Positions 1-64,000 of a DNA stretch of 64,000 bases are shown here, one piece after another. Origin of the DNA: Bretschneidera sinensis. Taxonomy: Eukaryota; Streptophyta; Magnoliopsida; Brassicales; Akaniaceae. Made by a program: the position numbers and the translations under genes. The stretch's first letter is position 1. The number at the start of each line of letters is the position of its first letter. Where the stretch lies: assembly GCA_023935145.1 (NCBI GenBank), contig CM043698.1, positions 73,423,501 to 73,487,500 on the forward strand, given 5' to 3'. The notes below the pieces were generated by a model. It ran no database searches. It saw only the letters and a list, made by a program, of their open reading frames with translations, and was not told where the DNA came from.

Positions 1-60
1 CTTGAAGTTGCTTGTTTGTTTTTGGTTTGAGCAAGACCTGAATGCCTTCAAAGAGGATTC
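1..60. repeat. Fragment of a dispersed repeat
   Basis: The first bases closely match 43738-43830, inside the third LTR element (shared words such as CTTGAAGTTGCTTGTTTGT and GGTTTGAGCAA). The match stops where the MITE begins at 61, so this is the edge of another repeat cut by the window start and by the duplication breakpoint. No gene is seen. Confidence 0.6.
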
Positions 61-400
61 TTAAATAGCGACCAAGACGCGATATAGAGGCCACTATACA
101 GCGGTAGCGACGTGTGTCACAATTGCTTTTCACTATTATTTGCAGAAGAGTGGAATTCACGGTTATATAGCAGCATGTCACAGCCACGAAGAGCTGTATA
201 ACTCCATGAACACTATGCCCTCCACAGCTGCTATTCATTGTTGTGATGCCCGCGACTTATATTTTAAATTTTTGCAAAGTTATGAAAATTTATGACTGCG
301 ATATATACTTGTGATCCACATTTTAACACCTGTAATATCAACAACCGTGATAAACACTATGCAATGGTATTTGCTATCGCAATCGCAATTTAAAACCTTG
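61..400. mobile_element. hAT-type MITE, copy A, left end truncated
   Basis: About 340 bp of AT-rich, non-coding DNA with dispersed GCGGCC and GCGATAG words. It matches 22577-22923 throughout. The right end AATTTAAAACCTTG is the inverted complement of the left end seen in copy B (CAGGGTTTTAAATAGCG). The first bases of the left terminus are missing here and are replaced by an unrelated repeat, so the breakpoint of the large A/B duplication lies at this MITE's edge. The sequence after it, ATCGATAC, matches the right target-site copy in B. Confidence 0.7.
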
Positions 401-992
401 ATCGATACCTTTTTAGGTCAAAATGACCTATTTATTGGTGAATAAAAGGAAGTCGATTTGATGCATCAATAAATGGACGATAGACAACAGAGAATCTATT
501 TCAATTTTTTTATTTATAAAAAATTGCCTCAATGTTTTTTTCCAAGACAAAAATAGAATTATATCTAATAATGAGCTAGCATCCACATATGCATTACATA
601 CACACCAACCGCCCCAAAAACGCAGCACCAGCAAACCCAACCAAACAACTAAAAGAAAACTATATAACTATCCTACAATCACTAACATAAGACATAGACA
701 ACCTGGCAACAGAACTCTAAGCAGCACCACCATGAATTCCGTCAGGTTAGCTAAAAAACTCAAGCCAACCTCAAACCCAAAAATAAACAAAAGTGCTTCA
801 AATCCTACTACATTCCTCTCGATCTTTCAGCTCCAACCTCCAGTTGATATAGACTTTCAATAACCTCATCCTCATTTATATAAAAAGATAAGCCCATATT
901 CTTGCTCAACTCCAATGTTTTAACTACCTCAACCCTTTTTTGTTTTTAAAGAAAACCTCCTTGAAGTGGAGGGACCCCTACCCGTTTATTAG
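401..992. other. Non-coding part of duplicated segment A
   Basis: No gene is recognised. The stretch aligns with 22924-23490 nearly base for base, apart from small indels. It is the left part of the duplicated segment and ends at the Copia-1 insertion site; the intact site is visible at 23481-23500. Confidence 0.7.
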
Positions 993-997
993 CAAAA

Positions 998-1858
998 TGT
1001 TGGAAACTCATCTTCTTGTGAAATCCCAAGTTGTGATCTTTCCAAACACCCAAGTCTAGAATGACTTGTAATAAATAGCAAACAGCAATTAGACAATCAA
1101 AGAAAGAACACAAGCAATTGTTATCGAGGTTCGACAATGTTCCTACGTCCCCGTGAGCTCCTCCGAGCTCTTAGGACTAAATCAATGGAGTTCTTACAAT
1201 TACAGCAACACCTCTTCAAGAACCCTCTTGTTCTTAAAGAACGAAAGAAGAGAAGAAGAAAGTGATAAGAACTAAGTGTTTCCCTGGAATTTTCCCCAAG
1301 AAAATTCCAATTACAAAGCCCTTGAATCCCCAATCTATACTACTCTCTCTCTAAACAACCAGCCTCTCTTGAATGAGTCTCTCCTGTGTTTAGTATATTT
1401 GCACTCTCACACAACATGTGTTCTATTTCACACACATTCACTTGTCATCCTCTCTTGTTGAGATGATGATCTTCACTTGTTGTTAGAAGACCCTTTATAT
1501 AGAGCAATGACTTCCTCATCCAATCTTTGAGATCAATCTCAACTCTTAGATCTCAAGAACTAAAGACTCATGGCTCTTTAAGAGTTTAAGTAATCCTATG
1601 CGTTTTAACCAAGTCCCACGCACCATCACAAGAGGCTAAAAACCATGCTTCAGCTGTGCCTGGCGCCGCGGCCCAGAACAGGGCTGGTCGCAGCGCATAA
1701 TAGGGCAGCACTTCACTATCTTCTGGAGGCCGCGGCGCCCAAGGCTGAGCCGTGGCGCGACCTAGAAGGGAGGAGTCCTGGACTTTCTGGAGGCCGCGGC
1801 GCACACCAGGACCTGATGCTAAACTTCCATCTGTTTAATTCTTGGACAAATCCCAACA
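998..1858 (-). repeat. Copia-1 3' LTR (sense orientation)
   Basis: This 861-bp LTR starts TGTTGGAAACTC and ends ATCCCAACA. Just inside it (from 1859) is the complement of a purine tract, GGTAGAGAT on the sense strand, which fits a polypurine tract. It holds a local GC-rich cluster at about 1660-1810 with repeated GCCGCGGC-type palindromes, in contrast to the AT-rich remainder. Confidence 0.93.
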
Positions 1859-1939
1859 ATCTCTACCTTTGTCGAAGCAATTAAACTCGAACTCATTATG
1901 CAGAGAACTCAAGATCCAAACTCAACTTGAGTCACCATA

Positions 1940-4900
1940 TCAACCGACTCCAATCCTAAGAAGTCCAAGGCAATGATTGAACTTACTTAGAGGTAGAACT
2001 TTAGTACCTAAATCTACAGGATTTTCTTCCGTTGCGACTTTGTCCACATGAATGCATCCTTTCGTAACATTTTCCCGAATGAAATGATACCGAACATTCA
2101 TATGCTTAGTCCTCTCATGGAAGACAGGGTTCCTACACAAGTGCAACGTACTTTGGCTATCCGAATACACTACCACCTGCTCTTTTAGGACCTTCAACTC
2201 GTCCAACAACCCTTTGCACCACATAGCCTCCTTTATGGCTTCCGTTGCCGCTATGTACTTAGCCTCGGTTGTTGAGAATGCTACCACCGGCTGCAACTAA
2301 GCCTTCAAGTACCTCAGCAACCACTTCATCCTAAGCCAAAGCTCTTTTCTAGGATTACTCACAAATCTGCTAAGAACCCTTATTGCCTGAGAAATGTCAG
2401 GTCTAGTGCGTACCATCATGAACATGACTGATCCAACCGCACTAGAGTAAGGGACCTTTTCCATTAACTTCTTCTCTTCATCCGTTCCAGGACATTGTTC
2501 GCTGGAGAACTTGAAATGACCAGCAAGGGGAATCTTCACTGGTTTACCATCTTCTATAGACACCATCTTTTCTATATCGGAAGACTGAGAAACCTTCAAC
2601 CTGTTTCTCTTCCTTTCCCGGATCATTCTCATCCCAAGGATCTTTTGTGCAAGGCCAAGATCCTTCATCTCGAACTCTGAACTGAGTTGAGACTTCAACC
2701 TTTCTATCCTCTCCTTTCTGTTCCCAACCAACAACATATCATCGACAAAGATGAGGATAATCACCATTTCCTCCACCTTGTGTCCAGGTGAGAAAGTTCC
2801 TATGAAATCTATTCCTTCTCTTTGTGTGAACCCCTTCGCCACCAGCCTAGCATTGTACCAAACTTCATCCACTGGAGGATTCCCTTCTTTGATCGTGTAA
2901 GTCCACTTACAATCCACAACTCTTTGTTTTCCTGGAATGTGCACCAATTCCCAAGAGTTGTTCTTCCTCAAAGAATGCTTATCTTCCTCCATAGCTAGCT
3001 TCAATTTTGAGGAATCTTTACATCCCATGGCATCACTGTAAGTTTCTGGTTCACTTATCCCTCCTTCTGTCCAAGGAGCTACTGCATTCGCAGCCGCGAA
3101 ACCATATCTCAAAGGTGACCTGACGAGCCTTCTTTCCTGGTCCCTTGTGAGTTGATAGTCATTCTGACTTGCTGCATCATCCCCTTCTAGTTCAGCCTCT
3201 TCATAAGTGTCCTAAGCTTGGCATTCATCAATGGGCTCTACTTGGTCCAAACCCTCTTGCCTTCCTTGCTCTACCTGAACTAAATTTTCCTTGATGCTAT
3301 GCTTCACAAATACCGAACTGATTTGCTCACTATCCCCTGCAGGGTTAGTTTTCTCCAAATAGGGAAATAAATGCTCATTAAAAATGACATCCCTACTTAT
3401 TATGAGTTTAAATCCTTTTAGCTCTAAGGACCACAACCTATACCCCTTAACCCCTTCCCCATATCCTAGAAACACACATTTTCTAGACTTGGGCTAAGCT
3501 TATCATCCTTTTGGTGTGCAAACGCAGCACACCCAAAAGTTCTAAGGTTGTTCAACTCAGGGGGTTTACCACTCCACATCTCCTCGGGAGTCTTGAGCTC
3601 TAAAGCTCTAGAGGGCGATCTATTAACCAAATACGCAGCAGTAGACACCACTTCCTCCCAAAAATATTTTGGTAATCCGGATCCTATAATCATGCACCTA
3701 ACCTTTTCCATAAAGAGTATTATTCATCCTCTCAGCAACTCCATTTTGCTGAGGGGTTTTCACAACCGTTCTATGTCTTAGAATCCCATTTAACTTACAG
3801 AATTGATCAAGTTCCTTGTTAAAAAATTATAAGCCATTATCGGTTCTTAATCCCTTAACTATCCTGCCCATTTGAGTTTCTTCCAGCTTTTTCCACACCA
3901 CAAACTTATTCAAAGCATTTGGTTTATTTTTAAGCAAATAAACCCAAACCTTTCTAGAATAATCATCAATTAAAGACAAAAAATAAAAATTACCTCCCTG
4001 TGTTAGTGTTCTTGCTAGCCCCCAAAGATCCGCATGGACGTAGTCAAGAATGCCCTTAGACTTGTGCACTCCGGTGTTGAAGCTAACCTGATGTTGTTTC
4101 TTAACATTCACAGAAATCAAGTTTCTCTACTTTGTCACCATTAAGTAGACCATTCTTGCTGAGAACTTCCAGGCCCTTTTTGCTCATGTGTCCCAAGTGA
4201 TTGTGCCAAAGAGCTACCTTATCCATCTCAGCCATCAAGCTTACTGCTTGATCCTTGATGTCCATGTCTCCGATCTGAGACCATCCTTCATTGCTGCTTT
4301 GATCTCTATCAAAGATCCCTTAGTTACCTTGATCTTTCCTCCCTCTGCTTTGTATGTGTATCCCATGGAATCTAGCTGCCCCAATGAGATCAAATTTCTT
4401 CTCAACTCCGAAAGATATCTCACATTCCCCAACAGCCTAGTAACTCCATCAAACATCCTCAACTGGATGTCTCTCGTGCCCCTCACTTGGTAAGAAGTAT
4501 CATTTCCTAGGAAAACCTTTCCATCCTCGGTTTCCTTGAAATTCTTGAACTAATCCTAGTAAGGACATATATGATAAGTGCATCCTGAATCCAAGATCCA
4601 TCTCTTACTATCTTCTTGCCCCTTGCTCACATTTGAGCACACAAAAAGAACATCATCTTGCTATTCTCCCTTGGCAACCGAAGCCTCTCCATTCTTGGTA
4701 TGGCTTCCTCCTTCATCCCTCATCATCTTCTTGCAATCTTTCTTGAAATGACCCTCCTTATGGCCATAGTAGCATCTCTTTCCTCCAAATCTCGGTTTAG
4801 AGTGCGCTCTCCCATGGCTTTGTCCTCTACCTTGTGGTTTGTCCCGGTTGTAGCCATGTATGTTGCTGCCATACCGAGTTGCTGGCCTTCCTCTAATGAA

Positions 4901-5302
4901 CAGCCCTTCTCCACTTGATGCTTCCCTTATCTTGGCATCAAGATTATCTTACAACTCTTTATCATGATCTATTTTAAAAGCAAAGGTTCGTTTAAGAAGA
5001 TATATCTTATTAGGGGGAGTCTTGCTAAGAAATAACTCATCTAGTTTCTTCCAAATGACAGTTGGATCTTCCGAGTCTCCGCACTCCCTTGTAACACTAT
5101 CCGACATGTGCAGAAAGATGGTGTTGTATGCCATCTTCTTCATCTCATTCTGCTGGACCTCTGTGAAACTTGTTGAAAAATCATCATCTTCTCCAATCGC
5201 CAAGTCCACCTTTTGTTGCATAAGAACCACCTTGATTTTTTTCTTCCAAAGGGAAAAGTCTCCCTTTCCATCAAAATTCTCAACAATGAAGTTTGAACCC
5301 AT
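1940..5302 (-). pseudogene. Copia-1 gag-pol polyprotein, degenerate
   Basis: The sense frame starts with Gag at 5302 (motif FDGKGDFSLWKKKI, then WKKLDELFLSKTPP). The protease site WILDSGC lies at about 4579-4600. The GAG-pre-integrase region is near 4241-4486 and the integrase core (HADLWG, LSLIDDYSRKVWVYLL) at 3827-4120. The IN distal part with LVNRSPSRALEL and TFGCAAFAHQ follows, then the RT start (NNSWELV..WTYTIKEG) and the RT active site FVDD at about 2736-2750. The RNase H end has STTEAKYIAATEA. Between IGTFSP and the FVDD block about 100 residues of RT are missing at 2787-2800. A second gap joins RYLKA to QPVVAF near 2297. Several stops and frameshifts make it non-functional. Confidence 0.92.
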
Positions 5303-5574
5303 CTTGCGGAGAAAATCTCAGATTTATGCAGCACCCACAATTGCTTTCCAACTTCTAAATCTCAGGAAGATGATCAAATCTTGATCACAACACCGTTCTT
5401 GAACCTCAAGAACACGATCAGATCTTGATCTCAGCACTGTTCTTGAATCACCTAAGATGTTTCCTTTAATTCTTAGAGTCTTGCTCTGATACCCTCTGTT
5501 CAACTCTGATACCCGATGTTGCTAGCTCTGACACCACTGTATCACCACCAAAGAATCCTTTGATTCTTGGAACC

Positions 5575-5588
5575 GAGCTCTGATACCA
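5575..5588 (-). promoter_or_regulatory. Copia-1 primer-binding site (initiator Met tRNA)
   Basis: The minus strand reads TGGTATCAGAGCTC immediately inside the sense 5' LTR, the standard plant primer site complementary to the 3' end of initiator methionine tRNA. It fixes the element's orientation. Confidence 0.9.
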
Positions 5589-5589
5589 C

Positions 5590-6448
5590 TGTTGGAAAAT
5601 CACCTTCTTACGGAATCCTAGGTTGTGATCTTTCTAAACACCTAAGTCTAGATGACTTGTAATAAACAGTAAACAGCAATCAGACAATCAAAGAAAGAAC
5701 ACAAACAATTGTTATCAAGGTTCGACAATGTGCCTACGTCCCCGTGAGCTCCTCCGAGCTCTTTGAATTAAATCAATGGACTTCTTACAATTATAGCAAC
5801 ACCTCTTCAAGAACCCTATTGTTCTTGAAGAACGAAAGAAAAGAAGAAGAAAGTGATAAGAACTAAGTTTTTCCCTGGAATTTTCCCGAAGAAAATTCTA
5901 ATTACAAAGCCCTTGAATCCCCAATCTATACTATTCTCTCTCTAAACAACCAGCCTCTCTTGAATGAGTCTCTCATGTGTTTAGTGTCTTTGCACTCTCA
6001 CACACCATGTGTTCTATTTCACACACATTCACATGTCATCCTCTCTTGTTGAGATGGTGATCTTCACTTGTTGTTAGAAGACCCTTTATATGGAGCAATG
6101 ACTTCCTCATCCAATCTTTGAGATCAATCTCAACCCTTAGATCTCAAGAACCAAAGACTCATGGCTCTCTAAGAGTCTAAGTAATCCTGTGCGTTTTAAC
6201 CAAGTCCCATGCACCATCACAAAAGGTTGAAAACCATGCTCCAGGTTTGCTAGCGCCGCAGCCCAAAACAGGGCTGGCCACGGCACACAATAGGGAAACA
6301 CTTCACCATCTTCTGGGGGCCGCGGCGCCCAAGGCTGAGCCGCGGCGCCACCTGGAGAGGAGGAGTCCTGGACTTTCTGAAGGCTGCGGCGCACACCAGG
6401 ACCTGATGCTGAACTTCCATCTGTTTAATTCTTGTACAAATCCCAACA
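5590..6448 (-). repeat. Copia-1 5' LTR (sense orientation)
   Basis: This 859-bp LTR is the partner of 998-1858 and is collinear with it. Scattered substitutions separate the pair, so the insertion is not recent. The GC-palindrome cluster is kept at about 6240-6400. Confidence 0.93.
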
Positions 6449-6453
6449 CAAAA

Positions 6454-8690
6454 GAAATAAAAAGGTACAAACAAATGGGTTTTAACAACCTCAACCCTGG
6501 CAGCTTCTTACCTAAGAGGGGAAAAGGCATCACACCTGGATTCATCAACTACTAGTCCCCTTTGCTTATCAACATCTAATGATTGACATTCTCTAGAGGA
6601 ACGAACGCATCCCTCTCAGATGACAAGACATCGAATCTAACTTCTGGATCACTAAACTCAACTGGCTTCTTTTTTGCAGTACCACCCTTCCTATTATATT
6701 TGCACCTTACACCTTCCATCAACTCCCCCTTCTATGAGAACATTCTATTAAGAATAATTGAATTACCAATATATTATCCCCTGCACGTGCATGCCCATTA
6801 ATTGATTAAAGGCTTTGCACATGAAACCCAATGAAAGAAAACCCAAACATTCGAAAGTGCAATTAACTAGGTCAAATATTAAACAAAAAAAGGTATCCTC
6901 ACGACTCGAAACCAAGACCTGAAGCTCAAATATCATTGTAAGAAATAATTGAGATATTTCTCTTGAGCTTAAGCTTTTGGGATAATTGATAACTCAATTA
7001 TTCTTAATACTTTAACACATTCTCTATTTATTCTTCCCCATGAATTGGGTATTGAGAAGGTAATAAATGGTGGGTTTAGAGCTTTAAGTCTCTCGAAGTG
7101 CCCAGTCAATCACAAGGATTCTCAAAATATTCACGTTCTTCTTAATTAATTCTACGTATTAACTTCTATTGCGAGTTGGTTAGTGCAAATAACCAAGAAG
7201 TTTCATCAACCGAAAACTAATCGACATCATTGCTATCATATATACTATAATTCTATGTACCTTTATATATAGTAGTAATTCTTATTTCCATCTATATTTT
7301 TCTAGTTATAGAAATTTATACAAAAACAATAAATCATTTTTTTGGGTTAGAGCATCATTTAACATGTACTTGTATAGAAAAAAAAATTATGTACAATCAT
7401 GCAACAAATCTCTTTAGCTTTGACTGAATAAAAGTGTACTCATATTAGCAGCAAAAATTTTCACAGGTCGTTGACATTAATGTGCTATATACCTAAAATT
7501 TACTTGACAAAAAGATTGCAAGTATATGATATTGAAACTCTTCATATGTGCGTGCACGTTGGATTGTTGATTGGTGTCATATTAACTTAGACTACTTGTT
7601 CAAAATTTGGTCTCTAGCGTGTAACTAATATCAAAGATTATATGAATGTCACACTAGCAGTTAACACTCATCTATTAGGGTTAAGAGAGTCATTCAACTT
7701 GAACACACATTTAAAAGAATCACATACTATCATGCAACAACCTTTTTTTTGTTGTGAAAAAAAATGGAACAAGCTTCTTTGGCCCTTATAGAATAAAAGT
7801 TTACGAGGAATTCTTAGTTAGACCGAGTCAAAAACATCCCGTCCGAAGCTTTATTAGAAATTTTAGGGAACATCACTAGTATCATTATTTTTTAGATCCC
7901 ACACTTACTGCTGATTTTATAATGAAGTTCTTTAAAATTACCAATGAAGTTTCGGATGGGTCTAAAACCAATGTTTTAAACCCAGTCTAGCTAATAATTT
8001 TTGAAAGTATACTCATCTTAGAAGCAAATATTTTGGCAAGGTCATTGACACTAATCTGGTAATATATACACATAAAAGTTACTCAGCAAAAAGATGAGCA
8101 TAAATGATATTGAAACTCTTTATGTGTACGCATATAGTGGATTGTTGGGACCATCACAATTTAGATATCTTTTTCAAAATTCAGTATCAATCATGGAGTT
8201 AATATCTAAGATTATATGAAAGTAACACTAGCAATTAGCACTCATCACGTTGCCTAAATATATTTTACCTTTTCGTTGCCTACTATCAATTCTCGCCTAC
8301 AAATATGTTTGTGCTTACGACTAGTTTTTTTAAATATGGAAAAAAGTAACTCTTAGTATACATAGACTATCCTTACCCAAATAAAAGAAAAAGAAAATAT
8401 TTTGGAGTCTGCCAAAAATTAAGTGTCCTATTCTAGAAATAACATTATAAGTATCCTGTTATGGGAAGAAAAGATTTTAAATATGCCTACTTTGATAAAA
8501 AGAAATCCAGGAATTAGAGGAAGCCCATGCATGGATGATGTGTTGTTATGCAATACTTGTGGTTGATATGTATAACAGTTTGTATATTGGATCTATTAAC
8601 TATTACGCATCATCCTATAATTAGATCAGCTTTACAAAAATGTCCTTAATTTTCAAGTGCTTTCCTGTAAATGAGTCAAGCCCTAAATAT
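6454..8690. other. Non-coding remainder of duplicated segment A
   Basis: The first part, 6454-7167, matches 23495-24191. The part 7163-7680 matches 41026-41530, and about 8250-8690 matches about 45345-45790. Within it, about 7440-7680 and 8005-8250 are diverged tandem copies of each other (shared GATATTGAAACTCTT and ACACTAGCA words); segment B has only one of them. A short minus-strand open stretch near 6590-6720 is present in both segments but I recognise no family. No working gene is seen. Confidence 0.65.
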
Positions 8691-9192
8691 TTAACCTGGA
8701 TAGGACAAGAGTTAGTAGCTATATATATATACCTTGTTAATGCACCTATTGTTAGATAGAGTTAGTAGACTCAATACTATAGTTTATTACTACTCCACCT
8801 GATACAATTTCATTACAGCCATGTTGTTTTGGTCATGAATAATGATGAAACAGAAGATGATGATAATGATGACAACAATTTTCCATCAAGTCGTAATCAA
8901 GGTTTGTTATGAAACTTTATTTTTCTCTGCTATTTTTTTATATGTTATTTTGCGCATTTGATTTCATGTTTGTGTTTTTTCTTAATTAAATAAATTTTTT
9001 ATTTAATTTACTACTATATGGTGATCATGAGAATAGATCAGATCGAGGAATTACCAGAAAAGATGGGCGGGGTATTGTCAGCAGCATTTCTTCAGGACCA
9101 GAACTGGACAAAATGATTCTTGAGGCTATCCTGCACTCATCCCCGTCCGATGATACAAGGTAAGCTTTATGGTATTGGTACTCTTTATCAAA
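8691..9192 (+). other. Flank of the CACTA insertion with possible orphan exons
   Basis: Mostly AT-rich. Two open stretches look exon-like: 8828-8901 (acidic, rich in D, E and N, ending before a GT) and about 9025-9161 (open for some 45 codons, ending with a good donor AG/GTAAGC). I recognise no family. They may be the remnant of a host gene interrupted by the CACTA element at 9196, but no matching downstream exon is found after 21060. Confidence 0.3.
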
Positions 9193-9209
9193 GCCCACTA
9201 CAAGAGAAT

Positions 9210-9466
9210 TGACATTTGCGGGCGCCTAAATTCCGGCGCTTCAAAAAAACACCGCAATATATTAACCGTCGGCTCTTTTTTTGTGGCGCTTTAAGGAAGC
9301 GCTACAATATTCAAAGAATATATAACGGCGCTTTAAAGCGCCATTATATGCCACTGATATTATATATTGCGGCGCTTTTAAGCGCCGGTATGTGAAATGG
9401 GTTTCGAGCATATTCCGGCGCTTTTAAGCGCCACAATATACTCGAAACCCATTTCATATATTACCG
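9210..9466. repeat. CACTA left subterminal repeats and hairpin
   Basis: This holds several copies of CGGCGCTT and inverted partners AAGCGCC, including CGGCGCTTTAAAGCGCC. The last part is a long hairpin: TGAAATGGGTTTCGAG near 9391-9407 is the inverted complement of CTCGAAACCCATTTCA near 9442-9457, with a GGCGCTTTTAAGCGCC palindrome in its loop. In En/Spm such subterminal repeats are binding sites for the TNPA protein. Confidence 0.8.
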
Positions 9467-9504
9467 TTCTTTGCTGCCCCCATTTTTTTCCCTAATATTT
9501 TCGT

Positions 9505-9843
9505 GCTCCAGCTCCCCGCGCCGTGATTTTCCTCTGCCGTTCCTTGTCTCTACCGTGAGCCCGAAGTCCTGCTACTGTAGCCTTCGTCGATATCAACACC
9601 ATTTCACCCAATTCATAGCTCCAGCTCCCCGCACCGTGATTTTGCTCTGCTGTTCCTCGTCTCTACCATGAGCCCGAAGTCCTGCCACTGTAGCCTTCGT
9701 CGATATCAACACCATTTCACCCAATTCATAGCTCCAACTCCCCGCGCCATGATTTTCCTCTGTCGTTCCTCGTCTCTACCGTGAGCCCGAAGTCCTGCCA
9801 CCGTAGCCTTCGTCGATATCAACACCATTTCACCCAATACATA
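9505..9843. repeat. Three tandem 113-bp repeats in the CACTA leader
   Basis: Units start at about 9505, 9618 and 9731 (GCTCCAGCTCCCCGC), each with CTACCGTGAGCCCGAAGTCCTG and TTCGTCGATATCAACACC. The spacing is exactly 113 bp and the units differ by a few substitutions. They lie between the left subterminal repeats and the first transposase exon, so they probably belong to the transcribed leader or promoter. Confidence 0.85.
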
Positions 9844-11704
9844 GCAGAATCTCGTGGTTCAGTTCAAAATCATTTGAAAGCTACAAGTAAAAACTAAATC
9901 CATTTTCTTGTTTTGTTAAATTTTGTTTAATCTTTGCTTTTTGGTGATTTTAGATGCCTCAGAACAGCTTGATTTGTTAGTATCACTCCACCACATCTGA
10001 GCAAAAGTATTAGCCACCAAGCATCTGATGGAACTTATTTCTTTTACTACTTTAGACACAATAGCGTCTATAGCTACTTTGCAGGATGCTTCCCGTAGTT
10101 ATAAACTACAACTTAGTTGTAAAATGCTTTCCTTTGCAGGACACTCCAACCCTTTAAAATTTACGAATAAAGTGTCAAATGCTTGCCAAGACAACACCCA
10201 TAGCCAAACATAATTGACAATATTTTGGTCCAGTAGCATCCACTTTAGTCAATTTATTTGGTATTTCATAGCTAATGAAAGAGTTTTAGAAATTGATTGT
10301 GCAACTTCTAACCAAATGCTTTCCATCTATATATAGTTGAGATGATTGAAAACTCAATTCCTTATGTTACCTCAAATACGTAGGAACTGCACTGAAAGGC
10401 AAATCCATTTTTAAGCTAACTGAATTATTTGAGATGTGGCATAAAACAAGTTAACAGCCAAGATGTTAGTTCCATAACTTAACTTCATTCAGACTATTCA
10501 TGCTGTGAATTCTTGAAAATACTAGAAAAGCGGAAAAAAGTGGGGTGGGGAGGGAGGGGGAAGAAGTCTGAGTATTGCTTGCTACTTATTTAATTATTGT
10601 TATGAAGTCTCATCTCATTGTGCTTTGGTTGTTAACATTGTAATTCTTGGTTTTGACTTGTTGACAGCGGACAGATTGGAAAATTTTGCCACTGCAGCTA
10701 CAAAGTTTTGTGTTTGAGTTGGGTAAGGTAAGCTTTAGCTAATGTTGGTATTGTGTGACTTGGAATATGGATGCCATCTCTGATTTCTTTGTGAATTTGA
10801 GGGATGCTGGTAATTTATATAAATCAATATATAGGAGATTTTAACTGTATTTAGAAATTTTGCATCTCTCATACCTTATTGATTAACCATTAATAAGCAC
10901 CTTTGTTATTCTGTATTTCAATTTTGAGTTCATTAATTATACAAAAATCTTGTGTGTTTTCTTAAGGAAAAACAAAAAATCTTGTCTTTTAAGCCAAAAA
11001 AAATTACTATAAACATTATCAAATATCAAATGGCTCTGATATGTGGGCGCATGGAATTATTGAAGTGCCTTGAGAAACAGTGGTTTTAGCTGTTAATAAT
11101 GTTATATTATTGGCTATGGTCTATACAAATATGTGAATATTATTCACTTATGGTTCTAATTTAAAAAAGCTATTTTATTCTGACAGGATATTATTTTTAT
11201 GAAGGGTGACTGTTTAAACTTGTACATTTACTTTTATCGATTTAAACTCGTGGTTGATGTTTCTGATATAGTGATATACCTAGCTGGTTTCAAAGGCTAT
11301 CATTGATAGTGCTTGCATTACGGGCTCTATTTTTTATAACAAGAAACAAAAAAATAGACTTATACATACTCCTTTTGTTCCAAGAAAATGGCAAAAATGC
11401 TTAGTATATATAAGGCAAAGAAAAAATGCTTACTATATATATCAATAAATAAATATTTTTTATATGTATTTAACATATTACAATGCCCATAGAATAAGCC
11501 TCAGATTTTGATATGGATTGATTAATATTGATTGAATGAGATTATAGTGTTTCAAGATTTAAATTATATTATGCATTTATTAGTATCACTTGCTTCATGC
11601 TTAGTATAACTTTTATGATTCAATAAACTTTTATGATTTCAAAAATATTTCATTTCTGACTTTCTTAACATCGTTTTAGGAAAGTCTATTGGCGTCATCT
11701 AAAA
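9844..11704 (+). other. CACTA 5' non-coding region
   Basis: AT-rich DNA between the 113-bp repeats and the first transposase exon. A splice acceptor-like TTTTAG at about 11675-11680 directly precedes the open frame leading into the TNPD-like coding region, so most of this stretch is probably leader and intron. No other gene is seen. Confidence 0.5.
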
Positions 11705-14700
11705 ATAGATAAAAGTTGGATAGATAAACCGAGGTCGAGTAAAGCCTATATGGATGGTGTTGCAAACTTCATTAGATTTGCGTGTCAGAAAGCTTGTGGT
11801 TGTGGTAGTATTGTTTGTCCATGTAGGAGATGTTGTAATTGTTATTCATTCGAACCAGAAATTGTTCACGAGCATCTATTGTATAATGGGTTTAGTCTAG
11901 GTTACACCGAATGGGTTTTTCATGGGGAGAAAGTCTCTCGTATAGACCACACTCACACTAGTTCACACCCCACTAGTGTTCCAAGTGGCTTCATGGGACG
12001 AGATGACGTGTTGGGTTTGCTCCGAGGTGCCTTCTAGGTTACTTGTGAAAACCCAAACAATGAACCGTTAAGTTTAGGAATCGAAGTGGGATCTTCAAAT
12101 GAGTATGGTGAAGAGCGACAGGCTCATGGTGGGTTTGAGTTCAATAATTGTGGTGATCCTTCACACGTCGAACATCTAGTTCGTTCTGTTATTGATGAGA
12201 CGACTCAGTATCGCAATTTGATGAAAGATTACGATAATGAACTTTATCCGGGTTGTCAGAATTTCACAAAGTTAAATTTCATGTTATATCTACTACACCT
12301 CAAATGTTTGAATGGGTGGTCTGGTAAATCTCTGACTATGTTGCTTGAGTTTATCAACATGGCATTTCCGATGTGTGCTCCACTACCATCAAATTATTAT
12401 AAAGCCATGAAGATTATCAAAGGATTAGGTCTTGGCTATGAGAAGATTCATGTTTGTCCTAATGACTGCTCACTGTATTGGGGTGAGCATGTGAATGATG
12501 AATTTTGTCATGCGTGTGGTGTGCCATGGTGGGTTAAAAACAATGTTGATGATGAGGATCCGTTGAATGAGATGGATGGTCAATCGAAAAAGAGAAAGTC
12601 AGCTAAAGTATTGCGTTATTTTCCGCTAATACCGAGATTGAAGAGGATATATATGTCATCTAAAACGGCTTCGCTGATGAGATGGCATGATAAAGATTGT
12701 ACAAAGGATGGGATTTTAAGACACCCGACAGATGGATTAGCCTGGAATGAATTTGATACTTTGTATTCCGATTTTGCAGCTAATCCTCGGAGTGTTCGGC
12801 TTGGCCTAGCTAGTGACGGGTTCAATCCCTTTCGAACAATGAGTTCAACTTATAGCACATGGCCCGTTCTTTTGGTCCTATACAACTTGCCACCGTGGCT
12901 TTACATGAAGCAAACATCCTTCCTCCTTTCAATGGTTATTCCTAGTGAGAAAAGCCCCAGTAATGATATTGATATCTTTTTATAGCCTCTAAGGAAGAGT
13001 TGAAACAATTATGGGATGGTGTTGATGCGTTTGATGCGTCCACCAATCAAAGCTTTAAGCTGCGCGTTTCTCTTCTTTGGACCATTAATGATTTTTCAGC
13101 CTATGCAAACTTATCTGGTTGGAGCACTAAGGGGCGGGTTGCTTGTCCATTTTATAGGGAATCTATGCATTCTGTATGGTTAAAGCACAGGGGAAAGTTT
13201 TGCTATATGGGTCATCGTCGATGGTTAGCAAAAAACTATGAGTTTCATTTTCAAAAGGATCAGTTTGATGGCACCATAGAGTTGGGATATGCTCATGTTC
13301 AACTGTCTGGGCATGATGTTTTAAGACAACTAGAGGGTGGAAACTACAGCTATGGTAAAACCTCGAAGCCTTCTAAGAAGAGGGCAAGAGAGGATGTTGG
13401 TACCTCTACGAGGCAAGTGCTAGTGGATGAAGTTGATAACCTTTTTGAGGGTGTGGACAATTTCCTTGAAAATGTTGATAATGAGGATATTCCCATGGAT
13501 GAGGGAGTTGTAGATACGTTGTGGAAAAAAAAGTATTTTTTTTTTTAGTTACCATATTGGAAAGATAATCTATTGCGTCATAATTTAGATGTGATGCATA
13601 TAGAGAAGAATGTATGTGATAATTTGATTGGAACAATATTGAATATAGATGGTAAGACTAAAGATAATAAGAAGGCACGTCGCGATCTCGAGGAAATTGA
13701 TATTAGGAAAGACCTCCATTTAGTTGTTCTTCCTAACGGAAAAGATCACTCGCCTCCAGCATACTACACTATGTCCATGAAGGAGAAGCAGAATTTCTTG
13801 ACAGTTTTAGCAAATCTTAAAGTTCCTGATGGGTATGCATCAAACATCTCGAGATGTGTCAACCTAAAGGATCGTAAGCTGTTAAACTTAAAGAGTCATC
13901 ATGGTCACATATTGATGCAAGAAATCCTTCCGATTGCCTTAAGAGCATCTTTGCCTAGACATGTTGTAGCAGATGTGTCTGAGTTATCATCATTTTTCAA
14001 AGCTTTATGCTCTAAAGCCCTTGATCCCTATGAGCTTGACTTATTGGAGTCGCGTGTTGCTTTGACACTCTGCCATTTGGAGAAAATATTCCCCCCAATT
14101 TTCTTTACCATTATGGTTCATCTTATCATTCACTTAGCCTCCAAAGCTAGACTTGGGGGGTCCCGTACACTACAGGTGGATATATCATGTTGAGAGGTTA
14201 TATGTTCAAAGCTATTTTGTGCACTTTGTTTTTTTTGTTATATATTGGCTACTTAATTTATCTTTAATTTTTTGGCTTTGAAAGGTATTTAGTGCGCTTG
14301 AAATCTTACGTACGTAATAGAAGTCGACCCGAGGGGTCAATTGCTGAAGGATACAATAGGGAAGAGTGTCTAACATATTGCTCCCAATACTTCAAAGGTG
14401 TAGACAAAATTCAACCGCCCCCAAAAGAACAATGATACTGTAAATTTTCCGGATGAATACATGTTTTCTTCTGGTGGACAGATAATGGGAAAGATTGTGA
14501 GTGTTAAGCTCGATGACATGTCATTAGCTCAAGCACATCGTTATGTGTTGCTTCATAATGATAAACTTTCTGACCTTCGTAGGTTAGTATCAATAAAGGA
14601 ACTTCATTAGTAATCATGTGTTTAAATTGAGTTTTTATTATCTATTGTTATCACTGTGATGGCTAACAATTACATAAAAACATCAATTATTGCAGTGAAT

Positions 14701-15494
14701 TTTTGGCTGCTCAAAGACTAACCAACCGTTCCAATCGACCAATACAAAGTCTCAAACAAAGGTGGTTGGTTGAGAAATTTCCATCATGGCTTATTAGACA
14801 GGTTAGACATAATAACAAGAGTCTTCGAATGCTATAAGTGTTTTCATTAAAACATTGAATGTTGTTGTCTCATATTAATTGTTGGAAAATGTTTAGGTGC
14901 CATGGATGGTGGATAACAATTATTCAGATGAACTAATTGTCTTTGCTCGAGGTCCGAATAATGTTGTTAGGAGATTCAATGGATTCAACATCAACGGCTT
15001 TAAATTCCACACACAGGAACGTGAGAGGTGTATACGATCTCAAAATTCAGGAGTTATGGTTGAAGCGAATGATAAAATGTATTATGGTGTGCTAAACGAT
15101 ATCATCGAGTTGGATTACTATGGGACATTTAAGATTGTGTTGTTCCGTTGTGATTGGGTGGATATTAATTCACCCAGGGGTTTAAAGAAAGATGCAAGTG
15201 GGTGCATTCTCGTGAACTTGAATAGGTTAATACACATTGGTCAGTTATTGAAGGATGACCCGTTCGTACTTTCATCTCAAGCGAAACAAGTATTTTATGT
15301 GCAAGACCCAACAATAAAGGAATAGTATCATGTTGTGATCACAAAGCCAAGGGACCTATATGAAATGGGGGAAAAACGCAGGAAGAGGATGATGACACTT
15401 ACAATCAGTGCATGCCTTCTAATGTAGTGGTAGACGATCAATTAGATTGTATCTCAACTTGGGCTAAGATGGACGTTGACGAAGATACCAACTA
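11705..15494 (+). pseudogene. TNPD-like CACTA transposase (Transposase_21 family), broken
   Basis: Domain order is as in plant En/Spm TNPD proteins. First is the transposase-associated N-terminus (DKSWIDKPRSS..., cysteine cluster CGCGSIVCPCRRCCNC). Next is the transposase_21 core (LHLKCLNGWSGKS, CPNDCSLYWGE, CHACGVPWW, FNPFRTMSSTYSTWPV, then LRHNLDVMHIEKNVCDN). Then comes the DUF4218-like part to 14196, exons at 14285-14583 and 14697-14799, and a DUF4216-like exon from 14898. The expected start reads ATA at 11705-11707 instead of ATG. Stops lie at 12035, 12983, 13546 and 15323. Frameshifts occur near 12990 and near 14155, where one extra G follows a G run. Confidence 0.9.
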
Positions 15495-15911
15495 GTTTTA
15501 TGTGCATTTCCGTGTAATTATATTTGGATGTGTATTTATGTGATGGACATGTGTGTCAACGAGTTTTGTAAGGTTTTATTGTAATCTGTCGGGTTACTGT
15601 TGCTTTGTATCACACATAACAAGAGTCCTGAACTTTTTTGCATACAATTTGTGGAATGCTACTTTAGAATGCCGTAAATTTATGTTTTAGCTGTATCATT
15701 GATTATTGCTTGTTCTTTAAATCCTATTTGAATCACTTATTTGTTCATTTGTTCTCAAGTACTCTGAAGTTATTGATTGCTGCATTTTCTACGACCCCTT
15801 GACCATTCCTATCTTTCATGTGTGGTTCTTCTAATTCTTGTTAACTTTTAATGCATTCTTGATAGTGTGAGATATAATCATTTTAATGTTTTTATGTATA
15901 CAGATTGCAAG

Positions 15912-18900
15912 ATGTATAGGTCAAAAAATATCCCTCCATCAGTTAGAGATAACATGTCAAACCAGTATGCAGCTGAGTCTTCACACCATCAAGAAGATAT
16001 TCACCATAAGCATGAGTATCACCTTGATGATGATTATGACTCACAAAATGATTCTGAGACCGATCCAATAACAATGGGAAGTGATCACAATGATAGTGAC
16101 CAATACGAGATAATTGTTAATTTTTGTATTAGAATACATTCTCTCTATAACTAGTTTGATACCACATTGTTATATTAATTATAAAATTTATGTTTTCAAT
16201 GTATAGATTCTAAAGGGAGAGTAAGGAAGCAAACACGTGTCCTGAGAACCTCACAAGTGTGGTCCATTGAACGTGGAGAAAAAATTGTGGTCCACTTCAA
16301 TGCACGTCATGAACCTATTAAGAAAAGTGGCCAAATGTTAAGTAGCTTGTTGGGCAAGGTTGCAAAGAGAGGGAACCTTTTTCCGCTTAATTACACGGAT
16401 TGGAAGAAGGTCCCTTCTAGCTACAAGAAGGACCTTGTTATATTGATTCGGGTAAGTAACAACTTAATAACCATTGATTACCTCCAATTTTTTTGTTTTC
16501 TTGTTTTCGTGGTGTTGTACATGCATAATCCCTAACACCAATAATGCTTATTTGACATTGATTTCCTTTCTTTGTGGTAGAGGAAGTTTCATTACCCTAT
16601 GATTGAGGCGATAGACAACATTTTGTTGAGGATGATAGGGAAAAAATGGAGGGACTACCGATATGTGCTAAAAAAGGACCACGTGAGGAACAAAACAAAA
16701 CAACAAGTTTTGAGCAATGATGTTCCAAAATGAGTAGATCAAGACCAGTGGAAGCAACTAGTGAACTACTGGTTCTCTGACCAGAGTGAGGTTGTTTTAA
16801 GATAATTATATTCATTTGGATTCTCATTGTTTCTAGTTTTTTCTGATAATGACTGATTATTCAATTGGTTTATTATTGGTGTAGAAATATTCTACTATAG
16901 GGACAGCGACACGTGAAAGACAACAATGTCCTCACACGTCCGGTTCAAAGAGTTTTGCTAAAAGACGGGATGAATATGTGAGTTAATTTGCTTCATTCAT
17001 CCAGTCTTTCATTTGAGATGTAGTGTATTGAGTCACAATTTGAACTCTTTTCATACATGGTAAGAGATGACACATGGGAATGAGCCCGGGCGCGTAGAAT
17101 TTTTTGCTGAAACTCATAAACGCAAGGATGAGACTTTTATTGATGATGCATCATGACAATTTATGGTAAGTTCACTGTACATTTGATGATTTGGATATGA
17201 TATGTGTGTTTCTAACTTGTTAGAACTGTGAATAACTTTGTATCAAACTCTCCTTAAGTGAAAAAAAAAAAAAGAAAAAAAAAGATCATTGAATACCCTA
17301 GTTAGGAGTGATCTAATATGAGATAAGAGTACAAACTCTTTGCACATGTTAAAATTGAATTTGGATTGAATTTTAATATTTGTGAAGTATTAAAATTAAA
17401 ATCACTTCTAAAATTGTTAACGGTGCCAACTCTTTGCACGTGTAAGAACTGCTTGGGCACAGTCAAGTGTTGCTAATGGATATACATTAAAAAAAAGTAT
17501 TTAATTGAATAAAAAATCTCTTTCACATATTGTATGTTGTTGCAATAAAATGAAGTGAAAAATAAAAACAAGATGATGAGTATAAGTTCATTTCATCAAG
17601 GTTTGCCACCTACAAATGACAAAGTTCAGTTCAAATGAGCTCAGTAGTAACCGTTTGGACCAAGAAAAAGATAAAACAATGGCGGCGGTGATACAGATGA
17701 CAGAGCATAATTCCCAATGAGCTCAAATCCCAATGAGCTCATCAAAATCATAGCAAACATCAGTATCCATCTATCTGATAAGGCCCATGTCTTGCAGAGA
17801 TAAGGCTTCCCTTCCCTGTTGAGGATTCATATATAATCCATGTACTTCATTACATATTGTTTGTTAAGTCTTTTATTTGGGCTGTTTTAAGATTTCTTTT
17901 CACCTAATTCTGCTGTGTTCGAGCGATTCAGCTACTGGGTAGACTTGGGCTCACTGTTTGCTGTATTTCTTTGTGTTGGCTGGTTCTTGATATTGAGGTA
18001 CTTGTGATTCTTTTTGCCAAAATCTGCATGATTAGATTGTTTTCACTACTGGGTAGTTGACTTTTCTTAGCTACTGCTTTGTTTGTGCTTGATTGGTGAA
18101 TTGTTCAAATTTATGTATTTGTAGTGTCCCTGCTAATGGTGTATTAGATTCTTATTGAGATAGTATGGGGCATTGGAAGTTGCTTATTTATGGGAGCTTG
18201 CATTTTTGCAAAAGAGTTCTTGATTGAAACTATTAGATTAAATGGCGTTTTGAGAATTTTAAATGTAATGTGAAACAATATACTTTATGAAAGATACTTG
18301 AATTGATGGGCTTCCCATTTTCAAATTCTCTGATTTCTGGGTAAAGTTTTTACCTTTTCGCTCAGATGGGGTTATTTCAAGAGAGTAATATATAGAGTGA
18401 TCTATGTGGTAGGAAACACTGACTCCGCTTCTTATGATAAACTCATAAAATTTAAGCCTTCGTTGTGTATATCAATTTTCCTGTCAAAGTTGTGTCACTC
18501 AAAATGTGTGTTTTATGCTTGAAAATTTTAGTAAAAGGGCAATCATTAAAACAAGAGAAAAGAAAGTGAAAATAACTCAATAAATCATTTGGGATGGAAA
18601 ACTAATTTCCAGCCTCCATTGAGGCAGTTTATGTGTTAAACCTTAGTGGAAAAGAGGTGAGTGTGATATAAAAAAAAAAAAGGAAAAACTTTTTATAGAG
18701 CATTACCCTTTAGCTTCACAATGTTTATTGTTTGTAGCAGTGATGAATTCAGTTACTGAACTTCTACAGGCTGCTGATCTATTATACAGCGCAAAATTTT
18801 TAATAACAATGCTTCATCGTTTTCTTTCTTTAAAATAATTAAATTTGTACCAAAATGTTAATGATTTGGTGCATGTCTTCTTTTCTTGATGAATCTGAAT

Positions 18901-20658
18901 TCCTGTCATGATTCATCTGTACTATTTGTAATGTGGACAGAAAACCAAATTCAAATTTCCATTCTCATGTTTTTTCCAAATCCACTAACAATAACTTTCT
19001 GAATTTCATTGTGGTAATGGTTAATAAAATGTGGCATTTTAGTTTTACTAATTTGCATCTAGTTTTACTAAAATGTAACATTAGTTGTAAGAGAGGGATG
19101 TGCAAACAAAGAAGGCAATGAGAGAGGTGCAAAAAGTGGGAGTTGTGCAACAGGTGGGATAAGTGATTTCTTTGGTGATGATGCAAACAGTGGGGAAAAT
19201 GGGAGAGGTGCAACCGATGGAGTGGTGGTGCTGAGAGAGGTGCCTTTTTGGGGTGGTGTTGTTGGCAGTGGGTTAGGAGTTAGTGCTACAGGAGGTGCAA
19301 GAAATGTTGCATCTGGTTTGAAACATTTATCACCATGTTCACCACTTAAGGAGAGTTCAAGTTGTGGAAATTGACAAATCTCTTGAAGCTGGGGAAGCAG
19401 AGATCAAAGAATGGACACAAACTCACTTGAAACTTCTTTTGAAAACCATTATAGTTAGAAGACCATAGTTTTGAAACATTTCTCTTTTCAATCCTTTTGT
19501 ATTTTTGGTTGACTACTGATTGAATGAAAGCAGTCAAAATATATGCAACTGTGGCTGTGCTTGGCTGGGTTTTGGTTATCTACCTTAGACTCAAATTTTT
19601 TATTAAATCATGTACTCTGTGTGTGTGTGTGTATACACATTAATATTTGTGTTTCCAATTTCTTTCTTATTTTCTGTTGAATCACTCCCTATCAGCATAG
19701 TAGTAAATATTTCAGAATAAGTGTTGCATCTTTTGCCTTGTGATCAAGTAAGTGTGCTTGGCTTTAAAGATAACAATGGTGTACAGGTATTACTAAGGTT
19801 CTGAGATATGAAAGTACTATACATATTTTATTATTGTGAGCCCGTTAATTCTAAATTATGACGTCCCCTCTCAGAAGCTCATTTGCAGAACTGTTTTTTT
19901 CTTCTTCTTTAGATTACCACTGTCCTCTCTTAAAGTTCACCTTCACCTTGTTTTATCTTGTTAAGAGTTATATTTTGTTAGAAACATTATATCACTAATA
20001 TGGTTTTGATTTTCTTCAGCACACATAGCTTCAAGAAATTTGTTGTGAATTGGCTACATTGTTTGGATTGTATATTTGTTTTTCTTGCAAGAGGTTTTAT
20101 GGAAAAATAGGGGAAATTCTACCCGTTTTTCTATAAAATATGATAAGCACCTTTTGTTTTATGTAAATTTCGTTGTAATTAGCTACTAAATATTCTGAGG
20201 AGTTTAATATTTATTGTTTCCTAATTGTAGGTGACAGCTGAAGCTCGTGTTGCTGAACTTGTTGCAGCTTCAGGATCCTCTGATGCTATCAATAATTTAG
20301 CAATACAAAATGAAGTCTTCACCGAGCTTATGGGTGAAGAGAGTTCCAGTCGTGTCCGAGGTCAGGGTTTTGGAGTTACACCCTCTGCTGTGTTTGGACT
20401 TTCAGCTCAAATGAGGAATGATATGTGATACCATGAGGCTTATGTTGAAGAGATAAATAGTCTAAGAGCACAAATAGAAGAAACCAATCAACAACATGCG
20501 CATCAGATTGAACAGTAGTCGCATCAGATTGAATAGCAATCGCATTAGATGCAAGAAATTACGGCTAAGCACGATGATCAAATGAACAGTATACAATCAC
20601 AAATGGATAAGCTGAAGTCTTTACTACAACAATTAGTTAGTAGAGAACCTCAAAATTG
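15912..20658 (+). pseudogene. TNPA-like CACTA transposase (Transposase_24/Ptta family), broken
   Basis: Exon-like blocks lie at about 15912-16120 (acidic, His-rich leader), 16206-16450 (GRVRKQTRV..., LPLNYTDW-like FPLNYTDWKKVP), 16582-16790 (RKWRDYRY-like KKWRDYRYVLKKDH), 16884-16980 (SGSKSFAKRRDE) and 17068-17161 (EFFAETHKRKD). After a 3-kb gap follows 20230-20658 (VTAEARVAEL..., then a coiled coil rich in Q, H and I). This order of basic domain then coiled coil is typical of the plant transposase (Ptta/En/Spm) family. Premature stops at 16731, 17154, 20426 and several in the coiled coil break it. In En/Spm TNPA binds the subterminal repeats. Confidence 0.85.
17170..20229 (+). other. Long intron-like stretch of the TNPA-like gene
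   Basis: About 3 kb of AT-rich DNA lie between the TNPA-like core exons and the coiled-coil exon, with a poly-A tract near 17262-17284. At about 19087-19371 one frame stays open for some 95 codons and is rich in Gly, Ala and Ser (CANKEGNERGAKSGSCATGG). I recognise no family; it could be a captured host exon or chance. Nothing else is identifiable. Confidence 0.4.
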
Positions 20659-20879
20659 ATGTCAAGTGTGATGGTAACTATGATTGTTTTTTTTTTTTTG
20701 TACATGAGATGACTTTCGTACTGAATACAGGAATTTTTATGGATTGAAAAACATTTTAAAATTTTATGGTACATTTTATATATTGAAGAACATTTTAAAT
20801 TTTATGGTATAATATTAAACCAAAATAATGTGAAAAAGCACAATTAAAGCACTTATATAAGCAATTCTAAGTGCTGGTA

Positions 20880-21060
20880 AATTTTGGAAAATGGTCGAAA
20901 TATACCGGCACTTGTAAGCGCCGGTATATTGCGGCGCTTGTAAGCACCGGTATATTGCGGCGCTTGAGAAAAGCGCCAAAAATTCATATTCCGTCACTTT
21001 AAAACGTCGAAATATGCAAAAAAAAAAAAAGTGCCGGCGATAACCTTTTATCTTGTAGTA
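20880..21060. repeat. CACTA right subterminal repeats and terminal end
   Basis: Three spaced GCGCC-type motifs (CCGGCACTTGTAAGCGCCGG, CGGCGCTTGTAAGCACCGG, GGCGCTTGAGAAAAGCGCC) mirror those at the left end. The terminal TTATCTTGTAGTA is the inverted complement of the left CACTACAAGAGAA, with the final base changed. This end is followed by the GCC target-site copy. Confidence 0.85.
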
Positions 21061-21299
21061 GCCCCTGTCAATCAAATAATCCAAGCAAAAGGTGTTGATC
21101 CTAAGTGATTTTTACAGTACATCAAAAGTTGAATTAGTGGTTAATTGTCTAGTATCTTGTTCATGTAGAGCCACTTTAACCTTGGAATAATGAAAATTCA
21201 TAGGTATTATTAAATAGTCAGTACTTTTGTTCTTTTTCTAATTGTTGAGTGTTGGGTATTAGCCTTTCTACCACTAAACATTCTCTAACATTTTCGTAT

Positions 21300-21840
21300 T
21301 CAAATATGATCCGGGATCCAACAGCAGCATACGATCCATCCTTGTAGTAGCGACCCATCCAATGTAAATCCCCTGTTGAGGGCCCATTTGGAAAGGCTAC
21401 CCAGAAGGCTCTACAGAGGTCTCATAGGGAGATGGGCCATACGGAGAGGAGGTGAGCTCATTGACAGCCAAAAGTCTGGGCTTCGCTTCAAATTGGGCTC
21501 TCAAACCAATATCATGCCATTGTCGCTCTCTTGATTGGCAAAAAGAGAGGGTAAGAGGCTGGGTATACTCATCAAAGCAAATCCTCAGCATGTATGGTAT
21601 TGCGCTGCTCATGCTGGCAATGCTTGTTGGCTTCCTCAATGATGAAGCTAATGAACAGAGACACACCCCTGCATAGTCTCTTTGGAGTTGTTGGAGATTT
21701 TGGCATGAGGAGGGAGGATCCGGCTGATTATACAGATTATATTTGCGATAGGCATGTATTGATCCTGCTCGCAAACCATACATATATGGCAGAGGGATGA
21801 TGTTGCTGTTGTCGTTGGCATTGTTGCCAGTGTTGTTGTT
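21300..21840 (-). pseudogene. NF-YB (LEC1/LEC1-like) transcription factor pseudogene
   Basis: Reading the minus strand across frames gives an Asn-rich N-terminus (SNNNNTGNNANDNSN). The NF-YB histone-fold core follows: EQDQYMPIANIICIISRIL, PPHAKISNNSKETMQGCVS, FISFIIEEANKHCQHEQR, TIHAEDLL, FDEYTQPLTL. The C-terminal tail contains GRYYKDGSYAAV-like residues. NF-YB proteins pair with NF-YC and NF-YA to bind CCAAT boxes; LEC1-type members act in embryo development. Here the frame shifts at least three times: before MPIAN, in the FISF region, and where about 20 bases coding WAMSKLG are missing. The frame is unusable. It has no introns in this stretch and lies about 240 bp beyond the CACTA end. Confidence 0.82.
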
Positions 21841-22576
21841 GTTTGATTAATTAGCCTTCAACAAATTCAATCCAGAGCTTGATTTTGCACGCTTTACCTG
21901 ATGAGAACAATTATACTTACTAGAAGGAAACCGATAAAATTGTGTTTAAACTTATCAAATGGTGCAAACAAGTGCACTGTACCTTGTGAAGAAAGTTTTT
22001 TGATAAAAAAAATTTATTTTTTCCTTAACATTTGTGTACATATCTGTGTATATATTTTCTTGATATCTTTATTAAATTTAACAATAAAATAACTGCAACT
22101 AATTTAAAATTTATTAATTTATTCTTTTTATTTTTACCAATTGTTTCTTTATGGTTGTCAATTAAATAATATTTGTTTGCCCACTGATGCTTTAGGTGAT
22201 GGTTTGGTAGATGTCTATCGTAGTTAACAATGCTGAAGTTAACTAGAGAGGTTTTCTCAAGGGAAAGAGCAATTATTATTTATCAGCATCAAAGATGCGA
22301 AATATACAAACAGATTCGACCAAACAAAATGATTCAAAACCAAAAATAGAACAAATAGGACAAGCTTAAGAAACATCAAAACTGGAAACACTCCAACTAA
22401 AGAGGAACAACCATCATCCAAAACTAAGCAGAAAAATCTAGGAGCTAAAACTAGCCGGGTTGAAGTTTGGAGAATTATCTTTATTATGATTCTCTTTTTC
22501 ATCTTTTTTATGGACAAGTTTTACGGTACTTATTAATGGCTACATGCAATTTTAGGTATTGCAAATGTATGAGTAC
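21841..22576. other. Intergenic, nothing recognised
   Basis: AT-rich DNA between the NF-YB pseudogene and MITE B. No gene, RNA or clear element end is seen. Confidence 0.5.
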
Positions 22577-22923
22577 CAGGGTTTTAAATAGCGACCAAGA
22601 TGCAATATAGCGGCCACTATATAGCGGTAGCGACATGTGTCACAATTGCTTTTCACCATTATTTGCAGAAGAGTGGAATTCACGGCTATATAGCGGCACG
22701 TCACAGCCACGAAGAGATGTATAACTCCATGAACATGATGCTCTCCACAACTGCTATTCACTGTTGTGATGCCCGCGACTTATATTTTAAATTTTTACGA
22801 AGTTATGAAAATTCATGATTGCGATATATACTTGTGATCCACATTTTAACACCTGCAATATCTACAACTGTGATAAACACTATGCGATCGTATTTGCTAT
22901 CGCAACCGCAATTTAAAACCTTG
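22577..22923. mobile_element. hAT-type MITE, copy B, complete
   Basis: 347 bp, non-coding. The ends are CAGGGTTTTAAATAGCG and, inverted, CAAGGTTTTAAATTGCG. The 8-bp flanks ATGAGTAC (22569-22576) and ATCGGTAC (22924-22931) match at 6 of 8 positions, as expected for a decayed hAT target duplication. CAGGG-type ends and 8-bp duplications are typical of hAT elements. A truncated copy lies at 61-400. Confidence 0.75.
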
Positions 22924-24191
22924 ATCGGTACGTTTTATAGGTCAAAATGACCTATCTATTGGTGAATAAAAGTAAGCCGATTTGATGCAACAATAAATAG
23001 ATGATAGACAATAGAGAATCTATTTCAATTTTTTTATTTATAAAAATTGCCTCAATGTTTTTCTCCAAGACAAAAATAGAATTATATCTAATAATGAGCT
23101 AGCATCCATTGGTGCATTACATACACACCAACCGCCCCAAAAACGCAGCACCAGCAAACCCAACCAAACAACTAAAAGAAAACTATATAACTATCCTAAA
23201 ATCACTAACATAAGACATAGACAACCTGGCAACATAACTCTAAGCAGCAGCACCACGAATTACATCAGATTAGCCGAAAAACTCAAGCCAACCTCAAACC
23301 CAAAAATAAACAAAAGTGCTTCAAATCCTACTACATTCCTCTCGATCTTTCAGCTCCAACCTCCAATTGATACAGACTTTCAATAACCTCATCCTCATTT
23401 ACATAAAAAGCTAAGCCCATATTCTTGCTCAACTCCCATGTTTTAAAGAAAACCTCCTTGAGGTAGAGGGACCCCTACCTGTTTATTAGCAGAAGAAATA
23501 AAAAGGTACAAACAAATGGGTTTTAACCGCCTCAACCCAGGCAGCCTGTTACCTAAGAAGGGGAAAAGGCATCACACCTGGATTCATCAACTACTAGTCC
23601 CCTTTGCTTATCAACATCTAATGATTGACATTCTCTAGCCGAACAAACGCATCCCTCTCCGATGACAAGACATTGAATCTAACTTCTGGATCGCTAAACT
23701 CAACTGGCTTCGTTTTTTGTAGTACCACCCTTCCTATTATATTTGCACCTTACACCTTCCATCAACTCCCTCTTCTTTGAGAACATTCTATTAAGAATAA
23801 TTGAATTACCAATATATTATCCCCCGCACGTGCATGCCCATTGATTGATTAAAGCCTTTGCACGTGAAACCCAATGAAAGAAAACCCAAACGTTCGAAAG
23901 TGCAATGAACTAGGTCAAATATTAAATAAAAAAAGGTATCCTCATGACTCGAAACCAAGACCTAAAGCTCAAATATCATATTAAGAAATAATTGAGATAT
24001 TTCTCTTGAGCTTAAGCTTTTGGGATAATTGATAACTCAATTATTCTTATACTTTAACACATTCTCTATTTATTCTTCCCCATGAATTGGGTATTGAGAA
24101 GGTAATAAAAGGTGGGTTTGGGGCCTTAAGTCTCTCCAAGTGCCCACTCAATCGCAAGGATTCTCAAAATATTCACGTGCTTCTTAATTAA
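22924..24191. other. Non-coding part of duplicated segment B
   Basis: It matches 401-992 joined directly to 6454-7167, that is, segment A without Copia-1. The uninterrupted site of the Copia-1 insertion is at 23481-23500. No gene is recognised. Confidence 0.75.
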
Positions 24192-25185
24192 TGTTGGAAA
24201 TCACCTTGACAAGATGTCCAGATGGTGATCTTTCAAACACCCAAGTCTAGAATGACTTGTAGAAAGAAATACACCAATCGAACACAAGAATAGAAAATCA
24301 AAGAAAGAAAGAAGACAAGCAATTTGTTTTCGAGGTTCGACAATGTGCCTACGTCCCCGTGAGTCCTCCGAACTCTTTGCACTAAATCAAATGATTCTTA
24401 CAAGTTTCAGCAATCCCCTTCAAGAAACCTCAAGTTCTTGAAGAAACCAAGAAGAGAAGAAAGGAAGAAGATGAGAACTAACAATGCTCTCTATCTAATC
24501 TAGACTTCTCTCTCTTTTACAACCAGCCTCACTTCAAAGAGTCCCTCTTGTGTTTATGTCTCTCACACAATTCTCTCTATGTGTTTACAATTGATCTCAC
24601 AATGTCACAAATTTTTGTGTTTCTAATGTTTAAAAATGAGGCTAGGAAACCCCTTTTATAGATATCCATTTCTTGGTCATTCTTGAGATTCAATCCTCAC
24701 CCTTTGATCATGATCTCCATTTAATCATGGCCCTCCATCAATCCTAGGTGAAGTGGTGCGTTTTAACCTCGCACCCACGCACTTAACAAGAGGTTAAAAC
24801 AAGCTATCCATGTGTGCTTTAGTGTGCCTAGCACCTGGGCACTCAACAGAGGCACCGCGGTGCTAGGCAAAACCACACTTTCAGCACCTTCTGGGCGCTG
24901 CGGTGCTGGTGCGGTGCTGACTCTTCTCCAGACACCTCCTTGCTGGAACCTACGGTGCTGAAGGGTAGCACCACAGTGCACACTGATGCTGCCTGTGCAC
25001 ACACTTTCTCAGCTTGTGTGCAGAAGTGCACACACCAGTGCGCATGGCCTTCCCTTGCTCCAAATTGATGCACACACATGTTCAGTCTTCTAACTTGCTT
25101 AACTTTAATCCTCCAACCTTGGTTTAGATTTTAACCATCTTTGAACCATGGTTGGACCTGTGCAAACCTTAGACAAATACCAACA
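24192..25185 (-). repeat. Copia-2 3' LTR (sense orientation)
   Basis: This 994-bp LTR runs from TGTTGGAAATC to ATACCAACA. It has a GC-rich cluster at about 24840-24975 with CACCGCGGTGC and GCGCTGCGGTGC. Its ends are similar to the Copia-1 LTR (AAGTCTAGAATGACTTGTA is shared) but the middle differs. Confidence 0.92.
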
Positions 25186-25265
25186 ATCTCTACCTTTGTC
25201 TAAGTGTTTAAACCTGAACCATTGTGCAAAAAGCTTCAAGGCCCAAACTCATCTTGAGTCATCAA

Positions 25266-28200
25266 TTAACCAACTCCAATCCTAAGTAATCCAAGGCAAT
25301 GATTGAACTTACTTAGAGGTAGAACTTTAGTACCCAAATCCGCAGGATTTTCTTTCGTGGTCTTCTTGTCAACATGAATGCATCCTTTCGTACCATTTTC
25401 CAGAATGTAATGATACCGAACATCCATATGCTTCATCCCCGCATGGAACACCAGATTTTTACACAAGTGCAAGGCACTTTGACTATCCGAAAATACCACA
25501 ACCTGCTCTTTTAGGACCTCCCACTCGTCCAACAACCCTTTGCACCCCATAGCCTCCTTTATGGCTTCCATAGTCGCTATGCATTCTGCCCTGGTTATTA
25601 TGAGTGCTACCACCGGTTGCCACTGAACCTTCAAATACCTCAGCAACCTATTCATCCCAAGCCAATGCTTCTTTCCGGGATTACTCACAAATTTGCTGAG
25701 AACACTCATTGCCCAAGAAACCCTTAACCAGTTTCTCTCCTTTTCTTGGATTCTACACATCCCAAGGATCTTTTGTGTAAGGCTGAGATTGTTCCTCTCA
25801 AACTCCTCACTGAGTTGAGATGTAAACCTTTCCATCTTTTTCTTGCTGTTCCGAACCAACAGCACATCATCGACATAGATGAGGATACTCACCTTCTTCT
25901 CCACCTTATGTCCAAGTGAGAAAGTTTATATGAAACCTATGTCTTCTCTTCTTGTGAACCCATTTGCCACCATCCTTTCTTTGTTCCAGACTTCCTCTCC
26001 TGGAGGGTACCCTTCTTTGATCTTGTAAGTGCACTTACATTCTACAACTTTCTGCTTTCCTGGAATTTTCACCAATTCCCAGAAGTTGTTCTTCCTCAAA
26101 GAATCCATTTCTTTCTCCATAGCCAGCTACCACTTTGACGAATCCTTACACTCCATGGCATATGTGTAAGTTTCTGGTTCAACCTCTCCTCTATCCAAGG
26201 AGCTGCTACATCTGCAAACCCATATCTCAAAGGTTGTCTAACCACCCTCCTTCTCTGGTCTCTTGTGAGCTGGTAGTCATTCTGACTTGCTACATCAACC
26301 TCTTCTTGTTCAGCCTCTTTTTTGAGTTTCTTGAGCTTGGCCTTCATCCAAGGGCTCTACCTAGTCCGAACCCTCTTGCCTCCTTTGTTCTACTTGAACC
26401 GAGTTCCCCTTGATGCGATGCTCCACAATTCATTAAAATTAACATCCCTACTTACTATGAGTTTCAATCCTTCTCTCTCTAAGGACCACAACCTATACCC
26501 CTTAGCCCATTCTCTATGTCCTAGAAACACACACTTTCTAGATCCTGGGCTAAGTCTATCCTCCTTTTGATGTGCATCTGCAGCACATCCAAAAGTCCTA
26601 AGGTTGTTTAATTCAGGGGGTTTTCCACTCCACATCTCCATGGGAGTCTGGAGCTCTAAAGCTCTAGAGGGTGATCTATTTACTAAGTATGCAATTATAG
26701 CCACAGCTTCTCCCCAAAAATATTTTGGTAAACCGGATCCATTTAACATACACCTAACCTTTTCCATAAGGGTCTTATTCATTCACTCAACAACTCCACT
26801 TTGTTGAGGGGTTTCCACAACCGTCCTATGTCTTAGAATGCCATTTAACCTACAGAATTGTTCAAGTTCTTGGTTAAAAATTTATAAGCCACTATCGGTT
26901 CTTATCCCCTTAACTACTCTACCCATTTGAGTCTCAACCAGCTCTCTCCACACCATTAATTTATTCAAGGCATCCGATTTATTTCTAAGCAAATAAACCC
27001 ACACTCTTCTTGAATAATCATCAATTAAAGACAGAAAGTAAAATTTACCTCCCTGTATTGGTGTCCTTGCTGGTCCCCAAAGGTCCGCATGAATGTAGTC
27101 AAGAATGCCTTTAGACTTATGCACTCTGGTGTTGAAGCTTACCCGATGTTGCTTCTCAAGAACACAACACTCGCAAAAATCAAGTTCCTCTACTTTGACT
27201 CCACCAAGTAGGCCATCATTACTGAGAACTTGCAGGCCTTCTTCGCTCATATGTCCCAAGCGAGTGTGCCAAAAGGCTGCCCTATCCATCTCAGCCATCA
27301 AGCTTGCTGCTTGATCATTAATTTCTGTCTCTCCGATCATCTCATAGAGTCCATCGTTTCTTGCTGCCTTGATCACTACCAAAGATCCCTTAGCCACCTT
27401 GATCTTTCCTCTCTCTACTTTCCATGTGTACCCCATGGAATCCAGCTTCCCTAATAAGATCAAATTCCTCTTCATATCTAGAAGATATCTAACATTTCGC
27501 AGCAGCCTTGTGACTCCATCAAACATCTTCAATTGGATGTCTCCAATCCCTCTCACTTGGCAAGAATTGTCATTCCCCATGAAAACCCTTCCATTATTGA
27601 TCTCCTTGAAATTCTTGAACCATTCTTTGTGAGGGCACATGTGATAATTGCACCCGGAATCAAGAATCCACTTCCCGCTGCCTTGCCTCCTGCTTACATT
27701 TGAGCACACAACAAGAATATCATCTTGTTGTTCTCTCTTGGCAACCGAAGCCTCTCCATTGTTGGTATGGCTTCTCCTCTCATCCCACATCCTCTTCTTG
27801 CAATCTTTCTTGAAATGGCCCTCCTTGTTGCTGTAGAAGCATCTCCTTCCTCCTCCAAGTCTTGTCTTGGAATGAGATCTCCCATGGTTCTGCCCTCTAC
27901 CTCTTGATTTCTCTCGGTAGTTGCCATGGTTGCTACTGCCATTCCGAGTTGCTGGCCTTCCTCTTACGAACAACCCATCTCCACTTGATATCTCCTTCAT
28001 CTTGGCCTTAAAATCATGTGCCCTTATGGCATTGATCATAATCTCCTTTGTCAAAGTATCCCTTCCATACTCAATAGCATTAATTAAATTATCAAAGCAA
28101 TCAGGAAGAGAATTTAACTAGATAACAGCCAATTTTTCATCCGAAAAAATAATGCTACAGCTATTCAAATCTTGAACTAGCTTATTAAAGACATCAAGAT

Positions 28201-28558
28201 TATCTTGCAACTCTTTACTAGGGTCCATTTTAAAAGAAAAGATTCTTTTAAGAAGATAAATCTTGTTAGGAAGAGTTTTGGTAAGAAACAACTCATCTAG
28301 TTTCTTCCATATGACAGCCGGATCTTCCGAGTCTCCGCACTCCCTTGTGACACTATCCGACATGTGCAAGAAAATGGTGTTGTAAGCCACCTTCTTCATC
28401 TCGGTCCGCTGGTCCTCCGTGACACTTGCTAGAAAAGCATCATCTTCTCTAATAGCCAAGTCCACTTTCTGTTGCATTAGAACCGCCTTAATCTTCCGCT
28501 TCCAAAGGGCAAAGTCTCCCTTTCCATCAAACTTCTCAACACAGAAATTTGAAGCCAT
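25266..28558 (-). pseudogene. Copia-2 gag-pol polyprotein, degenerate
   Basis: Gag starts at 28558 (VEKFDGKGDFALWKRK, WKKLDELFLTKTLP). One in-frame TAG at about 28116 interrupts it, and the frame then continues in one long stretch to 26882. Visible there are the zinc knuckle CFYSNKEGHFKKDC (second Cys replaced by Ser), protease WILDSGCNYH, the GAG-pre-integrase region and the integrase core HADLWGPARTP...LSLIDDYSRRVWVY. After breaks follow the IN distal part (26390-26782), the RT start, YVDD at about 25868-25880, and RNase H (25266-25650). The RT gap (FSLGHKVEKK joined to LIYVDD, near 25905) and the RNase H gap (RYLKVQ joined to QPVVAL) sit at the same places as in Copia-1. A further private deletion removes RT sequence after NWLRVSW. 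Confidence 0.92.
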
Positions 28559-28804
28559 CTTTGCAGACAAGATCCCAGATTTATGCACTACCCACAAATG
28601 CTTTCTTCAACCTCAAGAACACCGACGGAAGATGGATCTTAACACCGTTCTTGAATCAACCTCAAGAACACGATCAGATCTTGATCTTTACACCATTCTT
28701 GAATCACCCAACAAGTTGATCTTTGATTCTTGGAGTCTTGGCTCTATCACCTTCTTGTTCATGCTCCGATACCCAGCTGTGCAGCTCTGATACCATTGTC
28801 CAAA

Positions 28805-28816
28805 GCTCTGATACCA
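28805..28816 (-). promoter_or_regulatory. Copia-2 primer-binding site
   Basis: TGGTATCAGAGC on the minus strand, two bases inside the LTR, complementary to initiator Met tRNA. It is identical in position to that of Copia-1. Confidence 0.88.
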
Positions 28817-29122
28817 CTGTTGGAAATCACCTTGACAAGATGCCCAGATGGTGATCTTCCAAACACCCAAGTCTAGAATGACTTGTAAAAAGAAATACAG
28901 AAATCGAACACAAGAACAGAAAATCAAAGAAAGAAAGAAAACAAGCAATTTGTTATCGAGGTTCGGCAATGTGCCTGCATCCCCGTGAGTTCCTTCGAAC
29001 TCTCTGCACTAAATCAAATGGTTCTTACAAGTTACAACAATCCTCTTCAAGAAACCTCAAGTTCTTGAAGAAACCAAGAAGAGAAGAAAGGAAGAAGATG
29101 AGAACTAACAATGCTCTCTATC

Positions 29123-29610
29123 TGAAGCCGGGTAGAATAACGATTATTCTATAGGCTAGTCGAACAGATAATTCACAGGGAGTAACATAAGGAAAAACCC
29201 TAAACAATACAGAGAAACAGCTTTGATGTTTTATTTAAAATTATGCAAATACAATAATAATGATTACGAAACCCTAAGACCTTATTTATAAGGTCGAAGC
29301 TAAAATAGGAAAATTAAATTAAGACCGAATTTAAAGTAATAAAAATAAAAAGTTTCTTAAAATGTAAATTAAAAAATAAAAATTTTGTTTTTTGGCTTAA
29401 AAATGATGGTGCTTAGGGCTAAAACTAAGTTTTGCCCGGAAGCCTGTTTCCAATCAGACTAGGGTCTTTCGGGGCCCGATCTGAGCCCGTGGCCCATTTT
29501 AGGTAGTCTACCTGCCAGTTTTGCGCTGATCTGCCAACTCTAGGTACCTCGGGGCCAACAACATGCTATCTGATAACTCAGCATCATCTAACTCGGATCC
29601 TCCTCCATCA
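29123..29610 (-). repeat. Gypsy array LTR 1
   Basis: 488 bp. It starts TGAAGCCGGG and ends TCCTCCATCA. It lacks about 40 bp present in LTRs 2-4 near 29380. A TATA-like TATAAATAAGG on the minus strand lies at 29280-29292. The reading frame of the unit ends inside the LTR (stop at 29508-29510). Confidence 0.85.
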
Positions 29611-32024
29611 GTCGCCCCAGGTTGGAAAGAACTCGTCCTCGAGTTCACAATAGCCTCATCGGAATCCCCAAAACAAGGACTCAGGTGTTTCACATTAAAG
29701 ACATCAGAAGTTCTCAAATGACTGGGTAGGCGTAGTCTGTAGGCGTTATCATTGATCTTCTGCAGGATCTCAAAGGGTCCAATCTTTTGCTCCTTAAGCT
29801 TATTATACTCTCCCATAGGAAAACGATCGCGAGTTAATACTGCCCAAACAAAATCACCAACAACAAAAAGTATCTGACGACGATAACTGTCGCTTTGAGC
29901 CTTGTACTTGGCATTACTCTCGTGAATGGCCAGCTTCATCTGCTCATGGATAGAGTCCTTTGTCAAGGTTTCTCTGTACATTATGCTTCCAGTCAAAGGG
30001 AGTCAGCCCTTTTTTAACTCCTTTCTTCAAGAGCATGGTGGAGATGCGGAGTGTACGGGCACATTCAAGTGGTATGTCCCTTCTATGGAAATCCAAAAGA
30101 GTGATATCGTCTTCAGCATCAAGTGATTTTATGTAGTCAATGATTTACTCAACTGAGAATGCTATAGGACCCATATCCTCACAACCACCATCATTCTCCA
30201 TAAACATCTGTAATGACCCAATCTTGAATTTTATTTCCCCAGGATGGTTGAATCCCTGATACAAGCACTTAATCATAACTATGGGGGGTACCCCAAAAAA
30301 GCCCTTCTCATAACCAAATAACGAGCGGCCCCCGCTCTTTGGATGATCCAATATGTAAGCAACAACTTCCCTAAGTGCTCTTTCTCCAACTCTCGTTCCC
30401 TTCTTTAACCCTTCACCATTTGGTGACAATGGCAACCTTTGAGGGTCGTTCACTGCCAATGGTCCCTCATTAATTGGCTTAAAAATAGTAACAAATTTCT
30501 AGCCTGATGAATCTAGCATTAAATAAACTCCTCTTGTACCCTCCCTGGACTTGACTGGGTAATTCCCACTATCTAATCCATCAAAAGTGGAATTAAGCAT
30601 ATCCAAAATCACTGATGGTAATTCAATCTTAGGACTAATGATGATTGGCTCCAAAGAGAAATGCTTGTCAGGAGGCTTCCTTGGTACAATTTCTCGATTA
30701 ACATCATAAACTCTCCTATTGTTTTCTTCACGGGCATCATAGTATCTCCTATTGTTCTCCATAGGAGCATCGTAATTTTTTCTATCGTTCAACTTTGGGG
30801 ACACCATGGACAATTCAAAATTCTTCTCAACTGGCTTAGTCTGAACTTTTGTAGATTTTTGGACCAACAAATGCAACACTGCATTATTGTGCTTACTGAT
30901 GTCATCAATAAGCCTCTGATCCTCCAATCGCTCCCCATCATAAACAACTTCCTGCTCATCAAGATCAACAAATTCTTTCGTCCTCTTTGCAATCTTCTGT
31001 TTCACATACCCAACATCTCCATCTTCATCATTGTCATACATAGGCTCTCCAATCTCCTCAGTTTCGTCTACCCCGTCATCCTCAATCAGGAGATTTTTTT
31101 CATTATGACTAGCAGGCTTCATGCACTCAGTCGATTTATGTCCCTGTTCACCGCATCTAAAACATCTAATATTTGAGCTAGGGTTACCTTGGGGTGGCTG
31201 CTGGGCAGGATGGAATTCTTGAGGGCGAACTAGCCGATTGCACTGATTGCTGTTGCGATTCATTGGCCTTCTGTTCTGCTGTTTTTCCACCGCAAGTGCA
31301 CGCTGGTATGCTTCAGAAACGATCCACAGCAAGTGAAGGCTGAGGACATCCTGTACTGGCTGCCGTAACCCCCCAAATACTATGCCACCATCTTCTCTTC
31401 TGTCTCGGATAAATCATTCCTGGCTATCAATTGATAGAACTCCTCCGTGTAATCATCCATCGATCTTGTGCCCTGCATCAACTAATGAAGTTGTTGAAAC
31501 AAGGTTTGAGTGTAGCCGAAAGGAAGGAAGTGACCCTTCATCTTCTCCCAATCTGTGATCTTGGCCTTGCCCTGCCAGTCGCGTGAGCATATCAACTGCT
31601 CCCACCACGTAGATGCTTTGCCTTTGAGTTTGATGACGACCAGTTTTACTTTGACACGATCTGGGACTTCCTTATACTCGAAAATATGCTCTACTTCATT
31701 GAACCAATCGACGAATCCTTCGGCCTGTAACATACTAGAAAACTCGGGCAGATCCACTCTGAATCTAAGGTCTTCATAACGATCCTCTCGACCATGGTGC
31801 TCCCTAAATCGACCAGGACTGTGATACGGATTTTCGAAACTGCAATCTGAATCGTGATATTTCGTCTCACGATCACCGAAATTTCGTGCCCCTAGATGTT
31901 GGGTTAACTTTGCGACTTACCTCTATAAATCCTCAATCATCGCATCCTGAACGTTATGATCACGGTGTGGGGCTTCCTCGTTCGGAACCTGCCCGCGACG
32001 ACCATGACCACGACCACCAGCCAT
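29508..32024 (-). pseudogene. Array unit 1: Gag / UBL / PI4K-gamma / integrase C-terminus chimera
   Basis: The sense start is at 32024 (MAGGRGHGRRGQVPNEEAPH-like). Gag follows with DWFNEVEHIFEYKEVPDRVK and KASTWWEQL, then a zinc knuckle CFRCGEQGHKSTEC and an acidic stretch. Next is a ubiquitin-like domain (VGYVKQKIAKR, FVDLDEQEVVYDGE) and the kinase N-lobe (REGTRGVYLMLDSSG, FKPI, GEGLKKGTRVGE), then YIKSLDAEDDI-like and RTLRISTML motifs. The integrase C-terminal domain ends the frame (GDFVWAVLTRDRFP, KIGPFEILQKINDNAYRL). The frame is interrupted by frameshifts (two bases are missing near 29990) and stops, but it has the fewest lesions in the first half. The 5' leader contains the solo LTR at 32054-33798. 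Confidence 0.88.
29945..31013 (-). other. Captured host fragment in unit 1: UBL + PI4-kinase gamma
   Basis: Homologous to plant phosphatidylinositol 4-kinase gamma proteins, which have ubiquitin-like domains followed by a PI3/4-kinase domain. Seen: end of a ubiquitin-like domain, linker (PVEKNFELSMVSPKL), N-lobe with FKPIDE (the ATP-binding Lys region), EVVAYILDHPKSG, FNHPG, KIGSLQMFMENDGG, CEDMGP. The chain then jumps from FxVEE directly to DYIKSLDAE. The skipped part is where the family has its catalytic (DRHxGN) and activation (DHG) motifs, so no kinase activity is possible. No intron interrupts the copy. Confidence 0.9.
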
Positions 32025-32053
32025 GGAACTGATGAAATCTTGCCATAGAAAAA

Positions 32054-33798
32054 TGATAACTCTGTGATAAGAGCCATAAAATGCATTATAATTGTACTTA
32101 TTTGTTAGGACTTTAGGGTTGATTTAGGTCTTAATTGCATTTTTATTCATTAACAACTCTAAAGTGGTATTTTTGGAGCATTAACTTATTTCGGTGCATT
32201 TTTCAGGTATCTTGATTTAAAAGAGATGGAAGAGCTATCATCATTTTAAACACGAAGCTCCATTGAACACTCAAGCAAAAGAATGGTCGTGGAAGAGCCA
32301 AGATGAAGAGAAACTAAGAAAGGAGTTATCACTAAGTTGCTGGAGTTGCCATACGAATCAACCATCTTTACAAATTAAACTATATTGATGTAGGAAGAAC
32401 CAGGAAGTGTGCCATGTATGCTTAGAAATATCTGGAAGTCTACTTTCTGGAGGATTTTATGGTACATTAAAATCATTTTTCTAGAGAAAGTTATGGCGAT
32501 TTTAGCGGACAGAGGTCATACCTCCTAGTTCAGCATCAGCCGCACCTCACAGCACCAAAATGCACAGAGAGGACAGAAACTCAAGGCTGCAGCGCCAGGA
32601 TGTTGGCGCTGCAGTTCTGGTAGCTGACACAAAGAAGGATTTGGACAGAAAGTTGACGCTGCAACGCCAAAAAGTTGGAGCTGCAGCGCCAGAATTAGGG
32701 TTTCTTTATGCCTTGGCGCTGCAGCACTGGGATGTTGGCGCTGCAGCGCCAGCCTGTGAATTTTGAATGTTATAAATTGAAACCCTAGCTGAACAAGAAG
32801 GGGATCTGGAAAAGAGGCAGAAAAGAGAAGAAAGAAAACAAAATTTGGAGGAGGGGAGACACGAAAGGAGGCTTGGAGACACTCCAGGAGGCTACGCATC
32901 AAGCTTTTAATCATTCTTCTCCGGTTTTGTATTCTTTTATTCTATCTATGTTGATGTTTTATAATATGAACATGGGTTGTTTGAACATGATTATGGAGTA
33001 GATATTTTTGTGTTAAGGATAGATGGCTCCTAAACCTTTATCTTGAGTTGTTGTTTGGACAAGTGGAATTTAATGTGTTTTTCAAAGAGTGTGTTTTATT
33101 GTTCTTAATGCTTTTTATTATTTTGATTCCTTCTTGGGGCATGGTGATGTGTCGAATAGAGAAGCCATGTTTTTATGAATGATTGAACTAATAAATATGA
33201 TATTGGATTGTTATCTATGCAAAGGTCAGGGTAAAACATGCCATGAATGAAATAGGAGTAACCGAATAGGGATCCTAGGAAGTTCATGTGGTCCGCTTAA
33301 ATCGTAACCGAATAGGGAGATTTAACTAAAAGGAATCCAAAAGCACTTAATGCTTCTTAATCTGAATTAATCTAGAATAGACCTGGAATACGGATATTCG
33401 AAGTTAATGATTCTTAATATTGTGGTTAGACCTGGAATATGGATAACCAATTTATTGGGGATTCTACCATCTTGAAAAACATATTAAACAAAACTTGTCC
33501 ATTCGAAGCTCTTGTCAATTATGGTTTAGGTGAAGTCGAGTCCTTAGCACGTTAGTTCATAAGAGTCTTCATTCCAAAGATTGCAAATTTTCCGTTATTT
33601 ACTATTGCGTTCTGTTTTTCCCTTTTAGTTAATTGTTAGTAACTTTTTCTCCGACAATTATTCGTTTGCTCAAATAACATTAAGAGTCGAATCATAATTT
33701 CTGTAGTATTTGCTCAGTCCTCGTTGGGAACGATATTTACTCATCATTTTATTACTTGAACGATTAGTGCACTTGCTAGTGTCAATTTCATCGCATCA
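32054..33798. mobile_element. Solo LTR inserted in the leader of array unit 1
   Basis: 1745 bp absent from units 2 and 3, flanked by a 5-bp AAAAA duplication (32049-32053, 33799-33803). Ends are TGATAACTCTG and CATCGCATCA, the TG...CA form of an LTR. No coding region and no second LTR are seen, so it is best read as a solo LTR left by LTR-LTR recombination; the final block (GTGCACTTGCTAGTGTCAA) resembles plant Gypsy LTR ends. It contains several GGCGCTGCAGCGCC-type palindromes at about 32587-32755 and repeats of GACCTGGAATA near 33380-33440. Confidence 0.75.
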
Positions 33799-33824
33799 AA
33801 AAACGCTTAAGCTCTGATACCAAC

Positions 33825-34352
33825 TGACGCCGGGCAGAATAGCGATTATTTTTCAGGCTAGTCGAACAGATAGTTCACAGGGAGTAACACAAAGAAAAAC
33901 CCTAAACAATACAGAGAAACAACTATGATGTTTTAATTAAAATTATGCAAATACAATAATAATGATTACGAAACCCTAAGACCTTATTTATAAGGTCGAA
34001 GCTAAAATAGGAAAATTAAATTAAGGTCGAATTTAAAGTAATAAAAATAAAAAGTTTCTTAAATTGCAAATAAAAAATAAAAAGTTTCCTAAAAACTGAA
34101 ATCCGCCAAATTGAAGGCCTAAACGTTGGTTTTTTAGCTTAAAAATGACGATGCTTAGGGCTAAAACTAAGTTTTTCCCGGAAGCCCGTTTCCAATCAGA
34201 CTAGGGTCTTCCGGGGCCTGATCTGAGCCCGTGACCCATTTTAGGTAGTCCACCTGCCAGTTTTGCGCTGATCTGCTAACTCTAGGTACCTCAGGGCCAA
34301 AAACGTGCTATCTGACAACTCAGCATCATCTAACTCGGATCTTCCTGCCTCA
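33825..34352 (-). repeat. Gypsy array LTR 2
   Basis: 528 bp, TGACGCCGGG to CCTGCCTCA. It is followed on its left side by the primer site (GCTCTGATACCA, 33811-33822) belonging to unit 1. It contains the minus-strand TATAAATAAGG box. Confidence 0.87.
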
Positions 34353-36780
34353 ATCGCCCTGGGTTGGAAAGAACTCGTCCTCGAGTTCACAATAGTCTCA
34401 TCGGAATCCCCAAAACAAGGACTCAAGTGTTTAACATTAAAGACATCAGAAGTTCTCAAATGACTGGGTAGGCGTAGTCTGTAGGCTTTATCATTGATCT
34501 TCTGTAGGATCTCACAGGGTCCAATCTTCCACTCCTTAAGATTATTATACTCTCCCACAGGAAAACAATCGTGAGTTAATACTGCCCAAACAAAATCACC
34601 AACATCGAAAAGTACCTGACGACGATGACTGTCGCTCTGAGCCTTGTACTTGGCATTACTCTCATGAATGGCCAACTTCACCTGCTCATGGATAGAGTCC
34701 TTTGTCAAGGTTTCTCTGTACATTATGCTTCCAATGTCAAAGGGAGTCAGCCTCTTTTCAACTCTTTTCTCCAAGAGCATGGTGGAGATGCGGAGTGTAC
34801 AGGCACATTCAAGTGGTATGTCCCATCCATGGAATTCCATAAAAGCGATATCTTCTTCAGCATCAAGTGATTTTATGTAGTCAATGATTTCCTCAACTAG
34901 GAATGCTATAGGACCCATATCCTCACAATCACCATCATTCTTCATAAACATCTGTAATGACCCAATCTTGAATTATATTTTCCCAGGATGGTTGAATCCC
35001 TGATGCAAGCACTTAATCATAACTGTGGGGGGTACCCCAGAAAAGCCCTTCTCATAACCAAATAACGAATGACGCCCGCTCTTCGGATGATCCAATATGT
35101 AAGCAGCAACTTCCCTAAGGGCTTCTTCTCCAACTGTCGTTCCCTTCTTTAATCATTCACCATTTGGTGACAATGGAAACCTTTGAGGGTCATTCACTGC
35201 CAATGGTCCCTCATCAATTGGCTTAAAAACAGTAACAAATTTTTGGCCTGATGAATCCGGCATGAAATAAACTCCTCCTGTACCCTCCCTGGACCTGACT
35301 GGGTAATTCCCACTATCTAATCCATTAAAAGTGGAATTAAGCATATCCCAAATCACTGATGGTAATTCAATCTTGGGACTAATGATGATTAGCTCCAAAG
35401 AGAAATGCCTATCAGGAGGCTTCCTTGGTACAATTTCTCGATTAACTTCATAAACTCTCTTATTGTTTTCTTCATGGGCATCATAGTATCTCCTATTGTT
35501 CTCCCCAAGAGCATCGTAAATTTTTCTATCGTTCAACTTTGGAGACACAATGGATAATTCAAAATTCTTCTCAACTGGCCTAGCCCGAACTTTTGTAGAT
35601 TTTTGGACCAACAAATGCAACACTGCATTATTGTGCTTACTGATGTCATCAATAAGCCTCTGATCCTCCAATCACTCCTCATCATAAACAGCTTCCTACT
35701 CATCAAGATCAACAAATTCTTTCGTCCTCTTTACAATCTTCTGTTTCACATACCCAACATCTCCATCTTCATCATCCTCATGCACAGGCTCTCCAATCTC
35801 CTCAGTTTCATCTACCCCATCGTCCTCAATCAGGAGATTTTTGCCCTTATAACTAGCAGGCTTCATGCACTCAGTCGATTTATGTCCCTGTTCACCACAT
35901 CTGAAACATCTAATATTTGAGCTAGGGTTACCTTGAGGTGGCTACTGGGCAGGACGGAATTCTTGAGGGCGAACTAGCCGACTGTTCTGATTGCTGCTGC
36001 GGTTCATTGGCCTTCTGTTCTGCTGTTTTTCCACCGCAAGTGGACGCTGGTATACTTCAGAAACGGTCCACAGCGAGTGAAGGCTGAGGACATCCTGTAG
36101 GGGCTGTCGTAACCCCCCCCCCCCCAAATACTTTGCCACCATCTTCTCCTCTATCTCGGATAAATCTTTTCGGGCTATCAATTGATAGAACTCCTCCGTG
36201 TAAGCATCCATCGATCTCGTGCCATGCCTCAACAAATGAAGTCGCTGAAACAAAGTTTGAGTGAAGCCGAAAGGAAGGAAGTGACCCTTCATCTTCTTCT
36301 TCATCTTCTCCTAATCTGTGATCTTGGCCTTGCCCTGTCGGTCGCGTGAGCATCTTAACTGCTCCCACCACGCAGATGCTCTGCCTTTGAGTTTGATGGC
36401 GACCGGTTTTACTTTGACATGATCTGGGACTTCCTTATACCTGAAAATAAACTCTACTTAATTCAACCAATCGACGAATCCTTCGGCCTGTAACGTACTA
36501 GAAAACTCGGGCAGATGCACTCTGAATCCGAGGTCTCCATAACGATCCTCCCGACCATGTTGCTCCCTGAATCGACCAGGAAAGTGGTAAGAGTTCTCGA
36601 AACTGGAATCGAAATCGTGATCTTCCATCTCACGATCACTGAAATTCCGCGCCCCTAGACACTGGTTAACTCTACGACTTACCTCTGTAAATCCTCAATC
36701 ATCGCATCCAGAACGTTACGATCACAATGTGGGGCTTTCTCGTTCGGAACCTGCCCGCGACGACCACGGCTACCAACCAT
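34241..36780 (-). pseudogene. Array unit 2: Gag / UBL / PI4K-gamma / integrase C-terminus chimera
   Basis: Same order as unit 1. The end part is the longest open stretch of the three (34241-34951), running without a stop from the kinase segment through RTLRISTML and ETLTKDSIHEQ into the integrase C-terminus (HESNAKYKAQSDSHRRQVLF...). This shows that the captured kinase fragment and IN are fused in frame. Stops occur before LEDQRLIDD (35672-35674) and in the Gln/Pro linker after Gag; both are shared with unit 3 and absent from unit 1. A run of 12 or so C bases near 36113-36124 adds a frameshift. Confidence 0.88.
34682..35755 (-). other. Captured host fragment in unit 2: UBL + PI4-kinase gamma
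   Basis: Same extent and same internal deletion as in unit 1 (VEEIIDYIKSLDAEEDIAF). It keeps GGVYFMPDSSGQKFVTVFKP and LECACTLRISTMLLEKRVEK. The 3' junction passes in frame from KDSIHEQ into the integrase sequence VKLAIHESNAKYK. An in-frame stop precedes LEDQRLIDD. Confidence 0.9.
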
Positions 36781-36830
36781 GGAACTGATGAAATCTTGCC
36801 CTAGGAAAATGCTGAAGCTCTCAGACCAAC

Positions 36831-37357
36831 TGACACCAGACAGAATAGCGATTATTCTGTAGGCTAGTCTAATAGATAGTTCACAGGGAGTAATACAAGG
36901 AAAAACCCTAAACAATACAGAGAAACAGCTCTGATGTTTTATTTAAAATTATGCAAATACAATAATAATGATTACAAAACCATAAGACCTTATTTATAAG
37001 GTCAAAACTAAAATAAAAAAATTAAATCAAGGCCGAATTTAAAGTAATAAAATTAAAAAGTTTCCTAAATTGCAAATAAAAAATAAAAAGTTTCCTAGAA
37101 ACTGAAATATGCCAAATTGAGGGCCTAAACGTTGTTTTTTGGCTTAAAAATGACGATACTTAGGGCTAAAACTAAGTTTTACCTAAAAGCCCATTTTCAA
37201 TCAGACTAGGGTCTTCCGGGGCCCGATCTGAGCCCGTGACCTATTTTAGGTAGTCCACCTGCCAGTTTTACGCTGATCTGCTAACTCTAGGTACCTCAAG
37301 GCCAACAACGTGCTATCTGACAACTCAACATCATTTAACTCGGATCCTCCTGCATCA
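36831..37357 (-). repeat. Gypsy array LTR 3
   Basis: 527 bp, TGACACCAGA to CTGCATCA. The adjacent primer site of unit 2 is degraded (GCTCTCAGACCA at about 36817-36828). Confidence 0.87.
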
Positions 37358-39768
37358 GTCACCCCGGGTTGGAAAGAACTCGTCCTCGAGTTCACAATAG
37401 CCTCATCGGAATCCCCAAAACAAAGACTCAGGTGTTTCACATTAAAGACATCAGAAGTTCTCAAATGACTGGGTAGGCGTAGTCTGTAGGTGTTATCATT
37501 GATCTTTTGTAGGATCTCACAGGGTCCAATCTTTCGCTCCTTAAGCTTATTATACTCTCCCACGGGAAAACGATTGCTAGTTAATACTGCCCAAACAAAA
37601 TCACCAACATCCAAAAGTACCTGACGATGATGACTGTCGCTCTAAGCCTTGTACTTGGCATTACTCTCGTGAATGGCCAGCTTCACCTGCTCATGGATAG
37701 AGTCCTTTGTCAAGGTTTCTCTATACATTATGCTTCCAATGTCAAAGGGAGTCAACCCCTTTTCAACTCATTTCTTCAATAGCATGGTAGAGATGCGGAG
37801 TGTACGGACATACTCAAGTGGTATGTCCCATCCATGAAATTCCATAAGAGTGATATCTTCTTCAGCATCAAGTGATTTTATGTAGTCAATGATTTCCTCA
37901 ACTAGGAATGCTATAGGACCTATATCCTCCCAACCACCATCATTCTCCATAAACATCTGTAATGACCCAATCTTGAATTTTATTTCCCCAAGATGGTTGA
38001 ATCTTTGATGCAAGCACTTAATCATAACTGTGGGCATACCCTAGAAAAGCCCTTCTCATAACCAAATAACGAGCAGCGCCAGCTCTTCGGATGATCCAAT
38101 ATGTAAGCAGCAACTTCCTTAAGTGCTCCTTCTCCAACTCTCGTTCCCTTCTTTAATCCTTCACTATTTGGTGACAATGGCAACCTCTGAGGGTCGTTCA
38201 CTACCAATGGTCCCTCATCAATTGGCTTAAAAATAGTAACAAATTTCTGGCCTGATGAATCCAGCATGAAATAAACTCCTCCTGTACCCTCCCTGGACCC
38301 TGAATGGGTAATTCCCACTATCTAATCCATCAAAAGTGGAATTAAGAATATCCAAAATCACTGATGGTAATTCAATCTTGGGACTAATGATGATTAGCTC
38401 CAAAGAGAAATGCCTATCAGGAGGCTCCCTTGGTACAATTTCTCTGTTAACTTCATAAACTCTCCTATCATTTTCTTCACGGGCATCATAGTATCTTCTA
38501 TTGTTCTCCCCAGGAGCATTATAATTTTTTCTATCGTTCAACTTTGGGGACACAATGGACAATTCAAAATTCTTCTCAACTGGCCTAGCCCGAACTTTTA
38601 TAGATTTTTGGAACAACAAATGCAACACTGCATTATTGTGCTTACTGATGTCATCAATAAGCCTCTGATCCTCCAATCACTCCTCATCATAAACAACTTC
38701 CTGCTCATCAAGATCAACAAATTTGTTTTCCTTCTTTGCAATCTTCTGTTTCACATACCCAACATCTCTATCTTCATCATCGTCATACACAGGCTCTCCA
38801 ATCTCCTCAGTTTCGTCTACCCTGTCGTCCTTAATCAGGAGATTTTTGCCCTTATGACTAGCAGGCTTCATGCACTCAGTCGATTTATATCCCTTTTCAC
38901 CGCATCTGAAACATCTAATATTTGAGTTAGGGTTACCTTGGGGTGGCTACTATGCAGGACAAAATTTTTGAGGGCGAACTGGCCGACTGCTCTGATCGCT
39001 GATGCGGTTCATTAGCCTTCTATTCTGCTGTTTTTCCACCGCAAGTGCCCGCTGGTATGCTTCAGAAACGGTCCACAGCGAGTGAAGGCTGAGGACATCC
39101 TGTAGGGGCTGCCATAACCCCCTAAAATATTGTGCCACCATCTTCTCTTCTGTCTCGGATAAATCATTTCGAGCTATCAATTGATAGAACTCCTCCGTGT
39201 AATCATCTATCAATCTCCTGCCCTGCTTCAACGAATGAAGTCGCTGAAACAAGGTTTGAGTGTAGCCGAAAGGAAGGAAGTGACCCTTCATCTTCTTCCA
39301 ATCTGTGATCTTGGCCTTGCACTGTCGATCGCGTGAGCGTCTCAACTGCTCCCACCACGCAGATGCTTTGCCTTTGAGTTTGATGGTGACCAGTTTTACT
39401 TTGACACGATATAGGACTTCCTTATACTTGAAAATATACTTTACTTCATTCAACCAATCGATGAATTCTTCGGCCAGTAAGGTACCAAAAAACTCATGCA
39501 GATCCACTCGGAATCTGAAGTCTCCATAACAATCCTCCTAACCATGGTGCTCCCTGAATCGACCAGGATTGTGATACAGGTTTTCGAAACTGGAATCGGA
39601 ATCGTGATCTTCTGTCTCACGATCACCGAAATTCCGTGCCCCTAGACGCTGGGTTAACTCTACGACTTGCCTTTGTAAATCCTCAATCATCGCATCCTGA
39701 ACGTTACGATCATGGTGTGGGGCTTCCTCGTTCGGAACCTGCCCGCGACGACCACGACCACCAACCAT
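37246..39768 (-). pseudogene. Array unit 3: Gag / UBL / PI4K-gamma / integrase C-terminus chimera
   Basis: Gag starts at 39768 (MVGGRGRRGQVPNEEAPHH). A stop follows at about 39540, then Gag is open to 38950 (DWLNEVKYIFKYKEV, SAWWEQL, LHSLWTVSEAYQRALAVEKQQ). The zinc-knuckle His is replaced by Tyr (RCGEKGYKSTEC). The ubiquitin-like and kinase segments (38677 down to about 37690) and the integrase C-terminus (37246-37614) follow. It shares the pre-LEDQR stop (38677-38679) and other private changes with unit 2. Confidence 0.88.
37690..38763 (-). other. Captured host fragment in unit 3: UBL + PI4-kinase gamma
   Basis: Same extent and deletion as in units 1 and 2 (AFLVEEIIDYIKSLDAEED). Motifs are GGVYFMLDSSGQKFVTIFKP, GLKKGTRVGEGALKEVAAYI and RTLRISTMLLKK. 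Small frameshifts lie near 38300 and 38040. Confidence 0.9.
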
Positions 39769-39818
39769 GGAACTGATGAAATCTTGCCCTAGGAAAATGC
39801 TTAAGCTCTGATACCAAC

Positions 39819-40345
39819 TGACGCCGGGTAGAATAGCGATTATTCTGCAAGCTAATCGAACAAATAGTTCACAGGGAGTAAAACAAGGTAAAACGTTAAA
39901 CAATACAGAGAAACAGCTTTGATTTTTTATTTAAAATTATGCAAATACAATAATAATGATTACGAAACCCTAAGACCTTATTTATAAGGTCGAAACTAAA
40001 ATAGGAAAATTAAATTAAGGCAAAATTTAAAGTAATAAAAATAAAAAGTTTCCTAAATTGCAAATAAAAAATAAAAAGTTTCATAAAAGCTTAAATCTGC
40101 CAAATTGAGGGCCTAAACGTTGTTTTTTGGCTTAAAAATGACGATGCTTAGGGCTAAAACTAAGTTTTGTCCGAAAGCCCGTTTCTAATCAGACTAGGGT
40201 CTTTCGAGGCCCGATCTAAGCCCATGGCCCGTTTTAGGTAGTCCACCTACCAGTTTTGCGCTGATCTGCCAACTCTAGGTACCTCAGGGCCAATAACGTG
40301 CTATCTGACAACTCAGCATCATCTAATTCGGATCCTCTTGCATGA
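39819..40345 (-). repeat. Gypsy array LTR 4 (sense 5' LTR)
   Basis: 527 bp, TGACGCCGGG to TTGCATGA, ending at the CTATC target copy. The terminal CATCA of the family reads CATGA here. The primer site of unit 3 (GCTCTGATACCA, 39805-39816) adjoins it. Confidence 0.87.
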
Positions 40346-41025
40346 CTATCTAATCTAGACTTCTCTCTCTTTTACAACCAACCTCACTTCAAAGAGTCCC
40401 TCTTGTGTTTATGTCTCTCACACAATTCTCTCTATGTGTTTACAATTGATCTCACAATGTCACAAACTTGTGTGTTTCTAATGTTTAAAAATAAGGCTAG
40501 GAAACCCTTTTTACAGCCATCCACTTCTTGGTAATTCTTGAGATTCAATCCTCACCCTTTGATCATGATCTCCATTTAATCATGGCCCTCCATCAATCCT
40601 AGGTGAAGTGGTGCATTTTAACCTTGCACCCACGCACTTAACAAGAGGCTAAATCAAGCTGTCCATGTGTGCTTCAGTGTGCCTAGTACCTAGGCACTCA
40701 ATAGGGGCACCGCACTGCTAGCCAAAACCACACTTTCAGCACCTTCTGGGCACTGCAGTGTTAGTGTAGTGCTGACTCTTCTCCAAACACCTCCTTGCTG
40801 GACACCTCGGTGCACACTGATGCTGCCAGTGCGCACACTTTCTCAGCTTGTGTGCAGAAGTGCACAGACTAGTGCGCATGACCTTCCTTTGCTCCAAATT
40901 AATGCACACACATGTGTGCAGTCTTCTAACTTGCTGAAATTTAATTATCCAACTTGGTTTAGATTTTAACCATCTTTGAACCACAGTTGGACCTGTGCAA
41001 ACCTTAGACAAATACCAACAATCAA

Positions 41026-41548
41026 TTCTACGTATTAACTTCTATTGCGAGTTTGTTATTGCAAATAACCAAGAAGTTTCATCAACCGAAAACTAATCGA
41101 TACTGTAATTGTATATGCCTTTATATATAGTAGTAATACTTATTTCCATCTATATTTTTCTATTTATAGAAATTTATACAAAAACGATAAATCATTTGTT
41201 TGGTTTAGAGGATCATTCAACATGCACCTGTATAGAAAAGAAATTATGTACAATCATGCAACAAATCTATTTGGCTTTGACTGAATAAAAGTGTACTCAT
41301 ATTAGCAGCAAAAATTTTCGCAGGTCACTAACATTAATGTGCTTATATACCTAAAATTTACTTGACAAAAAGATTGCAAGTATACAATATTGAAACTCTT
41401 CATATGTGCGTGCACGTTGGATTGTTGATTGGTGTCATATTAACTTAGACTACTTGTTCAAAATTTGGTCTCTAGCATGTAATTAATATCAAAGATAATA
41501 TGAATGTCACACTAGCAGTTAACACTCATCACTTTTCCTAATACTTCC
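41026..41548. other. Duplicated segment B, continued
   Basis: Matches 7150-7680 of segment A and resumes right after the Copia-2 target site. Non-coding. Confidence 0.75.
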
Positions 41549-41732
41549 TGGTGGGGTATAGAAGGATATATGGATAAATTTATATATTTGTAATCATGAA
41601 AAAACTATATTTTAGTAAAGATCTTAAGACATAGTATTTGAATAGAATTTAATTTTTTGGGTTAGGGTTAGAACATAGTATTTTATCATTATTGAATTTC
41701 TTTAGTTAAAGTGTTCGATTAGGAGTAGGATT

Positions 41733-41767
<35 letters not shown>

Positions 41768-41935
41768 GAGGTCTCTGTTAATTTTTAATCAGCTTTGGAT
41801 AAATAAAAATTATTGATATTGAGTATAAATTTCTTCTCAACCTCAAGTAGCCTGGCCTCTTTTCCAATCCTAAGTAGACTAGTTTCTATTTCTTTATCTC
41901 TTCTTTTCTATTTCTTTCTTACTTCTTGTTCTACA
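41549..41935 (+). repeat. Third element, left LTR
   Basis: Collinear with 44975-45341 with many substitutions. Where the right LTR has CTCTATATAAGAGAG (TATA box at about 45164-45170), this copy carries a (TA)n run at about 41731-41765, so the promoter region has expanded into a microsatellite. Confidence 0.8.
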
Positions 41936-41941
41936 TTAGTT

Positions 41942-41954
41942 TGGTCTCAGAGCC
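41942..41954 (+). promoter_or_regulatory. Variant primer-binding site of the third element
   Basis: TGGTCTCAGAGCC differs at one base from the usual initiator Met tRNA site TGGTATCAGAGCC and lies six bases after the LTR. Confidence 0.65.
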
Positions 41955-44650
41955 TAGACCAACCCTAGATCCAAATCATCATACATCCACTAAACAAACC
42001 TTAGCCCAAATCAGTGAAAAAAGAAATCTAAAAAAAAAATTGCTTTTGGTGTCGTGAGCAGTGTTCTACAATTTTTTAATATTTATTTTGCTTTATGTTG
42101 TTTATGAGAAAAAACGAAAAAAAAGAAAAATCAGAACAAAAAAATAGATTTTAAAAAATTTTATATCCACTTTATGAGTGATGGATTCAGTTGAGCTAAC
42201 CTGAATCCTTTGCGTGATCATTCGTGATGTATTATATCTAATCACATAGGATGTGTTGCATAAGGTTTTTGATCCATATGGGTTGGTTAAGAAAATTATT
42301 ATCTCTGTTGATCAAATGTTTGTTGACCCTGAATCACTAATGATATTATTTAAGTGATAGAGATTGTTAATAATGCTTATACATTAAAGAAGATCAAGAC
42401 TGTAGAATATGGTCAATCAAATTTGAAGATCTCAAAAGTCAAGAAGCTCTCCAAAAGATCATATTCAAGGATAATAATTGAAATGCAACTTCAAAGACAA
42501 AAGAGCTAAATTATAGGTTTGAATCTGAAGATACAATTTGTAAGCATTTCAATTTTTAGGAGCTAATCAAATTTGCATTGCACTTTATTACATAGCCTTA
42601 ATTAATTGAAGATATTTAATCTCTACATGATTTTATTAAATGAAAATATTAAATTCTTTGGATTCAATACATAACATGTTCTATTTGAACTCAAGAAGAA
42701 TTTATGTTGACATAGAAAATTATTTGAACATTTGTAATATATCATTTTTCATATATATTGCACACACATTATGCTTAAATTTTTTATATGTTTTGTCATC
42801 ATAAAAAAGGTCTCAATCAAGAAATTTTTTAAAATAATTTTGATGATAACAAAACACTCCTGAAGTGTTTAACTTGTGTGTTAAATGTGCAAGAAAGTTT
42901 GATTCAATTGGAAGATTTTTAGGAACTCAAAAATAAAAAAAAGTATGAAGAAAATTGATGCTGAAAACATTGTTTATCATGAAAACACTGTAGCAACATC
43001 ATAAATAATACACAGTAGGCTGTGCAAAATAGACAGTCAACTATGGGTTCGAAAACTCAATTTTTGCATCAGTTATGAAGGACATTCGAATACCATAAGT
43101 GGACAGTCGACTGGGCAAGTTACAACAACTATATTTTTTAATTTAAAAGGCTATAAACTTTACTCTAAAGGCTCTATTTTGTCTCCAACGGCTAGAAGAC
43201 TTCAAGACACTATAAATAGTGCCTTAAAGGTCATTTGAAAGACAAGAGAAACATTATACAACAAAGAATTAAAGAAAAATCTTCATTCTCTTATTCTTGA
43301 GCTAAAATCTCCATTGTTTAGCTAGAACAGTCGACTTGGCAAGTTACAACAGCTATATTTTTTAATTTAAAAGGCTATAAACTTGACTCTAAAGACTATA
43401 TTTTGTATCCAACGGCTAGAAGACTTCAAGACACTATAAATAGTGTCTCAAAGGTCATTTGAAAGACAAGAGAAATATTATACAACAAAGGATTAAAAAA
43501 AATCTTCATTCTCTTATTCTTGAGCCAAAAACTCCATTGTTAAGCTATAAGCTTTTGAGAGAGAAAATTTTGAGTTTTAATTTTTATTGAGAAATCTCTC
43601 CTATTTATTTGTTTCAAACTGTCCTTTAATCATCCTGTTATAAGAGTTAGTGTAACTTTTGTGAGCTAGTAAGTGTTGGGTATATACACTTTGGTAGAAA
43701 ACTTAGGACTCTTGTGAAAAAAGTTGAAGCAACACCCTTGAAGTTGCTTGTTTGTATTTGGTTTGAGCAACACCCATGGAAGTTGCGTGTCTTAATGAAA
43801 GGCTTCAAGGAGGATCCTTGAAGAGAGTGGATGTAGGGTCAGAAGGATTCCAATATTTCTAAACCACTATAAATCGAGTTTGCATCTCTCTAACTCCATC
43901 TCCTTAAATACTTGCACAATTACTTGCCTAGAATAAACTCTCTCATCTTTGTGCTAGTAATTTAGAAAGATTAATTTGATTTAATTCTGCATATGTTTTT
44001 ATTTTTGAGATTACAAAAATAGATTTGAAAAATTCTTAATTCCAAGTTTGCCCCCTCTTGGGTATTGCGATAGTATATTTTGGACCAACAATCTCTCAAA
44101 CTGATATTGATTTTCATGCTCTTGCAATTTAGTAGGCACTAAGAAGTTTTCTTGGGTTAAATTTTTTTTTTGAATGGTTGTTGTATTTACAATTATTATT
44201 GTTAGATAGAGATCATGTTTTACTCTCCAAGGGAACCATCTATGTCCATAGATGAGTTACTCGAGCTTCAACAAGTACTTGATAGAGTTTTTAAGAGAAT
44301 ATTAAGCATCACTGCCAATTTTTCTTGCAACAATGGTTTTGTTCCAGACCCATCCAAGTAGGATAAGTTTAATGATGCTCAACTCTAACATAAGAACCAA
44401 GAAGATGAAGCATGCAAGATGATTGACTCTGAGACACCCCAAGACTAGCCAGAAGTTTTTCTTGAGCAAGTTGAGATCACGGATTGCAAGCACGACTAGG
44501 ACAAGATTAAAGACATTATTGAGGCAGTCTTTGATATGCATCCTCCTACTGTTGATTTTGTCTTGCCTATTTGGTCTAAAGAACCTCCACAACAGGCATT
44601 CTCAACCAAAAAAATTTCCTCTAGTAAAGAGCTCGTTCTTTAAGAAGATG
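41955..44650 (+). other. Interior of the third LTR element, mostly unidentified
   Basis: AT-rich with no recognisable gag or pol. The stretch about 42841-44090 has LTR-like character (GATGATAACAAAAC near its start, TTTTGGACCAACA at its end) and contains the repeat also seen at 1-60. A degenerate frame at about 44219-44640 is open in pieces (SIDELLELQQVLDRVFKRIL) but I recognise no family. Confidence 0.4.
43104..43552. repeat. Tandem duplication of about 224 bp
   Basis: Two adjacent units start CAGTCGACTGGGCAAGTTAC (43104) and CAGTCGACTTGGCAAGTTAC (43328). Both include CCAACGGCTAGAAGACTTCA and GACACTATAAATAGTG. The repeat contains a TATA-like ACTATAAATAGTG in each unit. The spacing is 224 bp. 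Confidence 0.85.
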
Positions 44651-44651
44651 T

Positions 44652-44850
44652 TCCGTATATGAGCGTCCTCAAACAGGACTTATTGCTATTGATTAGATGA
44701 TCCCGGTAGGATGTGGGCAGCGAGAATTAATTATTGGGACAAAAGACTGATAAAACAGCAATAGCCACATATACAGTTATCAATCAACATGGGCAAAATG
44801 TAATACGTGTTTATGTAGCTATTGGGCAATCCATACGCTCCATTTTTAAT
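44652..44850 (+). pseudogene. atpA: Plastid atpA fragment (NUPT) inside the third LTR element
   Basis: In pieces the plus strand encodes SVYE..QTGLIAID, then [14 protein letters not shown], then after a frameshift [20 protein letters not shown] and IGQ. This is the nucleotide-binding region of the ATP synthase CF1 alpha subunit around the Walker A loop (GDRQTGKT in the family). The lack of the extra residues found in mitochondrial alpha subunits between the loop and VYVAIGQ points to the plastid gene. Stops and indels show it is a dead nuclear copy. It lies just upstream of the element's right LTR. Confidence 0.85.
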
Positions 44851-44974
44851 AAGATTCCGGCAAGAACATACAAGCACCGTAATGTGCCTCTCCATGGGTG
44901 TCTGGTAACATGACTATACTTTATTTTTATAAGCATCACAAATAGTATCGAGTTTTTCTCTAAGTGGTGGAGAA

Positions 44975-45341
44975 TGATGGGGTACAAAAGGGTATGAGAA
45001 AAAAATTGTAATCATAAAAGAATTATATTTTAGTTGGGATCTTAGGACGTAATATTTGATTAGGATTTAATTTCTTGGGATAGGATTAGGAGATAGTATT
45101 TCACTAGTGTTGATTTTTTTTTATTTAAAGTGTTGTAGTAGCTCTAGGATTCTTAAAGGTCTCTATATAAGAGAGGTCTTGCAAATTTTCAATTAGCTTT
45201 AAATGAATAAAAATTATTGATATTAAGTATCAATTTTTTCTCAACCTTCAAGTAACCTAGATTATTTTTCAATCCCTAGGTAGCCTAGTTTCCATTTCTT
45301 TATTTCTTCTTTTCTATTTCTTTATTATTTTATGTTCTACA
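44975..45341 (+). repeat. Third element, right LTR
   Basis: Partner of 41549-41935, ending ATGTTCTACA. It has a TATATAA box on the plus strand, consistent with plus orientation. Confidence 0.8.
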
Positions 45342-45844
45342 TCACTTACCTTTTGGTTGTCTACTGTCCATTCTTGCCTTAGAAGATGTGCATGCTTACA
45401 AGATGTTTTTTCCCATATGGAACAAGTAATGATTACATAGACTATCCTTATGAATTTTTTTTTTTAAAAAGAAGAAGATGATTTGGAGTCTATGTAAGAA
45501 AGAGTGTCCTATTCTAGAAATAAGATGATAAGTATTCTATTATGGTAAAAATGATATTTCATTTTTCACAAAAAATGTTATTTAAATCCATCTATTTTGA
45601 AAAAAAAAAATCCAGAAATAAGTGAAAGTACATGCATGGATGATGCGTTGTTATGCAATACTTGTGGTCGATATGTATAACAGTGTATATTGGAACTATT
45701 AACTAATAAGCATCATCTTATTAGATCAACTTTACAAAAATATCTTTAATTTTAAAGAAATTATCGTAAATGAATCAAGCCCTAAATAGTGAAGATTTAG
45801 CCTTCCTTTTTCTTTGGTACAATGAATAGTGAAGATTTTGTCCT
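45342..45844. other. End of duplicated segment B and upstream region of the defensin-like gene
   Basis: Up to about 45790 this matches 8255-8690. The similarity ends near AAATAGTGAAGATTT, which itself is repeated 45787-45801 and 45825-45838. No gene is present. Confidence 0.65.
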
Positions 45845-45851
45845 TATAAAT
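45845..45851 (+). promoter_or_regulatory. TATA box of the defensin-like gene
   Basis: TATAAAT, 84 bp upstream of the start codon, followed by an A/C-rich stretch typical of a plant transcription start. Confidence 0.6.
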
Positions 45852-45934
45852 ACCACACCAACTAGTCCATTTGAATCCATCCTCGGTAGAGCAATTACAT
45901 AGAGAGACAAACTAGTCATAAGATTTTGCAGCAG

Positions 45935-46431
45935 ATGGCAAAGCTTTCTTGCAACCATTTTTTTCTCCTTTTGCTTGTTTTCTCAGGTTTTTTCATTTAC
46001 CCTTTACATTTTTATTGTGATTTTCTCTACCTTCCCCCTCCCTCCCCCCCTTTCTGGGTAATAGATTTCCTTGTTTCGAGCGTCACATTAAGATACTTAG
46101 TTATCATTTTTTTATATATATTTTTTCCACCCAATGTTAAATTTTCATATCCCTGGTCAGATATATTGCAATCAATAATAAAGTGAGGTTGCATGCACCA
46201 TTTTGTTTGTGTATATTATTCCTTTTGCTTGATTTTGTTATCGTTGTAGTTGCATTGATGATGCTTCAAGTGGATGCACAAGAAAGATGTCATGAACGTC
46301 TACCTGGTAGTGGTACTTGTGATCCTGTAGCTTGTCAACAATGGTGTCGTAATACACACAATGGCGTTGGAAACTGCGTGCCATATCCCGCACCTAATAG
46401 CAATTATTGTTTGTGCGGATGGGATTGTTGA
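45935..46431 (+). CDS. Defensin-like cysteine-rich secreted peptide
   Basis: Two exons, 45935-45986 and 46250-46431, joined by a 263-bp GT-AG intron, give 77 residues. Exon 1 and the start of exon 2 encode a signal peptide (MAKLSCNHFFLLLLVFS, then VALMMLQVDA); the intron falls inside it in phase 1, which is usual for plant defensin-like genes. The mature part has eight cysteines spaced C-x9-C-x4-C-x3-C-x9-C-x10-C-x-C-x3-C and ends CLCGWDC. This fits the defensin-like (LCR/SCRL) class of small secreted peptides, which act in defence or in reproductive and cell signalling; the exact role cannot be told. Both splice sites, the start and the TATA box are intact. Confidence 0.85.
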
Positions 46432-46594
46432 TAATTTATTTGTAGCATTTTATTAATTTTCTTCCATCCATAGTTGATGTGTTTGGAAATAAGCAGAGCA
46501 AATAAATTTACAATTTATCAAGTTTGATTATCTAATTGAATTTGCACTTTCTCTCGGTTTTTTTTTTCTTTCTATGTTTGGAAATAATGCAGAG

Positions 46595-47500
46595 CAAAGA
46601 AATCTACAATGTAGGCAATGTAAAATTGAAAACTTGACAATTAATAGAATCATATGTAACCTTTATTTTCTTTATAAATGTCCGTACTTCATTCCACTTT
46701 CATAACGGGAAGAAAGTATAAACATGTTGAAGAAGTAATAAGAAAATTTAGATGAATAATCAATTTAACATGCTGCAATTTTGTAATTCTAGAATAAAAA
46801 ATGTTTTTCATGAGCCAGTTTGAATGTCCTCAATACGACCAAGTTGAATGCCCGTCAGCACTGCATACAGTTTCTGAGACTGACTCTGCTCCTGTTTTGT
46901 ATCCACCCCTGCGTTGACAAGATCAACTTGCGCCGAAAGAGCCAGAAAGTTAAAGAAACAAATAAAAAAAAACAAATTCTATCAATTAACCTTCTGATAT
47001 CCAATATAATCACGGCAAAATAATGTATCGAAATGTAGCTTTTTATCCTGGAAGGTTATACTTCCAACATGTGTGACAACAACTGCATTTCTTGTGCAGA
47101 AAACTTCATCAGCATCAATCAAGCCCTCCACTGGAACAACATGTCCCTCGACCTGTTCTGAGGAATACCTGGTTAAATTTTGCCAGGAAAAGTTATCTTC
47201 TAGAATTCAATCTTCTGTCGCTTTATTTACCATTTGTATCTAAATTGTATATCATTTCTGAATTCTTCTGAAGCTAAAATGTATTTTGGTAGCTGATTTT
47301 CGGAATATCTTGTTGGCTTTGCTTCGTTTGTGGGGAAGAAAAGCATTTCTCAGTAACAGTGTAATAGCTCTTACATAAAGTGAGATATTTTCTGAAAACA
47401 TTTCATTTTACTTCTATGGATTCAAGGGTTAGCCATACTAACACAAAAAATATCAATCCAAAAAGGCGAAAAGAGCAATACATTCATCAGCTCAATATTA
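46595..47500 (-). pseudogene. Duplicated 3' fragment of the branched-chain aminotransferase gene
   Basis: It matches 61430-62180 of the BCAT gene in the same orientation, including the last two exons and their introns. The penultimate exon copy (about 47040-47150) keeps [14 protein letters not shown] and VVVT.VGSIT; the last exon copy (about 46825-46920) keeps GIQ.GRIED. Intron and 3' flanking sequence were copied too, so the event was a DNA-level duplication, not retroposition. The upstream exons are absent and small deletions break the frame, so it is non-functional. Confidence 0.85.
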
Positions 47501-49439
47501 CAGTTTACAAATTACATTCCTTTTCTTTTTATTTTCCATATATCATTTATTTGGTTTATTATAAAGCCCAATTTATATTAGAAAAAATAATTTAAAATGA
47601 TATTAAAAGTTTGGTTAAAAACCCAAAAGGTATTAGGTTAAATCTAAAAGTTGTGATTTAAACATAAATGTGTGATTTAAATCTAAAAGGTGTGATTTAA
47701 ATAGAAAAGTTTCAGATTTTTAAATGTTTTTTAAACAGACACGATTTGGTCCATTAAAAAACTAATAGACATGATTGTAAGGCTCTTATTAAATCTGAAA
47801 AAAAATCATGTATTTTCAATCGAAAAAACATGACTTTTTAGAACCATTTGAAGAAGTGTTTCTGCACTTATAAATACCCATCACTCCCCACTTCAGAACA
47901 CAATTCATTTTTCATTCGTTCTTCTCTCTTTTCTCTAAAAAAATTCCGCTATAATATTTTAGTATTTCAAAGTAGAATTAAATCAGAAGTTCTTCAGATT
48001 TTGCTATCTGCAGACTTTAAGTTTGAGACTTGGTTGTATTATGGAGAATTATTCGTCTATAACCCATAACAAACTTGTTTATACAAGTGGAGACGAATAA
48101 AGTTTTAAAGATAGTGATTAATTCACGCCTCTAAGTCTTGATTCTCATATTCCGTTCCAATTTAGAAAATTTTTTACGACAATTTATAAGACTGATTGTC
48201 TGGTTTGTTTTAGGCCTTTTGAGTCTACTTAAGTATTGAATTATGCATTTCCACTGATTCTGGACTTTTAGGTTTCCATTTTTATTGTTAACTTAGAAGT
48301 TATTTTTCTCAGTGAGTAGTTGACAGTGATAACCATGATTAAAATTAATGACAATTTTTTTATAAAAAAAAATTATATGTTGATTTTTTTTTTGGGTTAG
48401 TGATGAACTGATTAAGTGCTTGTTTCATAATTGATAATTCAGATACTAATTATAATTTTTATAATTGATTGGATCTTAAAAAATTAATCTTTCAAGTTTA
48501 ATTATTGGTACAATCTTTTCTTTATAAAAAACTAACTTGGGAGTTTTTTTAACCATGGCAGTCGGTCGAGAGGGTAAATATCAATTATTTAAGTTGTTTC
48601 TTTTCTTTGTTCTTTTACTTGATTGTCTATTGAAACTTGAAAGTTATTGGATTGGTGCCCGGGTATCACTGATTAATTGCTTGGTGATTGTTTTTTCTTT
48701 TTCTTTTTTTTACCTTTTATTTGGTTAAAAAAATGAGTTTTGCTATTTTTGAATCATAAATTTAATAGAATTGATGAGCCTAAATAGTTAATTGCTACCC
48801 GATGTATTATAAAAAAATTAAGATGATTAGATCAAAGTGAATTAGAATAACAGTGAATTATAACTTCACACTGTTTAACACAAAAACCAATGTCAAAGTG
48901 CAAATGTATGATTTAGTAGATTAATGAATCATCCCTTTGAAGTTTTGATATACCTACATTGTCAGATGATATGAGAGTTAGGGGTGTTTTTTGATGCTAG
49001 TCTAGTTTTCATAGGGGAATTTTTTACCATGGCTGGAGGGTGGTTACTAGCTAGTTAGTGTTGGTGGAGTCCATTATTGATGCCGAGAAGGCTTAGGTTC
49101 GGTAGATGAATGCTGTGATTTGATTTGGGTTTCTCACAAAGGTATGTGTAGTGGGGATTGAGTTTTTTATACTTGATTAATGAATCATCTTAATGCTTAA
49201 ATAGGTATCTTTGATAGTTTTTTGTCTAGTAACTTTAATCTCTATCACATATCAATGCTTAAATAGATATCTTTACATATAGTTTTTTTAATTTCAGTTT
49301 GAATTAACTTGTATTTTTTTTAGTCTATGTGGTTTTAATATATGTTAAATTTAAATATCTTTACATCTTATATATGTTGTTTATTTTTATAGGTTAATTG
49401 GTTAAACACATAGAACACATTGTGGTTAAGCATTAGCCT
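47501..49439. other. Intergenic region
   Basis: AT-rich. Near 47620-47715 a short motif TGTGATTTAAATCTAAAAG is repeated about four times with variation. At 47868-47940 there is a TATAAATA followed by a pyrimidine-rich stretch (TTCTTCTCTCTTTTCTC) that resembles a plant promoter and leader, and a 73-codon open frame overlaps it; I see no family match and do not call a gene. Confidence 0.45.
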
Positions 49440-49610
49440 ATTGATGCATTTTTCAAAAGGAAAAATGTGAAGACACCAAAAGAAAATTCACATTCGACGC
49501 AAAATTTAGATTCTCCAAATCTTGAATGGTGTCCTTCAAAATCTCCAATGATCACATCTAAAGAAATTAACATTAATTCTTTAGAATGTGACCTAGGATT
49601 ACGTCCTTAA
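49440..49610 (+). pseudogene. hAT transposase fragment (TTF-type zinc-finger protein N-terminus)
   Basis: The plus strand reads IDAFFKRKNVKTPKENS..., ...SPMITSKEININSLECDLGL, R, P, stop. Plant TTF-domain hAT transposase-like proteins start with a [YF]FKRK motif and have a conserved LERDPGLR just before the zinc finger. Only this short N-terminal stretch is left; the sequence after 49610 no longer matches. Confidence 0.6.
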
Positions 49611-50000
49611 GTTTGCCCCTTCAAAAATTTCTACCAAGATGCACAACTGCCCTGCAGTATCATATAAACAAAATCTAGTATCATTGAAAGATGAAAAAAT
49701 TAAGTGAATAATGTATACAATATCTATAAAAAAGACAGGATCATTGCATTTTCTGAATACAATGATACTTTTCCACTCTAAAATTAACCAATCTCTTCAT
49801 TTATGTTTTTTTTTCTTTGCTATCTGCAATATTTAATTGATCAATTTCTTTATTTATTTTTCAACAAAAAAATCTCTGAAGCTTTTTGAACCTCTAGTTC
49901 TCTACTCTCTAGCACTGACAACTCTGCCTATGTCCTGCTATTCATCATAGTTCTGTTGTTTCTCCCACTACAAAAATAATTGTTGTTTTGCCTAACATAG
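49611..50000. other. Intergenic up to the Gypsy insertion
   Basis: AT-rich, no gene seen. The last five bases before the LTR are CATAG; no copy of this is found after 55635. Confidence 0.5.
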
Positions 50001-50545
50001 TGATGCAGGACAGGTGGACAGAGCAGAACAAATGGCTCTGGACTACCTAGAACAGTTGGATCGTTCCAAATCTAAGGGTGCTGTTTACATTGTTTTGCGT
50101 GCCACGGGCTCGGATCGGGCCCCGGAGACCCTAGTCTGATTGAAAATGGGCCCCCGAGCAAAACTCAATAACTTACCTTGAGCGAAGTTGTTTTTTAGCC
50201 AAAAAACGACGTTCAGGCCTTCAATTTTGTAGTTTTCAGTTTTTAAGAAACTTTCCATTTTCAATTTCTTTTGTATTCAAGTCATAATTGACTACCGTTA
50301 ATTCTGTCTTAATCAGAACGCTTAATTTTATTATTTTCCATTGTTTTCCCCAAGTTTATGTTTTCAGAGATTTTTGCTTTTTTTAACTTTGACCTTATAA
50401 ATAAGGAGGCTACGTACAGAAAAGGGAGATTATTATTATTGAATAAAAATTATGGCTTATTTTCTCTTCGTGAGAGTTTATCGTATTGAAGGTTGAAGAC
50501 ACAGTTCTTCTTCCTAGTTCTTTCTTCCGCTTGTGTTTTATGTCA
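50001..50545 (+). repeat. Gypsy 5' LTR
   Basis: 545 bp, TGATGCAGGA to TATGTCA. The TATA box TATAAATA at 50396-50403 (CCTTATAAATAAGG) matches that of the array LTRs. It ends two bases before the primer site. Confidence 0.82.
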
Positions 50546-50547
50546 GT

Positions 50548-50560
50548 TGGTATCAGAGCC
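50548..50560 (+). promoter_or_regulatory. Gypsy primer-binding site
   Basis: TGGTATCAGAGCC, complementary to the 3' end of initiator Met tRNA. Confidence 0.9.
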
Positions 50561-50578
50561 TTGTTCTACCCTGGTCTG

Positions 50579-53500
50579 ATGGCAGATGATGGAAACGAAA
50601 GCAACCACCTTGGCGACGTTGATCATGGAGTGCAGGTCCTATGGGCAGCCATAGATAATCACAATCAGCGGTTTGATCATATCGAACGCATGTTGCGGGA
50701 GATACAACAAACTATGGCTGGTTTGAGAATCAATGGCAACAGGGATGAAGAACGCAATCCGGATCGTGTCGGAGGCCTTGCTCGCGACCAACCGGTTGTT
50801 AGGCGTGTTTCTACTCCGCAACATAGGCCCCAAGCCTATGTCACTTTATCCAGCGATGATGAGTTCGAAGTGCTCAACGCCGAGAATGATGATAATGGCG
50901 GGCGTGGTCGTAATCAGAACCATTTCAACCAGAACCGATACGAACAGAACAATCATGATTTTCGGGTCAAGGTAGATCTGCCGTGTTTCAATGGCCACCT
51001 CCACGTGGAAAACTTCATTGACTGGCTTTTTGAAGTGGAAGCTTTCATTGAATATATGCAAATCCCATGAGATATGCAGGTGAAGCTTGTAGCCTATAAA
51101 TTGAAGGGTGGAGCCTCTGCATGGTGGGAGCAGACACAAAATAGCCGTAGGCGACAGGGTAAACAGCCTGGTCATTCCCGGTCCAAGATAAAACAACTGT
51201 TGCGAGCGAGGTTCCTTCCTCCTGACTACGAATAGATGTTGTACCAGCAATATCAAAATTGCAGACAAAGGGTGGGCACCATCAGCGATTATACAGAGGA
51301 GTTTTACAGGTTGAACTCGCACAATGACCTGCAGGAAACGGAGGGACAGCAAGTGGCTAAGTATATCGAAGGGTTGCGACTGGCCATTCAAGAATAGGTA
51401 TCCCTCCATACTGTGTGGTCCCTGTCCGAGGCAGTCAACCTAGCCATGAAAGTGGAGTCACAACAATCCAAGCACCCATCACGTCCCCAACCATATCGAT
51501 CGCCGCCATCACAGGGTTCAATGCCACAGACTTCACCACACCCTTCAACTAGCAGAGTCGTGGGTGCGGGCACTACCAACCCAGCCAAGCCAGCAGCCCC
51601 CCCAACCAGTGCCCCAGCACAAAATAGAGGAGTGCCCAGCAATCTCTATGCTCGTCCCATTCCAGGAAAGTGTTACCGATGCAGTCAACCTGGACATTGT
51701 TCCAACGAATGTCCCAACCGTCGGCAGGTTAACATGGTTGAAACAACAGAGGGGGAGGAGAATCCTTTTGGCACAGATGAAGATTATTCTGGGGAGGTCA
51801 ATGATTACGCTAGTGGTGAAGTAGCAGGTGCAGATGAGGATGTATATGTTAACTGTGTGGTTCAGCGCCTGTTACTTACGCCAAGACAGCAGGATGACAA
51901 CCAACGACACTATATTTTCAGGACGCGGTGCACCATCAACCAGATGGTGTGAAAGGTGATTATTGATAGTGGTAGCAGCGAGAATATCGTATCGAAGGCC
52001 CTTGTCATAGCATTGAACCTGAAAACAGAAAAACATCCCTCTCCATACAAGATTGGCTGGATCAAGAAGGGCGCTGAAACTTAGGTAACTGATATCTGTC
52101 GTGTTCCCTTTTTCATTGGTAAATATTATAAGGATGAGATTGTGTGTGATGTTGTTGATATGTATACGTGTCATGTGTTATTTGGGAGGTCATGGAAGTT
52201 TGATGTAGATGCTATGCATAAGGGTCGGGATAATATCTATGTTTTCTGTTGGTTTGACAAGAAAATTGTGCTAGTTCCTACAAGTGGACATGAACTAGCT
52301 GTCGAAACCTCTAAGGCAGAGTGAAAGACCTTTCTTACAGTCCTTGAAAAAGAGTTCATTGAGGATGTGAAAGCGGCAGGGGAGTTTTTCGCGTTGGCAG
52401 TAAAGGGGAAACCACCAACCAAGAATGAACAGATTCCTGAGGAGTTAAAACCATTGATGGCTGAATTTCAAGATGTCATGCCAGCGAAATTGCCTGAGGG
52501 TTTGCCTCCTATGAGGGATATTCAACACTATATTGACTTGGTTTCTGAGGCTAGTTTGCCGAATCTGCCACACTACCGAATGAGTCCTCAAGAACATGAA
52601 ATTCTACAAAATCAGGTTGAGGAATTGATTAAAAAGGGTATGATCAGAGAGAGTCTGAGTCCTTGTGTCGTACCTGCTTTATTGACACCGAAGAAGGATG
52701 AAAATTGGCGCATGTGTGTTGACAGCCGCGCCATAAACAAGATAACAGTCAAGTACCACTTTCCCATTCCATGACTGAGTGATATACTGAACATGTTAGA
52801 GGGTGCCAAGATCTTCTCAAAGCTAGATTTGCGTAGTGGCTACCATCAGATTCGGGTCCGACCAGGGGATTAATGGAAAACAGCTTTTAAGACCAAAGAA
52901 GAGCTTTATGAGTGGATGGTGACGCCATTCGGTTTATCAAATGCTCCCAGCACCTTCATGTGTATAATGAACCAAGTTTTAAAACCCTTCATTGGTAAAT
53001 TTATGGTTGTTTATTTTGATGATATCTTGATCTATAGCCAGGATGAGGTGGAGAACTTGGACCACTTGCGGGAAGTGTTGTTGGTTTTGTGCACGAATAA
53101 ACTTTATGTGAACCTGAAGAAGTGCAGTTTCCTCACTGTTAAGCTGCTGTTTTTGGGATTTATAGTGGGTGCAGATGGTATTCAGGTTGATGAAGAGAAG
53201 GTACACGTAATTCGGGAATGGCCAACCCCAGCAACAGTGCACTATGTTCGTAGTTTTCATGGACTGGCCACTTTCTACTGCAGGTTTATTCGGAACTTCA
53301 GCAGTATAGTAGCACCAATCACATAGTGCATGAAAAAGGGACGATTCAAATGGGGGGATGCACAAGATACAACCTTTGCAGTGATTAAAGAGAAGCTTTC
53401 TACAGCCCCGGGTACTTGCCCTGCCGAGCTTTGACAAGTTGTTCGAAGTTGAATGTGATGCCTCGGGCGTGGGTATTGATGCTATTTTGTCGCAGGAGGG

Positions 53501-54212
53501 ATGACCAGTAGAGTTTTTCAGCGAGAAGTTCAACGATACTCGCCAAAAGTGGACAACGTATGAGCTGGAATTTTATGCAGTCATTCGAGCTTTGAAACAT
53601 TGGGAGCATTACCTGATCCAGCGTGAGTTTGCTCTCTACAGTGATCACAAAGCTCTGAAATTTATCAATATGCAAACCACCCTAAACAGAATGCATGCCC
53701 GGTGGACTAACTTCTTCCAGAAGTTCACTTTTGTGCTCAAACACGAGTCTGGGCAATTGAATAAAGTGGCAGAATCGTTAAGCCGACGCGCATCCTTACT
53801 CTTGACTCTCCGATCAAAAGTCGTGGGGTTTGATTGTTTGAAAGAGTTGTATGAGGAAGATGATGACTTTCGGGAAATTTGGGAGAAGTGTCAACGGAAA
53901 GAGGCAATCCTAGATTTTCATGTCCATGACGGGTTTCTGTTTCGCGGTAATCAATTGTGTATCCCTCGCACGTCTTTACGCGAGCAGATTCTCCGCGATA
54001 TACACAGCAACGGTTTAGGGGGTCATGCAGGGCATGACAAAACAATCGCCCAGGTAGCTAAACGTTATTACTGGCCACAGCTGAAACATGATGTGGGCAA
54101 ATTCGTACAGAGATGCCCTGTTTGCCAAACTGAAAAGGGCCAAGCACAGAATACCGGTTTGTACACCCCTCTGCCCATGGCGGAAAACATTTGGGAGGAT
54201 GTGACAATGGAC
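50579..54212 (+). pseudogene. Gypsy gag-pol polyprotein with premature stops
   Basis: Gag starts at 50579 (DWLFEVEAFIEY, SAWWEQTQ). It has a zinc knuckle CYRCSQPGHCSNEC (51671-51712), protease [12 protein letters not shown] (about 51958-51993), RT with CVDSRAINKITVKYHFPIP, YHQIR and the active site YFDDILIYS (53012-53038), and RNase H with FEVECDASG and YSDHKALKF. The integrase zinc domain lies at about 54004-54130 ([14 protein letters not shown]...CPVCQ). The coding region stops at VTMD, before the catalytic core. In-frame stops lie at 51068, 51233, 51395, 51950, 52082, 52322, 52772, 52871, 53324 and 53512. One extra G near 53410 shifts the frame. Confidence 0.9.
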
Positions 54213-54257
54213 CCCCGGTCAAAACTCAGGACTCTTCCCCGGCCATCCCCATACAAC

Positions 54258-55208
54258 ACATCTCCATCTTCATCATCGTCATACACAGGCTCTCCAATCT
54301 CCTCAGTTTTGTCTACCCCGTCATCCTCAATCAAGAGATTTTTGCCCTTCTGACTAGTAGGCTTCCTGCACTCAGTCGCTTTATGTCCACGTTCACCACA
54401 TCTGAAACATCTAATATTTGATTTAAAGTTACCTTGGGGTGGCTTCTGGGCATGACGGGATTCTTGAGGGCGAATTGGCTGACTACTTTGATTGCTTCTG
54501 TTCATTGGCCTCCTGTTCTGTTATTTTTCCACTGCAAGTACACGCTGGTATACTTTAGAAATGGTCCGCAGCGAGTGAAGGCTGAGGACATCCTGCAGGG
54601 GCTGTCGTAATCCCCTCAAATACCGTGCCACCATCTTCACTGTCGTCTCAGATAAATCATTTCGGGCTATCAATTGATAGAACTCCTCTGTGTAATCATC
54701 AACCGATCTTCTTCTTCATCTTCTCCCAATCAGTGATCTTGGCCTTGCCCTGTTGATCGCGTGAGCGGCTCAACTGCTCTCACCACGCAGATGCTCTGCC
54801 TTTGAGTTTGACGGCGACCAGTTTCACTTTGACACGATCTAGGACTTCCTTATACTCGAAAATACACTCTACTTCATTCAACCAATCGACGAATCCTTCG
54901 GCCTGTAACGTACCAGAAAACTCGGGCAGATCCACTCTGAAACCGAGGTCTCCATAACGATCCTCCCGACCACGGCGTTCCCCGAATTGAGCAGGATTGT
55001 AATACGAGTTTTTGAAACTGGAATCGGAATCGGAATCGGAATCGTGATCTTCCATCTCACGATCACCAAAATTCTGCGCCGTTAGACGCTGGGTTAACTC
55101 TGCAACTTGCCTTTGTAAATCTTCAATCATCGCATCCTGAACGTTACAATCACGGCGTGGGGCTTCCTCGTTCGAAACCTGCCCGCGATGACCACGACCA
55201 CCAGTCAT
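54258..55208 (-). pseudogene. Gag fragment of the array-type Gypsy
   Basis: Starts at 55208 (MTGGRGHRGQVSNEEAP...). It contains VDLPEFSGTLQAEGFVDWLN and ECIFEYKEVLDRVK, and after a deletion near 54700 the zinc knuckle CFRCGERGHKATEC. The acidic stretch [15 protein letters not shown] is where it ends. There is a (GATTCC)-type expansion near 55020-55045 giving an extra SDSDSDSD run. Confidence 0.85.
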
Positions 55209-55259
55209 GGAAACTGATGAAATCTCACCCCAGGAAGATGCTGAAGCTCTGATACCAAC

Positions 55260-55635
55260 TAACGTTGGGCAGAATAACGATTATTTTGCAGGCTAGTTTC
55301 AACAGATAGTTTGTAGGGAAAAAAACACAATTTTATTCAATAATAATAATCAGCTGTCTTTTCCATATGTGGCCTCCTTATTTATAAGGTCAAAACAAAA
55401 AAAAAAACAAAAAAAAGAGGAAAAAAATCCTCGAAAACATAATCTTGGGGAAAAAATATGGAAATTACTAAATTTAGACGAAGGTCTTCGGGGCTCGATC
55501 TAAGCCCGTGGCACGCAAAACGATGTAACCGTTCTAGGTAGTCCACCTGCCATCTTTGCACTGATCTGCCAACTCAATGTATCTCAGTGCCAATAACATG
55601 CTATCTGACAACTCAGCATCATCTGACTCGCATCA
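55260..55635 (-). repeat. LTR of the inverted Gypsy fragment
   Basis: 376 bp, TAACGTTGGGC to ACTCGCATCA. It is shorter than the array LTRs and has G-to-A changes at its tip. The primer site GCTCTGATACCA is at 55246-55257. Confidence 0.78.
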
Positions 55636-57693
55636 AAAAGGCAGTAGTATTATACCTGTTAACAGCATGTTCACAAGTTGGTTGAACAGAAGGAGCCATT
55701 GATATATTGATGCAAAAAATCAAATAAAGTTCTTAGCTGCAACCAATGAATCAGTCAGTCATGTTACTAGGCCTCCCATGTTGCTTATTTTTATAAATCT
55801 TGACATGTCTTACAACATTGGAGAAAAAAAAACTGTAATGGAGACATGTAAATTACTCTACTTATTGGCATGTCTCTAGTTACTGATTCAATCAACTGAT
55901 TGATGGACTTTTACAAACATACATAATAGAAATTTGAAGGGAAGGGGAAGATAAGGGAGGGGAAAGGAAACGCTGTTTGGAATTGTTTTATTAAGAGGGA
56001 GGGGATTTAATTCCATTCTATTCCCACCAACTCTTTATTTTTCATACCCGTGATATGATTTCCATTGTGTTTGAGAGCTAGAAGGAGAACGAAGAGAAAG
56101 ATATGTAAAAGGAGGGATGAGAAGGCATGGGAAGGAATGGTAGTGTGGTTACCACCTTTGGGATGTGATTTTTTCTTCAAGAAAATGAAGTGTCATAAAT
56201 AATAATTTTGTCTCACGTTAAAAATTGGCCACAAAAAATAAACTGGTTTATAAATAAATTAACTTGGTCAAATTATATTTATATAAATGCGGGTACACTA
56301 TAAGTTGAGTGTTCTAACACGTTATAACTTAGAATTGCATGCTATGTTTAGAAATAGTTTTTGAAAACTGTTTTCGAAAACAGTTTTCAAAAACTATTTT
56401 CTATGTTTGACAAACAGTTTTCAAAAGTAATTTTCTAAAATAGTTTTCAAAGGGTCACAATCAAAAACTCACTATTTTATGTGTCAATAAAAAAACACGT
56501 GGACAAAATGCAATTAAGCCTAAAAATAAGTTCAAGGAAATGTGAAGTGTGAACTTCTGACAGTTTTTTTTTTTTTTTTTTTTCCAATCAAAGATAGTTG
56601 CTATAGCTAGTGAAGGATTATTCATATGAAGATCTTAGCTTTAGCCTTTACTGAGTCAACAAACAAACTTATCGTTTAAGGGTAAAGATTGTGAAATACT
56701 CGCAATAGCATAACTCATTAAATAAACTATTGTATCATCACCATGTGGATGATTGTTTAGAAATTGTAAAGTATAACGGTAGAACACTAGTTTTACATAT
56801 ATATTTGAAATCTTTAAATTTTGAGATATGGTAGAAACCATTTTATAAATAAAATTTATGTGTACTGCAAGCTTTACTTTACAATTTTTGACAACAGATG
56901 AATTGATCTCGTCTAAAAATCATAAAGAGATGCATTGACTGAATAATTAAAAAACAAAAGAAGTGCATTCATTCTTTCATAGTCGAGATTATTTAGTTTG
57001 GTTTAATCAAAACAGTTAAATGGGGAAAGTTTTACATAGAGTTAATTTGGAAAAATTGGATGAAATTTACAAGTTTATCAAGCTTCATAAATGTGAAAAT
57101 TTGAAATATCATGGTTCTTGAATGCATTCACATTCACAAGTTATGAAAATTGGATGAATTCATGAATTTAAATGTGATTATAAAAGCCCAAGCTTTCGTA
57201 TTGTGTTTTAAGTGTTTTTTTTTAACTAATTTAAAATATAAATACATGTATTTCAAATTCAAATTCTAGATGAGGTGATGATACTTGACAAAGTAATACA
57301 TTTAATAACATGTCATCAATAAGAACCAACGCTTAATGCATGTTGGCTCGAGGATACTACAGAATTGTGGATTTGGTTTGCCTCACGAGGACGTGAGGGA
57401 CTAAAGTGGGTGAGATTGTGACATTCCAAAAAACACCATGACTGAGTGACTGAGAAAATAGTGTAATTGTAACTCAGTTGCTGATCCATTGCCAACTTGA
57501 TGAACAAATGGTAAGAATGTCAAATATACAATTTTACTGAAATGATATTTTCAGTAAAATTGAATTTTCACTACAAAGAAATACTACTGTACAAGATAGA
57601 TTATCTCAAATTGGAGAAAGGGGGCAAAAACAAAAGAAACTATGCTGCTCAATTTCCCTCCAAGTTTCCATGATCTTGTTTCCATATATATAA
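55636..57693. other. Intergenic region downstream of squalene epoxidase
   Basis: AT-rich. A minus-strand ATG near 55697 opens a short frame (MAPSVQPTCEHAVNR) ending at a GT donor at about 55657; it might be a first exon cut off by the Gypsy composite, but no further exon is found. A perfect 46-bp palindrome is at 56353-56398 and a T run at 56561-56584. Nothing else is recognised. Confidence 0.45.
56353..56398. repeat. Perfect 46-bp palindrome
   Basis: Two 23-base arms meet without a spacer at TTTTC/GAAAA; an arm reads AATAGTTTTTGAAAACTGTT plus TTC. Related ACAGTTTTCAAAAG words follow to about 56460, suggesting the core of a decayed inverted-repeat element. Confidence 0.9.
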
Positions 57694-60730
<3,037 letters not shown>

Positions 60731-60844
60731 TTTTGAAGATCAAGTCTGTTCTCTGCTAGCGAATTTCTCACTCTCTTCCTCTTGAGCTGGACTAGATTTT
60801 ACTTTTATGTGTAAGTTGATGTATTATTAAAATTAAACTTTGAG

Positions 60845-60853
60845 CCTTTTATA
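60845..60853 (-). promoter_or_regulatory. TATA box of squalene epoxidase
   Basis: TATAAAAGG on the minus strand, about 115 bp upstream of the ATG at 60730, which supports that ATG as the original start. Confidence 0.6.
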
Positions 60854-61522
60854 GACCAACAAATAGAAGGTAGAAAATGAACATGGCATGGAGATCCTTG
60901 TAAAGAGCCTAACACTTTTTTTTTAATCTTCTATTCAACAAAAGGAGACGAATTATTTATTAGAAGTCACAACTAATTAACTATTTTGGTGTCAATTAGT
61001 TGGTCAAGAAGTTGCATTGGTACTCCAAGTAAGCGTACTGTAAATTGGTCAAGGTTCTGAAAAGAGCCAAGTAATTTGGTGAAGAAGTTGTTTTTACATA
61101 CGGCAATTAATTAATGTAATAGAATTAATTTTTAGTAATATTTTCAGGTTTTCTCATGTTGACAAGTAAATAAACTTGCCCAGTCTTCAAGTAGTAGCAG
61201 ACAAAACAATAGGATATAACTTTGACGGTAGATGAGACTACATACGGAAAAGAGGAATATTTAGTTAAAAAAAAAAAATTGTAAACCGGATTGCCTCAAG
61301 ATCATTCGCTGAGTACAACAACTCAAACCAGAATAAAACATCATTCACCAAAAAAACACCACCTTCTTCAAGATAACAGCCCATTATGAAAACTCAAACA
61401 AAAGGAAATTCTTAGGAAAAAAACAATGCTCTACAATGTAGCCAATGTAAAACTGAAAGAAAGACCAGAACATATAAGTATGAATTATCAATGAGTTTGG
61501 GTATTTTAGAAAAACAGAATTT
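60854..61522. other. Intergenic between the BCAT 3' end and the squalene epoxidase promoter
   Basis: 670 bp of AT-rich DNA; both flanking genes are transcribed leftwards. The part after about 61430 was copied into the pseudogene at 46595. No other feature is seen. Confidence 0.6.
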
Positions 61523-64000
61523 TCAACAGTTACAACAATCAATCTTGATGGTCCATCCCATCTTGTCCTCAATACGACCAGTTTGAATGCCGGTTAGATT
61601 TGCATGCAGTTTCTGGGACACTGACTCTGCTCCTGTTCTGTATTCAACCCTACGTTGACAAAGATCAATTAGCGCACAAAGACCAAGAAAACAAAAACAA
61701 TAACAATAACAAAAACAAAAACAAAATGTTGCGAATTGTACCTTTTATCATGAAAGGTTATACTTCCAACAGGAGTGACAACAACTGCAGTTCCTGTGCA
61801 GAAAACTTCATCAGCATCAATCAAGTCCTCCACTGGGACAACACGTTCCTCACCCTGATCAAATTGGAGGAACACGTTACATTTTGCTGGAAAATGTTAT
61901 ACAATGTCAAAATTTGAATTACATGTTTCTATTCTTAATCATTGCTAGATTATCTAAAACTTCACCATACATTATTTTTATTTGTACCTCCTGCTATTTC
62001 CCCATTTCCTCTTACTGCTAAGGATTCAACGGTTTGGCCATACCAACTCAAAATTATCAATCGAAAAGGGAGAATACAACGCGCATGATTTTGTGGTGCA
62101 TCAAAATGTATAAAGCTTTCTAGAATGCAATACGAACTTCAAGCATATGATTATTCATTGGCTCAATATATCAGACACATAAATCACCTGGTAGCCAAAA
62201 TCACAAGCAAGGTCAATGATGCTTTTTCGTGTGATTCCAGGCAGAATAGTACCATTTGTTACTGGAGTTGAAATCACATTTCCCTGCGAAAGATAGATAA
62301 TGTATTCAATACCCAATCCAAAAAAAAAAAAACAAATTATTTGAGTTAGAGAGGGAGAAACAAAGAGAGAGATGCAACATTAGTTCTGCCTAGTGCATAA
62401 ATAGTAAATTAAGGCAACACCTTTACAACGAAAATGTTACATGCAGAAACCTCCTCGATATTTTTTCCAGTCACCGCATCCAATAATAAGATATCTGAAA
62501 ACCCTTTGACCTTTGCTTGAGTTATTGATTGGATAACCTATGCAAAAAAAAAAAAGTAAAAAAAGGGGGAGCAAATTAACATAAGCAAGTACTATAGTTA
62601 ATAATAGCCACTAGAATCAAAATCAATTAAGAGATATTTTTGCTAATAATTTGAGCCATAATGCATATGTGATTAGTACAAATCTGGCTAAAGAAGGATG
62701 CCATGATTCATGCCATACTTACCGGAGAATAATTGGTGTCACTTTTCACACCACCAGTTCCGCCAGGAGTACCTCGATTGAGCTTATACTCTACTATCAA
62801 GTTCAAGGAAGATTGACCCTGTGTCATAGAACAAAACATGAAAGATTAAGTGAATTTATGTATATATCTTTCTGTCTATGCGTATAGTTTCTATCTACCA
62901 GCAAGTACTCAATAAGAATATTGCCTCCATAATCTTTTATGGTACGTTTAGTGGACAAGATGAAGTGAGAATAGAATAAGATAGATAAGTAGTTGGGTAG
63001 AATGTCTCATCCCACCCCTCTTCCCCCAAAATCTGGATGACTATCGTATCATTTCTACCTGGATCATTGCCAAACTATCCCTATCTGTACAATAGCTAAA
63101 GCAAAAAGACGGGCATTGCTTTCTCTAAGATACATTTCCTCTCTACAAACAAACTCAACATCTTTAATTAACCAGTATCTTTATTTATATTCTTTTTTTC
63201 ACTTTGGATAGTCAAAGATTGGAATACAATAAAAGAGATATTTCAAGCAGAATGATTCATAAGTTCATCTAGTTTTTTTATTTTCTTTTTCTTTTCGGAT
63301 AAAAAGCATAGCAACTCACCTTGTATGGTAGTTGCCAACAGGAGAAACATACACTAAGAATGTGTATTCAGGTGCCGGCCCCAACCCTAAAACAGGGCCA
63401 CTCCCTATGAGCAAAGGCCTAACATACAGTGACCCTTTCCCTGGAGGAGGCACCTATTTCCAAAATTCAAAACACAAATATGTTTAGACAATTCATTAAT
63501 GTGCATAAAACATAGCAGAAGCTAAAATGATTCAATGCAGTGAGGCTTTGAATACCCAGTTCTTGTTGGCAAGGACAGTTTGCTTCACAGCTTCAATGAA
63601 CTGCTCAACAGATGGTGAAGGCATACACATTCTCTCCGCGCCTGTCTTCATTCGCAGGGCGTTCTGTTCAGGTCTGAAGAGCAAAATTCGTCCGTCTTCA
63701 GTCCTGTATGCCTTCAACCCTTCAAACAATCCCTATATATAAAATACGAAATCATGATTTGTCTGTATTTGTTATTTGCCATTTTTTGTTCGTACTAACA
63801 GTAACTAACCAAAATAAATCAATTTGTATCTTAATTACCTGACCATAATTTAAAATTCCAGAAGAAGGGCTCAGCTCAATGTTCCCATAGGGAGTAATTT
63901 TACCTTGTGTAAAGCTATCTTCTTTCAAGCATTTCATCACATACATGTAATCCGTTGGAGTTAATGTAAATCCAAGCTCATCCCAGTTGACATTGGCATA
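61523..64000 (-). CDS. BCAT: Branched-chain amino acid aminotransferase, 5' end outside the window
   Basis: A PLP enzyme (fold IV) that interconverts Leu, Ile and Val with their 2-oxo acids. Exons on the minus strand are 63839 to beyond 64000, 63556-63732, 63320-63453, 62723-62818, 62421-62537, 62188-62283, 61742-61854 and 61523-61649; all junctions are GT-AG and in frame. Seen: [43 protein letters not shown], the PLP-lysine region [15 protein letters not shown] (Lys of GGVK), [45 protein letters not shown] and the C-terminal GWTIKID. The tail is four residues longer than the family's common end. The first exon(s), including any plastid or mitochondrial transit peptide, are missing, so location is unknown. 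No lesion is seen. Confidence 0.93.

Follow-up and report, generated by a model that had tools for sequence, protein, structure and literature searches.

In the genome of Bretschneidera sinensis, an LTR retrotransposon of the Ty3/Gypsy superfamily carries a fragment of a host PI4-kinase gamma gene between its Gag and the C-terminal end of its integrase. The copies very probably make up a non-autonomous family of single origin, which was moved in trans with the host fragment as a passenger and is now falling into decay. The case is a striking yet recognizable gene capture, and the captured piece shows no sign of working.

The window, meaning the whole stretch of 64,000 nucleotides that was analysed (GCA_023935145.1, contig CM043698.1), holds three minus-strand units and four LTRs at 29123-40345. 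A preliminary description had recognized three units here; all three are present, but they form one array in which neighbouring units share LTRs (LTR1-unit1-LTR2-unit2-LTR3-unit3-LTR4) and not three independent insertions. The order within each unit, i.e. Gag, zinc knuckle, approximately 1.07 kb of PI4-kinase gamma and integrase C-terminus, was borne out by Pfam and alignment, and the limits first given for the kinase segments proved right to within a few bases. The array lies in a copia LTR, with CTATC directly outside each of its ends as a 5-bp target site duplication (TSD); the interrupted target can be seen from the copia LTR matches, which pair 24192-24496 with 28818-29123 and 24491-25188 with 40346-41023. 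After LTR4 in element orientation comes TGGTATCAGAGC, the primer binding site, which we take to be of the tRNA-iMet type. Within the foreign insertion of unit 1, 456 bases are 81% identical to a stretch of one dispersed locus (L035). The features are as follows.

24192..41023, minus strand: copia element; 5' LTR hit by the array (28818-29122 and 40346-41023), other LTR at 24192-25188
29118..29122, printed on the plus strand: target site duplication CTATC, left of the array (flanking sequence; copia LTR interruption)
29123..29606, minus strand: LTR1, the 3' LTR of the array in element orientation
29606..29942, minus strand: unit 1 integrase C-terminal remnant (SH3_Tf2-1, PF24626; Pfam and alignment)
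29943..31014, minus strand: unit 1 captured PI4K-gamma segment, part of the second ubiquitin-like domain (UBL) plus kinase without catalytic core
31015..32048, minus strand: unit 1 leader, Gag and zinc knuckle
32056..33799, no strand assigned: unit 1 foreign insertion, approximately 1.7 kb, between Gag and LTR2
33824..34348, minus strand: LTR2, common to units 1 and 2
34346..34684, minus strand: unit 2 integrase C-terminal remnant
34685..35758, minus strand: unit 2 captured PI4K-gamma segment
35759..36805, minus strand: unit 2 leader, Gag and zinc knuckle
36838..37357, minus strand: LTR3, common to units 2 and 3, edges approximate
37351..37689, minus strand: unit 3 integrase C-terminal remnant
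37690..38763, minus strand: unit 3 captured PI4K-gamma segment
38764..39793, minus strand: unit 3 leader, Gag and zinc knuckle; PF03732 in the 38950-39537 frame
39820..40345, minus strand: LTR4, the 5' LTR of the array
40346..40350, printed on the plus strand: target site duplication CTATC, right of the array (flanking sequence)
54258..55311, minus strand: capture-free gag fragment of the same family (alignment, tree)

A Pfam scan of 10 open frames from the units, two of which gave no match, returned PF00240 (ubiquitin), PF00454 (PI3_PI4_kinase), PF03732 (Retrotrans_gag), PF00098 (zf-CCHC) and PF24626 (SH3_Tf2-1). The Gag and integrase matches are of the Gypsy type (PF03732, E-value 1.8e-14; PF19259, 1.3e-8; PF00098, 0.00026; PF24626, 3e-20), and together with the LTRs and TSDs they identify the element as an LTR retrotransposon of the Ty3/Gypsy superfamily. 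Neither the Pfam frames nor the alignment of the units contains protease, reverse transcriptase (RT), RNase H or an integrase core, a loss already remarked upon in the preliminary description, and the units are thus not those of an autonomous element. Besides Gag and the integrase remnant, the capture alone lies between the LTRs, plus later insertions in unit 1 and in the dispersed copy L040. The Pfam matches of the unit frames, from an element without RT, include no chromodomain; the element may resemble those of the CRM type. TRIMs are miniature elements without coding sequence, a definition that does not cover the units here, which are 1.86-3.0 kb long and still bear remnants of Gag and/or kinase, although the window array, with its shared LTRs and one TSD around the whole, has the organization of tandemly arrayed TRIMs. 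The best reading is a Bs1-like non-autonomous element.

As in the Bs1 type, the donor is identifiable. The nearest host gene found, L014, is an intact PI4K-gamma gene on contig C1. Aligned with the unit 2 capture, it has the same letter in 821 of 886 and in 195 of 208 columns, far above chance, which upholds the host origin proposed at the outset. When the units were compared by BLAST with L001-L008, which are more distant gamma genes at 33-40% protein identity, nothing matched. In the tree, all 15 copies used form one clade (support 100/99) that is sister to L014 (97/91), with the paralog L013 outside; of the 63 sites that tell L013 from L014, the commonest letter among 13 loci is that of L014 at 47 and that of L013 at 16. 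Judged by these sequence comparisons, there was one capture, L014 was its donor and it postdates the L013/L014 duplication.

An unlikely alternative is action at the RNA level, in which small interfering RNAs (siRNAs) from the copies and arrays would reach the donor PI4K-gamma gene and might silence it, as the preliminary description had suggested, or likeness to an essential gene would shield the element from silencing. Many exact 21-mers and 24-mers are common to the copies and L014 (of the donor 21-mers, 464 of 850 and 129 of 184 recur without mismatch in one or more of 14 copies), and captured fragments in maize are described as siRNA reservoirs, with camouflage proposed, in a review (PMC13317346). 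However, recent capture alone would be expected to leave such sharing, and both L013 and L014 have long open frames free of disturbance.

The single capture is also written in the junctions. Fourteen copies compared, from 11 other loci and the three window units, have identical junctions and an identical internal deletion and, with the genome-wide matches, substantiate the suggestion of a multi-copy family defined by two common junctions. The 5' junction lies at AGATGT, which is common to L014 and the capture-free gag relative at 54258-55311, and at this junction that relative diverges from the capture-bearing copies. The deletion fused donor GAGGAAAT/ACAT to GAG/ATCATTGAC (slashes mark the breakpoints); point changes aside, the join is present in 11 of 14 copies, while the other three have an altered motif with an alignment that spans it. 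Splicing was discarded as the source of the deletion: wherever the join is placed, the missing stretch does not start with GT, although it does end with AG at one placement. Since the deletion covers the only intron of the donor in the captured part, a spliced mRNA and an unspliced RNA or DNA as captured template are indistinguishable. To the extent that the intron test is blind, it leaves room for several independent captures, or for a DNA rearrangement instead of capture during reverse transcription; both are nevertheless very unlikely. The equal junctions and deletion in the copies read, with the single clade, led to the rejection of several captures and argue more weakly against DNA rearrangement.

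The captured piece itself is broken. It begins within the second ubiquitin-like domain, and the PF00240 match of the element frames starts only at position 16-17 of 72. By alignment to L014, both the catalytic loop and the IDHG motif were lost to the internal deletion, as was the single intron of the donor, and PF00454 positions from approximately 128 to 188 are absent. In the host genes the kinase domain is complete, the catalytic loop of L014 reading ADRHAGN; this motif and IDHG belong to an active PI4-kinase gamma. A search of the PDB with the donor kinase part returned no PI4-kinase among its matches. With both domains incomplete and the catalytic core missing, a working kinase or UBL domain was rejected. 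The claim of an in-frame Gag-kinase-integrase fusion holds in part: both junctions and the internal deletion preserve the reading frame, for which the chance would be 1 in 27 if frame were irrelevant, but within the capture the donor frame is broken in all three window units (two stops and a 2-bp deletion in unit 1, four stops in unit 2, two stops and two 1-bp indels in unit 3).

Substitutions lead to the same view of the captured piece, which drifts neutrally. Singletons in the capture at 13 loci comprise 160 nonsynonymous (N), 57 synonymous (S) and seven stop changes against 158.8, 56.0 and 9.2 expected, and their N/S is 0.99 of the neutral expectation; shared changes at the same number of loci give 1.20 of expectation, with six shared stops against 4.0. 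Between the host paralogs, 32 N and 31 S compare with 44.8 and 15.2 expected, an N/S of 0.35 of expectation. Selection on the capture was rejected by these tests, the power of which is limited for inherited changes, and because inherited capture variants are few (4 N and 0 S outside C>T/G>A), there may have been brief early selection. With the same changes removed, inherited variants in gag (13 N, 14 S against 19.8 and 6.1 expected) and in the integrase remnant (0 N, 8 S against 5.4 and 2.6) suggest past purifying selection on both, albeit from small counts. The case for Gag is blurred by its shared stop changes (14 against 12.8 expected), which are probably parallel deamination.

These results bear on the idea that selection in the element favoured the fusion, a Gag-UBL-pseudokinase being useful, for example, in binding phosphoinositide membranes or ubiquitin-pathway proteins. 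Although frame was kept at both junctions and across the deletion, and open frames of up to 530 codons span both junctions in some copies, the idea is most improbable given the incomplete domains, the N/S values and shared stops of the capture and the multiplication of a form on contig C7 despite its loss of gag and the first 94 captured bases. The effect of its own that had been imagined for the fusion protein therefore finds no footing in the incomplete UBL and kinase or in the seemingly neutral substitutions.

Genome-wide, 38 of 82 PF00454 matches show the shortened pattern of the element, starting at profile position 2-6 and stopping at 123-134, while in the host gamma genes L009-L014 the match extends to approximately 175-180. 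The shortened matches are spread over contigs C1-C9 and two others, and the deletion was found in all 14 of the 38 that were read as DNA, as well as in L030, L031 and window unit 3; counts use L034-L042, with L020-L028, shorter sequences of the same places, left out. A 5-bp TSD borders the window array and eight of 11 other loci, L034, L038 and L042 having no clear one, and most LTRs start with TG and finish with CA, some with point changes. Dispersed copies have differing flanks, and L039 and L041 have a common TSD, CAATG. It is hardly credible that an autonomous lineage carries the segment as a regular domain, for which no support was found, or that the units are an assembly artefact, to which tandem arrays are prone, when the window holds a capture-free gag relative, the host genes hold the complete domain and the dispersed copies have TSDs and differing flanks. 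LTR divergence (K) is 0.057-0.149 (median 0.082; 10 of 11 at or below 0.098), which at a borrowed rate places the insertion of most copies read at roughly 2-4 My ago; the copies are now decaying. On C7, the gag-less derivative of 1.86 kb stands in tandem repeats, having multiplied at least in that manner.

The family would have arisen once, when reverse transcriptase jumped from element RNA to RNA of L014 and back, the host fragment thereby replacing everything from the end of Gag to the integrase C-terminus. At or soon after capture, a deletion over very short matching sequences would have taken the catalytic loop and the single intron. Because LTRs, primer site and Gag were retained, the RNA could have been packaged and copied by relatives with pol, whose RT and integrase would have done the work; such mobilization in trans is inferred from the missing pol and agrees with the first suggestion of copying by enzymes of a related autonomous element. 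Template switching between element lineages would have accompanied the copying, with the captured fragment riding along. Two loci presumably turned into LTR-sharing tandem arrays through LTR-LTR recombination, one of them after gag loss.

The Bs1 element of maize retained gag, lost pol and is present in few copies. It is an LTR retrotransposon with pieces of three host genes (PMC13317346). The present family likewise bears host exons in a plant LTR retrotransposon, but it took from a single gene, its copies number in the dozens and have an internal deletion in common, and it has formed tandem arrays and a derivative without gag. Among maize LTR retrotransposons with gene fragments, a survey gives 425 intact elements, 168 of these elements being Gypsy, from at least 189 captures (PMC2774510), i.e. 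at most approximately 2.2 intact elements per capture on average, compared with 38 matches, not all intact, from apparently one capture here. In einkorn wheat, RLG_Cereba and RLG_Quinta offer a Gag element without RT or integrase for which trans mobilization was proposed (PMC11302176). Quinta is similar in its retained Gag, its extra non-pol region and recombination around Gag, but it has an intact Gag frame and a DUF1 of unknown origin, whereas here the insert comes from a host gene and the copies read are in decay. Tandemly arrayed TRIMs have LTRs and internal regions in tandem, LTR sharing and a TSD reported for the arrays shown (PMC4717578); the window array would be L4I3 in that notation, although the units of the present family, at 1.86-3.0 kb and from a gag/kinase element, are not miniature. 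Pepper NLR genes multiplied inside mostly non-autonomous LTR elements under reported purifying selection (PMC5664825), unlike the broken and neutral fragment here. The literature search gave no paper on the capture described here among the matches listed. One capture with an identifiable donor and many copies can thus be compared side by side in one genome, where high copy number of the fragment apparently needed no fragment function; moreover, the arrays and L014 lend themselves to testing whether small RNAs act on a donor gene, with L013 as control.

The family also makes the frequency of part exchange between non-autonomous elements and their helpers testable. Between loci, identity is 88.9% in gag and 93.9% in the capture. 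This raw gap was not retained as evidence of recombination. Window units 1 to 3 cluster together in gag, capture and LTR trees, and since they too differ more in gag (pairwise K of 0.101-0.108) than in the capture (0.067-0.072), most of the gap can be mutation rate. The putative signs of exchange that remain are an LTR excess, the inherited-variant test and the four-gamete test of gag against the integrase remnant (17 of 28 pairs), a result that parallel changes can also yield. Hardly any variation in the capture predates the insertions, whereas inherited variation is present in the LTR, in gag and in the integrase remnant. What was amplified could accordingly have been a host cassette, template-switched among several LTR/gag/integrase backgrounds of functioning elements, and not one lineage, a reading to which we give somewhat less than even weight. 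In gag and in the integrase remnant the inherited variation leans towards silent changes, even though an element without an integrase core has no evident need of the remnant.

The window (G000:C2:73423501-73487500) comes from a source genome of 1.21 Gb in 550 contigs and contains the following features:

29123-40345, minus strand: array of four LTRs and three internal units
43103-43502: pair of 176 bp direct repeats, 94% identical and spaced 224 bp apart
50474-54353, plus strand: a further, partial Gypsy element carrying zinc knuckle, RT, RNase H and integrase H2C2 domains
54258-55634, minus strand: gag and LTR fragment of the array's family without the capture, the gag part lying at 54258-55311
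58445-59732, minus strand: pieces of a squalene epoxidase gene (PF08491)

Each array unit consists, in order, of a leader and Gag, a zinc knuckle, ~1.07 kb of PI4-kinase gamma (the capture) and an integrase C-terminal remnant that runs up to the next LTR. Since CTATC (plus strand) flanks the array immediately beyond both outer LTRs and the left and right flanks are consecutive portions of a single copia LTR, the array is a single insertion that became an LTR-sharing array, for which TRIMs, as described in PMC4717578, are a precedent. Approximately 1.7 kb of other DNA arrived later inside unit 1, and the reading frame through the capture is broken in all three units.

The three units' captures align in two blocks with the host gene L014 on C1 at 91-94%; the paralog on C6, L013, reaches 90-93%. 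A tree was built from 15 copies, the two genes L013 and L014 and two more paralogs. It unites all copies in a single clade (100/99); L014 is the sister of that clade (97/91), and L013 branches outside. Of its 16 inner branches, 11, mostly among the copies, are unresolved, and the bootstrap had not settled. The capture starts ~20 residues inside the second ubiquitin-like domain, and ~745 bp of the donor are absent, running from the end of exon 1 (ADRHAGN, IDHGYCLP) through the intron into the first part of exon 2. Where the deletion ends were joined, they have only short matches in common, and no placement of the join puts a GT at the start of the missing donor stretch. At the 5' junction, AGATGT is common to L014 and the window's capture-free gag fragment; together with the short matches at the deletion ends, this would fit template switching by reverse transcriptase.

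Across the genome, PF00454 has at least 82 matches (counts for repeats are lower bounds), of which at least 38, spread over C1-C9, C211 and C521, start at profile positions 2-6 and end at 123-134; the host gamma genes (L009-L014) match to ~175-180, and none has this truncation. The element's deletion is present in every copy read as DNA, namely at 14 of the 38 truncated-pattern matches as well as in L030, L031 and window unit 3. LTR sequence flanks both sides at eleven loci outside the window (L029, L031, L034-L042), eight of which have a clear 5-bp TSD. L030 was mapped and included in the donor-state substitution count but, having incomplete LTRs, was excluded from the counts of LTRs and TSDs. 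Beside the L036 copy lies an LTR-like match (L036:7957-8344), possibly a solo LTR. Tandem units recur every ~1.86 kb at C7:98418500-98424500, each with an LTR, a 34 bp leader, capture positions 95-1074 and the integrase remnant, gag being gone; the 6 kb read holds four capture blocks, two of them whole and two partial, and at least 13 PF00454 matches extend over C7:98420503-98472026, with a gap at ~98435500-98458277. Two truncated-pattern matches lie 2.1 kb apart at G000:C3:132920541-132923037, perhaps a third tandem array with a different unit length.

LTR-pair K at the 11 loci is 0.057-0.149 (median 0.082), which a rate of 1.3e-8 per site per year, borrowed from PMC5664825, converts to 2.2-5.7 million years; ten loci fall at 2.2-3.8. 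The outlier is L038, whose divergence is doubtful as an insertion age because its own LTRs are unpaired in the LTR tree and it shows no TSD. LTR identity is 86.7-94.6% within loci, and 5' LTR identity averages 87.2% between loci. A-T exchanges per site in the LTRs are 0.0080 within loci versus 0.026-0.027 between loci, and LTR diversity is therefore older than the insertions; no such excess is visible for the capture (between loci, gag 0.0138, integrase remnant 0.0062, capture 0.0045). Counts of shared transversion variants are 2 over 1074 columns for the capture, 7 over 1027 for gag, 4 over 337 for the integrase remnant, and 13 over 492 and 12 over 490 for the LTRs. In the gag tree, the capture-free window fragment nests among capture-bearing gags, beside the element locus L040 (95/89). 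These patterns suggest, without proving it, a transfer of the cassette from one element background to another.

Substitutions relative to the donor state at 13 loci were binned by number of carrier loci, with expectations matched to the same mutation types and contexts. Capture singletons comprise 160 N, 57 S and 7 stop changes (expected 158.8, 56.0 and 9.2), shared changes 51, 16 and 6 (50.1, 18.8 and 4.0), and changes in nearly all copies 9, 3 and 0 (8.2, 3.1 and 0.6). The host paralogs L013 and L014 have 32, 31 and 0 (44.8, 15.2 and 3.0). Pairwise dN/dS among the copies, a measure that ignores mutation bias, is 0.73. The captured part thus looks free to drift. A finer-context test took the commonest letter per column as reference at 12 loci (11 for the capture). 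Leaving out C>T and G>A, gag has 13 N and 14 S inherited changes (against 19.8 and 6.1 expected), the integrase remnant 0 N and 8 S (against 5.4 and 2.6), and the capture 4 N and 0 S. Relative to expectation, N/S for gag, integrase remnant and capture is 0.71, 0.39 and 1.41 among all shared changes and 1.01, 0.97 and 1.02 among all singletons (0.72-0.95 in the transversion and T>C/A>G singleton subsets). With shared changes biased to silent sites and singletons near 1, the gag and integrase variants look, on small counts, to have been inherited from functioning elements. Shared stops in gag (14 versus 12.8 expected) are probably parallel deamination.

The closest known case, from the review PMC13317346, is Bs1 of maize. 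In that plant, PMC2774510 counts at least 189 captures, represented by 425 intact LTR elements that carry gene fragments; LTR-captured genes are numerous in the rice and sorghum surveys of PMC3726574, and transduced ORFs occur in one or few copies according to the review PMC7264820. A wheat precedent in PMC11302176 is a Gag-bearing element without RT/IN for which a helper was proposed. The kind is already known; the combination of features is unusual.

Beside the Gypsy element at 50474-54353, the stretch ~50101-50267 is ~76-79% like the array LTRs. The gag of this element has no DNA match to the array gag, and it is therefore not the immediate partner of the array family. The 54258-55634 gag/LTR fragment sits head-on against it.
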